A stretch of DNA of 64,000 nt from Rhizophagus irregularis. Lineage: Eukaryota > Glomeromycota > Glomeromycetes > Glomerales > Glomeraceae. The stretch is taken from NCBI RefSeq assembly GCF_026210795.1, contig NC_089431.1, positions 3,534,001 to 3,598,000 on the forward strand, in the 5' to 3' direction. Positions 1 through 64,000 of this stretch are shown here, piece by piece. The translations under genes were made by a program, and so were the position numbers. The notes beneath the pieces are model-generated. The model ran no database searches and was not told the DNA's origin. It worked only from the letters and a program-made list of their open reading frames with translations. Numbering within the stretch: the first letter of the stretch is position 1; the number at the start of each line of letters is the position of its first letter.

Positions 1-2562
1 ATAAAAGAATTTTTTGATGATAATAATAAAGATTTATATTATTTTTTAAAAATAATGGAATATCATGATGAGAATGAAAATTGGTTTTCAAGTTTAATAG
101 GATTTTTTTATGAACATGGTATAGGTACTAATGATAATATTATTAATAAAGATAAATCTTTAGAATTATATTTATTATCAATTAATAATAATAATGATAA
201 TAATAATCAAAAATCATTTTTTTCTATTTATCAATTAATTAATATTATCATTTCAAAATTTTTATTATCATTTTATTATTATAAATTTATTATTTTAGAT
301 AAAAGAGATTATATTACAAATGATTTTTTATGTTCTGATAATGTACATGTAATGTCACATAATCAATTTGAAAATTTTAATAATTTATTATTAATGATTA
401 ATTTAAGTAAAGATGAATTAAATGCTATGGAAAATTATTTTAATTCAAAAGATGCTAATAATGAAGAAAATCAATTAAATATTATTAAAAAGAAAGAATT
501 AATAGAATTGAATAATTTAGGTTATTGTTATCAATTTGGAATAGGAAAAAAGAAAGATGATAAAAAAGCATTTGAATTTTATTTAAAATCTGCAGAAGGA
601 GGAAATTCTAGTGCAAAAAATAATTTAGGTTATTGTTATAAAAATGGTATTGGAATAATAAAAGATGAAAAGAAAGCATTTGATTTATATTTAAAAGCAG
701 CTAATGATGGAGATTTATATGCTCAGTATAATTTAGGTGATTCTTACAAAAATGGAATAGGAATAAATAAAGATGATAAAAAAGCATTTGAATGGTTTTA
801 TAAATCTGCTAAAAATGGATATTTATGTGCTCAATATAGATTAGGTAATTATTATCAAAATGGAATTGGAACATCTAAAGATGAAAATAAAGCATTTGAA
901 TTATATATGATGGCTGCTAAAGGAGGAATTATAGATGCAGAAATGATTTTGGGTAATTATTATAAGAATGGAACTGGAACTCCTAAAGATGAAAATAAAT
1001 CATTTGATTGGTATATGAAATCTGCTAAAAAAGGAAATGCAAAAGCACAATCTAATGTAGGTTATTGTTATCAAAATGGAATTGGAATAGAAAAAAATGT
1101 TGAAAAATCTATTTATTGGTATAGGAAAGCAGAAGAAAGTGAATGTGAAATAGCACAATATTATTTAGGTTATTGTTATAAACATGGAGTAGGAGTTAAA
1201 AAAAATAAAGTTAAAGCATATGAATATTTTAAAAAATCAGTTGAAAAAGAATATTTAGATGCTCAATTTGAACTTGGATATTGTTATGATAAAGGATTCG
1301 GAATTGGTGTTAATAAAACAAAAGCATGTGAATTATATAAACTAGCAGCTGAGAGAGATCATATTGTTGCACAATGCAATATTGGAATTTTATGTGAACA
1401 TTTTAATAAAGAATTAGATCAAGCTATTTATTGGTATAGTAAAGCAGCAGAAAATGGTGATAAAATAGCACAATATAATTTAGGTGAATGTTACTTTTTT
1501 GCTAAAGGTGTAAAAAAGGATGAAACAAAAGCTTTTAATTATTATGAAAAATCAGCCAATCAAGGATTTTTAAATGCTCAAGTTCAACTTGGTTATTTAT
1601 ATAGTAATGGTCAAGGAACAGTAAAGGATTTAGAGAAAGCTGTTTACTGGCATAGAATAGCTGCAGATAATGGTGATAAAATGGCACAATATAATTTAGC
1701 CCAGTGCTATCTTTCTGCAAAAGGTGTAGAAAAAGATGAAACTAAAGCTCTTGAATATTATAAAAAATCAGCTAATCAAAATAATCTAGATGCTCAAATT
1801 CAACTCGGTTATTTATATTATAGTGGTCATGGAACAAAAAAAGATTTAAAGGAAGCTGTTTATTGGTATCATAAAGCAGCAGAAAATGGTGATGAACTTG
1901 CGCAATATAACATAGGCGAATGTTATGAATTAGGAAATGGTGTAACAAAAGATGAAGTTAAAGCATTCAAATATTATAAGAAATCAGCTGAAAATGGATA
2001 TTTAGACGCAAAGTTTTTACTTGGGTATTGTTATGTAAATGGTATTGGAACAGAGATTGATAAAGAAAGTGGATTGAAATTATATGATGAGGCATCCAAT
2101 AAAAAAAATGTTAATACACAAAGTATTTCTAATGATTTTTTAGATAAAGTTAATCATTGGTATCATAAAGCAGCGGAAAATGATGATAATAAAGTTGCAT
2201 TGTATGAATTAGGTGAACTTTATTCAGAAGAAGGTATTTTTCAAAATGAAACACGAGCATTTGTATATTATAAGAAATCAGCTGATCAAGGATTTATTGA
2301 TGCTCAGTATAAACTTGGTTATTACTATGAACATGGAATTGAAGTTGATATTGATAAAGAAAAAGCGTATAATTTATATAAAATTGCTGCAGGAAAAGGG
2401 AGTATCGATGCACAAAGAAGTCTTGCTTCATTATATGAATTAGGAGAAGGAACTGAAAAAAATATAATAAAAGCTATCTATTGGTATAAAAAAGCTAAAA
2501 AAAATGGATGTCTAAAAGCTAAAAAAAGATTAAATATTCTTTTAAAACAACAAGAAACTTAA
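1..2562 (+). CDS. Sel1-repeat protein, 5' partial
   Basis: The frame is open from base 1, with Met codons only from 55, so the true start lies left of the window. At least 835 residues are visible. From about residue 150 the protein is a chain of roughly 18 Sel1-like repeats of about 36 residues with the pattern LGYCYxxGxG, KDxxKAF, YxKSAxxG, AQ. The preceding segment is Asn-rich and holds one more degenerate repeat near residues 13-45. Sel1 repeats are alpha-alpha solenoids used as protein-interaction scaffolds, and large families of them, often joined to kinases, are typical of Rhizophagus-type genomes. Which partner this copy binds cannot be read from the sequence. No signal peptide or clear membrane segment is present in the visible part. 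The stop is TAA at 2560. Confidence 0.9.
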   Translation: MKEFFDDNNKDLYYFLKIMEYHDENENWFSSLIGFFYEHGIGTNDNIINKDKSLELYLLSINNNNDNNNQKSFFSIYQLINIIISKFLLSFYYYKFIILDKRDYITNDFLCSDNVHVMSHNQFENFNNLLLMINLSKDELNAMENYFNSKDANNEENQLNIIKKKELIELNNLGYCYQFGIGKKKDDKKAFEFYLKSAEGGNSSAKNNLGYCYKNGIGIIKDEKKAFDLYLKAANDGDLYAQYNLGDSYKNGIGINKDDKKAFEWFYKSAKNGYLCAQYRLGNYYQNGIGTSKDENKAFELYMMAAKGGIIDAEMILGNYYKNGTGTPKDENKSFDWYMKSAKKGNAKAQSNVGYCYQNGIGIEKNVEKSIYWYRKAEESECEIAQYYLGYCYKHGVGVKKNKVKAYEYFKKSVEKEYLDAQFELGYCYDKGFGIGVNKTKACELYKLAAERDHIVAQCNIGILCEHFNKELDQAIYWYSKAAENGDKIAQYNLGECYFFAKGVKKDETKAFNYYEKSANQGFLNAQVQLGYLYSNGQGTVKDLEKAVYWHRIAADNGDKMAQYNLAQCYLSAKGVEKDETKALEYYKKSANQNNLDAQIQLGYLYYSGHGTKKDLKEAVYWYHKAAENGDELAQYNIGECYELGNGVTKDEVKAFKYYKKSAENGYLDAKFLLGYCYVNGIGTEIDKESGLKLYDEASNKKNVNTQSISNDFLDKVNHWYHKAAENDDNKVALYELGELYSEEGIFQNETRAFVYYKKSADQGFIDAQYKLGYYYEHGIEVDIDKEKAYNLYKIAAGKGSIDAQRSLASLYELGEGTEKNIIKAIYWYKKAKKNGCLKAKKRLNILLKQQET

Positions 2563-3428
2563 AAAACATTCACTGTTTAATAATTTTCTACTTTTTTTTT
2601 AAAAAAAATAATTTTGCTATTAAATGATTATTATTCGCTATTATATTTGTACATAATTAATTAAATATCATTTTTAATAAACTTAAACCATATCATCATA
2701 CATTCATGCACGTATATCGTAACATGAATTTTTATGTCAATGAAGATATTTTATCGACTCTGCCATTTTATTATTTTATTTCATCTTTTTAATTTATTTC
2801 ATACTTTGAATAATTCTTATGTGTAAAATAATTTGTGAACTTTGAATATTTTGTGCTTACATTCATGCACCTATTAACCCGACTTCTGCCAATAAAAAAA
2901 AAATAGCTTAGCAGAAAATAACTTAATGCTGCTGATGCACTAAATTTATGGTAAAGATGGTTTAAATCTAAAAAATAAATGATGCAACCTTATGGTTTTG
3001 CATTTTGTGCTAATCAATAGATTAGAGCTGCGACTCGGGATCCGGATCATATCCAAATCAAAAAATGTGTTACTCAACTCCAAAACGGGTATTACCCGTT
3101 TATCTTTTTGTTAGATATGATATATAAATTAAGATATTTATCAAATATAAAACAAAATAAAGAAGTCTTTTAGAATTTAGGATAAGTATTGATAAAACTC
3201 ACCAGTAGTAACCACTCAATTCTGGATGAAATAATAATTTTGGCCAGAATTAATAAGAATCTCTGTAGGTCAAAAATTTTCATAAATTATTTCGTGGCGA
3301 CTAGTGAGTAGTGATGATCACCAAGTGACATCCATAATATAAAAAATATTAATTCCGGCCGGCATTAAAATTCTGGCCAGAGTCAACATCTTAATTCCTG
3401 CAAAATTTATAAAGCAATTAGTAATACC
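2563..3428. other. AT-rich intergenic region
   Basis: No coding exon is recognised. A short palindrome (AACGGGTATTACCCGTT) lies near 3083-3099. The phrase TTGGCCAGAATTA, near 3240, recurs near 3369, 5350, 5373 and 52848, so it is probably a fragment of a dispersed repeat. Confidence 0.5.
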
Positions 3429-4039
3429 CGGGTATGGTATCTGAACTTTTCGTCAAAGTCCATTTCACTGAAACCCATTTCGCCGAAACCATTTTACCGA
3501 AAGGATATTTCACCGAAGGGGTATTTCGCTGAAATACCATTTCACTGAAACTCCATTTTACCAATATCCATTTCACTGAAGCCATTTTATCAAATGGACA
3601 TTTTGCTGAATGGACATTTTGCCGAAAAATTATTATTTTATCGTTTTATACTAAGTACATTTTTCTAGAAAAATTTTTGAATTAGCTGATTTCTATTGAA
3701 TTTATCTCGTTGTTTATAATACATTAATCTTTTTTATGCTTACTTTTTCGCAAATATCAGGAAAATAAAGTTATTTATTTATTGCTTAACAATTAATATC
3801 AGTTACTTGAACGTTAAAGTGATAATATCCTGGAAAAAAAAATCCCTAAAAATAATTTGAATTTTATTTTTATTGCGTGATGAATAATTTTTACAAAAAT
3901 GTTAATCGCTACCATTTTCTGTGAAATAGAATTCAGCGATTCGGTGAAATGGATTCATAAAATGTACTTTCGGAGAAATGAAACGTTCCTTCGGTGAAAC
4001 TTAATTGCTTCGGCGAAATGTACTTATTAGATACCCGCC
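3429..4039. repeat. foldback/MITE-like element with inverted arrays of a TTTCRCCGAA motif
   Basis: The left side (about 3455-3640) is a run of degenerate units of about 14 bp reading CATTTCACTGAA, CATTTCGCCGAA, ATTTTACCGAA and similar. The right side (about 3935-4025) carries the same motif on the other strand (TTCGGTGAAATG, TTCGGCGAAATG). The outermost sequences GGGTATGGTATCT and AGATACCCGCCC are also roughly inverted. The core is AT-rich and has no ORF. This is the architecture of a foldback transposon. No target duplication could be fixed, so the ends are approximate. Confidence 0.6.
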
Positions 4040-4397
4040 CATGGAATAACAGGCTTATCTCATTGTGTATGACACATACACCGATGGATTTATACTTTTT
4101 TCAGCGTATACATAATACCGATGGGATAAAAATTTAGAATATGCATTACCTGTTAAATAAATCAAATTTTGAACCAGAATAGAATAATAATCGAAGATTA
4201 TTTGAGTATTCGTAAGTTTATGCGTAAAAAGTAACACAAAGAAAAAAATGTATTTAATTACGCTTGTTAAACGTAACTCTAATTAAAATGATTGACATTT
4301 TCTAAATTAGTTGAGAGACGGATTAACGTTTAACAGAAGATGTGTATCGTAAAAAAGTTACCATTTGTTCAAAAGGGGCATTCAGTATCTAAGTTTA

Positions 4398-5570
4398 CTT
4401 CAAAGTAGAGGTCTGCATTTGCCCATATTTTAAAACCCGGCCCGGCCCGGAAATAATATATGAATATATATGCCGGCCCGGGCCCAGCCCGGGCCTTAAA
4501 TATATATTTTATGCCAACCCGGCCTGGCCCGGATTCATAATATCAAAACCCGGCCCAACCCGGAATTCTTATAATTATTTATATAAATGTAAATCATTTT
4601 AGTATAGTGATTTTGGCAAATCAAAATAAATTTATATGTAGATCATTTTTGTGTAGTAATTTTCGGCAAATCAAGAAATTCAATAATAATATTCATTTAT
4701 ATAAACAGTTGAAACAAAATTCACTAATTATTTGAAAATGTTGATACTTAATATAATAAAAATTGTGAATATTAATAATATGTAATAAAAATTTTGAAAT
4801 ATAACGTGAAAATATAATGTAGATCACAATTATAAATTTTGTGTCACAGAAATTTGATAATTTTAAACAACGCGAAAACTTAGTGATTTGAAATAACAGA
4901 TAATGTATTTATTTATAAATAAAAATTTTGTATAGTAATTTACTATTTCTTTTTAAAAAAATAATTTTATTATAAATAATTTAATAAATAAAAATTTATT
5001 TATTTTTTTTTAGCAAATCAACTATTTTTAACCATTATTTTTGTTGATCGTAGTTCGTATTATGATGCGCGTTTTTATTTTTTTTTTCAATAATAATAAA
5101 AAACAAAATAAAATTTTATTTATTTATTTATTTATTCTATTTATTTAAAAAAAACAATGAAATTGTAGCATAACATTTAAATTTTTTTTAAAAAACAATA
5201 CAAGCGAAAAGTTATATTAGAAAAATTTATTAACTATAATATACTATAATACACCAAAAAGGAAATAAATTATATAAAATTAAATCAAAAAATGTATAAA
5301 AATAAAATAAAAATTATTATATTTAATATTAAAAAACTTAAATTTAAATTTCGGCCAGAATTAACAAAATTTTGGCCAGAATTAATAAAATTCCGGGTTG
5401 AGAATCTAAACCCGGACCCGGCCCGGAAAATTTATGAAAATCAAATGCCGGCCCGGACCCAGCCCGGGTGAATTTTGAAGGAAAATTTGCCGGCTTAAAC
5501 CCGGATCCGGGTCTGGGCCGGGTCCGGGTTTCCGGGTTGCGGGTCCTGTTTGCAGACCTCTACTTCAAAG
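4398..5570. mobile_element. non-autonomous hAT-type element with 8-bp target duplication
   Basis: The element is 4406-5562 (1,157 bp). It begins TAGAGGTCTGCA and ends with the exact inverse TGCAGACCTCTA. The 8-bp duplication CTTCAAAG sits directly outside both ends (4398-4405 and 5563-5570). An 8-bp duplication with this type of terminus is the hallmark of the hAT superfamily. There is no transposase ORF. Both subterminal zones (about 4430-4565 and 5395-5545) are packed with CCCGG/CCGGG words, giving two GC-rich islands around an AT-rich core. Confidence 0.88.
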
Positions 5571-5701
5571 TCCTCAACAATGTATTATAAAGAAGTTATT
5601 TTGACTTCTGAATTTAATACATATCTTGTGTTTCATTAATATCAATGATGTTACTCATCAATATTTCCTTGACCATTTATTATTTTCGTCTCCTTTAACG
5701 T

Positions 5702-6250
5702 TTATCCCTTAAACTGTTTTGCAGCCAAATTTGCCTGCAATTTTGTTTTTTAATTAAAGCCACTTTTAAATACCTTAAAATATTTTATTACATAAACCAA
5801 TATTTTTATAATAAATTCTATAGTATTTTCTAAGTAAAAATCGAAAAAAAAGTTCAATTTGATTAATGATTTTTTAAAAGTAAATGATCGACAAATTATA
5901 ACAAATAGTAGCTAAATTTTTCAAATTGAAATATCTTTTTATTCATTAATCCTAGAAATATAAAATTACCACCATTTGATGTGTCTTAATGAGAAGAATC
6001 TGATAGAAATAAAATTGTCCTTCTACAAATATTATGTGACAGGATAACTTATAAAATCTAAAAATTTATAAATTAATATAACTTTTTATTTATCAATTTT
6101 AGAGCTATAATTTTATTACCATTAAATGCGCCTTAATAAGAGGAATCTAACAAATATAATTTCATCTTTCTATAATCACTAGATCTTAAGATATTTTAAA
6201 AATTCAAAAATTTTTAAAATTAATTTTAACCCCTACAGTTTAAGGGATAA
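5702..6250. repeat. MITE-like element with 16-bp perfect inverted ends and an internal duplication
   Basis: TTATCCCTTAAACTGT at 5702-5717 is repeated exactly inverted as ACAGTTTAAGGGATAA at 6235-6250. Inside, two diverged direct copies of about 135 bp follow each other (about 5943-6080 and 6085-6232; both contain a variant of AAAATTACCACCATTTGATG and of the phrase AAGAGGAATCT). No ORF is present and no convincing target duplication was found. Confidence 0.6.
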
Positions 6251-6676
6251 TGTGTAGAATTTTTTTTTTTCGGAGATATTATCATAGAACTAGAATAGGG
6301 TTTTGTATTACACTTTTTTTCGAGTTAGTAAAATTTTTACAATAATTTTGATTTACTGATACCTGAATAATTAATTTTTACCTTAAGGAAGACGCTGATC
6401 ATATTCTTTGAAAGAATTCTCGTATTTTTAAAATACAGTTCTAGATTAGTTCTTTAGAATTTCCACTACAAGGAATTTTGTATGAAATTTTTTAGAATTC
6501 GAAGAAAGAATTTTTTAATTAACCTTTGTCAAAGATTTTTATGATCAAAATATTATATATATCGATAATTTTCTTTCGCTAATGATTAAAAAAAAATTGA
6601 TATATTTATAATAATCGACGAACTACATACTTAAATTTAACTTTTAATATCAGAAAACATGTATTTAAATTAACCA

Positions 6677-7766
6677 GTGCGAAACTCACAACGTAAAAAA
6701 AATATGTTTATAAAATGTAATGAATGTAAGAGAAAAAGAAAAACTTTAGATGAAAGTCACCAGATTTGCCACATATGCCACAAATCAAAGATACTGTTTA
6801 AATCAAGTGGAAACAAAATTATTGATGACTTCATCAGATTTACACAAGTCAACCTTGCCAGGGAGGAAGGTAAAATGGAGTTTGTTACTTATGATCAATT
6901 CAAAAATATAGAATTTATTGCCGAAGGAGGATATAGTAAAGTTTATAAAGCTACTTGGGTAGATGGTCCAATTGATTGGTATAATATTAAACGTGAAAAT
7001 TCGAATATTACTCATAGAACTTGCGTGAAAAACTATAAAGTTATTCTTAAAAATCTTAATAATTCCAAAAACATTACATTAAAGGAGCTGAATGAGGTAT
7101 GATCCATGTAATATTTTTAATCTTCAATGTAATGAAAATGGTAAACTAATGATTCTTTTTTTAGCTCAAGGTATTTTATCAGATACTTTCAAATATAAAT
7201 AATAGTGTTTATTACATCAGTACTTATTTAGGAATAACACAAGATCCTATTACCAAAATTATTATTATTATTATGCCATATTATAGTTCGGGTGATTTGA
7301 CACATTATTTAAGTAATGACTTTTATATTAAAGATTGGAAGACAAAACTTAGTAGATTACTAGGGAAAATGGCAAAAGGACTTAGTACTATGCATGCAAC
7401 AAAATTATCCATAAAGATTTACATATATAGTGGAAATATCTTGGTTGAAATAAATGATTATGGCAATAGTAATACATATATAGCTAGGTGATCTAGGAAT
7501 AAGTAAATCTGCAACTGAATATACAGATAATAATGATGAGAAATATGGTATTATTCCTTATATGGCACCAGAGATTTTTAAAGGACAAAAATATACTACA
7601 GCCTCAGATATATATAGTTTTGGGATGATTTATGTGGGAATTGATGACAGGTAGAAGACCTTTTTGGGATAGAATTCATGATACAGAACTTATAATTGAA
7701 ATATGTGATGGTTTAAGACCACCAACCGCTACAAATGCACCTGAAGGATATATTGAATTAATGAAA
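6677..7766 (+). pseudogene. kinase gene, 5' half, decayed and cut by the giant insertion
   Basis: Exon 1 (6677-7096) encodes a Cys-rich N terminus (CNECKRKRK, CHICHK) and the glycine-loop region (IAEGGYSKVYKATW), then a GT-AG intron, then exon 2 from 7165. Exon 2 covers subdomains to about X: the catalytic-loop region, DLGISKS, PYMAPE, SDIYSFG and a GLRPP motif. It is broken in at least three places: the HKDLH catalytic loop is out of frame near 7405-7430, a few extra bases interrupt IADLG near 7485, and one extra T lies near 7629. The homology stops at ATGAAA (7761-7766), exactly where CCCTATGAAAAAAG begins. The continuation of the kinase, starting KECWNSDP, is found at 49444. The family is the tyrosine-kinase-like group abundant in Rhizophagus. 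Confidence 0.85.
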
Positions 7767-8165
7767 CCCTATGAAAAAAGCCTGTGTGATTTTTGTTGAA
7801 AAAACATCCAATTAAATTCACTATGATTTCTGTATATTTGACCATACAATAATTGTGCTAAAAATTGCAATAAATCACACAATAGTTGTATGGCAATCAT
7901 ACAATAATCATCCAATTTATGACCTGATTTTATATAATTATTGTCTAATTTTTGAGCCAAATTTTAGGCTGAATTTTAGGAATTATTCTGGGCCGAATTT
8001 AGAAATTATTGTGAGCCAAATTTTAGGAATTATTAGGAATTATTATGGCCGAATTTAGGAATTATTGTGGGCCGAATTATTAAGAATTATTATGGCAAAT
8101 TTAGGAATTATTGTAAGCCGAATTTAGGAATTATTGTGGGCCAAATTTTAGGAATTATGATTACA
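7767..8165. repeat. left subterminal repeat zone
   Basis: After the 14-bp terminus come several copies of CATCCAATT and CATACAATAATTG-like words in both orientations. Then about eight degenerate tandem units of about 24 bp reading GGAATTATTGTGGGCCGAATTTA occupy about 7955-8160. Subterminal arrays of this sort are transposase-binding regions in CACTA-type elements; that role is inferred here. Confidence 0.65.
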
Positions 8166-8339
8166 GTAAGTTAAAATTTGGTCAGTAACGATTAACGACA
8201 AGCAAATTTATAAAGTGAAATTATGGATTTTTATTAATTTAATATACAAAATAAAACACTATATTTGATATGAATTATAAATGTAGAAAACTATAAAAAA
8301 ATATAAATATATATATATAATAATTCATAAATAATATAC

Positions 8340-9185
8340 TATCGCTGTATTAGATATAAACTATAAATTAAAACTATAAATGTATAAAGAAAATAAAATC
8401 AAATATTAAAGAAAGTAAAGTAAATTATTGGTATAAGTAAATTATTAATATTAAAAATAAAAAAGTATGAAGTTAGTAAAGAAAGCAAAATTAGAATTAG
8501 TAATAAGTAGTATGGAAAGTAAATTGTTAGCATTTGTTAGCGTTAGTAATAATAAAAAAAAAGAAAGTAAAATAAATTATTGTAAGTAAATTATTAATAT
8601 TAAAAATAAAAAAGTATGAAGTTAATAAAGAAAGCAAATTAGTAAGTAGTATGGAAAGTAATTGTTAGCGTTTGTTAGCGTTAGTAATAATAAAAAAAAG
8701 TATAAAGTTAGTGAAAAAAGCAAGTTAGTAATTGAAATGTAAAAAAGTTAGAAAATAAATAAAAGGATAAAAAAAATAAATTTTCTTACCGAAAAGAAAG
8801 TTTGAAGAAAAAAAGTTTGAAGAAAAGAAAGTTTGAAGAAAAGAAAGTTTGAAGAAAAAAAGTTTGAAGAAAAAAAAGGTTAAAAAAAATAAACAAATAT
8901 TTTCTGCGTAGTGAAAAAAGTAAGTTAGTAATGTAAAAAAGTTAAAAAATAAATTCTGCGTAGTGAAAAAAGTAAGTTAGTAATGTAAAAAAGTTAAAAA
9001 ATAAATAAACGAAAAGAAAAGTTTGAAGAAAAAAGAAAAAAAGTTTGAAGAAATAAAAAAATAAACAAATATTTTCTGCGTTATATTTATTATTTATTTT
9101 GATGATCAGATCACGTGGTATAATATAATTTAATTTTAATTGGACGATCAGATCACGTGTATTATATACATAATTTTAATTGGAC
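8340..9185. repeat. AT/purine-rich tandem duplications
   Basis: A block of about 150 bp (containing AAAAAAGTATGAAGTTAGTAA and TTGTTAGCGTTTGTTAGCG-type words) is present twice between about 8405 and 8700. GTTTGAAGAAAAGAAA units repeat at about 8809-8875. A 50-bp block starting TTCTGCGTAGTGAAAAAAG is duplicated at about 8902 and 8953. GATCAGATCACGTG occurs at about 9104 and 9147. Nothing coding is seen. Confidence 0.6.
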
Positions 9186-9517
9186 AATTTCTTTTATTTT
9201 CCAAACTAACCGGATAAGTAGTGACACAAAATTTTAACTAACGAAAAATGAACTTTTAAACTTTAATTTTGCATTAGTTACAAAATTTCATTACAAAAGC
9301 AATACGACAACACAAAAATTTACTTTATTTAAAATATATATGCATATTATGTATGTTATCTCTAATTTATGAAATAAAATAAAATATTAGTATTTGTAAC
9401 TAATTAATTTCAAATTAAATAACTTACTTTATTATTTTCGTTATAATCTAAAATAAAAATAAAAATTAATTGATTATTATAAAAAATTTTTTGTAATATA
9501 AAATGAAAAAATAAATA

Positions 9518-9803
9518 TTAATTATTACCTTTTCGCGGTTGATTGGAAATCCGCCCAGATTTTTTTCTTTCATTTTTTTTCTTCCCGCTCTTTTCGCTGG
9601 CATTTGTATTGCCAACGTCTGTACTATTATCATTTTTTTTCTTTCCGCTCTTTCCGCTGACATTTGTATTGGTATTGTCAACGTCTGTATTATTATCATT
9701 TTTTTTCTTTCTGCTCTTTCCGCTGACATTTGTATTGGTATCGTCAACGTCTGTATTATTATCGTTATTATCAGACTTCAAGAAAAGTTTAAAAGAGATA
9801 TAA
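9518..9803 (-). CDS. Asn/Asp/Lys-rich repeat ORF, probable exon of an unidentified gene
   Basis: The minus strand is open from a possible splice acceptor at about 9804 to TAA at 9518. It encodes three imperfect copies of a unit of about 22 residues with the pattern NDNNTDVDNTNTNVSGKS followed by KKK. There is no ATG at the 5' end, so it would have to be an internal or terminal exon. A Lys-rich open stretch with a good donor (GATAAG|GTATAA) lies upstream at about 9856-9993, but the phases do not match, so I do not join them. The unit is basic and low-complexity; no domain is recognised. Confidence 0.35.
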
Positions 9804-10313
9804 CTGAAGTTAAAAATATGTTTTTAACAAAATGCTTATACTATATATATTATACCTTATCTGATAAATCATCTGCAGTTCCACTACTACTAATGACCAC
9901 TTTGTTTTTAATTTTATCTCTAGTGATCACCGATTTATTCTTTTTTAAAATAACTTCCGTTTTCTTCTTCTTTAGTTTTTTTTTGGTGGGCACCTTTTAT
10001 AAAATTCAAAAATTAATACGTATTTATTTTTATAAATAAATATAATTCAAAAGATGAAATTATTATTTACGTTTATTGTTCATCGAGCGGCGAAATAATT
10101 CTTTGATAGCCCAATCTCCTGTTGTTTTGGGAAAATGACTATTATTCCCTTTGAACTGAAAAAAAAATTTTGTTAAATGTATTATAAATGTATTGATTTA
10201 AAGTATGATTAATTTACAATATACTCACCTTCTCGATAATTTTTAATATTGCTCTCCTCTCCTGCTTTTCCCAGGACGTTTCAACATCGATATACGCTTC
10301 AATTAGGTCACGT

Positions 10314-10806
10314 TGATAACGAAGATTATGGCGCAGTAAAAATCACGTGATTTAAAAATCAGATGATTAATTAGTAGATCAATCATTATGTAATCAAATA
10401 ATTTTGTAGATCTGATTAACGTTACAATTGTTATTTTTGTTATTTATATTATTTATGTTATTTTTATTATTTTTATTATTTCTTTTATTTATTATATTTA
10501 TTTTATTTACTTTATTTATTTTAGTTATATTATTTTCTTTATATTTTATTTTTATATAAATATCTTTTGATTTTTCTTAAGTTAAAGTGTGTGTCAGTGT
10601 GTCAGATAGATAGAAAATAGATAGTATAAGTTAGGGATTAACTTGTATTAACTATTTAATAAACTCTTATATTAAAAACGAACTGTGATTGTGTTATATT
10701 TTGCGTATTGTGTTTTTGCGTGTCTTGCTGATATAAACTACGTTATAGCTATTGACTCCCTAACGTTTAGTTATAGTTGACAGAGTCTGAGACGGACCTG
10801 TTAACA
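10314..10806 (+). repeat. 5' LTR
   Basis: It starts TGATAACGAAG and ends CTGTTAACA. It contains a T-rich tract and TATAAATATC near 10554, a plausible TATA box. It matches 18366-18858 at 492 of 493 positions by my reading. Confidence 0.95.
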
Positions 10807-10809
10807 AAG

Positions 10810-10823
10810 TGGTGATTCCTGCC
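10810..10823 (+). other. primer-binding site candidate
   Basis: TGGTGATTCCTGCC begins 3 nt after the 5' LTR. TGG at the start is what pairs with the CCA end of a tRNA. I cannot assign the tRNA species. Confidence 0.6.
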
Positions 10824-10839
10824 AGGTCATAAGAGATTT

Positions 10840-13800
10840 ATGACCATACAAGATCATTTCGAACAACAATTACAATTAACTACTCGCCATACTGCTCAAC
10901 ATCTTTTAAATATAAATCCACCTACTACTGTAGATCATTCTTGTCGTATCTGTTATCCTCCACCTCTTGTTTTACCACCTGCCTTTCAAAATTTCTGGAA
11001 TTGGATTAGTAACTACTTCTTTGCAGTTAGTTATACCTCCTACACTATAAGGGCTTTACCTATCTTCTGTCAAGCATTTCAATTAGATAACAATAGAATC
11101 AAAGGACTCCAAGTTTTAATCCTATCTAGTAAACTACTTTTTAGTATTAGATACCAGCAAAGACCTGATCCTATCAGAAATCTAGTATTTTTCTTCTTCA
11201 ATCTTACTCATAGAACAAACTATTTTAATAATCCTGTTACACCTCAATTAGTTGCTCAACTTAACACTGATATCCAAACTGAAAGAAATAATAACCCTAA
11301 TAATCTCATAGATAACCCTCCTGTTTATAATCAAAATATGGCTGACGAAGCTGCTATCACCAATGCTTTGCAAACTGTTTTTGGTAATAATGCTGCCAAT
11401 CTTTTGAGCAGAGGAAGTAATATTGCAAAAATTGAACCCTTTTCTGGAAAAGAAGATGAAGATCCTATCGAATGGTTAGCTATTTTTGAAAAGGCTGCTG
11501 CTACTAATGGTTGGACTACTCCTGAGAGAAAACTAGCAGTTGCAGCTTCTTATTTAAGAGGTGCTGCATCTGATTGGTATGATACTAATTCTGCTACAAT
11601 AGGTAACCACTGGGAATCTGGACAAAACACTGGCAATAATTTTACAGACCTTTTTAAAAAATATTTTGCAAATGATACTTGCAAAAATAAATGGTATCAG
11701 GAATTACTCACCTTAAGACAAGGTAGTAATGAAACAGTAAATGATTATGCCGCTAAATTCCAAAGGTTATTAAAGAGAGTTGATACTACCAATGCTATTC
11801 CTGATGCTCAGAAAATTAGAATGTTCCTTTTTGGATTAACTCCTACTATCACTCCTATGGTACATTTACAAGATGCTAATACTTTATCTGATGTCATTGG
11901 TAATGCAAGAAAAGTTGAAACCGGATTAAATTACGCACATTTAGGACCAAGTGTTACTGGAATTGCTACTAAAGTAGCTACTGTATTAACCACACCTGCA
12001 AAAACTGAAAGTCCTCAAATGGAAGCAATTGAAGCATTAACTCAACAAATGCAGAAACTTTCACTTAACTATGCAAATTTATCTAGTGCTTTATTAGCTC
12101 AAACTCAACCCATTCAACCACAACCTGTTAGAAGAATCCAACCTGCGAGATATACTCAACCAAATAATTTAACCCAAACTTTCAGACCTAATAGACCCAG
12201 AACTGATATAAGAGATATCGAATGCTACAGATGTGGAGAAAAAGGACATTACACTAGAGATTGTATGTCAGAAAGAAATGCAAGAAGACCTCAAAGAAGA
12301 GATGCTCATTATTTGGAAACATATGAAGAAACTTATGATTCTTATGATAATTATTATGAAGATGAATATTATCAAGATTATTACGATGACAATTATGAGG
12401 AAGCTGAAGCCTATGTCACTACTCGTTCTAGATCTCAACCAACCACTAACTATAGGCCAAAACCTAAACAACCAAGAGCTGTAGAAAATATTATTTCATC
12501 TGAATCACAACAAGAACAGAGATTGAGAAGACCCCAACCAAGACAAAATATCAATATTCCAATGGATGAAGTTATTGAAACAACTGCTACTCCTGCTGTT
12601 CCACCAAAAAGAACTGTTAAAAGAACCCCAAGAATGCCCTCAATTATTGAACAGATGCCTCCTTATCGCATTTCAGATGACATATTAAATATGCCATCTT
12701 CAGCAAAGATTGGACAACTTTTGAAATATAACGACCAAAAGAAAGATTTTGCCAGAATTTTGAGAAGACCACCTAAGACTCAAGAAACTAACTATGTAGA
12801 TAGAATCTCTGATTCAGAAGAAGGTGATACTAGAGACACCACTGCTGTGAAATGTGCAGTGAGAATTAAAGGAGATCCTGTTTATGCAATTTTAGATTCA
12901 GGAGCTGCTGTTTGTGTTATCACCAAATCTCTTGCTCGAAAGTTGAGATTGAAAATCACTAAACCCTCCAACACTATTGTAGTCACTGCGGATGGGACAA
13001 GAAACAGAGCCTTAGGACAAATAGAAAAAGTACCTATAGTAATTCAAACTCTCCTTATCCCTACCACTTTCCATGTTATTGACTCAAAGGATGAAACCCT
13101 ACTCTTAGGAACTGACTGGTTTAGGCGTACCAGAGCTGTACTTGATTTCAATAATAAATCAGTTCAATTGACTTTCCTAGCTAAAACTATTCTTGCACCT
13201 ATTTCAATTCATATTGGAGAAGTTCCCAGATATGTATCTTTCCAAGAAGAAGAAATTGACAATGAAATAGACGAAATTTTTGATGAATATGAGTATGAGG
13301 ATGACCTAATTGAAAAAGAAATTCACCTTCTTAATAGTGAATCAAGTGAAGATGAAGAAATATGGGAACAATGGTATCAACAACCACTAAACTATAACCC
13401 TTGGGATGAAAAGGAGGAAATTCCTGACCAATATAATTTATTAGAAGATATTTTAAATGATTACCTAACTGAAGATGATGAAGATAAAACTGATAATCCT
13501 GCACTATTCTTAGCTCAAGCAGAAAAAGGAAATGAGTGGAATATCCAAAAAGACCTACATGTCGGACCGCTTACAGATCATCAACAGACACAATTCCAAC
13601 AAGTATTGAACAACAATGAAGATATTTGTGCAAAGAGCCAGACTGATATTGGGAGAACTGGATTAATTAAACATCAAATCCACACTGGAGACGCTGCACC
13701 TCAAGCAAGAAGTCCCTACAGAACTAACCCTAAGAAGAAAGAATTCCTTAGAGAAGAAATAAAGAAGTTGGAACAACAAGGAATGATAAAGAAATCCATG

Positions 13801-15177
13801 AGCCCATGGGCTGCACCAGTAGTAATAGTAGACAAGAAAGGAGGAGACCTGCGAATGTGTGTTGATTATAGACCGCTCAATAAAGTTACAAAACCTGACG
13901 CATATCCCTTACCTCGTATCGATGATTTGCTTGAATCCTTCAGAACTGCTAATTGGTTCTCTACATTAGACCTTGCTAGTGGCTTTTGGCAAGTGGAAAT
14001 GGATCCTAAAGACAAGGAAAAAACAGCTTTTATAACAGATTTTGGATTATATGAATTTAACGTCATGCCTTTTGGATTGAGGAATGCTCCAGGAACCTTC
14101 CAAAGGTTAATGAACTATGTATTACAAGAGTTTTTGGGAAAATTCGTGGCTGTTTATTTAGATGACATAATTATTTACTCAAAGACCTTTGAACAACATC
14201 TGGATAATATTACTCAAGTTTTCCAAGCGCTCAGAAATGCTAATTTAAAAATTAAGCTGAAGAAATGTTATTTTTGCCTTCCTAGTATTGCTTTCCTTGG
14301 ACATATCGTAGGAAGAGATGGTATAAGAGTTGATCCTTCAAAAATAGAGAAGATTAGAAATTTTCCTGCACCCACCTCTGTTACTGAAATTAGATCGGCT
14401 TTAGGATTATTCTCCTATTACAGAAAATTTATCAAGGATTTTTCTAAAATTGCGAAGCCTATCTCTAAGTTATTACAAAAAGAAACTCCATTTCAATGGA
14501 CAGAGAAGCAACAGAAAGCATTTGAACACCTGAAAGAAAGATTAATCTCAGCACCTATTTTGAGGTATCCCGACTTTGAACAACCTTTTATTTTATATAC
14601 TGATGCTTCTGGAACAGGATTAGGAGCTGTACTCTCTCAAAAAGATAAAGAAGGAAAAGAATATGTAGTTGCTTATGCAAGTAGAAGTTTAAATAAACAT
14701 GAACAAAACTATGCTGTAACAGACCTAGAATGTTTGGCTATTGTATGGGCAATTAATTATTTTCAGCATTATTTAGGATTATTACCTTTCTCAGTAGTTA
14801 CTGACCATTCTGCCCTCAAATGGTTACAAACTTCAAAAATTCCAACTGGAAGGAGAGCGAGATGGATTATGCAACTACAGCAATATGATTTTACTATTCA
14901 GCATAGAGCTGGAAAAGCCAATGCCAATGCAGATGCTCTCTCAAGAATTAATCCAACAGAAGAACCTATTAATTCAGCTGAATGTTTTCTAGCAATTATT
15001 GGCGAAGAAAAGAATATTTATGAAGTACAAAATGATGGATATAGTAGACCACAAAGAATTCCTAAGAAATTCAACATTATTCAACCTGAATTTAAACCTG
15101 AATATTTAATTAATGAACCATTTTGGGAACACTCTCAAAGGAAATATCGATTTAATTTCTTTTCCCATCTTTATTAA
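10840..15177 (+). CDS. Ty3/gypsy Gag-protease-RT-RNase H polyprotein
   Basis: 1445 residues in one frame. An N-terminal region of about 170 residues without known match precedes the Ty3-type gag domain (FSGKEDEDPIEWLAIFEK at about residue 199; MFLFGL at about 328). A CCHC knuckle CYRCGEKGHYTRDC begins at residue 462, and an acidic Tyr-rich stretch follows. The aspartic protease active site LDSGAA has its Asp at 686. Reverse transcriptase has the catalytic YLDD (Asp1108 and Asp1109). RNase H has TDASG with its Asp at 1255. There is no gag/pol frameshift. The ORF ends in TAA 122 bp before the integrase ORF, so the integrase is not part of the same reading frame. All key residues are intact. The product would form cytoplasmic virus-like particles and copy the RNA. 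Confidence 0.95.
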   Translation: MTIQDHFEQQLQLTTRHTAQHLLNINPPTTVDHSCRICYPPPLVLPPAFQNFWNWISNYFFAVSYTSYTIRALPIFCQAFQLDNNRIKGLQVLILSSKLLFSIRYQQRPDPIRNLVFFFFNLTHRTNYFNNPVTPQLVAQLNTDIQTERNNNPNNLIDNPPVYNQNMADEAAITNALQTVFGNNAANLLSRGSNIAKIEPFSGKEDEDPIEWLAIFEKAAATNGWTTPERKLAVAASYLRGAASDWYDTNSATIGNHWESGQNTGNNFTDLFKKYFANDTCKNKWYQELLTLRQGSNETVNDYAAKFQRLLKRVDTTNAIPDAQKIRMFLFGLTPTITPMVHLQDANTLSDVIGNARKVETGLNYAHLGPSVTGIATKVATVLTTPAKTESPQMEAIEALTQQMQKLSLNYANLSSALLAQTQPIQPQPVRRIQPARYTQPNNLTQTFRPNRPRTDIRDIECYRCGEKGHYTRDCMSERNARRPQRRDAHYLETYEETYDSYDNYYEDEYYQDYYDDNYEEAEAYVTTRSRSQPTTNYRPKPKQPRAVENIISSESQQEQRLRRPQPRQNINIPMDEVIETTATPAVPPKRTVKRTPRMPSIIEQMPPYRISDDILNMPSSAKIGQLLKYNDQKKDFARILRRPPKTQETNYVDRISDSEEGDTRDTTAVKCAVRIKGDPVYAILDSGAAVCVITKSLARKLRLKITKPSNTIVVTADGTRNRALGQIEKVPIVIQTLLIPTTFHVIDSKDETLLLGTDWFRRTRAVLDFNNKSVQLTFLAKTILAPISIHIGEVPRYVSFQEEEIDNEIDEIFDEYEYEDDLIEKEIHLLNSESSEDEEIWEQWYQQPLNYNPWDEKEEIPDQYNLLEDILNDYLTEDDEDKTDNPALFLAQAEKGNEWNIQKDLHVGPLTDHQQTQFQQVLNNNEDICAKSQTDIGRTGLIKHQIHTGDAAPQARSPYRTNPKKKEFLREEIKKLEQQGMIKKSMSPWAAPVVIVDKKGGDLRMCVDYRPLNKVTKPDAYPLPRIDDLLESFRTANWFSTLDLASGFWQVEMDPKDKEKTAFITDFGLYEFNVMPFGLRNAPGTFQRLMNYVLQEFLGKFVAVYLDDIIIYSKTFEQHLDNITQVFQALRNANLKIKLKKCYFCLPSIAFLGHIVGRDGIRVDPSKIEKIRNFPAPTSVTEIRSALGLFSYYRKFIKDFSKIAKPISKLLQKETPFQWTEKQQKAFEHLKERLISAPILRYPDFEQPFILYTDASGTGLGAVLSQKDKEGKEYVVAYASRSLNKHEQNYAVTDLECLAIVWAINYFQHYLGLLPFSVVTDHSALKWLQTSKIPTGRRARWIMQLQQYDFTIQHRAGKANANADALSRINPTEEPINSAECFLAIIGEEKNIYEVQNDGYSRPQRIPKKFNIIQPEFKPEYLINEPFWEHSQRKYRFNFFSHLY

Positions 15178-15299
15178 ATTTTCTTTTTTTTTATTTTATT
15201 ATTTATTATTATTATTTATTTATTATCTATACAATTATCCAATTCAATTATTAACCAATTAAAACAACAAAACCTTTAATAATAATCAATCAAAACAAT

Positions 15300-16592
15300 A
15301 TGGAACTACAACAATACCAAAACCTTTATCAATATTTACAATCACAACAACTACCACCAAATTTAACAACACAACAAAAGCGCAAATTTATTAATTTTTC
15401 TAAAAATTTTATCATCAAAAATAACTTTATCTACAAAATAGACAAAAGACAACAAAACAATTTACTCAGAGTAATCAGAAACTATGAAGCAGAACCTGTT
15501 CTTTTTATGATGCATAATGATCCAACAGCTGGACATTTTGCTACAGATATAATGTTTGAGAAAATACGTTCCAGGTATTACTGGCCTCAAATGTATGAAA
15601 ATATAAGAGCGTATGTTCAAGCATGTGATCAATGTCAAAGAAGGGGAAAGTATAAAAGAACAGAACCATTACACCCAATACCTGCCTTTGAACCTTTTTA
15701 TCAAATTGGAATAGATATAGTAGGACCTTTACCATGCTCTAAAAAAGGTAATAGATATATTGTAGTCGCAATAGATTATTTAACAAAATGGCCTGAAGCG
15801 AAAGCCTTATCAGAAGCTACAGCAGAAAATGTTGCTACCTTTATTTATGAAAATATTATTTGTCAACATGGATGTCCTTCAAGAATTTTATCAGATAGAG
15901 GATCTCATTTCAATAATAAAATGATCGACAGTCTTACCCAGCGATTTCAAATTAAACATCATTTTTCTACTCCTTATCATCCACAAACAAATGGATTAGT
16001 GGAACGATTTAATAGAACACTATGCGAAGCTTTAGCAAAAACTGCAACAGATACTGATGAATGGGATTTATTTATCGCACCAATTTTATTTGCATATAGA
16101 ACCAGTAAAAATTCTTCAACAAAAATAGAACCTTTCTTTTTAGTATATGGACGATCAGCAAAATTACCAATAGATAATGATGATAATTTGTGTAATAATT
16201 CTGATACTTTATTAAAACGTGTCAAACATTTAATTGATGATGTACCACAAATCAGAGAAGAGGCACGTGTGCAGATCAATAAATCACAGCAGAAACAAAA
16301 GGATCGACATGACGCAAAATTAAAGAAAAATATTTCTTACCAAATAGGAGACAAAGTTCTTTATTTTAATGCAGCTAAAGAAAAACAATGGTCTGGAAAA
16401 TTAGACCCTAAATGGAAAGGACCATTTTACATCCATCAAGTTTTATTAAATGGATCATACAAATTAAGAACTTTGGAAGGACGAGTTTTAATAACTCCAG
16501 TTAATGGAACGTTACTTAAATTATATCATGATCGACAAAATTGGCAACCTATGGTTGTTATAAATAATATAAAAAGACTAGACGTTCAGTAA
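15300..16592 (+). CDS. Ty3/gypsy integrase in a separate ORF
   Basis: 430 residues. It has an HHCC zinc-binding region (HNDPTAGH and CDQCQRR) followed by an RNase-H-fold DDE core: Asp139 in GIDIVGPLP, Asp199 in LSDRGSHF and Glu235 in LVERFNRT, which is D-X35-E. A GPFYIHQVL-type C-terminal domain follows; no chromodomain is visible. Integrase inserts the double-stranded cDNA in the nucleus and makes the short target duplication. The start is ATG after a spacer rich in T and AAAC. The frame is -1 relative to the polyprotein but not contiguous, so expression would need splicing, reinitiation or its own mRNA. In most Ty3/gypsy elements integrase is fused to RT, so this split is noteworthy. Confidence 0.93.
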   Translation: MELQQYQNLYQYLQSQQLPPNLTTQQKRKFINFSKNFIIKNNFIYKIDKRQQNNLLRVIRNYEAEPVLFMMHNDPTAGHFATDIMFEKIRSRYYWPQMYENIRAYVQACDQCQRRGKYKRTEPLHPIPAFEPFYQIGIDIVGPLPCSKKGNRYIVVAIDYLTKWPEAKALSEATAENVATFIYENIICQHGCPSRILSDRGSHFNNKMIDSLTQRFQIKHHFSTPYHPQTNGLVERFNRTLCEALAKTATDTDEWDLFIAPILFAYRTSKNSSTKIEPFFLVYGRSAKLPIDNDDNLCNNSDTLLKRVKHLIDDVPQIREEARVQINKSQQKQKDRHDAKLKKNISYQIGDKVLYFNAAKEKQWSGKLDPKWKGPFYIHQVLLNGSYKLRTLEGRVLITPVNGTLLKLYHDRQNWQPMVVINNIKRLDVQ

Positions 16593-16611
16593 ATAAGAAA
16601 TAATTTTCAAA

Positions 16612-17013
16612 ATGACTCCAGTAGATATTTTCAACGATTTAATAGAAATTGAACCAATAGAAATAATTTTTCCTGTAGATCCTGTAAATGACGAATTATC
16701 ATCAGACCAAAAATTTATCCAATACTATCAATTATTACAAAGATATTCACGACTAAAAAGGAGACAATACACTTTATTTTATGCTTATAAACTTGGACAA
16801 TTATTAGAAAATCAAATATTATCACGTGCTCAGAAAACTTTATTTAGATCTAGAATGACGACACACTTTTATCAAGGATGTATTAGGACCTATCATATTT
16901 TTCTTAATATAGGAGTAGAACAAATATTTAGAACAAAATTAGTAACTTTTATGATGTTGAAAAAGTTAAAGTCACAAGAATTTCGATTATTATGTGGAGC
17001 TGAATTTAGTTAA
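16612..17013 (+). CDS. accessory sense ORF of the Ty3 element, unknown function
   Basis: 133 residues starting MTPVDIFNDL, 19 bp after the integrase stop. The first 40 residues are acidic and the rest is basic and rich in Tyr, Leu and Phe (YSRLKRRQYTLFYAYKL). I see no signal peptide, zinc finger or confident membrane segment. Its position between integrase and the 3' LTR is where env-like or accessory genes lie in gypsy elements. Nothing in the sequence supports an envelope function. The next ORF in this strand (17051-17311) is low-complexity and I do not call it. Confidence 0.6.
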   Translation: MTPVDIFNDLIEIEPIEIIFPVDPVNDELSSDQKFIQYYQLLQRYSRLKRRQYTLFYAYKLGQLLENQILSRAQKTLFRSRMTTHFYQGCIRTYHIFLNIGVEQIFRTKLVTFMMLKKLKSQEFRLLCGAEFS

Positions 17014-17396
17014 TGATAATCCTTAAAATCGATAAATTAATCGTGAATGATTGACAAAATTAGAAATCAATGATGATCGACAAATCAAATTAGTTTTTAT
17101 GTTGAACAAACTGATCAAAAATGATCAGCATGAATATGCGACTCAATGCCCCAGAAAATTTACAAAATTTTGTGAAAAAAAAAAAAAAAAAATTTTTTTT
17201 ATCATATATATATTATATTTATTATATAACAAAATAATAAAAGATGATTACATAATAGAAAAGAAAATTATATGGAAGAAGGAGGATTACGAGAATTATC
17301 TCTATTTCTAAGCAAAACTATCATCCCTTCAGCCCTATAGTGTGCAGCATTTCTTTCCCGACGCAACCTATTGCAATTTTCCTTCAAAGCTGAAAT

Positions 17397-17969
17397 TTAC
17401 CGACGAAAAGCAAGATGTTCATTTACTCTCTCATTTTTAAGCCGTTGAATGAAATCGTCACGTTCCTGGATATCATTCAACATAATTTCATTCTCAGCGA
17501 CTAGTTGATACTGTTCAGAATTAGTAAGAGGAAGAGAAGCTTGTTGTTGTTCAACTAATTCGTCACGTGACGAAGCTTCTTGGAGTTGCTCCTGGAGTGA
17601 TGATAATTGTTGTTGCAGTTGTTGAACTTGTTGTTGAAGTTCTTGTTGCACCTGAGATTCTTGAGAAGATTTTATAATCGAAAAATCTTCTCGGACTTGT
17701 ACTTCCTCCTGAAGTTCTTGAACTTCTTGACGTAGTTGAATTATTTCTTCACGAAGTTCCCTGTTTTGAAGAAAAAATTCAGAGGCCACTCGAACTGCCC
17801 TTTGTGATAATTTTTGCGTTTCCTTTCCTTCTTCTTTTTCTTTCTTAGATTTGCGAACAAAAAATCGCTTATTATGGTTTTTTTGAGAACTACATTTATT
17901 TTTCTTTTTAGTTAGTCTGATACGTTCTCTTGGCGTAGATTTCTGGTTATTGTATTTCTTGTATACCAT
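17397..17969 (-). CDS. antisense coiled-coil ORF of the Ty3 element
   Basis: 190 residues on the minus strand starting MVYKKYNNQK. Residues 1-55 are strongly basic (several KKKNK and KSKKEK blocks) and could be a nuclear signal. Residues about 60-150 are Glu/Gln-rich heptad-like coiled coil (LREEIIQLRQEVQELQEE and QQQVQQLQQQL). The element's other ORFs are on the plus strand. Antisense ORFs near the 3' LTR are known in some plant gypsy lineages. This looks analogous, with no evidence of homology. A long open frame in AT-rich DNA with a coherent coiled-coil composition makes it more than a shadow. Function unknown. Confidence 0.65.
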   Translation of the reverse strand: MVYKKYNNQKSTPRERIRLTKKKNKCSSQKNHNKRFFVRKSKKEKEEGKETQKLSQRAVRVASEFFLQNRELREEIIQLRQEVQELQEEVQVREDFSIIKSSQESQVQQELQQQVQQLQQQLSSLQEQLQEASSRDELVEQQQASLPLTNSEQYQLVAENEIMLNDIQERDDFIQRLKNERVNEHLAFRR

Positions 17970-18365
17970 GATGACGAGAAAAGAAAGGAGACGAGAAAAA
18001 TCTTAATTAGGTTACCAGATTTTCAACATTTATGGAAAAAAAACTTACAACAATTTTCTGATGATTTACCAGCCCATCCCGATCCCATAATTCATGATTT
18101 TCTTTTAAATTGATAATGAATTTCTTCCCAGGATCGATGTCACCCGTGTCCTGATCATTTGATGGCCACATTTGAGAAGGCTAATACCTTAGCTTTACAT
18201 GGACTTTGGTTCGTGTCCCTTTCGAGGGCCTACTGTTTTGGTATTACATGGATGACCAGTTTTTTTTCATTTAATAGCGGGTTGGGAGTGAAGTGAAAAG
18301 AAAAGATAAAATTTATTTGGCTTTAATTATTTTTCGTGGGAACTCAAAATTTAGTGAGGGAGATT

Positions 18366-18858
18366 TGATAACGAAGATTATGGCGCAGTAAAAATCACGT
18401 GATTTAAAAATCAGATGATTAATTAGTAGATCAATCATTATGTAATCAAATAATTTTGTAGATCTGATTAACGTTACAATTGTTATTTTTGTTATTTATA
18501 TTATTTATGTTATTTTTATTATTTTTATTATTTCTTTTATTTATTATATTTATTTTATTTACTTTATTTATTTTAGTTATATTATTTTCTTTATATTTTA
18601 TTTTTATATAAATATCTTTTGATTTTTCTTAAGTTAAAGTGTGTGTCAGTGTGTCAGATAAATAGAAAATAGATAGTATAAGTTAGGGATTAACTTGTAT
18701 TAACTATTTAATAAACTCTTATATTAAAAACGAACTGTGATTGTGTTATATTTTGCGTATTGTGTTTTTGCGTGTCTTGCTGATATAAACTACGTTATAG
18801 CTATTGACTCCCTAACGTTTAGTTATAGTTGACAGAGTCTGAGACGGACCTGTTAACA
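18366..18858 (+). repeat. 3' LTR
   Basis: Second copy of the 493-bp LTR, preceded by a purine-rich tract and followed by the ACGT target duplication at 18859-18862, which is also part of the interrupted exon. Confidence 0.95.
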
Positions 18859-19216
18859 ACGTATACTTGACTAGTAAAATATATAAAAGTTAAATCCTAA
18901 AATGATAATACATGAATTATATCAACAATTACATATTTATATATTACAAACTTTGTAACCATTAAATTCCTCATTAGTCAGGTTTAAAATTTTTGCAATA
19001 TTAATGTAAGCACCGGTTGGTTTGGAAATTGATACAGTTTCATCCACCACTTTTTCTAGAATTCTCTATATTTATAATTAAAACTTAATGTTAAAAAGAG
19101 ATCAAACTGCAATATAAATGCTAAAATTAACTTACATTTTGTTGAACAGGAAGATCTGACGATTTTTTTGATTGATTAAGAATGGTTATTTTATTTAATT
19201 TTTTGTTAGTAGCCAT

Positions 19217-20760
19217 AACAAAAAAATCCAAATGTAATGAAGAGAAATTCAGATAGAATGAAGAAAACGAAGAAAAAAGAATGAATTAAATTTCTCTGAA
19301 TTTATATTAACTTGACGAGGTTTTTTTTTAAAAAAAAATATAGAAACATTAGCGATTTTTCCTAAAAAGGAAAGATAAACGAATAATTTTTTTTTTAAAA
19401 AAAAAGGCAGAAACATCATCGACATTTCTTAAAAAAGAAAAATACAACGATCAAATTTTTTTTCTAAAAAAAATTGATAGCGATATTGTGTACAAAAAAG
19501 GAATATAAAAGGGTTTTTATAACATCTATTTTTAGCTATTTCAACAGTTACGGTAGAGTTTTTTAAATAAAGAATAATAAAATGAATAAACGATACAAAT
19601 TATTATAACAAATTATTATAATCGTGCGTGACTTAATAAAAATATGAAGATTTTCCACTAGATTTAGTATTAATATTTTTTGGGAAGTTGTTTCCTATTT
19701 TTTTTTTTTTTTTTTTTTAAAAAAAAAAGTAGAAACATTATCGATTTTCTTAAGATTTTTTAAAAAAAATTGACAATATTTGACAGCAATATTGTATACA
19801 AAAAAGGAATACAAAAGTGACAATATTTGACAGTAATATTGTATACAAAAAAGGAATACAAAAAGGGGTTTTTCATCATAAGACTTCAACCGAAGACCAA
19901 AGTTTCTTAAAGCGATCTTTTTTTTTAAAAAAAAAAAAAAGAACAATCTTTTTTTAAAAAATGACAGCATTCAAAGTACAAAAAAGGAATACAAAGGAGG
20001 TTTTCATATCTATTTTAAAATTACACAGCCATTTTATCATAAGATTTTAACCCCTATAAAAAATTTTTATCCGAATTTTTCCATTATTTCTCCGTGTCTT
20101 CCGTGTCTTCCGTAAAAATTCCGTGAAAATGATACATTCACGGATATCGAGATGAAAATTTCCATGATTTAAAGCTATTTTTACAGGAATGTAATACTTA
20201 TTTAAAATAATAGTTATTTAATTTGATGAATAATTGTTGACGTAAAAATATATTTTTTTTGACGACAAAAAAATAGTGATAGTATTACTGTAGATTAAGT
20301 GTTAGATCCTCGAACGAGGATAATTTTTTTTAAGATGATTAATCCGTCGTTAATCGCAACGAAATAAATGGGTGTGTAACACTGGTGTAAAGATGTATGT
20401 AAAGAGATATGTATAATGCTTTTTTTTTAAAAAAAAAATAGGCAGAAACATTATCAATTGTTCTTAAAAAAAAAAAATCTTTTTTTTAATACAATATTCG
20501 AAGTACAAAAAAGGAATACAAAAGGAGTTTTCATCTATTTTTAAATTACACAGCCATCTTAAAACGACAGGAATATTTGTGTACAAATTATTCCGAATAA
20601 AGATAAATCAAAATTTTTTAGCTTATAAAATCTGAAACATAAATTTTATGCAGTGTGAAAAAAAAAAGTATTTTAGTTTTTAATTTTTATAAATCTTGTA
20701 TAGTGTAAAAAAAAAGTGTTTATTTTTTATAAATTGTGAAAAAAAAGTATTGGAAAAAAA
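19217..20760. repeat. non-coding region of repeated T8A8 palindromes and GGAATACAAAAGG words
   Basis: Four or five blocks share the order TTTTTTTTAAAAAAAA, then GCAGAAACATTATCGA, then TTCTTAAAAAA (near 19321, 19388, 19700, 20420). The phrase GTACAAAAAAGGAATACAAAAG occurs near 19489, 19797, 19848, 19977 and 20501. The region lies immediately upstream of the transposase gene. No exon is recognised. Confidence 0.6.
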
Positions 20761-23700
20761 ATGTCGAATAATAAAGTATTATGTATATGTTCCAAATGTA
20801 AAAAAAAAGGATCAGATAATATTGGTAAATATGTGCATCCTACTACCAAATGGAGACATATTAAAAATGCAAAAAAGAATTATAATTTTAGCGACAACGA
20901 TGATGATAGCGACGACGACGATAGCGATAATGATGATAATAATAATAATAATAACGATCATGAGGATGATAATAATGATAACGATAATGATGATAATAAT
21001 AACGACCACGACAAAGACCACGATGACGATAACGATCACGATGACGACCACGATAATGATGGCGATAATGATGATAATAATAACGACTACGACGATAATA
21101 ATCATGATGATAATGATGTAGAATATAAACAGTAAGTATTAAGGAGAATATTTCTGTTATTCGTTAACTAATAATGATTATTAAATGTTTTATATTATAT
21201 TTTAATTGTAATGATGATAGGAGGAATGAATTTGATAATAGATCTTCAAGATCTCCTACTCCCGTTCTCATGGTAATTGATGATGATTGCTATGATGACA
21301 ATCAAGAACACCATGACAATCGTGACAATTCTGATGAAAAAACAGAATCATCAACTGCAACTGAATCTGAATCTTATGAAAGTTTATATGATTCTTTTGA
21401 TGATAATAATACGTTTGAAGTATTACAAAAAGGACTATATAGTAGCGATAATGAATCATCTGATGACGGTATTAATTTAACAGAAGGTAATATACGCAAT
21501 ATTTATTTATTTATTTAAAATTATTTATTATTAATGCAAATACATATTATTTGTAGGGTCTAATATTGTAGGGTCTAATATTAATAGTATTAATGATGAA
21601 GTTGCTAGAGGTTTACGTCTTCTTGAAGTAAAAACTCGACGAAATATTACTGATGCAGCCTTTAAAGAAATTGTTACTGCAGCTAGTGGTAATTTTACAA
21701 GTCAATATACACTAATAAAAACACTTAAAAATATAGTTCCTATTAAACCAATTTGGGTTGATATGTGCATAAATTCATGCTGCGCTTTTACTGGTAATTT
21801 GGAAACATTAAATAAATGTACCTATTGTAAAGCTGAACGTTATCAAGAAGGAGGACGACCAAGAGCACAAGTAGCATATTTTTCAATTCAGAATCGATTT
21901 AAAATTCAATATCAAGATCCAACACGCGCAAAACAATTACGTTATCGTTCTGAATATATTACCAGAGAAGATAATGGTGCTATTGGCGATGTATTTGACG
22001 GCTCACAATATAAATATCTATCCCAAGAGGGATATTTTCAAGACGATCGTGATATTGCACTTTTAGGTTCTGTTGACGGTTATCAACTATTCAAACAAAA
22101 ATGTGATGATTGTTGGATAGTTTTATTTATTAATGCTAATTTGCCACCCCATCAACGTGTAAAAAAAGAAAATTTACTTATTACTTCAATCATCCCGGGT
22201 CCTAAAGCTCCAAAAAATTTTAATTCTTTTATGAAACCAATAGTTGAAGAATTATGCTTATTAAATGGTAATTTTAATTACATACATTATGATAAAACTT
22301 AATGATAAAAAAAATATATTAAAAATAATTGTAAATTTGTAAATTTGTAGATGGTGTTGAATGCTATGATGGTGCTACGAATGAGAATTTCCTCTTAAAA
22401 GTTACGGTACTTTCCTGGTCTGGAGATACTCCTGGATTGTCAAAACTTGCTTGCTTAACTGGACATAATTCATACATGGCATGTCGTTACTGTGATCTTC
22501 GTGGGATATATAATAATCATGTATATTATCCTACAACACCACCACCATCAATTGAAACATATAAAACTTATAATCCATCAGATTTACCAAAAAGAACTCA
22601 TAGAGATTATATGATAAGAATTGAACAAATAACGACAATACCGCCATCAAGAACACGCGATACATTAATTTCTGATTTAGGTAAATAATAAATCTATTGC
22701 AACATAATTTTTTTTACTATAAAATTAATAATTATTATTTTGAAATAGGTGTTACAGGACGTAGTGTTTTATTAGAAATAGAAACAACTCGATTTCCTAC
22801 ATGTTTTCCAATAGATATTATGCATTTGTTTTATGAAAACATCGCATTATATATGTTAAAACATTGGATGGGTTGTTTTTTTAAAGATTCTATTCTTAAT
22901 GATCAGCCATATGTAATTAACAACAAACAATGGACTGAGATTGGGATTGAAATGGAAACCGTAAGAAAATCCATTCCAACTGATTTTGGTCGACCACCAC
23001 GAAATATCTTACATCACCATAATGGTTACAAAGCAGAGGAGTGGGCTTCATGGATAACCTTATATTCTTTACCTTTATTAAAAGATCGTTTGCCGGCAAA
23101 TTATCTTAAAGGTTGGTCCTTTTTTGTTAAAGCTGTTCAGCTTTGTCAAAAACGAGTATTATCTTTACATGATCAAGAAGAAATAAGGAAATTATTATTG
23201 CTATTTTATCAACATTATGAACGGTATATATATTACAACATTTATTTTATTTATTGAATTATTGTTCTTTTATTAAAATAATATTATTTTTAGTTATTAT
23301 TATCAGTTTTTGGCTGCCCGACTAAGTGTAATGAAAGTATGCTTTCATTATATTTTACATGTTGCTGATAGTATTCAGGATACTGGACCATGTTGGTCAA
23401 CATGGCAGTTTCCTATGGAACGTACTTGTGGAATGTTACAACCGCTAGCAAAATCACGCCTCCATCCATATAAAAATCTAACAAACAATGTATATTTGTT
23501 AGAATTATTTAATAATTTGTGTTATTTTAGAAAATTTTATGACCAGATCTTTCCTCCTATATCTGATAAAAAATATAAAGAGCACTTGGTTTATACAAAT
23601 GAGAATTATGAAGAAGAATTTCAATGGCCTTCTAAACCATATACTCTTACATTCCAAGAAGTTAAAAAAATAAAAGATCATTTATGTGTAATAGATGATC

Positions 23701-24302
23701 GTGCATCAGAAATGCGATTAAATGTATGTATTATTTTATTTTATGTTATTTTATTTTCAATTTTAAAATTAAATATTGACTAATATTTACATTTTTTACA
23801 TTTTTTAGGATTTTGAAACTAACGGAACAAAATTTGGTCGTTTAATAACTTCCGATGGTCGAGTAATTGGGTCAGAATGGATACGTAGAAATAAAGACTG
23901 GGCACGAATTAATTACACTGTTTTGGTTAGTATTTAATGCAATATAATCATTTATTAATTTTGTAAATTAATTTTGTAAGTTTTATTTAATAATTTTCAT
24001 TTTAGACCCGTTTAGAAATTGACAAATGGGCTCACTTACCAAGTGCAATCCCAGAATTCGTAACTAAATCATTTTACGCCCAGGTTAATTATTATTTTTT
24101 ATACGGGTATATGGATCAGAAAATAATGCTAGCGAACGTAACATGGACAAATGAAGTTAATGAAGATTCATTAGGTACAACTTCCTTTGTAGGTGATGGT
24201 TCTACACAATTTATTGATGTTACTGCAATCAATAGATGTGTAGGTTTTATGAAATTGGGACGTAAAACATATATTATTGATAAGGAATGTATGGAAGAAT
24301 AG
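20761..24302 (+). CDS. tnp2-type (CACTA/EnSpm-like) transposase, 8 exons
   Basis: Exons 20761-21131, 21221-21486, 21557-22267, 22351-22680, 22749-23223, 23294-23723, 23809-23925 and 24006-24302 all have GT..AG introns and matching phases, giving 998 residues and no stop. The N terminus has Cys pairs (CICSKCKKK) and a long Asp/Asn run (about residues 40-122). The core is the tnp2 domain of fungal CACTA-like elements: CCAFTG, CTYCKAERY, DVFDGSQY, DCW, PGPKAPKNF, CRYCDLRG. The likely catalytic triad is present: Asp386 in SVDGYQ, Asp582 in PIDIMH and Glu760 in PMERTCG. The C-terminal part ends with FYAQVNYYF and LANVTW, as in relatives. It would cut the ends of its element in the nucleus. It lies inside the 7767-49443 insertion and is its best candidate mobiliser. 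Confidence 0.85.
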
Positions 24303-24893
24303 AAATAAACAATTTAATTAAAAATTGTCAAATAATCTGAAATTGTATTACGCGCGATGTGTATGTCGGATTTCTTAAATAAAACTTTCTTAAATAAAAC
24401 TGTAGGAAAAATTCTTATTAGTTCTTTTTGTATTGTAAATTTTATAACGCCCTATATTATACGTAATTTCAATCTAATAAAATTAGAAATAAACGTCTGC
24501 CTTACTTGCCGTTAAAATCTGAATAAGTATTTGCAATAGTTCTCAAATAAGTATAGAATTCTTTACCGATATCTGGACTAATAACAGACGTATTTATTAT
24601 AACAGACTGCATAGACGACGTATTGTAATGTATTATAATAACGTTTATAAATAAAATTGTTTATAGTTAAATATAACAATTAGGCAGGCATTCATTTGGC
24701 CAATTTAGCCTTTATAATAAAAATCGCGTTAATATTATAGCAATGATAATAATATAAAAATTTTTTTTATTAAAATGAATAATATTAATTAATTAATTAT
24801 TAAAACGTTAATATATACTAAGAAATAAGCAATAATTATAATAATATGAAATTAATTAATTAACATCAAGCCTCGCAATTTAATTAACATTAA
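24303..24893. other. AT-rich intergenic region
   Basis: No exon recognised. TAATTAATTAA runs are present. Confidence 0.4.
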
Positions 24894-25724
24894 TTAATCA
24901 TCGTCGATTTCCCAAATTGCGAGGCTTGCGAGGCTTGATTGAGAACCTCCTTCTTCTTCCTCAAATATTTGAACCACTTCCTGTTCCTGATCCTGCTGCT
25001 GCTGTTGCTGTTGCCTTTGTTGATCCTGCTGTTGCTGTTGCTGTTGCCTTTGTAATTTTTGATCCTGATCCTCCTGATTCTGATCTTGATCCTGCTGCTG
25101 TTGTTGTTGGCTAAGTAATTTTTTTTGATCCTGATCTTGATCCTGATTCTAATCCCGATCCCGATCCCGATACTGCCAATTCTGATCCCGCTGCTGTTGC
25201 TGTTGTTGTGTTTGTGACCGTTGCCGTTGCAATTGTGTTTGTGACCGTTGGAATTGCAATCCTAAAAATATTATTTAGAATTTAATATTATTTAGAATTT
25301 AAAAAAGAAATTAAAACACTTTACAAGATGATTCAAAAGTTAATACTTGGTTTTTTCCAAAACTTATTTCTGAATTCTAAATAATATCTTTCCCCGTTTC
25401 TTGTTATTTTTCCCCTCGGATCCTTAATAATAGATAATTCCATACTCTAAAGATTATAAATTAGTAAATTAGCCTACATTTGAAGAGATAATGACAATAT
25501 TGTATAATATTATATTGAATATTTACCCGGCAATCCTTTACAATACCATGGAATTTTTCGCTCGCTTGACGTCCAGTATAAACTGTTTTGAATCTTTGGT
25601 TGATTTTTCCAGCGGTTGAGATCCACCAAGCTCGCTTGCAATTACTACCGCCAAGCGAGTGGTAATGTGCATTACCTTCTTTCCTTTCATCGATGAGCAT
25701 TCTTACTTCGTCGTCGGTCCACAT
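24894..25724 (-). pseudogene. Myb/SANT-like DNA-binding protein with Gln-rich tail, one in-frame TAG
   Basis: Minus-strand exons 25527-25724, 25347-25446 and 24894-25261 have GT..AG introns and consistent phases (222 codons with stop). Exon 1 starts MWTDDEVRMLIDERKEGN and has the spaced Trp/hydrophobic pattern of Myb/SANT-like domains (WTDDEV, KRAWW, KINQRF, RQASEKFHGIVKDC). Exon 2 is basic (GKITRNGERYYLEFRNKFWKK). Exon 3 is built of Gln, Asp-Gln and Arg-Asp repeats and ends EEEEGGSQSSLASLAIWEIDDD near the C terminus. One TAG interrupts exon 3 at 25149-25151, where the repeat context predicts CAG, so a single C-to-T change would explain it. The fold suggests a nuclear DNA-binding protein; the target is unknown. 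It may be an element cargo gene. Confidence 0.6.
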
Positions 25725-25993
25725 AATGTTAATTGAAATTGAAATATTTTTTTTTTTTGAAGAAAAAAAAATTTTGAATTAATTTTTTTTAAAAAAAAAA
25801 TGTAAAATGGAAACGAATGAATTTGATTTAATTTTTTTTTCATAAATTAAATAATACTTACGTTTTAATGATGTAATAAATATCAATAAATTAAAAAAAG
25901 TCTAATAAATAATATTACTTATTAATGATGTAATGAATTACTACGCTGATTGATCAAATTGAATTACTTATGTTTATGTGTAATTCTGCAATT

Positions 25994-26115
25994 TTACCCG
26001 CGACTCACCCGTGACTCACCCGCAATAATATAATACTTATAATATACTGAACACCGCGACTCACCCGCGACTCACCCGCGACTCACCCGTGACTCACCCC
26101 GTGACTCACTCGCAA
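25994..26115. repeat. GACTCACCCGC minisatellite
   Basis: About nine units of CGCGACTCACC or close variants, interrupted by an AT-rich insert around 26022-26053. The sequence is GC-rich in an AT-rich setting. Confidence 0.8.
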
Positions 26116-26215
26116 CATTACTAAACACTTTATAACCATCTCTCTATAAAAAAAATTACACAAATTTGAACCTTTTTATCAATTGAAAAAAAGAATTTAA
26201 TCACTTATTACTTTA

Positions 26216-26335
26216 TCAACAGCGGCCTCAATTTCGAATGGTATGTGATTACAAAATGATGATCTAATACTCAACAGCGGCCGCCTCAATTCAAATATAT
26301 TCGAATGGTATGTGATAACAAAATGATGAATTTAC
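26216..26335. repeat. tandem duplication of about 55 bp
   Basis: CAACAGCGGCC..TCAATT, then TTCGAATGGTATGTGAT, then ACAAAATGATGA occurs at about 26218 and again at about 26273 with small indels. Confidence 0.7.
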
Positions 26336-26685
26336 CTTAAGTGCTCGCTAGACGTTTCAATGATTTTGGTTTAGTTTTTAACAAAATGTAATACTTCATA
26401 ACTAAATGTACAAGCATTTGACCTGACAACTGGTCTACCATTATTTTTTTGCGTCATTGATTTTTTAAATGCGCCATTTATTATTTTTGCGCTACTATTT
26501 ATTTCACAATTGGATTTCTTATATGACCGATATGCAAAATTGCATGTGATATTTTAATAAACGTTTTGCACTATATGTGTATTCTGCAGTTAGCCCATTA
26601 TTTTATTTATATGGTTAAATTTATAATACTAGATTATCAATTATTACGCCAAAATTCTAAAAAATACTATGTACGTATATATATA

Positions 26686-27955
26686 TGTTGTGCCTCAGAT
26701 CGATTCTTGCCTCAGATCGCAACTCACGCACCTCAGATTGAAATCGTCATGTGAGGTGCGTGATGTGGATCATTGATAATCTGAGGTGCCTCGGTTTTAA
26801 TCTGAGGCAAATAAAAAATTTTTTTTTAAAAAAAATATCGATCGTTTTCTACTATTTTTTACTATTTTATTAATCTGAAATAGTGTTAGTTTAACTCATT
26901 AGTAACTACACTAAAAATTACTTTAATTATTATAAAGTTTTTAATAAGAACGGTTCTTTACGGCTAATTGGCTCTTTGAGGTAAGTTCGGAAGCTTTTAT
27001 TTTATTTTTTTTTGTTTTTTTCTTTTTCGGAACGGTACTAACCATTCCTACCTTTTCTTTTTTTGTTAAACATTTTAAGTAGGTTTTTTTTGTTTTTTTC
27101 TTTTTAGGAGCCGTATTTAACCCATTTCTTTTTCTTTTTTTAATAGGAACGGTTAAAATGTTTTAAGGTAGAATTCAATTTTTATTTTATTTTTTCTTTT
27201 TTGAACGGTACTAACCGTTTTTTTTTCTTTTTTTTTTAGCATTTCGGCCTGGGCTCTCTCCCGGTAAATAGGTATGCTATAATGTTTACTATAGTGTTAG
27301 TTTCTTTCTCCTAGAACGGTACTGACCGTTCTTTTTCTTTTTTTTTTTTTAGCAGTTCAGCCTGGACTTTCTCCCGGTAAATATTTGGTGCTATGGTGTC
27401 TATGGTGTTAGTTTCCTTCTCCTAGAACGGTACTGACCGTTCTTTTTCTTTTTTTTTTAGCATTTCGGTCTGGTCTCTCTCCCGGTAAATATTTGGTGCT
27501 ATGGTGTCTATGGTGTTAGTTTCTTTCTCCTAGAACGGTACTGACCGTTCTTTTTTCTTTTTTTTTTAGCATTTCGGTCTGGACTTTCTCCCGGTAAATA
27601 TTTGGTGCTATGGTATCTGCGGTGTTATTTTCTTTCTCATATGTTTAAATAATCGGCGTATTTGTAAAGTAGAACGGTACTGACCGTTCTTTTGTCTTTT
27701 TTTAGCATTTCGATTTGGACTCTCTCCCGGTAAATAGGTGGTGTTATGGTATCTATAATGTTGGTGTTTTCTTCTAGATATTAGCCATTCTCTTTTCTTT
27801 TTTTAATAGGAATAGATTAATGGTTTTTTGAGAATAGGTAAATAAGATTTTGAGTAAGAAAACATGGATGTTAGAGAAATGAAAATTTATAATAAGAGGA
27901 ACGAAAAAAAATTTAATGTAAAATCTGATATTGAATAATATAAAAATTGTGTAAT
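26686..27955 (+). repeat. left terminal inverted repeat of the Ginger element, with palindrome array
   Basis: It matches the inverse of about 30202-31471. The outer 150 bp repeats CCTCAGAT/ATCTGAGG words in both orientations. The inner part (about 26945-27790) has five to six direct units of about 110 bp. Each unit has the palindrome AGAACGGTACTGACCGTTCT or a variant, then a T-rich stretch, TTTAGCATTTCGG, and CTCTCCCGGTAAATA. Confidence 0.9.
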
Positions 27956-28162
27956 AAATAAAATCAACTTAAAAATTGAGATTATTGTCAGGTGATATGT
28001 GTGATGCAAATCATTGATAATCTTTACAAAGACACGACATTTTTTTATTACAGTTTTTTTTTATGGAAAACACGTTTTATCGCGTTAACAGATTGAAAAC
28101 ACATGTTTTATCTCGTTACAGTCTGAAGACACATGCTTTATATCGTTACAGCTTGAAAACAC

Positions 28163-30055
28163 ATGTTTGTAGCTATATGTTTTGTCATGGAATATACGTT
28201 TATCAGCAGAGATACATTTAATGGAATTATTGAACGTTACATTGGCAACCTCCCTACGTCAAAGCAAGAAAAAGCTTTGATAAATCTTAATTTTTTAAAT
28301 AAAATTAAAGAAGTATTGTTAGACCCTAAAAATAATACTATTTCTAATAAAAATACACGTAGTTGGATTAAGAAAAAGTTTAAGCTTGAGGAAATAACAC
28401 CTGGTGACTATAGGGTAATTGTTGCAGCAAACAACAACCCAGTGTTGGCTGTAGAAAATATGTACGAAGTTTTATATCGAACTCATGCAGAAATTACACA
28501 GCATGGTGGGCAAAGACAGACATGGAAGTCTATTATAGAAAGGTGGGGTTGGATTAAACAAGATATTGTAGAACAATTTGTTAATAATTGTACAATATGT
28601 GCAGTACGAAAACCATCATTTCACCCTTTAGCAGCAAAGCCTATCATTGCAAGGAATTTTCTATCTCGTGTGCAAGTAAATATTTAATTTATTTTATATT
28701 CTTTTTTTTATTATTATTATATTTAATTTATTTTTTATTTTTTTTTAGATGGATCTTATTGATTTATCATTTGACGCAGATGGCGAATATAAATATATTT
28801 GCCATGTAAGAGATCACTTTACAAGATTCTCTTGGGCCAGAGCTCTTACTTCAAAAAGAGCTATTGAAGTAGCAGCATATCTTTTTGAACTTTTCCATTT
28901 TTTAGGCTCTCCTCCAACTATTTTACAGTCTGACAATGGGAAAGAGTTTTGTGCGGGAGTAATAAAGGAATTAATTGAAATGTGGCCTACAGTAATGATT
29001 ATAAATGGTCGTCCATGACATCCGCAGTCTCAGGGCCTAGTTGAACGTGCTAATGGAATTTTACAACAAAAGCTTGGTAAGTGGCGAGAGAATACTGGCC
29101 GAACTGATTGGTCTTTTGGTCTTAAATTTGTTATTTCAGCTATGAACAATTCATGGTGTCGGTCCCATAAAAAAACACCATATGAACTCGTATATGGTGA
29201 TAAACCACGTGGAAATTGTACTTTAATTGATGAATTATTTGCAAAAAATATCTATAATGAAGAGGATATACCTGATACTATACAAATATATGATAGTATT
29301 GAAGATTTGGATAGTGATATAATAGATGATTTGCAAGGTAAGGTTTTTAATACTAAAAAAATTATTAATTTCAATAATATTTATTAAATTTAATAAAATG
29401 TTTTTTTTAATCTAATTGCCAAATTTTATTATTTATCATACTAATACAATTAGAATCAAATATTCCAGTTCAACAATTAGATATTGAAAGAGCAGTGGTC
29501 CAAGATCAAGATAATGAAAATAATAGACATATAGTACTTATTGATCCAGTCCTTTTAGATATTACAAATAATACACAGCACGAAGTATTAAGAAATATGG
29601 CTCGTCAAGACCTTCAAGATTATACAAATAAGATGGCCAATCAAATGAGCAAGGGAAGAAAAAGAATTAAAGAATATCAGATTGGTGATCTGGTAAGGGT
29701 TGCTGTTCCTAAAATTGATAGATTTAGTGTTGATCGACCCACTTTGCCATGTAAAATTATGGAAAAAACTGAAAATAATAAATATAGTTTGGGATCAAAA
29801 TTTGGAATAATTGGAGTGTATTATTCTGCTAGTGAATTAGAACCACTTGGAACAGAAACTTTTCCTGAATTAGAAGTCATTCCCTTAAACAAAATATCAA
29901 TTAGAGAGGCTGCACGTCTTCAGAGTGCGGGTTTAGTATCAGGGGGTATATGTAATTGTAAAGGTGAATGCAATAGTAATAAATGTCGCTGTAAGAAGGC
30001 AGGTGGAGACTGTAGCAGTAGATGCCATAGTGGACGTTCATGTCAAAATAAATGA
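28163..30055 (+). pseudogene. Ginger transposase (gypsy-integrase-like), one premature TGA
   Basis: Exons 28163-28675, 28749-29337 and 29454-30055 have GT..AG introns with consistent phases (568 codons with stop). A second in-frame ATG at 28187 may be the real start. The protein has an HHCC region (HAEITQHGG and CTICAVRK), then a DDE core: Asp at MDLIDL (codons 173/176), Asp233 in QSDNGKEF and Glu270 in LVERAN. A Cys-rich tail (CNCKGECNSNKCRCKKAGG) follows, resembling KRBA2/SCAND3-like integrase-derived proteins. Codon 261 (29016-29018) is TGA between GRP and HPQSQG. Relatives have Arg there, and CGA to TGA is a single transition. Without suppression the product lacks the catalytic Glu. The copy is therefore inactive although otherwise intact. 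Confidence 0.85.
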
Positions 30056-30201
30056 TGCGGCATTTGTTATATGTAAAAATATATTAATTAGTCAAAAAAA
30101 TGCATTATTACTGATGTCTTATATGAAAAAATAATAAAGAATTTGAATTTAAGTAATTTCATGTATGCTTAAATCATTGATTTTATTTGTTAATAGATTA
30201 T

Positions 30202-31471
30202 ACACAATTTTATATTATTCAATATCAGATTTTACATTAAATTTTTTTTCGTTCCTCTTATTATAAATTTTCATTTCTCTAACATCCATGTTTTCTTACT
30301 CAAAATCTTATTTACCTATTCTCAAAAAACCATTAATCTATTCCTATTAAAAAAAGAAAAGAGAATGGCTAATATCTAGAAGAAAACACCAACATTATAG
30401 ATACCATAACACCACCTATTTACCGGGAGAGAGTCCAAATCGAAATGCTAAAAAAAAAGACAAAAGAACGGTCAGTACCGTTCTACTTTACAAATACGCC
30501 GATTATTTAAACATATGAGAAAGAAAATAACACCACAGATACCATAGCACCAAATATTTACCGGGAGAAAGTCCAGACCGAAATGCTAAAAAAAAAAGAA
30601 AAAAGAACGGTCAGTACCGTTCTAGGAGAAAGAAACTAACACCATAGACACCATAGCACCAAATATTTACCGGGAGAGAGACCAGACCGAAATGCTAAAA
30701 AAAAAAGAAAAAAGAACGGTCAGTACCATTCTAGGAGAAGGAAACTAACACCATAGACACCATAGCACCAAGTATTTACCGGGAGAAAGTCCAGGCTGAA
30801 CTGCTAAAAAAAAAAAGAAAAAAGAACGGTCAGTACCGTTCTAGGAGAAAGAAACTAACACTATAGTAAACATTATAGCATACCTATTTACCGGGAGAGA
30901 GCCCAGGCCGAAATGCTAAAAAAAAAGAAAAAAAAACGGTTAGTACCGTTCAAAAAAGAAAAAATAAAATAAAAATTGAATTCTACCTTAAAACATTTTA
31001 ACCGTTCCTATTAAAAAAAGAAAAAGAAATGGGTTAAATACGGCTCCTAAAAAGAAAAAAACAAAAAAAACCTACTTAAAATGTTTAACAAAAAAAAGAA
31101 AAGGTAGGAATGGTTAGTACCGTTCCGAAAAAGAAAAAAACAAAAAAAAAAATAAAATAAAAGCTTCCGAACTTACCTCAAAGAGCCAATTAGCCGTAAA
31201 GAACCGTTCTTATTAAAAACTTTATAATAATTAAAGTAATTTTTAGTGTAGTTACTAATGAGTTAAACTAACACTATTTCAGATTAATAAAATAGTAAAA
31301 AATAGTAGAAAACGATCAATATTTTTTTTAAAAAAAAATTTTTTATTTGCCTCAGATTAAAACTGAGGCACCTCAGATTATCAATGATCCACATCACGCA
31401 CCTCACATGACGATTTCAATCTGAGGTGCGTGAGTTGCGATCTGAGGCAAGAATCGATCTGAGGCACAACA
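30202..31471 (-). repeat. right terminal inverted repeat of the Ginger element
   Basis: Inverse copy of 26686-27955 with only scattered differences (for example CAGTACCATTC near 30722 instead of CAGTACCGTTC). It ends GAGGCACAACA before the TATA flank. Confidence 0.9.
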
Positions 31472-31726
31472 TATATAATGGAATATTCCTTAATTTAGAA
31501 ATTTACCATGATTTTAAAATTTTTTCCGTACAAAAAAAATTTTTTTCCATGATTTTTTACTAAAAAAAAAAATTCCCCTAATTCCATGATTTTTAATTTT
31601 TTTTACCTCCTTAAAAAAAAAAAATAAAAAAATAAAATGGATTTTATTTCAAGTCTCTCACCTTTCTCGCGTCTCTCACCTTCTTCGTATCTCACACCTC
31701 GCTTCTAATTCTAAAAAATGAATACC

Positions 31727-31732
31727 AATAAT

Positions 31733-31793
<61 letters not shown>
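31727..31793 (+). repeat. (AAT)n microsatellite
   Basis: About 20 AAT/ATA units in frame with the preceding ATG, encoding an Asn run in exon 1 of the split gene. Confidence 0.9.
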
Positions 31794-32682
31794 TTCTATT
31801 TGCTCATCAAATAACAATGCAGGAGTTTAAAGAAGGAACTAACTCTATTCATAAAACGACGCTTAACGCGCTTATTAATAACTTGCAGTAAGTAAAATAA
31901 TTAATAAAAGAAATAAATAAAGTAAAAAAATAGATAAATAAATAAATAAATAAAAGAAAAATCTTTAATTATAATCTTATAATCTTAAAATACATTTTTT
32001 GACGACTTGTAATAAATAGACCACCAGTATTTGGAAGTGGGAGAACTTCTACGTTTAGTTCGTTTGGAGTACCTTCGTTTGGAGCACCCTCGTTCGGAGT
32101 GCCTTCGTTTGGAGCACCCTTGTTCGGAGTACCTTCGCCTTCGTTTGGAGCACCCTTGTTCAGAGTACCTCGTTCGGAGTACCTTCGTTCGGAGTATCCT
32201 CGTTCAGAATTGGTAATAAAATTAATAAAATTTGTTTTTTTATATATATATATATTTAACTTTAAAACAACTTCTATTATATTATTATAGCTGCGGCAAG
32301 AGCAGCAACAATAGCAGCAACGACCACAGCAGCAACAACAACACCAACACCAACCGCACCAACAACAACAAGTGCACTAATACTAGCTGCACCAACACTA
32401 CCAATCACATCAACAACCACATCAACAACCGCATCAACAACCGCATCAACAACACCACCAATACCAACCGCATTAACAACTACATCAACAACCGCATTAA
32501 CAACCGCATCAACAACCGCATCAACAACACCACCAATACCAACCGCATTAACAACTACTGCTGCATCAACCGCAACAACAGCAGCTATTGCAACAACAAC
32601 AATAGCAGCAGCAACAACAACAACATATCACCAGTCATCAATTCCATCATACTGGCCTTTACAGCAGCAGCAGCAGCAACAG

Positions 32683-32728
<46 letters not shown>

Positions 32729-33187
32729 GTCGTCGGGCTGGATGTGGGCCTCGCTACCGCTCCACCCACCTCGGCCTCGCGGCCTCGCAGTACCTATATC
32801 CCCCCTACGGGGCACAGGAATCCCCATATATCCGCCACAATCTGGGACAACATATGGAACAAATATATATACCAAATAACTAGAAAACAATAGAAAAGGA
32901 AGGAATAACGGATATAATGAGAGGGTTGTCCCGGATGTGGCAGATGTGGCAGATGTTTCAGAAAAAATATGAGAGGACATCCCCCCAGAAAAAGTTTTAT
33001 TTTTACCCCCCCAGATCCGCCACATCCGGAACATCTGGAACAAGTCAGGATTCCGTCTAATAATCTATTGGAAGCAGTGAGACAGCAAACCAGGTAAATT
33101 AGTAGGTAAGCCCCTAGAAGGTCTATAGAGCCAGTAAGACCAACCCCGTTCTGCCCCCGTCAGAAAAAATAAGTAATTGAACAATGG
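32729..33187 (+). repeat. left terminal inverted repeat, 459 bp
   Basis: It starts GTCGTCGGGCTGG and ends TTGAACAATGG. It contains short direct repeats around 32930-33035 (CCGGATGTGG, CAGATGTGG, CAGATGTTTC and, inverted, CCACATCCGG), a likely transposase- or terminal-protein-binding cluster. The open frames crossing it are mirror copies in both repeats and are not called as genes. Confidence 0.95.
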
Positions 33188-33230
33188 ATATTGAGAATAG
33201 AGCATATCCAGATAAGTTTAGAAGACAGTA

Positions 33231-33551
33231 CTAATCTGTTTTCCTCTTTTTTGCCTCCTTAAGGCATTTATCAATACACTGTTTACACACGTCATCAGAA
33301 TCTAAGATTTTCTGTCCAAGTTTTTTGCATTGCCGATTGTAAGCCGTCTGCTGTCTTTTAGCAGCGGTTTCTTTCTTTTTCTCCTTAGTCTTCTTCTTGA
33401 TCACCCAGTCTATTCCAGTAAAAGTATTCTTATGCATACCACAAATTGTGCAGTCACCATGCAGCCGGTAACGCCCATTTGTAGTCATATCTTGTATTTC
33501 ACTAGCCGTCTCAGTTTCCTTCTTGCACTTTAGGCAGTAAAAACGTGTCAT
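33231..33551 (-). CDS. small zinc-ribbon-like protein, DUF5679-like
   Basis: 106 residues starting MTRFYCLKCKKET. The N-terminal half has the order YCLKCKKET, then NGRYRLHGDC, then CGMHKNTF. That is two CxxC pairs around a basic core, the arrangement I associate with the small DUF5679 proteins of large DNA viruses, adenovirus-like elements and Polintons. The C-terminal half is Lys-rich with another Cys pair (CKQCIDKC). The family name is from memory and should be checked. It is the first gene inside the left repeat and is transcribed away from the integrase. Role unknown; nucleic-acid or capsid-core binding is plausible. Confidence 0.65.
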   Translation of the reverse strand: MTRFYCLKCKKETETASEIQDMTTNGRYRLHGDCTICGMHKNTFTGIDWVIKKKTKEKKKETAAKRQQTAYNRQCKKLGQKILDSDDVCKQCIDKCLKEAKKRKTD

Positions 33552-33595
33552 TTTAAGATTTGAAGTCTAAAACCATTCCTTTAATTTGTTGTAAT

Positions 33596-34687
33596 ATGTC
33601 ACACTTAGAGAATTACTATAAGTACTACAATCTCTCCGGAGTACCAGCACGAATTCTAAAAGGTGAAGAGCACTACAACCTATACAAAAAGCCCCTAAAG
33701 GAAAAGTCAACAGAACGCCCAAAGGTAATTGTATGGAAACCAAATGCAATACATCAGGCAGATCTTGCAGAGATGCCAGTTGACCCCAAAGGATTCCACT
33801 ATTTTCTCGTAGTGGTGGAAGTTGCAGGAAAGAGAGTTGATGCAGAACCCCTAAAGGATAAGACTGCAAATAGAGTTCTAAACGGGTTTGTCAAAATCTA
33901 CAGAAGAAATCGTATTAAGCCACCAACACACAGACTGGAGACAGACTCCGGATCAGAATTCACTAACGACCAGGTACGTGATTTTTTCCTGAACAGCCTA
34001 GGGGTAATGATGAGGTTCGGAGAGCCAGGAAGGCATAAACAGCAATCTTATGCTGAAAGAGCTATCCAAGCCATCCAAGAACCCCTTCTTAAACGAATGG
34101 TAGCACAGGAGTTGAAAACCGGGGTGACATCCGTGGAATGGTCAGAAGATTTCCATAATATAGTGAGTAAAGTAAATGAACTCTGGCAGAGAAATCCCCC
34201 AGACATTCCGACAGGATCACCCAAAGTGTCAAAAAAGACGGATCTCCTCTCTGAAGGAGCACGTGTCAGAGTCAAGTTAGATGAACCTATCTCAGTACTC
34301 GGTAATAAACTTCACGGAAAATTCCGTACAGGAGACATAAGATGGAACCCAAACATTCGTGTAATCAAAAAAATGATACTCTCACCCGAACAGCCTCCTA
34401 CATATCTCCTTAATGGACCACATGGTCGATTAGGTGTATCCAGATGTGCATATACCCGAAAGGAATTGCAAGTAGTTCCTATTAATGAAAAGCCTCCACC
34501 TGACTCTGTGATAAGAGGACAACCTGAAAGATTTGTTCCTGAGCAGATACTTCGGCATCGCATTAGAAAAGGTCAAGACCAGTATTTGGTTAAGTGGGAG
34601 CGCTATCCAGACACTGAGGCTACTTGGGAACCTGCTGACCGTTTGAAGGAGGATGTCCCTGACTTAATTCGCAAATTTTGGGAATAA
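33596..34687 (+). CDS. Polinton-like integrase with C-terminal chromodomain
   Basis: I start at the first ATG (33596, MSHLENYYKYY), giving 363 residues; the open frame begins at 33560. Retroviral-type catalytic core: Asp56 in HQADLAEMP, Asp117 in ETDSGSEF and Glu154 in SYAERAIQ, spaced D-X36-E. A DNA-binding SH3-like stretch follows, and a chromodomain ends the protein (EQILRHRIRKGQ, YLVKWERYP, TWEPADRL). No clear HHCC finger precedes the core. It joins element ends to target DNA in the nucleus; a chromodomain may steer it to modified histone H3. All three acidic residues are present. It and the ATPase are the only genes here on the plus strand. Confidence 0.93.
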   Translation: MSHLENYYKYYNLSGVPARILKGEEHYNLYKKPLKEKSTERPKVIVWKPNAIHQADLAEMPVDPKGFHYFLVVVEVAGKRVDAEPLKDKTANRVLNGFVKIYRRNRIKPPTHRLETDSGSEFTNDQVRDFFLNSLGVMMRFGEPGRHKQQSYAERAIQAIQEPLLKRMVAQELKTGVTSVEWSEDFHNIVSKVNELWQRNPPDIPTGSPKVSKKTDLLSEGARVRVKLDEPISVLGNKLHGKFRTGDIRWNPNIRVIKKMILSPEQPPTYLLNGPHGRLGVSRCAYTRKELQVVPINEKPPPDSVIRGQPERFVPEQILRHRIRKGQDQYLVKWERYPDTEATWEPADRLKEDVPDLIRKFWE

Positions 34688-34711
34688 AAAAAATAGAAGA
34701 ATTAAAGGGTC

Positions 34712-35386
34712 TTATTTTTTATCCCCTCGATTAGCATCAGGAACTATCGGGATAAAAACATTCTTCCCATCACAGGTAAAGGCTATATGTTCACGTGATT
34801 CATGGACATCATAATTGTAACGTTTCAGACACGTTCGGCTTAACCCAATTTCCCTATGCTTGTAACCACTTAAGACTGCAAGGTCCTCAGTGATAGCATA
34901 ATCAGGGGTAAGTTTGATTGTCACTCCCTTTACCATGCCGAATGTCCTACCTGTTCCTGAAGCACCAGATATGTTATATGTAATACTCTTGTCAATATCC
35001 AACCCTAATTCCTCAGCAGCTTCTCTCTGAATAAAAGACGCATTAGCACAAGTGTCTGCTAAACACTGAATTGCTATTCCATTAACCTCCCCATCCAGTG
35101 CTAAAAGATCTTTAGTATTCTCTAAACGAGCTATGTCAATATCCATAGGATCATCTACCCTGATATCCTCTTCTTGTTCCTCCTCAACTAGGTCCTCCGG
35201 AATCTCTGTGACTTTTCTAGCAGACAATAACTCCTCCTGAAGAATCTCACGGAGTAATTTCCTAAAGTCTGCAGACCTTAACAGGCTTAATAAATCATTC
35301 TTAGTAACAGCTTTTGCAGGTGTAAACTTACTACCAGTAACTTTCACAGGAATCTTAACAGGGGTTGCTTTGCCTTTCAATGGCAC
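34712..35386 (-). CDS. retropepsin-like aspartic protease, -1 frame to gag
   Basis: 224 codons from a GTG at 35386. The first ATG is only at about residue 81, and the frame is open without a stop back to the A9G run at the end of gag, so frameshift expression is the simplest reading. A helical segment (LLSLLRSADFRKLLREILQEE) precedes the protease domain. LADTCANASFI carries the catalytic Asp at residue 111, with Cys in place of the usual Gly of DTG. The flap and second-half pattern (GMVKGVTIKL, HREIGLSR) resembles the Ty3-type protease fold. It would cleave Gag into capsid parts. The Gly-to-Cys change may weaken or modify activity. The stop lies 24 bp from the convergent integrase stop. Confidence 0.7.
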   Translation of the reverse strand: MPLKGKATPVKIPVKVTGSKFTPAKAVTKNDLLSLLRSADFRKLLREILQEELLSARKVTEIPEDLVEEEQEEDIRVDDPMDIDIARLENTKDLLALDGEVNGIAIQCLADTCANASFIQREAAEELGLDIDKSITYNISGASGTGRTFGMVKGVTIKLTPDYAITEDLAVLSGYKHREIGLSRTCLKRYNYDVHESREHIAFTCDGKNVFIPIVPDANRGDKK

Positions 35387-35448
35387 ACTAGAAGAGTTAA
35401 CTGCTGTCTTATTTGGGGACGACTTAAGAAGTTTTGAGATACTCGAAC

Positions 35449-35461
35449 CTACTTTTTTTTT
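35449..35461 (-). promoter_or_regulatory. probable -1 ribosomal frameshift site at the gag stop
   Basis: On the minus strand the last gag codons are TCA AAA AAA AAG TAG. Both A AAA AAA and A AAA AAG are canonical -1 slippery heptamers in the correct phase, and the stop follows at once. A -1 slip enters GTA GGT TCG AGT and remains open into the protease ORF. I did not fold the downstream RNA. Confidence 0.7.
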
Positions 35462-36879
35462 GACCCAACACGAACCATATAGACATCACCATCTTTTTCT
35501 CTCAATTCTACCTTTTCACCAAAACTCGCAGTATCAATGTCCATAGCATCATCATTAAGATCGAGGTTTCTCATTGCTTGGGCCAAATCCAGATCATCAC
35601 GTCTATCTTTAGCCTTCTGAAGTTGTTTTGTAAGTATTTTAGACGTCCCACGTTTATATCCCATAATAAGATCAATAGCATTTTGATGATCATCCAAAGT
35701 CCACTCAGGAGCATCAGGGTCATCACCAACATCATGATCTACATAACCATCATCCCAATCAGGATCCTGAGGATCCTGAACAACACGTCTCTGTGGTTTT
35801 GGTCGAACAGGTTTAATCTGCTGTCTATAGACTGGTGGATTACGAACTGGCCGAGCCTGTAATTGTTTAAATTGCACCTGAAAATTCTTGGTAAGTTCCT
35901 CAGCTTGAGCCTTAAGTAACTCTTGTAATTGTTCTTGAGTAACCCCAGATGACTTTGATGTCAGTACTACAGGTTCCTGTTTTCCTAACGGAGGTTGAGT
36001 TACATCACTGTAATCTGCTTGAAGTCGTCGATTTCTATCTTGTAACCCCAAGCGCATTTCAGCCCTTCTCCGTTCTAAATTTCTCAGATGTTTAACCAAG
36101 TCATCAGGATTAAGATTACTAAACCTTTCTGCTTCAAAAATATTATCAGCCGAAAGACCTCTAAAGAACTGGTCGATAATAAGATCATCAGTTAGTTTTA
36201 GTAATTTTCCAGCTCTCTTTACAGTTCTATAAAATGCATCGACTGGCTCATTTTCCTGATAAAGACTGTTAAAACGGATACGTTTCTTTTCATCTAAAAT
36301 AGTTGGAAATTGTGTTCTAAGCCAATAAAGCGCCTGGTTAGGTTTAATACCTGGAAAAACTATAGAACGATTATTATTAGCAGCAACACCAGCATCTGCA
36401 GTAGCTGGAGCAGCTCTATCTGTCGGACGAGCACCAGCTCTTCCCCAAGCTTTATCTCCACCTATTAAATCATGGGTAGGAATAAATGCTGCTCTAATAG
36501 TTACTAATGCATTAGCTGCATCTGTAGCATGAACATGTGCTTCAGACCCATTTACATAGGTACCTGCATTTGGTCCTCCTGCACCTTCTGGTATTACTAA
36601 TGCTACAAAAGCAGCTAAATTAGCTCCACCTCTTGAAGTAATACCAGAAAGTTCCCAATTTTTTCCTGTAATTTCTCGATCAAACCATTCAGCCGCTTCA
36701 CCAGCCATGCAGCTTCTAAGTATACCCATAGCTCTTTTCCAAGACTCTGGTGGTCCTCCAGCAGCATATGGGTTAAGATTAATAGTATCAAGATAACCCA
36801 TGTAAAGCCTAACAAATGTATCAACATCATCAGTAGCTTTACCCTCAAAAATCGGCAATCCTATCGCAGTGGTAGCCAT
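35449..36879 (-). CDS. gag-like structural protein
   Basis: 476 residues from ATG at 36879. It follows the Ty3-type gag plan: LPIFEGKATDDVDTFVRLY at the N terminus, RSCMAGEAAEWFD, a Gly/Ala-rich insert of about 90 residues (about 80-170), then LRTQFPTI, NEPVDAFYRTVKRAGKLL and FFRGLS, the same motifs seen in the gypsy Gag at 10840-15177. A basic helix (RRAEMRLGLQDRNRRL), a Pro/Arg-rich segment and an acidic C terminus follow; there is no zinc knuckle. The start overlaps the coiled-coil ORF by 19 nt. It ends SKKK-stop on a slippery A run. Role inferred: capsid-forming, in place of the jelly-roll proteins of other Polintons. Confidence 0.75.
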   Translation of the reverse strand: MATTAIGLPIFEGKATDDVDTFVRLYMGYLDTINLNPYAAGGPPESWKRAMGILRSCMAGEAAEWFDREITGKNWELSGITSRGGANLAAFVALVIPEGAGGPNAGTYVNGSEAHVHATDAANALVTIRAAFIPTHDLIGGDKAWGRAGARPTDRAAPATADAGVAANNNRSIVFPGIKPNQALYWLRTQFPTILDEKKRIRFNSLYQENEPVDAFYRTVKRAGKLLKLTDDLIIDQFFRGLSADNIFEAERFSNLNPDDLVKHLRNLERRRAEMRLGLQDRNRRLQADYSDVTQPPLGKQEPVVLTSKSSGVTQEQLQELLKAQAEELTKNFQVQFKQLQARPVRNPPVYRQQIKPVRPKPQRRVVQDPQDPDWDDGYVDHDVGDDPDAPEWTLDDHQNAIDLIMGYKRGTSKILTKQLQKAKDRRDDLDLAQAMRNLDLNDDAMDIDTASFGEKVELREKDGDVYMVRVGSKKK

Positions 36880-37658
36880 ATCGTCTCTAGTGGATTGTTT
36901 AAAAGAGGTGGAGGAGGGTTCAATTGTCTAATTCGAAACCATTGTACCTGAATTCTAAGAGCAGCTATCTGTTGGAAAAGTCTATTTCTAAGTCTCCCTA
37001 ATGTCTGAATCCCAAAACGCACCCTATTATTAGCATGTGCTAGCTGTGCATTAACCTGTCCAAGTTGCGCATTAACCAATACAAGTTGTCCTCCAGTCTG
37101 AGTAGCCCTCAGCCGCCAATGATTTAAAAGGATATTACCACGATTCACAGCATTTTGAGCCTCATTACGATCCCTTACTGCTTGAGTATAATCTGCTTGT
37201 AATACATTACGTTCATGTCGTGCCTGATTACGTTCACCTATAGCCCGTCGACGAAGCTCTACCATAGTATCATAATCTCTTTGCAGGTTATGGTTTTCTT
37301 CTATGAAATTATCATTGGCAGCACGTATAATAACTAATTGACGTTCTAAATTAGTAAACGTTTCATCAAATGCATTTATCTTACCTTGTGCAAAAACTAA
37401 CAAATCTTTTGTAATACCAAGTTCTTCATGTTTTGCTTTACAGCGATACATTAATATATTAATAATATGTTTGATTTGATTATTTGCCTCCTGTATCTCT
37501 GAATCAACAGTTAAACGACCCCTGGTAGTCAATAAATTTGCATGAGCCTTAAGTATTCTAACTAATTCATCATCGTCTTTTTCATTGACCAAGTGTGCAG
37601 GAGGCGGTCCAGTAGGTTCTGAAGGAGTATAAACTGGAATTGGTGTTGATGTCGACAT
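36861..37658 (-). CDS. coiled-coil protein upstream of gag
   Basis: 265 residues from ATG at 37658 (MSTSTPIPVYTPSEPTG). A short Pro-rich leader is followed by an almost continuous helical, heptad-rich region (about residues 28-245) with many Glu, Arg, Asn and Gln, for example QLGQVNAQLAHANNRV. It ends TIWLPLR. The stop overlaps the gag start by 19 nt in another frame, suggesting a shared mRNA with reinitiation or leaky scanning. No known domain is seen; tail-fibre or scaffold-like roles are possible but unsupported. It is divergent from the ATPase gene, with 31 bp between starts. Confidence 0.75.
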   Translation of the reverse strand: MSTSTPIPVYTPSEPTGPPPAHLVNEKDDDELVRILKAHANLLTTRGRLTVDSEIQEANNQIKHIINILMYRCKAKHEELGITKDLLVFAQGKINAFDETFTNLERQLVIIRAANDNFIEENHNLQRDYDTMVELRRRAIGERNQARHERNVLQADYTQAVRDRNEAQNAVNRGNILLNHWRLRATQTGGQLVLVNAQLGQVNAQLAHANNRVRFGIQTLGRLRNRLFQQIAALRIQVQWFRIRQLNPPPPLLNNPLETIWLPLR

Positions 37659-37689
37659 AGTATTTAAACTAAGTTAGAATAAAATTCAA
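37659..37689. promoter_or_regulatory. 31-bp divergent start region
   Basis: Only 31 bp separate the ATGs of the coiled-coil ORF (minus) and the ATPase (plus). The promoters must overlap each other or lie inside the genes. Confidence 0.5.
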
Positions 37690-38913
37690 ATGGATCTTTA
37701 TGTATACAATTTGGACGAGTACACGACTGACTCAAGACAAGGCAATGAGTTTGCTCCATCATGGCCCTTTCGATTAGCCGTAGCAGGTAGCTCAGACTCA
37801 GGTAAGACAACTATGATCATTAATTTGTTAATGGGTAACAAGAAAGCAAAGGAGGATGGTAATCGGTATGTACTATGTGATGCGGTACTTTTAGTTGGCA
37901 GATATCTTGACGAGCCGAAGTGGGCAGTTGTACATGATTTTTTCGAAGAGGAGAAGATCCCATTCACTGCAGTAACCCATAGTGAGATTCCAGAGATTGA
38001 CTCCTTCAACCCTACTCAAGCTACTGTGGTAATCTTTGAGGATCTGATGGATGCACCTAAAAAAATCCAGGATCTCATCACTGGTTACTTTACACATGGA
38101 CGACACAAAAATATTTCATGTATTTATGTAGCCCAAAGATTCTTTGCCATTCCTAAGGCTATTCAAGAAAATGTTAACTACATCTCACTGCATGGAGGTC
38201 ATGGAAGCCTTACAGATACCAAGAGAATCATCCGCCTATATACAGAAGAATCAGAGTCATTAGCACCAGTAATTGATGATCTTACTCTGCAACGTGAATT
38301 TGTAGTGTTTGATCTTAGACGGTCCAAAAGTGATCCACTGTCCATTCGAGTAAGATGGGATACTAGTCTCAGTTCGATTACAGAGCAATCTCAGTTCAAT
38401 CCTAGTTTGATCTCAGTTCAATCTCAGTTTGATCCAAGTTTGAACCCAGTTCGATCTCAGTCTGAACCCAGTTCAATCACAGTTCGATCCAAGTTTAGTC
38501 CCTATGGTCAGAAAGCTGTATTTGAAGCAAAAAAAGGTGGACACTTGATTGAATTTGCTCGGGTATTTCCATCCCCTAAAGAACGTCAACATTTACTTGT
38601 ACCTGGTGTCTTAGCCAAGAATGCAGATACCTGGATTAAATATGTCTTTCGGGAAGCTTATGGACTCTCTGGTAAGACCTTAGGAGCTGACTTTCAGGAT
38701 TTCTTAGCAAAAGTACAGGGTAGGACTGCAAAGACTGAAACTCTGAAAACTGAGAATGTGAAGGAGTTATTCTCCCGATATGAAGCCCTGAAGTCTAGTC
38801 GCCCTCTGGATAATAAACAAATAATAGAAGGTATTGAAGTCCTTCTACAGATCTTTTCTAAGAGCCACATGGACCGTCGAGCATTACAAGTAGGGATTAA
38901 TAGTATCTTGTGA
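37690..38913 (+). CDS. A32-type genome-packaging ATPase with C-terminal extension
   Basis: 407 residues. The P-loop GSSDSGKT is at residues 33-40, and a Walker B VVIFED ends at residues 117-118. YVAQRFFAIPKAIQEN and LHGGHGS follow, as in the FtsK/HerA-related packaging ATPases of Polintons, adenovirus-like elements and poxvirus A32. These motor proteins drive DNA into capsids, so its presence argues that the element once had, or still has, a particle. From about residue 225 a low-complexity repeat (QSQFNPS, QSQFDPS) links to a C-terminal domain (about 275-407) without known match. The 3' end overlaps the convergent ORF 38897-39457 by 17 bp. Key residues are intact. Confidence 0.88.
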   Translation: MDLYVYNLDEYTTDSRQGNEFAPSWPFRLAVAGSSDSGKTTMIINLLMGNKKAKEDGNRYVLCDAVLLVGRYLDEPKWAVVHDFFEEEKIPFTAVTHSEIPEIDSFNPTQATVVIFEDLMDAPKKIQDLITGYFTHGRHKNISCIYVAQRFFAIPKAIQENVNYISLHGGHGSLTDTKRIIRLYTEESESLAPVIDDLTLQREFVVFDLRRSKSDPLSIRVRWDTSLSSITEQSQFNPSLISVQSQFDPSLNPVRSQSEPSSITVRSKFSPYGQKAVFEAKKGGHLIEFARVFPSPKERQHLLVPGVLAKNADTWIKYVFREAYGLSGKTLGADFQDFLAKVQGRTAKTETLKTENVKELFSRYEALKSSRPLDNKQIIEGIEVLLQIFSKSHMDRRALQVGINSIL

Positions 38914-39457
38914 GAATATCAAGTAATTCGTCTGCAGAAGCTCTAAGAATCATAGCACTTTTTTTACGGCCTTCAAAGTCAATCCTTAACATCTTAGCCT
39001 TCAACCCTATTGCTCCTAAAGCACGAGAAGCAAAGTTCTTAGTCATTGGATTACTTATATGATTTACATAGTTCTCATAAAATGTAGTGAAAGGCTCGTC
39101 AATACCATCTGGATATGTATCCCTTAGAAATTGATATAAAGCAATTTCTCCACTGTCATAACCTATGGCTATAAGCTGTTCGAGAAGCCACTTCCTAATA
39201 TCTTCATATGGCTCTCCATCCATAATATTCATATCCAGTTTTTGTGTAAACAATTGTGTAAAGTCCACATTACTTCCCCGACGAATGATCTGAACTAACT
39301 TATCCCTAGCAAGTCCCAAGGCTTGTAGAGGGTCATTCTCATCACTAATCTTCTTTATAATCTGTCTGTATAATACACTGGATAATCCTCTATATGCTGT
39401 TTTTGGAGTGATTACTCCACAGTTTTGGCACTGGTTTATTACGATTGATGTTGACAT
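38897..39457 (-). CDS. hypothetical protein with N-terminal Cys pair
   Basis: 186 residues from ATG at 39457. It begins MSTSIVINQCQNCGVITPKT, a short CxxC start; the rest is helical and mixed-charge (RDKLVQIIRRGSN, KWLLEQLIAIGYDSGE). The C terminus ELLDILTRYY overlaps the ATPase end tail to tail. No family is recognised. Its place between ATPase and the 2C-adaptor-like gene suggests a structural or assembly role, but that is only context. Confidence 0.75.
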   Translation of the reverse strand: MSTSIVINQCQNCGVITPKTAYRGLSSVLYRQIIKKISDENDPLQALGLARDKLVQIIRRGSNVDFTQLFTQKLDMNIMDGEPYEDIRKWLLEQLIAIGYDSGEIALYQFLRDTYPDGIDEPFTTFYENYVNHISNPMTKNFASRALGAIGLKAKMLRIDFEGRKKSAMILRASADELLDILTRYY

Positions 39458-39502
39458 GGCTATCTTTCTTTATGTAAAAAAGAATTATTCAAAATTAAGT
39501 AA

Positions 39503-40156
39503 CTATTCGGAGCAGTCCTTGCACAACTTGTCCGTTAAGTCACTTGGGCTTACAGGCATGAGACATTCCCTACACAACTCAATATTAAGCTCTGCAAGTC
39601 TCGGGGTATGGTCCTCCAAAGTTCGTGGACGACTGGAAGGACCGGAGGAAGGTGTTCCGTTAGTCATATCTTGCTGTAAGATAAAATCATCATATTCATC
39701 TTGGTCAGCCTGAATAGCAGTCCTGATTTGTTGTATATCATTGAAAGTTAACCGCTGCCCATCAAGATTTTCCTCATTATAGCGTGTTTCATTGATGATT
39801 TCCTCTATAAGCGCCTCTTCTTCATAATGGACAAGGTAGTAATTCTCAACTACCTCATAGTCACTCTCAATCAGTCTATGATATGTTCTAGTACCACGTC
39901 GAACATAACGTCCTGTATCTGTATTTAAATATACAGGTTGCTCTTCAGGTGGAGGTGCAGTTTGTCTACGGACAAGCCTTCCATCAATATAATCATGGGA
40001 TTCCATAACTATTCGATTAAAGGTATCTCCACCGATAATAATTGGACGTCCAGTTATAGGGTTAGCTATATAAGGGTAAGACATGTCTTTTTTTCTGTAC
40101 GTGTCTACATACCTAATAGTTTTCTTCAATTTATAATAACCAAGTGACATGGTCAT
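39503..40156 (-). CDS. protein with two NPxTGR-type motifs (2-cysteine-adaptor-like)
   Basis: 217 residues. ANPITGRPIIIGGDTFNRI (about residues 31-49) and LNTDTGRYVRRGTRTYHRL (about 77-95) are two versions of one motif. The pattern, N-x-x-TGR, then G, then T-F/Y-x-R, resembles the 2-cysteine adaptor repeat of large DNA viruses, but lacks the flanking Cys. An acidic helix-rich middle and a C-terminal zinc-binding-like pair (CRECLMP and CKDC) follow. Two ATGs two codons apart (40156 and 40150) are possible starts. In viruses this motif is attached to varied proteins; its function here is unknown. The 5' flank is a 51-bp tandem repeat. Confidence 0.7.
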   Translation of the reverse strand: MTMSLGYYKLKKTIRYVDTYRKKDMSYPYIANPITGRPIIIGGDTFNRIVMESHDYIDGRLVRRQTAPPPEEQPVYLNTDTGRYVRRGTRTYHRLIESDYEVVENYYLVHYEEEALIEEIINETRYNEENLDGQRLTFNDIQQIRTAIQADQDEYDDFILQQDMTNGTPSSGPSSRPRTLEDHTPRLAELNIELCRECLMPVSPSDLTDKLCKDCSE

Positions 40157-40305
40157 CAGTCCTTATCAAAAAATACAAGAATACCTGATGATAAGGTTAC
40201 ATGGTCATCAGTCCTTATCAAAAATGCAAGGATACCTGATGATAAGGTTACATGGTCATCAATCCTTGTCGAAAAAATGCAAGGATACCTGATAAATAAG
40301 TTACT
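40148..40305. repeat. three tandem copies of a 51-53-bp unit
   Basis: The unit reads ACATGGTCATCAGTCCTTAT, then A-rich, then ACCTGATGATAAGGTT; the third copy is more diverged. It begins at the start codon of the 217-aa gene and may hold its promoter. Confidence 0.85.
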
Positions 40306-40632
40306 GGGTTATTGGCCTAGAATGCATTCATGGAAAAACTATGGATTATATTACAGAAAATGTGAACGGAGTTCATGTCACGTGATACCCTGAACAAATG
40401 TGTAGAGTGTCACGTGATTTCATGCGGTACGTAGATCATTTCCTTTTTGGGCGATACCCGTTCCACAAAAAATCGATTTGGTAAGAATGCGTTTGGAACC
40501 CTGTGTAACATAAATTTCTTTTTTCGGTAATTCGGGATTACGCGGTAATGCCGGCCGGATCTAAAAAATATGACTCTGCAGGGTAATTCCTACGAAAGTC
40601 AAGTACAAAATGCTTACTCCTGTTGAGTCCAA
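40306..40632. other. non-coding spacer inside the Polinton-like element
   Basis: This is the longest gene-free stretch in the element. It has TCACGTGAT at about 40378 and 40411 and short GC-rich words (GCCGGCCGG near 40552). No ORF of note. Confidence 0.5.
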
Positions 40633-41019
40633 TCATTCCAATCTCCAAGGATCGCCTCCCCATCTATGTTCACTTAATGCATGCTCTATGGTTTCCCTTT
40701 CCTGGGGGTTCACAACCATCCCATTCCTAAGCATTTTCTCCATAATATAAAGCTGATCCTCGGTGAGGCGGTCTATCCATCTTTTATAGAAGTCATTTAC
40801 ATCTTCAAATGATATCCAGTCAATATTCCCTTTTTCAAACGGCTTTCCAAGAGCTTGGACATGACCAATTGTAATAGCGTAATTTTTCCATCTCTTATAT
40901 GCTTCTTGACGAACCTCCTGCCACCACACACTATCTACTTTACTCGCTGCAATAAGGTCAGTATCTGGGATCTTTGCAACAATGCGTTCGACTATTTCTA
41001 CTGGTAATCGGTCCAACAT
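40633..41019 (-). CDS. F-box-like protein
   Basis: 128 residues from ATG at 41019. The first 45 residues fit the F-box pattern: LPVEIVERIVAKIPDTDL, then SKVDSVWWQEVRQEAYKRW. F-box proteins bind Skp1 and bring a target to the SCF ubiquitin ligase. The remaining 80 residues (WISFEDVNDFYKRW, LRNGMVVNPQ) would be the target-binding part and show no WD or LRR repeats. Fungal genomes are rich in such domains, so host capture is likely. A second F-box-like gene lies at 46415-46774. Its start is preceded by an ATTGAAGAT word about 45 bp upstream. Confidence 0.7.
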   Translation of the reverse strand: MLDRLPVEIVERIVAKIPDTDLIAASKVDSVWWQEVRQEAYKRWKNYAITIGHVQALGKPFEKGNIDWISFEDVNDFYKRWIDRLTEDQLYIMEKMLRNGMVVNPQERETIEHALSEHRWGGDPWRLE

Positions 41020-41112
41020 GATGTTATGTTACTTATACTATAGCCATCTTCAATTACTGTATGCCCATTACAAATGGATAAAAAATATAAACTAAATTCG
41101 TACAGGAGCCGC

Positions 41113-41583
41113 TTATGCAAGAAGTTCTGCTAAGGTTTTCTCAGCCTCATTCATAGTGACAGCTCGCTTTGGGGGACCTGTTAATGAGTCCTTAGTTACA
41201 TTATAATACAACTCGAAGAGGGCCTCAAGTTTGTCTAAAAGAGCTTGTTTATTCTTGTATGATTCACGAATCTTTGCTATCTTAGCAGTATATGCTGCAT
41301 TATCTGGGAAGAGTTTTCTGGCCACGAACTTTACATATGATACAGGAGACTTTGCTGTCTGGATTCTCTTGATATACTTCACATGATCCTGGACAAGGTA
41401 GCTGGTTTTGCTAAACCCAGATACTAATGCGACTACTATAGTGTCTTTCAATGCACGGATAATCTTGAGGACAGTTTCATCAGAGACAATGGTAAACTGA
41501 TTGTGTGATGCATCATAAATAACTTTATCACTAATGCTGTCAGTGCTGTTAATAATGCTTGCTAATTCGGTATATGTTGACAT
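41113..41583 (-). CDS. hypothetical helical protein
   Basis: 156 residues from ATG at 41583 (MSTYTELASIINSTDS). It is helix-rich and basic in the middle (KYIKRIQTAKSP, ARKLFPDNAAYTAKIAKI), with no Cys motif or membrane segment. No family recognised. It lies between the F-box-like gene and the polymerase, transcribed in the same direction. ATTTGAAGATTC lies about 45 bp before the start, similar to the word before two other genes of the element. Confidence 0.7.
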   Translation of the reverse strand: MSTYTELASIINSTDSISDKVIYDASHNQFTIVSDETVLKIIRALKDTIVVALVSGFSKTSYLVQDHVKYIKRIQTAKSPVSYVKFVARKLFPDNAAYTAKIAKIRESYKNKQALLDKLEALFELYYNVTKDSLTGPPKRAVTMNEAEKTLAELLA

Positions 41584-41696
41584 GATTCCTTATACTTTTT
41601 TGTACTTTGTAATAAATAGGAATCTTCAAATTGACTTTACATTCAAGCAAGAAAAAATATATATACCTACTGTAAATCCAACCGCATTCTTGGCAA

Positions 41697-43576
41697 TCAT
41701 GTCCAGATAACCTTGTTTGCATTTTTCACATGGCAGTATCCTGCGGTTTCAAACTTGAGAGCTTTCAATGCTTTGGATGCATTTTCTGGACAAGTGATAA
41801 GTGTAGGACTACTCGGCTGTTCCTCTAGAATAAATCCATCTGTATGGATGCGTCGTACTTTATCCTTATATGGTTCTAATAACTCTGAAGTCGTCTTCCG
41901 TCCATGTGCTAATAAGAATGGAGCGATCCTAGGATACTCACCCTTGAAGGGACTACCTGGGTTTGTGAACTGGAATCGCCACTGGTCAGATCCTACTGGT
42001 ACGATGGAGTCAAGTGTGTGGCCTTCTGGAAACTTGAATGGATCTGTTTGATCTGTGGTGAGTGTCTTGTAATTGCGTTTCCTCTGGCAGAGTGCTCCCC
42101 ATAGTGTATTGAGAACTCTCTTTGCAACACGACCGGCCACGCCACCCTGGTTCTTTATATTGAAGAGAAAGTGGACATACTCACCAAATATTACAGTCCC
42201 AGGAATTCTTGCTTCTCTGTCATATATCAAGGCATTTGGCTTTCCATCCTGGATTAACTGTATATCGAGTCCAAGTTTCTTTGCTCGTTGTAAGTCAATG
42301 AATGTATAGACTCCCCTCTTATTCTGTCGGAAGAGAATGTCATTACCACTTACCTTGCCCTTGGGCGCTCCTGGGAGCTAGCACGAAATAATCCATACAA
42401 GGCATAACCTCTATGGTCTACAAAGTCTTTGAGTATTTGAAACTTACCTTGTCGGATTGGAAAGTTTGCATTTGATTGCTGAATACTTGGATACAAACTT
42501 GTCACGTCGTATTGCCTTCCATAGCCCTTCCATTCGTTGTCTGCCCAGATAAGACCTCCCATCATTGCATCACTTATCCACTCTGCTTCGACTGGGTCAA
42601 GAGGATCATTGGCTGGAACCCCTACACTAAACCGTTCAAAAAGCCAGAGTGCAGTTCTCTTGTACGACCAGTTGTGGTAAGATAAGTCGATTCCTAGACC
42701 GAACTTCTTTGTAGCCTGTAGGAAGGAATCCCGCTCTTCATGGATCCTCTGGTATGTTTCCTCAAGTGTTTCATATATTCCAGTTTTACAATTCTTCTCG
42801 ATAGGGATGAAGGAGTAACTATCAGAGTTCTTACCTTTCTGAAACTGTCCAACTGTAAGAGACTTAACTGTCTTACCATTGTATATTGTTACTACATTAT
42901 TAACCCCATCTTCACGATAAACAAAGGGAGACTTTTGTTTTCTATCTAATTTGCTAGGGTGGAGTCTTCCGGGATTCAGTGCAAGAGAGTAGTGGCCTTC
43001 AGACAGGATAAGTGTTGCACGTCTGTCAGATTTGCTCTTAGAAATTCGAGTGGAATCCCCTACAATATTAAGTGCAAGGCTTCCTGCAAGTTGTTCAACC
43101 TTATCCATATATGAGACTGGAACTGAAGCATCACGATTGAGACCTAATGCCTTTTTGATATACTCGGGCTTTTCGATTGACTTTGGCATTTTAGAGAATG
43201 TGCCGTAGATATATTTCAGGCATTTATACAGGCAATCATTTAGCTTCCCATTGCACCCCCCTGCAACCGGTGGGGCATCTCTCACATAAATTATGAATCA
43301 TTCAAAATAATCAGGGTCTGCATCATCCGGTAGTTGTGCTTCGTCGTAGTGGTCCAAGAGTGAGAAGAGGCTGGCTGGTTGGTTTCCTGATGTCCATCCA
43401 CCGGGTTTCCAGTTTTCATAGGGGAGCAGAATCTGAAATTTATGTGTCGGATACCGGGATTGGAGTCGCTGTCCAAGTCTTGCTATTGCTCCTCTGGAAA
43501 ATCTTGCGCCTGAATACTGTAATTCTTTGATATCCGGTCTTGTAGGTAAAGCACGGACAATCTCTGAATAAACCAT
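41697..43576 (-). pseudogene. family B DNA polymerase of protein-primed type, broken twice
   Basis: Three open pieces on the minus strand read as one polymerase of about 625 residues. 43576-43298 (92 codons, ATG start) is followed in the same frame by TGA (43298-43300). Then 43297-42350 has a Cys-rich start (GGCNGKLNDCLYKCL) and motif A (YDVTSLYPS). The frame then shifts by -1 near 42360, and the last part carries motif B (LNTLWG) and motif C (HTDG). The junction reads correctly in the other frame as LPGAPKGKVSGNDILF. No 3'-5' exonuclease motifs are obvious. It would copy the linear element using a terminal protein. One nonsense and one 1-nt deletion suffice to explain the damage; assembly error is possible. 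Confidence 0.8.
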
Positions 43577-43767
43577 TTGACGTATTTATGAATTGTGTTC
43601 AGTTGTAATATAGGTTTTTTATACAAAAAATATAAGATAACTAAGAAGTGCTTATCTTATTAAAAGGAGTCAATCTTGCTGCATACACGATCAAGATCCT
43701 CTTCATCCCAGTCGTCGATGAGTCCATTGGCGGCTTCCCATTCACGTTCCATATCGGTTTTTGGACG
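43577..43767. promoter_or_regulatory. spacer between helicase stop and polymerase start
   Basis: 191 bp, AT-rich near the polymerase ATG, with ACTGAACACAATTC about 35 bp upstream of it. No ORF. Confidence 0.35.
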
Positions 43768-46194
43768 TTACTCGGGGATCTCTCGTGCTTTACCCTTATT
43801 CATCTTCATAGTTTCATAACCGGAGGTGGTAGGGATAATCTCGGCATCATGATCCTCCTTATATGCTCTTATTAGATCTGTGAGTTCTTTACGGCTAGGT
43901 GTTTTAGGTAAGTACCCATTATATTCTATCCAGTCCTTGAAGCGGTCTACTACCTCCCTAAGGTAGTACTGGTACTCGTCCTCAATACGTGTTGTGGGAC
44001 ATTCCTCTACTTCAAACGCGAGTATTTCCCAGTCATAGTCGTCTGACACGTCTTGATACTTAGCCCATAAATCCTTACCTGTATTGTAGAGATCATTGAA
44101 GACCTGGTTCTTTGAATTCTTGACCCATGGCTTACGATCCCATCGGTGCCTTTCATGCCAAGCCCAGTATGCTCGAGTACCTTCCTTTGGTTTAGGGTCC
44201 CAGTCAACTTCTAGTTCTGTGTCGGGTTCTGGGATAGGTTGCTCTTCAGGAGCTGGTTCTGGGTCAGGCTTAGTGACAGATGCAGAAAATTCTGCGGGAG
44301 ACTCGGGTTGTTGTTCAGAAGCTGGGTTTACAGTTGTAAAATCTGAGTCAGATAGCAAGTCATCTAAAACGTCGTAGTCATCATCAGCTTTAAATGCAGG
44401 TTCCTCAGCAGGCGGCTCATTTTCTTGATCAGGTTCCTCATCAGATAGATAACAGTCCGAGAAGCTATCTATAGGTTCATCAGTATCTGATTCTATAGGA
44501 GCTGGAGATTCCTCAGGAATAGGATCCTCATTGATGACAGGTGCGGGTTTTACCTTCAAGCAATCGGGCTTAAGTGGTACTGGTGGTGGAGTCTTTTTGG
44601 TCTCTTCAGTAGGCTTCTTCTTGACAGGAGCGGGTTTTTCCTCAGCAGGTTTCTCTTGTACGTCTTGTGGATTATTAGCAGGAATGCTATATATATTTGC
44701 CAAGAACTTTTCTAAGGCTTTGGGATCAGATGCGGGCTTCTCGGGAGTTTCTACATCTATTCCTTCTATATTGATTTCATCTGTTTCATGGATCCATTTT
44801 TTGGTGAGAAACTTTTTGTAAAGGTCCTCCCTAGATATGCTGTAAACTCGTGGTGTTGTCTTACCTACACGTATTTTTCTGCTATTTATACCCAACTCAT
44901 TTGATAGGATTCTAGAAGCGTTTATCTTTGATAGGGGTGTAATGCAATGAGTTTCACAGTATGAAGTATATACCCTATAAAATTCTTGAACAGGTAGGTC
45001 GGTTATATGATTTTTTACTATGAGGTAAATGTCCTTTATGAATTGAAATAGGGGTGGGAGAGTTGATATGATGTGATCCTGCTTAGATGTCGTCATAGGT
45101 GGTGGATTCCCATTGAAGTCTGGGTAAGCGTCTGCAATGGCTCTCAAGTAAGCATAGAATGCCTCACTGGCACCTGGGTATTTCATAGCGTCACTGAGTT
45201 TCTTAAAGTAGTTGAGGTCTCCCTTGCGGGATGGTGACACATCCAAGAACACTGTGCGCCTATCGTCATTCTCCACTCTGAGAGCATTTTCATTAGTGAG
45301 TACAATGGTGGATATAAAGTTTTTGTAATGTGTTGGCGTCTTGTATTTTTCATGGATTTCCATTATGTCACCTGTTACCTTATCCTTCAATGATCGATAC
45401 AGATTATTCCACTGGCTTTTTTCTGTAGGCATTTCCTCGAGGAGGAGAAGAACCTTACCTTGTAATTGCCCATTGAAACTTCCAAGAATCGTTTGAGGAT
45501 CACTGGTCTTATAAACAAGTTGAGTACCTAAAACACTACGTTGAATGAAATCTGTTATAATACTCTTACCCCAACCCTGTCCAGATTTCAGGTAGAGAAT
45601 CGAATACATTTTCCTTCCGGCTGCCACACCGGCCAACCACTTTATGATATACTCAGTAAGATTCCAATCGCCTGAACACCAGATATCCTGAATGTGGGAG
45701 AAGATAAATTTAACCGCGAGGTGGGTTGTAGATTCAAAAGTGGATATCGGACGCAGGATATGGAGGAATCCTGGAAAGATATTGAGATAAAGTTGGCCAC
45801 CTAGTTCAAAGATACGGGATTTTTGAGGGTCACAGGTAGCTACACATACAGTACTATATTCGATCATAAACCATTTGTTGATATTAAATTCAACCTTTTG
45901 TGAAGGACCCTGTTCAGATTGTGTGTAAAAGACTTTGGTAATTGGACGGATAAGTTTATTAATATTTTTATCAGGGATGTGCTCGAGGTTTTTGATTTCT
46001 GATCGCCACATGAAGACTCCATGTGGGTTGGAGCAGGGGATAAAGTAACTGCAAAGATAACCTTTAGCTTGATTGAGATCCCTCATATTCTTTGCAGCGT
46101 TAATGAGCCGTTTAAGCTCATCAATACTAAAAGCCTTCTTCTGTTCACCGAACTTGGGGATAACTTGAGCTTGAGTGCTAGTTTGGGCAGTCAT
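43768..46194 (-). CDS. superfamily 3 helicase
   Basis: I start at the first ATG (46194, MTAQTSTQAQ), giving 808 residues. The SF3 core is at about residues 185-335: Walker A GQGWGKS, Walker B VLLLLEE and motif C STIVLTNEN followed by NDDRRTVFLD, where Arg is a likely arginine finger. This type unwinds DNA ahead of viral replicases and is found in Polinton-related elements and parvo- or pox-like viruses. Residues about 490-640 are a Pro/Glu/Ser-rich, probably disordered linker, and a basic/aromatic domain ends the protein (AYWAWHERHRWDRKPW). It is upstream of the polymerase on the same strand. The ATTGAAGATTA word lies about 45 bp before the ATG. Key motifs are intact. Confidence 0.88.
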   Translation of the reverse strand: MTAQTSTQAQVIPKFGEQKKAFSIDELKRLINAAKNMRDLNQAKGYLCSYFIPCSNPHGVFMWRSEIKNLEHIPDKNINKLIRPITKVFYTQSEQGPSQKVEFNINKWFMIEYSTVCVATCDPQKSRIFELGGQLYLNIFPGFLHILRPISTFESTTHLAVKFIFSHIQDIWCSGDWNLTEYIIKWLAGVAAGRKMYSILYLKSGQGWGKSIITDFIQRSVLGTQLVYKTSDPQTILGSFNGQLQGKVLLLLEEMPTEKSQWNNLYRSLKDKVTGDIMEIHEKYKTPTHYKNFISTIVLTNENALRVENDDRRTVFLDVSPSRKGDLNYFKKLSDAMKYPGASEAFYAYLRAIADAYPDFNGNPPPMTTSKQDHIISTLPPLFQFIKDIYLIVKNHITDLPVQEFYRVYTSYCETHCITPLSKINASRILSNELGINSRKIRVGKTTPRVYSISREDLYKKFLTKKWIHETDEINIEGIDVETPEKPASDPKALEKFLANIYSIPANNPQDVQEKPAEEKPAPVKKKPTEETKKTPPPVPLKPDCLKVKPAPVINEDPIPEESPAPIESDTDEPIDSFSDCYLSDEEPDQENEPPAEEPAFKADDDYDVLDDLLSDSDFTTVNPASEQQPESPAEFSASVTKPDPEPAPEEQPIPEPDTELEVDWDPKPKEGTRAYWAWHERHRWDRKPWVKNSKNQVFNDLYNTGKDLWAKYQDVSDDYDWEILAFEVEECPTTRIEDEYQYYLREVVDRFKDWIEYNGYLPKTPSRKELTDLIRAYKEDHDAEIIPTTSGYETMKMNKGKAREIPE

Positions 46195-46414
46195 TTTTTG
46201 TTCTATCAAATCGAGTACTAATTTATAGTTACCTAATCTTCAATTGCCGAATATTTTTCCAAAGATCTGCACTCCTACCAATTTACCCTCCTGTAGTCCT
46301 ATGGTCCTGCGATTCTGCGGTCCTCCGGTTATATCTGGTTATCTTCTAGGGGTAAAAAAAAAAACTATAAACCACGAACCTTTACGACTGCTCTAAATCT
46401 TCCCTTCCCCTTTT

Positions 46415-46774
46415 TCAAACTACATATATCTGAAATCCAAACCGCTCAAGAGCTCCTTTTACTATAGTTAGCTTTTTTCTAGTGTCCGTTAACTCTTTAC
46501 AAGCCTTTTGATACGCCTTCCATTCAAGTTCACGGAGGGTACCCTCCTCCTCCAATGATTGGCCAAGAGCATCGTTTGCTTTTTCCTTCTTTTCTACTGC
46601 CCTGTCGTATGCCTCCTCGGCTTTTTTATGCCGCTTCCAGAGTACTCGTTCAGCTTCGGCTTTCCAGATTGGGCTGACTTCTAAAAGATGTGGCCCGAAA
46701 TTGCTACTTGGAATGTGTTCCAGGATATGGCCTACAAGTTCAGGAATTACTAATACTGCGTGCGGGGTATACAT
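46415..46774 (-). CDS. second F-box-like protein
   Basis: 119 residues from ATG at 46774. IPELVGHILEHIPSSNFG, then EVSPIWKAEAERVLWKR matches the fungal F-box pattern. The rest is a highly charged coiled-coil helix (KKAEEAYDRAVEKKEKAN, LEWKAYQKACKEL) ending ERFGFQIYVV. It may bind Skp1 and dimerise or recruit a target through the coil. It is the first gene inside the right terminal repeat and is transcribed inward. It is not a copy of the other F-box ORF beyond the domain. Confidence 0.6.
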   Translation of the reverse strand: MYTPHAVLVIPELVGHILEHIPSSNFGPHLLEVSPIWKAEAERVLWKRHKKAEEAYDRAVEKKEKANDALGQSLEEEGTLRELEWKAYQKACKELTDTRKKLTIVKGALERFGFQIYVV

Positions 46775-46807
46775 GTTATCTGTCCTTATAGGTTACTTAT
46801 GGTATAC

Positions 46808-47266
46808 CCATTGTTCAATTACTTATTTTTTCTGACGGGGGCAGAACGGGGTTGGTCTTACTGGCTCTATAGACCTTCTAGGGGCTTACCTACTAATTTA
46901 CCTGGTTTGCTGTCTCACTGCTTCCAATAGATTATTAGACGGAATCCTGACTTGTTCCAGATGTTCCGGATGTGGCGGATCTGGGGTGGTAAAAATAAAA
47001 CTTTTTCTGGGGGGATGTCCTCTCATATTTTTTCTGAAACATCTGCCACATCTGCCACATCCGGGACAACCCTCTCATTATATCCGTTATTCCTTCCTTT
47101 TCTATTGTTTTCTAGTTATTTGGTATATATATTTGTTCCATATGTTGTCCCAGATTGTGGCGGATATATGGGGATTCCTGTGCCCCATAGGGGGGATATA
47201 GGTACTGCGAGGCCGCGAGGCCGAGGTGGGTGGAGCGGTAGCGAGGCCCACATCCAGCCTGACGAC
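46808..47266 (-). repeat. right terminal inverted repeat, 459 bp
   Basis: Inverse of 32729-33187, with differences seen at the CCCCATAG/CCCCGTAG site, at AGCCTGACG/AGCCCGACG and in a G run near 46986. No indels. Confidence 0.95.
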
Positions 47267-47308
<42 letters not shown>

Positions 47309-47689
47309 GCAATGGCAACGGCAGCAGCAACACCAGCAGCGTATGCAGCGCCGACAGCGCGAATGTTTTGAATCAACGGGTAATAAAATTTATTAATTTA
47401 ATGTAAAAGTAAATTTTATAAATTATTTAATAATAAAATTTTTAAATTAATAAAAATAGGAGCTGTTTGCTATTATTGTAATGATAATCATTACATCTTC
47501 GCTTGTACTCAAATACCGAAAGAGTACAAAGGCCGTTGCGTTAATTGCTGGGCGGACGATCATATGGTTATGAGTTGTAATAATGTTAAAATAAGAGAGC
47601 CTTGGCTCTAAATTTTTTAATTTTTTAACTTTTTTCTAATCTTTTTAATTTTTTAAGTTAGATTAAAAATTATTTTCTGAATCATGTTA

Positions 47690-47945
47690 TGTTCTCGAAC
47701 ATTTTTCCGATTGGGGTCGGATAATAAAAGATTAATTAAAATATTCGATTGGGGTCGAATATTTTTCTTTTTCCGATTGGGGTCGGATATTAATCTTTTA
47801 AAAAATGTTCGATTACTATTTTTTTTTTGTCCGATCGATTGGGGTCGAATTAATTTTTGATTACTATTTTTTTTTGTCTGAGTCGGATTAATTTTTTTAA
47901 AAAACGTTCGATTGGGGTCGAACCAATATAATAAAAAAAAATTTT
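47690..47945. repeat. array of TCCGATTGGGGTCGGA palindromic words
   Basis: At least six copies of (T)TCGATTGGGGTCGA or TCCGATTGGGGTCGGA separated by AT-rich spacers, just downstream of the split zinc-knuckle gene. Confidence 0.8.
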
Positions 47946-49139
47946 TTTATAAAATTATATATTTATTTTCATATATATTATTTTTAATATTTTTTATTTA
48001 TTTTTAATATTTTTTATTTATTAATATTATTAATTCGCAATTCGTAAAAAAAGTAAACATGAAAAAATTTACATTACATTTATATAATGATCGGTAGGAA
48101 TAGTAGTGATAATAAAATGCGTTAATATTCGTTAATACCAATAATTAAATGTGTTAATACTAAGAATCTCTAATCATTTTAGATCTAAACATGAATAACG
48201 ACGATACTTGATGTAAAACTCGTTTCTATTAGTTAGTAAATAGTATGTACATGAGAGGTAACAGCAATCCAAAAGGCGCGTTACTTTATAAACTGGTAAA
48301 CTTTATAGAATAAAATAACAGCTAAAGGAAACGAAAATAATGAGATATTACTAAGGTATACAAGGTATAGGTATCATGTATCATTCAGCGATATTAAAAC
48401 AGCACCAAGTTATGTATGATAAGTTTATACGAAGTTTATATCAACGACGAAGTTTAATTTTCTAGATCTTTTATTAAAAATTGGAATAATAATGAATTTC
48501 TAAGTATTTTTCTATTTATTATTTTATTTAAGAATTTTTTTTATAATAAAACTTGCTTAGTAATACAATATATAATAAAATCAATAAAATCAATAAAATA
48601 AGTTTCATATTGCATAAAAAATTTTTTTATTTAATTAAATTTTTTTATTTAATTAATTATATTAATATATTTATTATAAAAGATTATTAAGGAAAGGTAA
48701 AAAAATTAAGTAAATTTAGAATGTGACGAAGGTGGATAAGGAAATAACGCGAGCGTGATGGTAGTTGCAGATGGTATGTGTATATGGTGGCGGCGGCGGT
48801 TATTGTGGTGGAGGAGGAAGTAATTGTAGTAAAGGAAGTGATCAAAAAAGTAATTTTAGAGACGGAAAAGGTGATCGTGATGAAGCGATTATTGTGATGT
48901 TTGCAGATATTTTCGGTTTTACTATAATATAAAAACTTGATACACGATTATAATATGGTTGAATTACGGTTAAATGGGTTAAATGATATTAAATGTATAT
49001 TATAGAAACGCGGTTCTGTTATAATAAAATAACTTGATCGCTAATATTATTATAAATTATAAGTTAATTTAAAATAAATACATTGTAGGTAAACAGTCAT
49101 ATATATTACTTTTTAAATACATTCACAATTCACAATTAA
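47946..49139. other. AT-rich region with a small Gly-rich ORF
   Basis: Mostly non-coding. 48771-48932 (+) is a 53-codon ORF with a Gly-rich start (VYGGGGGYCGGGGSNCS) in locally GC-richer DNA. It could be a decayed exon, but there is too little to name it. Confidence 0.3.
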
Positions 49140-49443
49140 AGTAAAATGATCTCCCATCGTACAATTGTAACGATTGTACTAAAATAAACGTATATTTCGT
49201 ATATTTTCAAATATTGTACAATAATCGCACAATTTTTATATCCTAAACTTTTATTGCACAAAAGTTGAACGTTTTCTGTATACTTAATTTAAGTTTATTT
49301 TCAATTGTACAAAGATCGCACATTTTCAATACACTATAAAATCGACATGGCCATTTTTATCCAAAAAACTGCAATAATTGTATGATTTCTGCACGGACTT
49401 GAACAAATATTGCACAAAAATTGGATGATCTTTTTTCATAGGG
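49140..49443. repeat. right subterminal repeat zone of the giant insertion
   Basis: It contains repeated words ATTGTACAATAATCGCACAA, TTTATTGCACAAAAGTTG, CAATTGTACAAAGATCGCAC and TTGCACAAAAATTGGATGAT, ending CTTTTTTCATAGGG at 49430-49443. CATACAATTATTG and ATCATCCAATTT on the other strand match words of the left zone. Confidence 0.65.
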
Positions 49444-50290
49444 AAAGAATGCTGGAATTCTGATCCAAATAAAAGGCCAACAGCTACTGTTTTAAAAAAC
49501 AAAATGTGTAAAATAGTCATTATCGAAAATGAAAATCCAACTAAAATTATAAGATCGTCAGGTATTGGACCTGTAAAAACAAATAATCCAGGCGCAATTT
49601 ACAGGAGTAGATCTTTAAGTGGTATGATTCAATCTGCAATGTCTACAAGAAGTTTAGATAATTACGGAAGTTGGTAAATATGATATTAAATGTTTTTACT
49701 TGACAAAAAATAGGATTCTGAATGATACCGTCCCAAGCTATTTATAAACTGTCCAAATAATTGGACATGGATGTCTGTTCCTAATTTGGATGATTGAATC
49801 AATCTGAATTATATATCAGAAGTAATAATAATACTATGCTTCATTACTATTTAGATTTTTTTTTTTAATGGTATTATTATTTGTATTCATTTAAAGGTAA
49901 AAGGAAGTTTGAAGACAACAAAATTGAAAACTGTTTTAATGAAGGTATTATAAAGTCAAAAATTATATAGTATATAAGTGCAAATGGATTCAATATTTAC
50001 TAAAGTGAAATATTTTCAGATAAAATTATTAAAAAGATAAGATCAATAGAAAATGAGAATAATGGTAAAATCCTTTTTATATCTTTGTAACAAAATACTA
50101 TTTATTCCTAATAAAATTTATTTTCATTTATTTAGATTATATTAAGCAAGAATTTGGATATAAAATATATTAATGATGAAAGTAAGTAAATACTATTGTA
50201 TAATTCTATAAATATTTTTATTATCTTAATCTGATTTTTTAATTTAAAAAAATAGGATATATTTCACAGGAAATTGATTTTGATATTTGA
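49444..50290 (+). pseudogene. kinase gene, 3' half
   Basis: It opens directly at the insertion end with KECWNSDPNKRPTATVLKNK, kinase subdomain XI. It runs to at least 49673, with a Ser/Arg-rich tail (RSRSLSGMIQSAMSTRSLDN). Short exon-like pieces follow at about 49897-49944 (KRKFEDNKIENCFNE), 50021-50064 (KIIKKIRSIENENN), 50135-50180 and 50256-50290 (ISQEIDFDI-stop). Each is bounded by AG and GT and matches the style of the C-terminal tails of this kinase family. The phase of the first small exon does not fit cleanly, so exon borders are tentative. There is no start codon or catalytic domain here: it is the missing end of the gene at 6677-7766. Confidence 0.75.
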
Positions 50291-52799
50291 ATATTATATC
50301 TAAATTATCTTAAAGCCTATAAGTCGTTATTTATTCTTTTTTTCATTCTTTTATTTTATTTAATAAATAACATTGTTATTAAGTGTGTTATAATATACAT
50401 TCTACATTAGAGTTATAATTGATGTCTATTATGATTTGCTTTTGTAAACATATTCTCTAAGCTAAACTTTCAAACTTATATTTCTATAAACTTAAAAATT
50501 TAATAGTGAATCTGGACAATTAAACGAAATTTGCCCTTTTACCAATTTATAGTAATAACAAGATAAAAAAAAAATGAATTTTGCATCATCCATTATATTG
50601 TATTACTCAAAAACATATGAGTGATCTGACCTAAGGAAATCTCATAAATTGCATATTAATTTCAAGCTCGTTGAATTTTGAAATTCAATTGTTGAAAATG
50701 CGTTAAATGATCACACGTAATTTATCTGATTGGATATCTATCCTGTGATTGATGATTTCAAATGCATCAAATTCACTACGATTAAACATCTTAATATTTT
50801 TTTTTAACATATAACATTGTTTTTGAAAAAATTATATACTTAAAGAAGTTACATATATGGAGCTTTCTTTATTTAGAGTTAACCTTTTGTGGAAAAAAAT
50901 AGTGCACCCATGATTGTAATAATTGTAGTATTGGGATTATAAATTGGTTTTAATTAGTTATTATACATATGATACTTTCATTTCAAGGTTAAATAATATC
51001 TTTGCTGAAAGAAATGTCTCTTAATAATCCAATTAAAAATAAATGACCACAATTTATTAAAACTGTAATAGGTGAAAATTACAAATTGCTTTTTATCGAG
51101 GATCGAGGATTTTGTATGAAAATTTGATTTGAAAGAATTTCTTATTATTATGTTTAAGAAGGTGTTTAATTCAGAAACTCTAATTTGTACAATTAATTTC
51201 TATCATGTAATGAGACGATATTAATAGTTATTTTTTTATAGAAAATACTATCAAATATTCAATCAATAAATACAATATTGAATTTGTTCTTTATGCACGA
51301 TAATTTATTTTCTTTTAAATTTATAGTTTTAAATACCCGAGTAGCTTATTAAAATATGGATGAAGCATTACTTGTACTACAGAAGTTTATGAAGTATCGA
51401 AAATTTAAAATCATGGAAAATATTAACATCATTTATTAATTATATAATTTATTTTAAAGAATACAATATACACAATTTTTGATTACAATGGAGTTTAAAG
51501 TTTAAAATCATTATTAAAAAAAATAAACAAGTAAAATACGATTTAATTATGTAATGCATTGCTAAATTTAAAAACCAGTACATGTGATACTGCAAACTTA
51601 ATCTATATTTAACTTAAATAAAATGTATATATTAACTCATACTCATTGTAAAATAAATTTTTCATTATAAATACGCATCATATATTTTTTTTACAAATTA
51701 TTCATATAACCTAATAAAATGAACATATTAACAAATAACTATATTAGCTTGTGTTGACGAGACGTTCCTTAATGATATTGCTGAAAGCTTTATATTGAAT
51801 TAAATGTGAGAATCTTACACTACTAGTAACAAAAACTAATAGATATGAAAAGCGATTATCTTTACGGAATCAATGTAACTAAATGTCTTTCTTGCTTGTA
51901 TTGTGAATAATTATTTGATTTCTGATTTCAAGCTCAATCATAAATATTTATAAATTTACATCTAAACATAGAGTGGTTAAAGAGGACAAAAATCACAAAA
52001 TATACGAGTAAATTGCAAGGACAGATCTTTGCTATTTTCAAATGCGAAAGATTTGCATTTAAAAATATAAAAAGTTGGTAAGTGAAATCTTTCAAGTATG
52101 ACCAACATGAGAAGCAAAAAACAAATATATTATAAGTTTCAACATAATTAATTATGATACGGTATTTGACAACTCCATAAGGTGAATGGAATAGAAAGGA
52201 CTAAGGAGTAATTTTTGACCGAGGTGTTTCAACGACTTTACCACGTAGAAACCTGACATCCAATAAACAATATAACACTTATTCAGATTAGAATATGGAT
52301 AATCTCATATAAAGGTTTTCATTTAATATGGCGATTAAGATTATTAATAGTGCCTATTATTGTATTATAAATGTTATTGAACTTCCTGTCAAGGATATAG
52401 AAAGTGAAATGTATACAAAAAAAATCTTTGTAATTTTCTGAGGAACGAAAATTATTAAGGATTGAATCTGGGAGTTCACAAAGAATCACGTAACTTTTCT
52501 TAGTATTGAATTAGTCGATCAGTTCTTGTTATTTGATACCTTACTAGTATTGTAGGAATACCATGGTTTGGAAAATAATGTGGGTATGTCATGTAGTTCG
52601 TAACTCACTATAATTTTACAATTCCAGCCAAAATCATAAAACATGGTATAGAAAATGACATGCTAAATGCACACGTGACACCTTGAACAAATGTTCAAAG
52701 TATTTTATGATGGACAATACGTTATTCCGATTATGGATTGTCACTATGAAAGAAATCAGGATTTTTTTTACGACTGACTAGTGACTGCCGTATGCCGTA
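50291..52799. other. AT-rich intergenic region
   Basis: No exon, RNA gene or ordered repeat recognised in about 2.5 kb. Confidence 0.4.
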
Positions 52800-52923
52800 T
52801 ACATCCGATATTAAGCACCCCGAAATAAGCACCCCTGGCCAGAATTATGAAAATTTTGGCCTGCGTTATGCTGTTCCTAGCTAGCATTACGGTCAAAAAA
52901 GGGTGCTTAATTTCGGATGTATA
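52798..52923. mobile_element. 122-bp MITE, Tc1/mariner-like ends
   Basis: TACATCCGATATTAAGCACCC at the left and, inverted, the same sequence with one mismatch at the right, flanked by TA (52798-52799, 52922-52923). A further GAAATAAGCACCCC lies inside. No ORF. Confidence 0.7.
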
Positions 52924-53852
52924 CGATATCTATATTTTACTACTATTTCACATGCTTTTTTGAGATGGACATTTAACCGTTAAAAAATATGGAATCTTTA
53001 ATCTTTAATAAACCGTGCTTCATTACTTCAAACAGTCACTCAAAACGAATGTTAACACTAAAGAAAAAAATTATTTTTGTAATTCTTTTAAAAGCAAACT
53101 ATTTCATGAAAGAAGTAGTAATGATTTAGGATGCTTTTCGATGCAAATCTGGAATAATAGGAATTTTATTACAAAAGCAAAGAAAAAATCTATCAAATAC
53201 AGTATAAATTTTATATGGGACTAGACATATATTTGATTTATTAGGCCAATGATACTTATCACCATCATATTAAAATTTTCTACCTTAGAATGATGTCTAA
53301 GAATCTTTTTGGATTAATCTACTTAGGGTTATTAATTGGTAATTAAAATGAGTTTGTTAACATGAAATTTATTATTAAAATTCATGTATTGCAAGAATTT
53401 TTTCAGTATTACCTTCGTCCCTTCTCTTCGTTTTTTCGCAAGAAATGAAAGTTCAATACATTATGAAATTTTGATAGACTTAATTTAGTGTTCTTTAAAA
53501 TTTTTGATATTAAAATTTTGAGAATAAGTAAAATAATTGCAATTTATATAAGATATAATATTTTACATTACTAGTAAGTGTAAATTGGATCTTATTTACA
53601 ATTCTACTGTAAATTTCTATCAAATCTGTGTAATATTCTAATTTTTAAAAGTTCATTGCAACTATTAACTAATAAAATGAGTTAATTACTAGATTCCACC
53701 TTTAGACTTATTATTTTTGATTTTTTTTTGAAAAAAAGGAATTTAAAATATATACTATATATGCTAAATACAGTATGAATCAAAATCAAGCCTTCATAAA
53801 ATCTAAGAATTTTACCATTTTCGTTAATTTTCAATTGAGAAATATCAATTTC
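52924..53852. other. AT-rich region downstream of the kinase gene
   Basis: An ORF at 53015-53224 has no ATG start and no recognisable domain and is not called. Nothing else seen. Confidence 0.35.
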
Positions 53853-55320
53853 TTAAATTCTATTTAACAAAAATAAAGTATTATTTTTTATTATTACATA
53901 AATAAATTATAATATATAAATATTAGTTACCTGTATCGTTCTTCTGAATTTTTTGGTTCTGGAAGATTAATACTAAAATTAAGTAATCTACTTGTATAAA
54001 TGGCTTCTGGATGTATTTCATATGATATTCCTAAACTAGTTGAAGGAATAGCACTAGTCGATGATTTATTGCTATTATTAGTTTCTTCCGATTCTTTAGC
54101 CTGTTCTCGTATTTCTGTTTCAATCATTTTATATTTATCATATACTTCCTTTACATGGTCCCCAAGATAATCATAAGCTAATTCTGTTTTCCACTGATCT
54201 ACAATTTCATGAACTTCTCCTGCCGTTGGTCGATTTAAAGCATTCGCATCTAAACATTTATTAATTAAATCAAAAATTATTTGAGGAACCCTAATATTAA
54301 AACTTGGTCTAAGTCCTTCACAAATATCTAATGCTAAAAATTCATCATGAGATGAATTATGATATGGAGGTAATCCAGTAATTACTTCATACATAATTAT
54401 ACCAAAACTGTAAATATCAGCAGCTTTGGTATAATTTTGCCCTCGTAAAATTTCAGGAGCCATATAAGGTAAAACACCATAAACACCCTTTTTCGTATTT
54501 TCAGATGCATTGTGATCTGCAGGTTTACATAATCCAAAATCAGCTATACAAATTACACTATCTTTACATAATATATTGCCAACATGTAAATCTCGGTGAA
54601 TTATTTCATTATCATGAATATATCGAATTCCAAGTGCAATATCAGTTAAAATACAAATCTTATCACTCCAAGATAATTCATTATAACTTGTATCTAAATA
54701 ATTTCGTAAACTTCCTAATTCTGCATAATCTAGAACTATCATATAATTTTTTGTTTCTGGATCTTGAGTTATTCCATAAGGTTTAATAACACCATAGTTA
54801 AAATAAGTTATTACATCTGTGTGAAATATAATCTGAATTTAATGTACAAAATAAAACATATTAGTTATAAATAAAACTTTTCAAAATTTGTTAAACAACA
54901 ATACAACAATACCTCTTTCAAAAATTCAAATGTACTATTTTTTGAATTATTTAGGCTTTTCAGAGCTACAAATCCATTTTGATCTATTCTATTCCAATTT
55001 TCGTTTTTATCATCCCACGAAAATAGTCTTTCTATAGGTCCATCAATCCAGTTTGCTCTATAGACTTTGCCAAACCCACCTTCTGCAATATATTTAATAT
55101 CATAAAATCTGTCATAAGGTATCCATTCTATTCCTACATAATAATGTGATGATAACTGAATAAATTGAATCAATTTATCAACTTCATCACTACCACTAGT
55201 CCAATTTTTGAAATTTTGTTGAAAATGTAGTGCAGGACATGTAGCATCACATACTTCACATACTTCTATATAAAGTAGATTGTCTATTAAATCTTTGATA
55301 TATTTGATAAAAGAATTCAT
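53853..55320 (-). CDS. tyrosine-kinase-like protein kinase
   Basis: Exons 54913-55320 (ATG at 55320, MNSFIKYIKDL), about 53927-54832 and a tiny last exon at 53853-53859, with GT..AG introns and matching phases. The N terminus has CEVCDATCPALHF, a short Cys motif also seen in relatives. The kinase domain has the glycine loop AEGGFGKVYRANW, Lys in VALKSLNN, catalytic loop HRDLHVGNIL, IADFGLCK, MAPE, DIYSFG and a final CLDANALNRPT. All catalytic residues are present, so it is probably an active Ser/Thr- or dual-specificity kinase of the family expanded in Rhizophagus. A variable Ser/Asn-rich tail follows. The broken kinase at 6677/49444 is a paralogue. Confidence 0.9.
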
Positions 55321-58137
55321 ATGAAAAATCAAATTTACTATTGTGCGAAACAAATAATAAAAAACCGGAAATAAAAATTGTTTTTCGTCCCGATATGACA
55401 ATAGAAATGGAAATCAAGATGCAAAAAAGTTATTATATGAGAATCGTTAATGTTACACTGTCGATCACTTTGCAGATCCTATATATGTACTACATAAATT
55501 CCCTAAATCTTTAGCTTATTACGCATATCTACCATTTAAATCCGTTATGTCATTTGTACGACAGCATACCAGGACCCAGAAATATATATAAAGGGTCAGG
55601 TTTGAGTTTGCGTATTTTGAACTAAAAAAATCATGAAAACCTTTCCTTTTTTAGATAATTTTTGATAATGCCGGTCAGAATTTTATTTCCTATTATAATA
55701 ACCGACTTCCTTTTTTCGTCCGCGTAATTTCTTATATCACATGAGATCAACAATTTATTTTTATCCATGTGTCTATAAAAATATACAGTATAATATGCCA
55801 ATGAAAAAAGTTTCTTTAAAAAACTATAAAAAATTTAGAGCTTAGATCCGGTGAATGATCCTAATGGGTTATTCAGTGAATATCCTAGGATTACGGATAT
55901 ATCCGAACTTTTATAAATCATAAACTAGGAAACGGCAACTATTGTAAGTCCGGAGCGAAAAAAAAGGTTATTATAGACAAACCTTTAATATCTCATGTAT
56001 TACAATTTATTTTTATCGTTTATTTTTGATGTAGCTCAAAATTTCAATGCCATCAATAACAAAAATAAAAAGCAACATGTGCTTCAGTTTAATTTATAAA
56101 TTTTGATAATGTAAAAGTATGAAATCTCAGATGAAATTTTTATGGGCTACGAAATTCCATGGAAATCCGTAGAAGTTTTATCTAATACTGTATAACAAAA
56201 GAAATTATTTTGCCGCTTACGCGAAAATTATTATATTACTATAAAATTAGGTTACACAATATAAAATAAATATAGATTTCAAATTTGCGATTTAAATGTA
56301 ACAGCAAACATAACAATAAAGAATCAATATTATAAAAGTCCATACCCGTAGCTTCATATTCAGGGTATACTTTGAAAACAATAGGATGAAGAATAGGTGA
56401 TATGTATTCTCTCCGTGAAGCTTCATTAGTGGAAGTTTTTTTGAATTCAATAATAATATCTATTGTCTTCTTTTAAACCGATATTTCCATGGTTGAGCCT
56501 TCGTATGTTGGTAATTCTTCCCAGCTATCATCTCTAAATACAAAAAGCTCCTTTACATCAGTGAAGCGCCATAAAGAAAAGGATTTCTGGGGAGTGTATA
56601 TTGTCAAATGTAATTCTATATGGAGAAAATTTCCGCTCAGATAATTCAGTTCTCAGCAACACTATCATCATCCATGAACGGAATAGTATCAGGGTATTTA
56701 TCTCGTGTTTAATGTTTAAATTTTCATCTTTCAACTCATTTGGAATAAAAATTGTAGAACGAAACAATTTTTTGAGAATTGTCAGTGTAGTTTTAGTTTC
56801 GCTATATACTATCCAGCAAAACTGCCAGTTTTTCGTCCATAATTCACATGACAGGTTACTTCTCTTTTAGAAATAGGCAATTGCACCATAATATGAATGC
56901 AATTACTACTACTTAGGTTTGTGGGAAAATGTGTAGAGATTTTTATCTAAATCACCCATTGACTCGGATCTTATTCAAAAGATATAAATACACTCGTACC
57001 AAATGTAATAATCAAAAGTTTCCGAATATAGATGATCCTAAAAGGTACGATTGATTAAATAGCTATCCAAATTCGCCATTAATATACTCAAGAGCCGCAA
57101 AAGTGGGTTACTACCAGTGGCAGTTTCATTACCATCAAAGCCATCATATACAAAACCGAACACCAGGTGCTATAAGTAATTAAAGTTAACATAAAAGTTT
57201 ACGTACTATTAAAGACAATAGTGGGAAGTTTTTTACCTATGGAAACTAGATGGCCGTGGTGATAGAATTATACCATCAGTAGCCTTAGCATTCTGAAATG
57301 AAAAGTTGAACATTTATTTTAATAAAATTGGATTGTTAGAATTCTCAACTAAATAAAATACCTTTACGTACCATGATGATAATTTCGTATTATACAATAA
57401 AAGAATCTAAAAAAAATAAAGTTAAATAAAATTATTAATTACATTCATTTATATATACTGTGTGTTTTTATTTTCACCCTATTCATAGGAATATTGTTCT
57501 CACTACTATGAATACCATAACCATTACCATAGAGGCTTAACCAACGAGAAATCTTAATTAATTAAATATTAGTAATTGGATAGGTAGTGGATAGGTGCAT
57601 GTTAGAATATCACTAAGAAGGCAGTTAAGATGACTATCCAATTATTGTATGATTATTTAATTACCAATATATTTTTTTTCGTGTACTATTATAACAAGTG
57701 GCATTCTAATTGTTGCAGCATAAATACTAATGTAAAGATTTTTATTTCTATAAATATTTAAATAACTATACAACTAAATAAAAAAAATAAACGGTAGAAG
57801 AATACAATCTCATGAATAATAATAGCTATTTCTTTATGTGTTTGAATTTAATTTTTTGGAATGTAAAATTAGCAATTAAAAATTTTCTAAATTCATTGAA
57901 TTTCTTTTGATAAAATGGTTAGTTTGAAATTTTTTTGATTTAAAGTATTAACTAGGTAACGGGATCCGTTGTAATGTCCGAAGCACTCATTTAAAATCAC
58001 GCGTCAGGCGCATCACCGAAAATCTGATCACGTGATAATAATCAATAATACATCTTATTGGTTAATCACGCGTACGGACAGACATACCTTGCATTACAAT
58101 GTGTCTAACCATTAATGTCCTCCGCTAACGCTTCAGA

Positions 58138-58140
<3 letters not shown>
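55321..58140. other. intergenic region with possible decayed exons
   Basis: No gene called. On the minus strand, 56558-56767 and about 57040-57165 have locally coding-like codon composition (ELKDENLNIKHEIN; VFGFVYDGFDGNETATG) and may be remnants of one gene. I could not identify it. The rest is AT-rich. Confidence 0.3.

Positions 58141-58173
<33 letters not shown>
58141..58173. repeat. 33-nt poly-T run (poly-A on the minus strand)
   Basis: On the minus strand AATAAA lies about 15 nt before an A run of 33, the arrangement of a polyadenylated transcript copied back into DNA. Confidence 0.7.
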
Positions 58174-58177
<4 letters not shown>

Positions 58178-58707
58178 AGTAACGCGCTTTATTAATTGAC
58201 CTCGATTTAAAATAAATCTGATAAATCACATACAAAAGCACCTAGAGCAAAGAAAGTTCAAAAACTTTCTAAACCCTATAACTGAGTATTTATCTAACTA
58301 TAACTAAAAAAAAAATATAAAATCTAAACTAATACATTGTGTTCGATTCTATAATTATATTGTTTCCAACTACGCTACTGTTCTAGTGTTTTACGATGTT
58401 TTTTTGGTTTTTTTGCTATTTTATATGTTTTGAGGCTTTACTATTTTAAAATCAATCAAATTAATTGTGAAGATAATTCAAATAAAAACTAAATGATTTA
58501 AACTACATTAAAAGCGATAAAAATAAAGCAAAATAAAATTCTGTCTCGAAATTAAAAGAAAGAAAAACTATACTATCGCAGAAATTATCAATGTTTTCTC
58601 TTGAACAAGCTCTCTGTTGTCAAGTAGTTAAAAACTCGATCAAATTCCAGTATTGTTCTTCTAAAAATAAATTTTCAAGATTGTTAAAATTTTTTGGGAT
58701 AATTTGT

Positions 58708-59055
58708 TCATTCTGTATCAGAATTTTCCCTTTCTCCCTGCTTTCGCACTACACGCTTTTTGTTTTCATTTTTCTGTTCTTCATCATCATCGTCCGATAA
58801 ATCTGTTACTTTCTTTTTTCCTTTTTTTTGTGACATGTCTGTTGTCGTTTTTAATTCTTCTAATCTTTCTTTAAAATTGTTGTTCAAATTGTCTAACTCT
58901 TCATGTTCTTTTGAAGATCTTGGAATCGTTGAAAACGCTTCGGACAATAAATAACCAGGACCCCGAAATATAGTAAGGTGCATAATTGTATCGCCAGCAT
59001 AGAGAAATTTACGGGGTTAGGTATTGATTTGCAACCTAAGGATTTTTTAGCCATG
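58708..59055 (-). CDS. hypothetical charged protein or retrocopy
   Basis: The minus-strand ORF at 58708-58983 starts MHLTIFRGPGYLLSEAF and becomes helical (EELDNLNNNFKERLEEL). It ends in alternating Lys- and Asp/Glu-rich blocks (KKGKKKVTD, SDDDDEEQKN). An upstream ATG at 59055 (MAKKSLGCKSIPNP) is in another frame and could join only through splicing or a lost base. No family recognised. Downstream on the same strand lies a poly-A-like run with AATAAA (58141-58190), so this may be a retroposed cDNA. The N terminus and start are uncertain. Confidence 0.35.
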
Positions 59056-60650
59056 GTCAGACTATTAAAATGCATATTTTTAACAGGTTTTTTGTTTAAA
59101 TAAAGGTTTATTTTGCGTATTTTTAGATCATATATGTAAATATATATATTTCATTGAGATAAATAAAAATAAATATAAATAACTATTAGTGCAAAAAACT
59201 TTATTTGGTGCAAAAAAATGTGTAATGCTTGTGCATTTAATTATAAAAAAATTATTCTTCTATTAAAACAATAGGTAAATTACATGATGATCGGTGGTTA
59301 AGAAATTAATTTGCGTATTTTTTCCAATTATCCAAAGTAAGGAGGTAATTTTACGTACTGAACTTTATAGAAAACCGTTGTACAGCTAATAGTAAAAAGT
59401 TTGAAGGTCACCTTACTGTAGCGATCGATCGATCACGTGACCAAAATTCACGAGATGACGATCAATGTTTCAAATGTTTCAAATGTTTGATATGTTAAAT
59501 ATGTCAAACATGTCCAATATGTCAACATAGTAACTATGTATTATATGTTAGATCTAATTAATTAGAGTAAAATAATTATAAATAGTGAAGCATTTGTAGC
59601 AGAACGAAAGTAAGTTCAATGGAGTTTTCTAATAAAAGAGGGTTTTTTTGAATATAATAAATAAACTATTGTTTGGTGCACATTGTTTAAGTGTAAAAGT
59701 AAATATGATTTTTGTTTAATCCTTTATTCGTGTTGTGAGTATATGCCGACGTAAAGTGCTATACTACACGTCTGATTGGATTGTTTATTAAGTATTTTTA
59801 CATAGAGTTTATTTATTGATTGTACACACATAGCTTACCCTTCTCCTTTTGTTTACGTTTGTAAACGATAAAGAACTGGCTTAACATTACCTTTTTATAT
59901 ATATTTCGGAGTCCTAAATAACCATTCTTGTTTACTTATATTTTCGTAAGCTGTAACGGGAGGGTAAGATGTAGGTTGCCGTGATTATCTTTTATATTTC
60001 ATTGTAATGCTCTAAGACATTTCCCAGTCACAAAGTTGTTTATACCTAAGTATTCAAAGTTTTCTCTGAGCTTGGTATGAAAGCGAAATAATAGGAATAA
60101 TCATTGAAAAAGTGCGTTACTCTTAAAATTATATTGAACTAGTAGTTCAGATCGCACAGTCCAAACATTCTGCTAAAATATATTTAGTTTAACGTTAAAT
60201 AAAGTTAGTCTATATACTATAGTAAATGTTATACAAATATATAAATAGTTACCACTATTATCATAGAATTTGGTAAGAGCAGGTTCAATCTCTGTGATGA
60301 AACATGATTCAAAATTAAAATTGTTGATAAAACTAAGACTAATATTTTTATTTTTACCTGATATAAAATTATTTTCAGTTTTTGAAATTCATAATAATAA
60401 TTAGGCAAGTTATTTTAGTATTAAAAGAATGAATTAATTAAATAAATTAGCGAGCAATACAAATAAAGGTAACAATATAGATTAGAATGAACAAATATAA
60501 CGTGCAGATCATAATTCTGATCTATTACTCGGGTTCCTAATAAATTTGTAAACAAGTTTATTTTACCTGATATAGGCACAACTTTTTCAGCTTGAAAATT
60601 CATGAGATAAAGTTAATATAGTTATATTGATAGGAATAAGTTAACTATCT
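59056..60650. other. AT-rich intergenic region
   Basis: 59460-59530 has repeated ATGTTTCAAATGTTTGA/ATGTCAAACATG words. Two minus-strand stretches near 60375 and 60560 are diverged copies of each other (GAATTTCAAAAACTGAAAA and GAATTTTCAAGCTGAAAAA, each followed by ATATCAGGTAAAA), possibly duplicated small exons. Nothing firmer. Confidence 0.35.
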
Positions 60651-60651
60651 G

Positions 60652-60852
60652 TTATATACAAGAAAAATTACCTTTTGAAATTAGCACTTTAACATCATCA
60701 TCCATGAAGGATTGTTTAACAACATTTTTGATATCATCAAATTTATCAATCCTATAGAATAAGTCTTTATTCAAATTTTTTTCAGTTAAAACATATCCAA
60801 ATGAATCTAGCAAACAATTCATTTGCATGTTATCAATTTTAAACTTTTGCAA
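60652..60852 (-). pseudogene. displaced C-terminal end of the Sel1 protein (frameshift)
   Basis: An ORF of 66 codons in another frame overlaps the end of the large exon. Its sequence (KIDNMQMNCLLDSFGYVL) reads as a natural continuation if one A were added to the AAAA run near 60840 (SLK then IDN). It ends at a possible donor after ISK. This suggests a 1-nt deletion, or a base-calling error in a homopolymer, that truncates the product by about 60 residues. Confidence 0.5.
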
Positions 60853-63800
60853 TCCGAATGTAATATACAGATATGTAAATCTATAATTGGATTCTCATAT
60901 GTTGATTTTATTTCAATATCAATGGAATTATATGACCATCCAGTTAATTTAATTATGTTGTATTCATAATCTGTCATTGAGAAATTTGCATTAATAAGCA
61001 CAGTGTATTCTCGAGATAAAGGAAACGAAGTTTTAACGCTGTAAGTTGACTCATTAGGTTTTAAGGTAATAGATTCTTTGATGTGATCGACTTGAAATTC
61101 TCGATTATTTGGACTATAAACTGATAATTTTAAAGGATTTCCAATAATAATCCATAAAATATAACATTCTGAAATATTGATATTTTCATTATTTGATGTA
61201 TCTATTATGGCAGAAAATCCATTAACATCATATAATCCAAACTTTATAAACCCATTTATCTTCAAATTATTTTCTGCAACAATTGACCCAAATACTTCAT
61301 AATTTTCATTTTTTAATGGCGGATCTATATTTATTCGCTTATAGTGTTCAGTATTAATATTATTTAAATCCTTTAGTTTCTTAATTCCTGTCATTATGAT
61401 TTTATAATTATCTTGATTATTATTATTTAATGCAATGTCAATTTTTCTCTTTTGTTCCAAGTTAAGAATATCATAAAAGGAAATTACTTCATTCATTTCA
61501 ACAATATCTAACTCCTTATTTGCATTTGCATTTTGAATCCATTCATCTAGATTATTTTTTTTAATAACATTTCCTTTTTGTGTTATAAGATATGAAATAT
61601 CCAAATTCTCTAAATACGAATGTAAAGATCCAATAGACGTTGGCAATTTTAAATTAATCTTTTCAAAAGTACCAAAAAAAGTACTGGTGGTAATATTTTT
61701 AAGTGATTTTCCCAGAATAGTTTTTAAGGGGAATAAATGACCATATTCATTAAATAAATCTTGTAAATCATTTAATGGTTTCATACTACTAAGTGCTTTT
61801 TCTAAAGAATTATTAAATTCATCTGAAGGTTTTATACAGTCCTTATTTATAATTATTTCATATTGTTCACATTTGATTATTAAGTGAATATTATTCTTAT
61901 CACTAAAATTATCATTAGTCTTAATAAATGGAAAGGATTCAATATTTTTAACAGAAAAAATATTATTGGATATTAAATTATTTTCCAATTCTGTTATTGG
62001 ATTTAATATTTCAAAATAAGATTTATCACTTAGGATTACTTTAGGAATTTCAGTAAATACAACAGCAATCTTTTTACTATTTTTAATTATATATGAATTA
62101 CTAATTATTAAACCCTGAAGCAAATGAAATCTTTTAATCCATTTTACTAAATCAATGTATATTCCATTATTAATCCATTCTTTTAAGCTTAATCTCTCTT
62201 TATAGCTATCAATTCCGGAATGCTTTTCATTTATACTATCTGCTGGCATCTTTTTTAATTGAGAAATGAAATTATCCGACTCTTTTTTTAATTGAGAAAC
62301 AAATTCTAATTCAGGTGTACTACTTATTGATTCCTTAAAAAAGTTAATTGACATCATTTTTAATTGAAAAACAGAACAAAAATTTTTATATGAAATTATA
62401 TCTATTATTGTATCTTGATATAATCTTTTTAGCCAATTATACAATTTTTTGGGAGTATCCAATATTACACCATTAGAAGTTTCTATTCTTGGTAAAAAAT
62501 GCATATCAAAAAATCCATTATGGAATGGAAATTCATTGTTATTTTTGGATGAATTATATGCCCAAATTAAATAAAATTTCAAAATATCAATTTGTTTTGG
62601 AGTAGCTAAATTGAAATCTTTAATAAATAACTGTCCACCAGCTATAAATTCATTTGTATAAAGATGACCAAACAGGCTATACAATTTTATATCATCTGAA
62701 TTGGTTTCTGAATCAAGTTCTTCAAATTTCTCAAATGCATAAGTTGAAAATAATTCTGATATGTCAGCCTTGTATGTAATTTCAGCAACTGGAAAATTAA
62801 TACAAACATCAGAAGGCTGCATTAGATTAGAGTCAGTATTAGCGTTATTCATAAAAGTAAGCAAATTCATAGAAGAATTAGGATAATTTATATTGGTGTA
62901 AACTATAGGCTCTCCATTATATAAATTTGCAATCAAATCACCATTATTAACAACAATAGCTTCTTTACTTGGTTGTATACATCCATCCAACAATAAACCA
63001 TGGTTTAATTTCCACCGTTGTATTAATTCTTGTTTACTTGATGAAACGTTCTCTATTTTTATGATAAGATATAATTAATGAAAATTTTCTTTCTAAATTA
63101 TATAAACAATTAATTAATTAACTTACCGATTTTCTTTTCTTTATATCCTAAAAGTGAGTCTTTGTATAATTCATTTAATTCATTTAATCTTTCTATAGCT
63201 CTATCATAACCATTATCTGCAGATCTTTTATACCACTGTAGAGCCATGTCAAAATCTTTTATTGCACAAATACCATCATCAAAACAAATTGCAACATTAT
63301 ACTGAGCAACTTTATTCTCCATATTAGCGGCTTTTAAAAATAAATTAAAAGCCATTTTTTCATCAACAGATATTCCAATACCTTTTAAATAACAATAACC
63401 TAACATATATAAACCAAAAGAACATTCATTATATGCACTTAAATTATAATAATAAAAGGCTAAATTATAATCTCTATTGTCAAAAGTTCCAAATTGATAA
63501 ATATTTCCGATAGAGTATTGTGCAATTGCAAAATTATTATCTGCTGCTTTTTTATACCAATAAAGCGCAATTGATTCAATCTTATTAACTCCGAAACCAT
63601 TTTCAAAACAAATTCCTAAATAATATTGAGCAGCAGGATGCTCTTGTAGTGATGCAGACTTAAAATACTTAATTGCATTATCAATGTTAATTGCATTATC
63701 AATTGTGCCAAATCCTGAAAAATTTAAATATCCCATAAAAAACATATTATCCAAGCTTGTCTCATAATTATTGCTTAACCATTCATAAATTGTTTCATTG

Positions 63801-64000
63801 GTGACATTGTATGATGATAAGTAATCATGGAGAATTAGGTTGCGTTGATCACAAGATTTTCCTTCATTTGTTATACGTACAAATAATTTTACTAAATCTG
63901 AAACGATAGTATATGTATTATCAACTAATAATGTTTGTGATTGTTCAGCTGTAAATTCTTGATTACTTAATGTATTTTCATGAGATGTTGGAATTGTTTT
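60819..64000 (-). CDS. Sel1-repeat protein with large C-terminal domain, 5' partial
   Basis: Exon 63127-64000 runs off the right edge. After a GT..AG intron, exon 60819-63052 follows in phase. The visible N-terminal part (TLSNQEFTAEQSQTLLVDN) is followed by about five Sel1 repeats (AAQYYLGICFENGFG, LGYCYLKGIG, VAQYNVAICFDDG). Then a region of about 740 residues begins ELIQRWKLNHGLLLDG and contains YTNINYPNSS, CINFPVAEITY and GGQLFIKDFN. I know this region only as a recurrent, unnamed part of Rhizophagus Sel1 proteins. The frame ends at TGA 60819, but a second frame continues the protein to about 60670 (see next entry). Probably a cytoplasmic signalling scaffold; inferred from the repeats only. 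Confidence 0.8.

Follow-up and report, generated by a model that had tools for sequence, protein, structure and literature searches.

What kind of shell, if any, would serve a Polinton-like element in which genes for replication, integration and packaging stand beside a gag-like and a protease-like gene? The element lies in a window of 64,000 nucleotides of Rhizophagus irregularis DNA (contig NC_089431.1, positions 3,534,001 to 3,598,000). One published account names the Polintons of Glomus intraradices as having no detectable MCP, and it relates the view that certain Polintons in which no capsid gene can be detected, those of Glomus among them, gave theirs up in favor of life as transposons (PMC7805220). 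Judging from the genes and their relatives, we consider it likely that this is a self-replicating element in which a retroelement-type Gag-Pro particle module takes the place usually held by the jelly-roll capsid and the Ulp1-type protease (Table 1).

Table 1. Features of the Polinton-like element, in window coordinates
Feature	Coordinates	Strand	Remarks
Whole element	32729..47266		14.5 kb, R. irregularis, NC_089431.1 window
TSD, ACAGC	left copy 32724..32728, right copy 47267-47271	.	5 bp; flank reading
Left TIR	32729..33191	+	463 nt
DUF5679 protein	33231..33551	-	106 aa; Pfam 62.7 bits
rve integrase with C-terminal chromodomain	33560..34687	+	Pfam: Chromo 62.4 bits, rve 37.7
Retropepsin-like protease (Pro), predicted	34712..35386	-	224 aa; Asp_protease_2 36.3, gag-asp_proteas 30.7 bits
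gag	35449..36879	-	476 aa; ORF list, profile comparisons
A9 run in last gag codons (TC-A9-G-TAG)	35453..35461	-	pro in -1 frame
gag residues 190-278, C-terminal capsid-like part	36046..36312	-	PEG10 and Retrotrans_gag matches
gag residues 86-180, insert	36340..36624	-	unmatched in the Ty3 gag of the window
gag residues 9-76, N-terminal capsid-like part	36652..36855	-	collinear with the window's Ty3 gag
CC265, coiled coil by eye	36861..37658	-	265 aa; 19-nt overlap with gag start
A32-type packaging-like ATPase	37690..38913	+	407 aa; Pox_A32 35.4 bits
Protein, no assigned function	38897..39457	-	186 aa; no Pfam match
Protein with 2-cysteine adaptor-like motif	39503..40156	-	217 aa; 2C_adapt E 0.001, below cut-off
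F-box-like protein	40633..41019	-	128 aa; F-box 16.7 bits, below cut-off
Protein, no assigned function	41113..41583	-	156 aa; Pfam scan
Family B DNA polymerase, in three ORFs	41697..43576	-	weak matches
SF3-type (DUF5906) helicase	43768..46209	-	813 aa; Pfam DUF5906 63.7 bits
ORF, no assigned function	46415..46774	-	119 aa; ORF list, Pfam scan
Right TIR	46804..47266	-	463 nt

The general architecture is that of a DNA transposon. The first-pass annotation was right that long terminal inverted repeats bound the element, and the two are 99% complementary to each other, but their length is 463 nt and not the 459 bp it gave. Target site duplications in Polintons and Mavericks measure 6 bp; that typical duplication was absent here, the length being 5 bp in the window copy and in 11 of 11 further element pairs for which both flanks were available. 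Among the genes expected of a Polinton, the chromodomain integrase, with both domains over the Pfam cut-off, and the A32-type ATPase, likewise over its cut-off, stand as originally called. The integrase has dN/dS values of 0.13 within subfamily A and 0.07 between A and B, and the ATPase is also matched by a PHROG labeled "terminase large subunit" (6.7e-8). The helicase carries DUF5906, which we take to be an SF3-type helicase domain, and it also matches DNA-primase PHROGs (best 6e-24). Polintons and Mavericks encode a protein-primed family B polymerase, and the assignment of a family B polymerase here held in part: profile matches in Pfam and PHROGs are weak and the window copy is split, but many sister copies have open frames of 624 to 633 aa. 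A search of IMG/VR found no relative of gag and none of the ATPase sequence; with the ATPase alignment, it yielded one weak locus (26%).

Evidence for the unusual part of the element comes from profile comparisons. The three homologous-protein searches behind them used the best 120 of 193, the best 120 of 156 and the best 120 of 230 matches, and the rows of alignments A1-A3 and A5 were chosen for diversity from those best-120 lists. By itself, Pfam Retrotrans_gag gives the 476-aa protein a subthreshold 15.0 bits (cut-off, 24.1), so that profile work was needed. HMM-HMM comparison bore out the earlier suggestion that this protein is Gag-like, with an hhalign probability of 92.4% against Ty3-type gags of the same genome; among PDB sequences, the Gag profile matched PEG10 best (7LGA, E 0.0022). 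Six Ty3-type gags, each run singly against gag profile A5, gave probabilities from 0.5% to 80.4%. The N-terminal capsid-like part scored 31.7 in hhalign against the window's Ty3 gag, and none of 100 shuffles reached this value (shuffle maximum, 19.3); the C-terminal part alone was not significant against that single gag (9 of 100 shuffles). Between the two, the insert is the fastest-evolving part (dN/dS of 1.5 to 1.6 within A), and residues 181-285 are under strong purifying selection, with a dN/dS of 0.11 (N 15/S 39, p 7e-15). A Gag-like protein with Ty3-type capsid homology is supported. No CCHC zinc knuckle was found in the window's gag, pro or CC265; the knuckle is common in Ty3/Gypsy Gag but not universal. 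As a side observation, the only control of the gag profile to exceed 20 was the Pro sequence, at 27.7 over 14 columns that share a DD-MDID-like motif.

The 224-aa product is, as the first reading had it, retropepsin-like, and we regard its prediction as a protease as supported by two Pfam families, Asp_protease_2 and gag-asp_proteas, both matched over the cut-off. Its active-site motif is D-T-C-A rather than D-T-G-A, with DTC in subfamilies A and B and DSC in a more distant element, L043. Pro is under purifying selection (dN/dS 0.24/0.16; p 2e-4 and 7e-6). Ty3 Pro resembles it weakly, with 2 of 100 shuffles reaching the score. In the PDB, the sequences closest to Pro are those of a UBA-domain protein (E 0.004) and of DDI1 (E 0.17), so that Pro may derive from a cellular, retropepsin-like source.

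How Pro would be made is suggested by the end of gag. The A9 run is the only run of at least 8 A in the window's gag, and the pro frame is open for 257 aa, reaching back across it. The run is A9 in 17 of 21 family A copies, A8 in 3 and A7 in 1, homopolymer assembly errors being possible; in family B, one of two copies has A9 and the other, L030, has A8. Three more elements with A32 ATPases (L043, L047 and L048) likewise have A9 where gag ends. A chance A run was considered and rejected, as in the gags of the window and of these three elements it is the sole run of at least 8 A and always at the gag end. A stimulatory RNA fold was looked for downstream of the run and was not found (z 0.87 and 0.32). 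Expression of pro is probably by -1 slippage at A9.

Among these further elements, L043 (the 20.5-kb C8 element, on which a search found no terminal inverted repeats) has pro in the -1 frame, overlapping the stop of gag; its protease matches the window's Pro at an hhalign probability of 97.9%, and its gag does not do so significantly with the window's gag (3%). L048 has, in -1 behind GTA-AAA-AAA-AAC, a pro-like ORF that the Pro profile does not match (0.5%), and the gag of this copy is split by an in-frame stop; in L047, a break in the -1 frame precedes pro. Gag identity is 26 to 34% for L047 and L048. Integrase matches of L043 and L048 fall below the Pfam cut-off, as does the CCHC knuckle motif seen in L048 and in L055, whose protease is a weak match to the window's Pro (20%). 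Seven distant pro relatives (28 to 32%, among the matches listed) each lie near an A32 ATPase, with gaps, among those matches, of about 4.4 to 5.0 kb in six and about 11.5 kb in one. In a third set of 27 gag loci, an A32 ATPase is listed no farther than 15 kb away for 18.

Could the gag and pro genes simply be passengers? The original annotation had itself raised a separate insertion, absent from sister copies; this was tested and not found. At 96 of 102 ATPase loci (merged, the best-scored ones), gag is found upstream in divergent orientation and no more than 10 kb off, the usual distance being 811 nt in A and about 718 nt in B; conversely, 83 of 89 merged gag loci have the ATPase. Given this and a capsid core under purifying selection, gag-pro is not a stray insertion. 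A nested LTR insertion was likewise rejected. As a variant, gag-pro might be the remnant of an LTR retrotransposon that was inserted once in the family ancestor and carried along; the profile family is indeed that of Ty3 gags, and a Ty3 element sits 14 kb off (10313-18664). Yet among the ORFs scanned inside the element there is no reverse transcriptase match, there is no LTR-like repeat, gag and pro hold the same place between the integrase and ATPase genes in both subfamilies (at a gag identity of about 53%), the capsid core and pro are strongly selected, and the module recurs elsewhere; we give such a remnant almost no credence. On the sequence evidence, gag and pro are shown to be resident, conserved and selected genes of the element. 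We judge it rather unlikely that removal of an intron of about 90 nt, and not slippage, connects Gag to Pro, in which case the A run would be irrelevant. Public R. irregularis gene models do fuse CC, gag and pro (P0124, in a 49-member cluster), and a GT...AG segment, some 95 nt long, connects CC265 (about 40% identical between the subfamilies) to gag in both A and B. However, the gag-pro splice points disagree between two B models (P0048 and P0169), the donor of A is not kept in B, and A9 is kept at the gag end even where gags align only with difficulty (L043) or are as divergent as those of L047 and L048.

A capsid of the usual kind might also be present and have diverged beyond the reach of sequence profiles. 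As first annotated, no double-jelly-roll capsid, penton or Ulp1/adenovirus-type protease is recognizable by Pfam match among the 15 ORF products scanned. A genome search with PF04451 was silent, and it is uninformative because its controls were equally silent. Three small unassigned proteins (186, 217 and 156 aa) are candidates, also for a single jelly-roll penton or other minor protein. A double jelly roll, however, usually takes about 500 aa or more and is unlikely among the unassigned ORFs, since none exceeds 265 aa; we hold a hidden capsid to be very improbable. Finally, gag-pro could be a captured accessory with a nonpackaging job, such as Ty3 interference or RNA transfer between cells or nuclei, in an element that is otherwise a capsidless transposon. 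Domesticated gags with nonpackaging jobs are known (Fv1, Arc, Ty1 restriction), and Retrotrans_gag genes abound in this genome (150 scored matches). The reported view that some capsidless Polintons, Glomus included, lost the capsid for transposon life would fit as well (PMC7805220). Against this, Pro and the slippery junction have been retained, as would be expected of a particle that matures more than of a dominant-negative Gag, and modules of a related kind turn up again in other elements, close to an A32 ATPase. We therefore think an accessory role unlikely and favor a particle module.

If Gag and Pro do form such a module, one can envision how it would work. Ribosomes (or RNA polymerase) would slip on the A run, so that Gag would be plentiful and Gag-Pro scarce; a shell would be assembled from Gag and matured by Pro. 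The linear DNA of the element, copied by its own polymerase and helicase, may enter, or attach to, the Gag particle with the aid of the A32 ATPase, which would then act as a motor for packaging DNA into Gag shells. The integrase would insert the DNA, producing the 5-bp duplication. More tentatively, and with some doubt on our part, Glomeromycotina may harbor a clade of dsDNA elements with retrovirus-type Gag capsids that are matured by a retropepsin made through -1 frameshifting and loaded with linear dsDNA by the A32/FtsK-type motor that elsewhere goes with jelly-roll capsids, joining two unrelated virus realms in one particle, the capsid domain being swapped as a cassette within the clade.

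Viruses are assigned to realms chiefly by the type of their capsid, and the A32 motor is regarded as bound up with jelly-roll shells. If true, a stable and selected Gag-Pro in place of the jelly roll beside this motor would mean that shell and motor are separable, and would be a rare case of two unrelated virus worlds exchanging shell genes. It could also answer the apparent lack of a capsid gene in Glomus Polintons. Gag assembly, and any holding of DNA by Gag, would be amenable to direct test. A literature search, covering titles and the openings of abstracts, found no mention of a gag in a Polinton.

Among known systems, Polintons and Mavericks (Polintoviricetes) share with the R. irregularis element long terminal inverted repeats, an RVE integrase, an A32/FtsK-type ATPase, the 15-kb scale and, as far as its weak matches go, a family B polymerase. 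The element differs in having Gag and a retropepsin, with a DJR MCP, penton and Ulp1 protease not detected, and in its shorter target site duplication and SF3-type helicase. To Ty3/Gypsy elements (Metaviridae) and retroviruses it is linked by Gag CA homology and the retropepsin; an A run with a -1 frame between gag and pro is known from some retroviruses, the 5-bp duplication from Ty3 and a chromodomain on the integrase from chromoviruses. Unlike them, it has inverted repeats, a DNA polymerase, a helicase and an A32 ATPase, and no LTRs or reverse transcriptase match, and the window's gag, unlike many in Ty3/Gypsy, is without a zinc knuckle. Polinton-like viruses and virophages resemble it in their helicase, packaging ATPase and integrase genes and in their 15-kb scale, whereas the MCP, mCP and cysteine protease are theirs, according to two accounts that describe them (PMC10120064, PMC11071308). 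The domesticated Gag capsid PEG10 is the nearest to the element's Gag among PDB sequences; unlike PEG10, the element's Gag belongs to a mobile DNA element with a polymerase and an ATPase of its own.

The genome searched, assigned to Rhizophagus irregularis through protein matches, comprises 146.7 Mb in 32 contigs, with the window at 3,534,001-3,598,000 of contig C3. The flanks of the window element read as a target-site duplication of ACAGC, and a 5-bp duplication was seen in 11/11 other copies with both outer flanks read; a twelfth far end (L042) has no partner flank and stands outside this count. Polintons have a 6-bp duplication, with which the 5 bp of the element is a mismatch. Integrase (rve plus chromodomain), retropepsin, A32 ATPase, DUF5906 helicase, and DUF5679 all scored above Pfam cut-offs, and a terminase PHROG was a further match for the ATPase. 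The polymerase of the window copy gave weak matches in a broken frame; frames of 624 to 633 aa are found in many sister copies. A Pfam scan of 15 ORF products detected neither a jelly-roll capsid nor a penton or Ulp1 protease, and the longest unassigned ORF is at most 265 aa. Because the element falls outside the classical Polintons in target-site duplication length, double-jelly-roll capsid, and Ulp1 protease, we call it Polinton-like.

Coordinates of features in the window and in other loci read
Feature	Coordinates	Description
Ty3 element	window 10313-18664	identical 300-nt LTRs; 1445-aa ORF, by eye gag with CCHC motif, protease, and reverse transcriptase
Polinton-like element	window 32729-47266	463-nt TIRs; inside a CAA/CAG-rich repeat
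PPVY	window 35827-35838	gag residues 348-351
GT...AG stretch	window 36861-37658	at this coiled-coil gene, a stretch of about 95 nt linking its frame to gag (subfamilies A and B)
Repeats	window 40117-40323	four imperfect 51-nt copies between the element's 217-aa and 128-aa genes
Gag locus L055	C29:3006100-3007799	
PolB frame, C8 element	L045:1-3573	
Oxygenase gene	L046:191-1690	Tet/JBP type, 51.9 bits; adjoins C8 element
pro-like ORF	L048:1662-2309	DSAS at the expected protease motif; no Pfam or Pro profile match
A32 ATPase, IMG/VR contig	L049:5256-5708	26% identical to that of the window element

Because residues 9-76 and the C-terminal half match gags and residues 86-180 do not, we read the 476-aa protein as a Gag capsid whose two halves are separated by an insert of about 100 residues. 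Pfam Retrotrans_gag matched it below threshold (E 0.029), as it did 6/12 relatives (best 0.027). The best PDB match of the gag profile was PEG10, with E 0.012, or 0.0022 after diverged relatives were added. The gag of the window Ty3 element, a recent insertion judging by its identical LTRs, aligned with residues 9-76 at a score of 31.7 (shuffles reached at most 19.3, 0/100 attaining it); against the same gag, residues 86-180 had no match (score reached by 64/100 shuffles), and residues 181-290 alone were not significant (9/100). A profile of six same-genome gags, the window Ty3 gag and five Retrotrans_gag loci, aligned on the C-terminal half with a score of 59.0 (92.4%), and 50 column-shuffled profiles gave at most 24.7; compared singly with the element gag profile, the six ranged from 0.5 to 80.4%. 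PPxY is the pattern of retroviral late domains. The PPVY of the window gag also occurs in both B gags read and is absent from some diverged relatives.

The gag-pro module is a resident part of the element family. Genome searches gave at least 91 scored gag matches, split between subfamily A, mostly at 86-100%, and subfamily B, at about 53%, and at least 107 scored ATPase matches; these counts rest on the best-scored candidates, and merging of fragments left 89 gag and 102 ATPase loci. Among these best-scored loci, a divergent upstream gag lies within 10 kb at 82/102 ATPase loci in the first gag search, a repeat search using a B gag raises the ATPase loci having gag to 96/102, and ATPase is present at 83/89 gag loci. 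The commonest gag-ATPase distance is 811 nt in A and about 718 nt in B. Twenty A copies were fetched for their gag matches, so that gag is present in them by choice of sample; the 265-aa coiled-coil protein CC265, ATPase, and pro in whole or in part were found in 20/20, and integrase in 19/20 (missing from L027). Gene order of A is kept in 2/2 B copies read.

Expression of pro by -1 slippage is well supported at the sequence level. The window gag ends GGG TCA AAA AAA AAG TAG, its A9 at the extreme 3′ end being its only run of at least 8 A, and pro lies in the -1 frame relative to gag. That frame reaches back through the run, 257 aa in all without a stop, and its first Met is residue 81 of the 224-aa pro, barely ahead of the protease domain. 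The run is A9 in 17 of 21 A copies, A8 in 3, and A7 in 1, the last with gag and pro fused in one 737-aa frame. Of two B copies, one (L029) shows A9 followed by pro in -1 and the other (L030) A8. In a gag alignment with rows chosen for diversity, 16/20 rows reach the C terminus; 13/16 end in KKK or KKR (including L029, whose row is shortened, from a separate reading of its gag end), and the remaining 3/16 have KK or KKK at that site and extend further. A stimulatory RNA fold at the junction was searched for and not found. Splicing, instead of slippage, to join gag and pro is a live rival: public gene models splice the GT...AG stretch ahead of gag, giving a CC-Gag-Pro fusion. In three further loci (L043, L047, and L048), A9 is likewise the sole run of at least 8 A in the gag ORFs.

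Tree-based counts over 21 A copies gave 15 nonsynonymous and 39 synonymous changes in gag 181-285 (dN/dS 0.11, p 7e-15), and purifying selection was also found on pro, ATPase, and integrase (18 A copies each). The gag insert, by such counts in A copies, has 61.5 and 13.5 (dN/dS 1.6) and differs from the remaining gag in selection (p 1e-5); tested alone, its excess over neutrality is not significant (p 0.088). Synonymous divergence (dS) of A from B reaches 1.1-1.7 across gag 1-285. It falls to 0.41 in the tail of gag and to 0.44-0.75 in DUF5679, integrase, pro, ATPase, the 186-aa protein, and CC265, and is lowest (0.18-0.21) in the 217- and 128-aa proteins. The higher dS in gag 1-285 than in its neighbors argues that the capsid part is older than its surroundings, as if it had been exchanged as a cassette.

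The pro search gave, among the matches listed, at least seven more distant relatives at 28-32%, each with an A32 ATPase nearby (about 4.4-5.0 kb away in six cases and about 11.5 kb away in the seventh). Three of the seven were read, on contigs C8 (L046, L043, and L045), C11 (L044, in part), and C14 (L047), together with one more ATPase locus on C9 (L048). The C8 element has an A32 ATPase of 40.6 bits, 41% to that of the window element, a sub-threshold rve-like integrase (15.6 bits), and an 803-aa CC-gag (L043) ending A9-G-TGA with pro in -1 (Pro profile 97.9%). Its polymerase frame, of at least 1191 aa, bears an exonuclease, whereas those of the window family are roughly 630 aa. C11 has a broken gag and then the same A9-G-TGA ahead of its pro. 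The L047 gag ends likewise, and its -1 frame stops short of pro; the C14 ATPase scores 31.2 bits, with integrase in pieces only, by eye. The L047 capsid domain matches the window gag at 99.7% over 263 columns. Since L043 and L047 share the CC part (94% over 225 aa) and differ in capsid domain, a swap of capsid domain behind one coiled coil is visible here. In L048, a gag piece matching the window gag at 99.6% is ended by an in-frame stop; the following ORF carries CGICGETGHSKGSC (zf-CCHC sub-threshold) and ends GTA AAA AAA AAC AGG TAA. Behind this end, in -1, lies a pro-like ORF, perhaps an inactivated protease. The C9 A32 ATPase scores 50.4 bits, and its rve 31.4 bits, just below cut-off.

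Directly below L048's own set, 30 loci form a block at 41-48% in the L048 gag search, and many of them have long frames. A listed A32 ATPase lies within 15 kb of 0/30 block loci versus 18/27 merged loci of the own set; both counts leave out weaker and partial rows lower in the search, one of which (C4:4012106) adjoins an A32 ATPase. In L055, the single block locus read, one frame carries both CSSCGKSGHTKSSC and a DTG protease; each scores below the Pfam threshold. A locus of this type may be a candidate retrotransposon sharing the donor gag, and the block is a possible donor lineage.

There is thus a strong sequence-based case that this Polinton-like family and its relatives carry Gag-Pro at the expected place of the jelly-roll module, and we infer that a Gag-Pro shell would package element DNA. 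As a whole, the explanation of a Polinton-like element with a Gag-Pro particle module in place of jelly-roll capsid and Ulp1-type protease seems to us probable, at a level lowered because the L048 pro-like ORF and the L047 frame weigh less.

A full-text literature search, its coverage mostly outside subscription journals, did not list any paper describing gag in an element of this kind. Papers on R. irregularis transposable elements mention Mavericks, with no link to gag in the portions available (PMC8647823, PMC11075540). Nine Polintons described in another study are without MCP and also without protease and ATPase (PMC4028283); the window element, in contrast to these MCP-less Polintons, keeps its ATPase.
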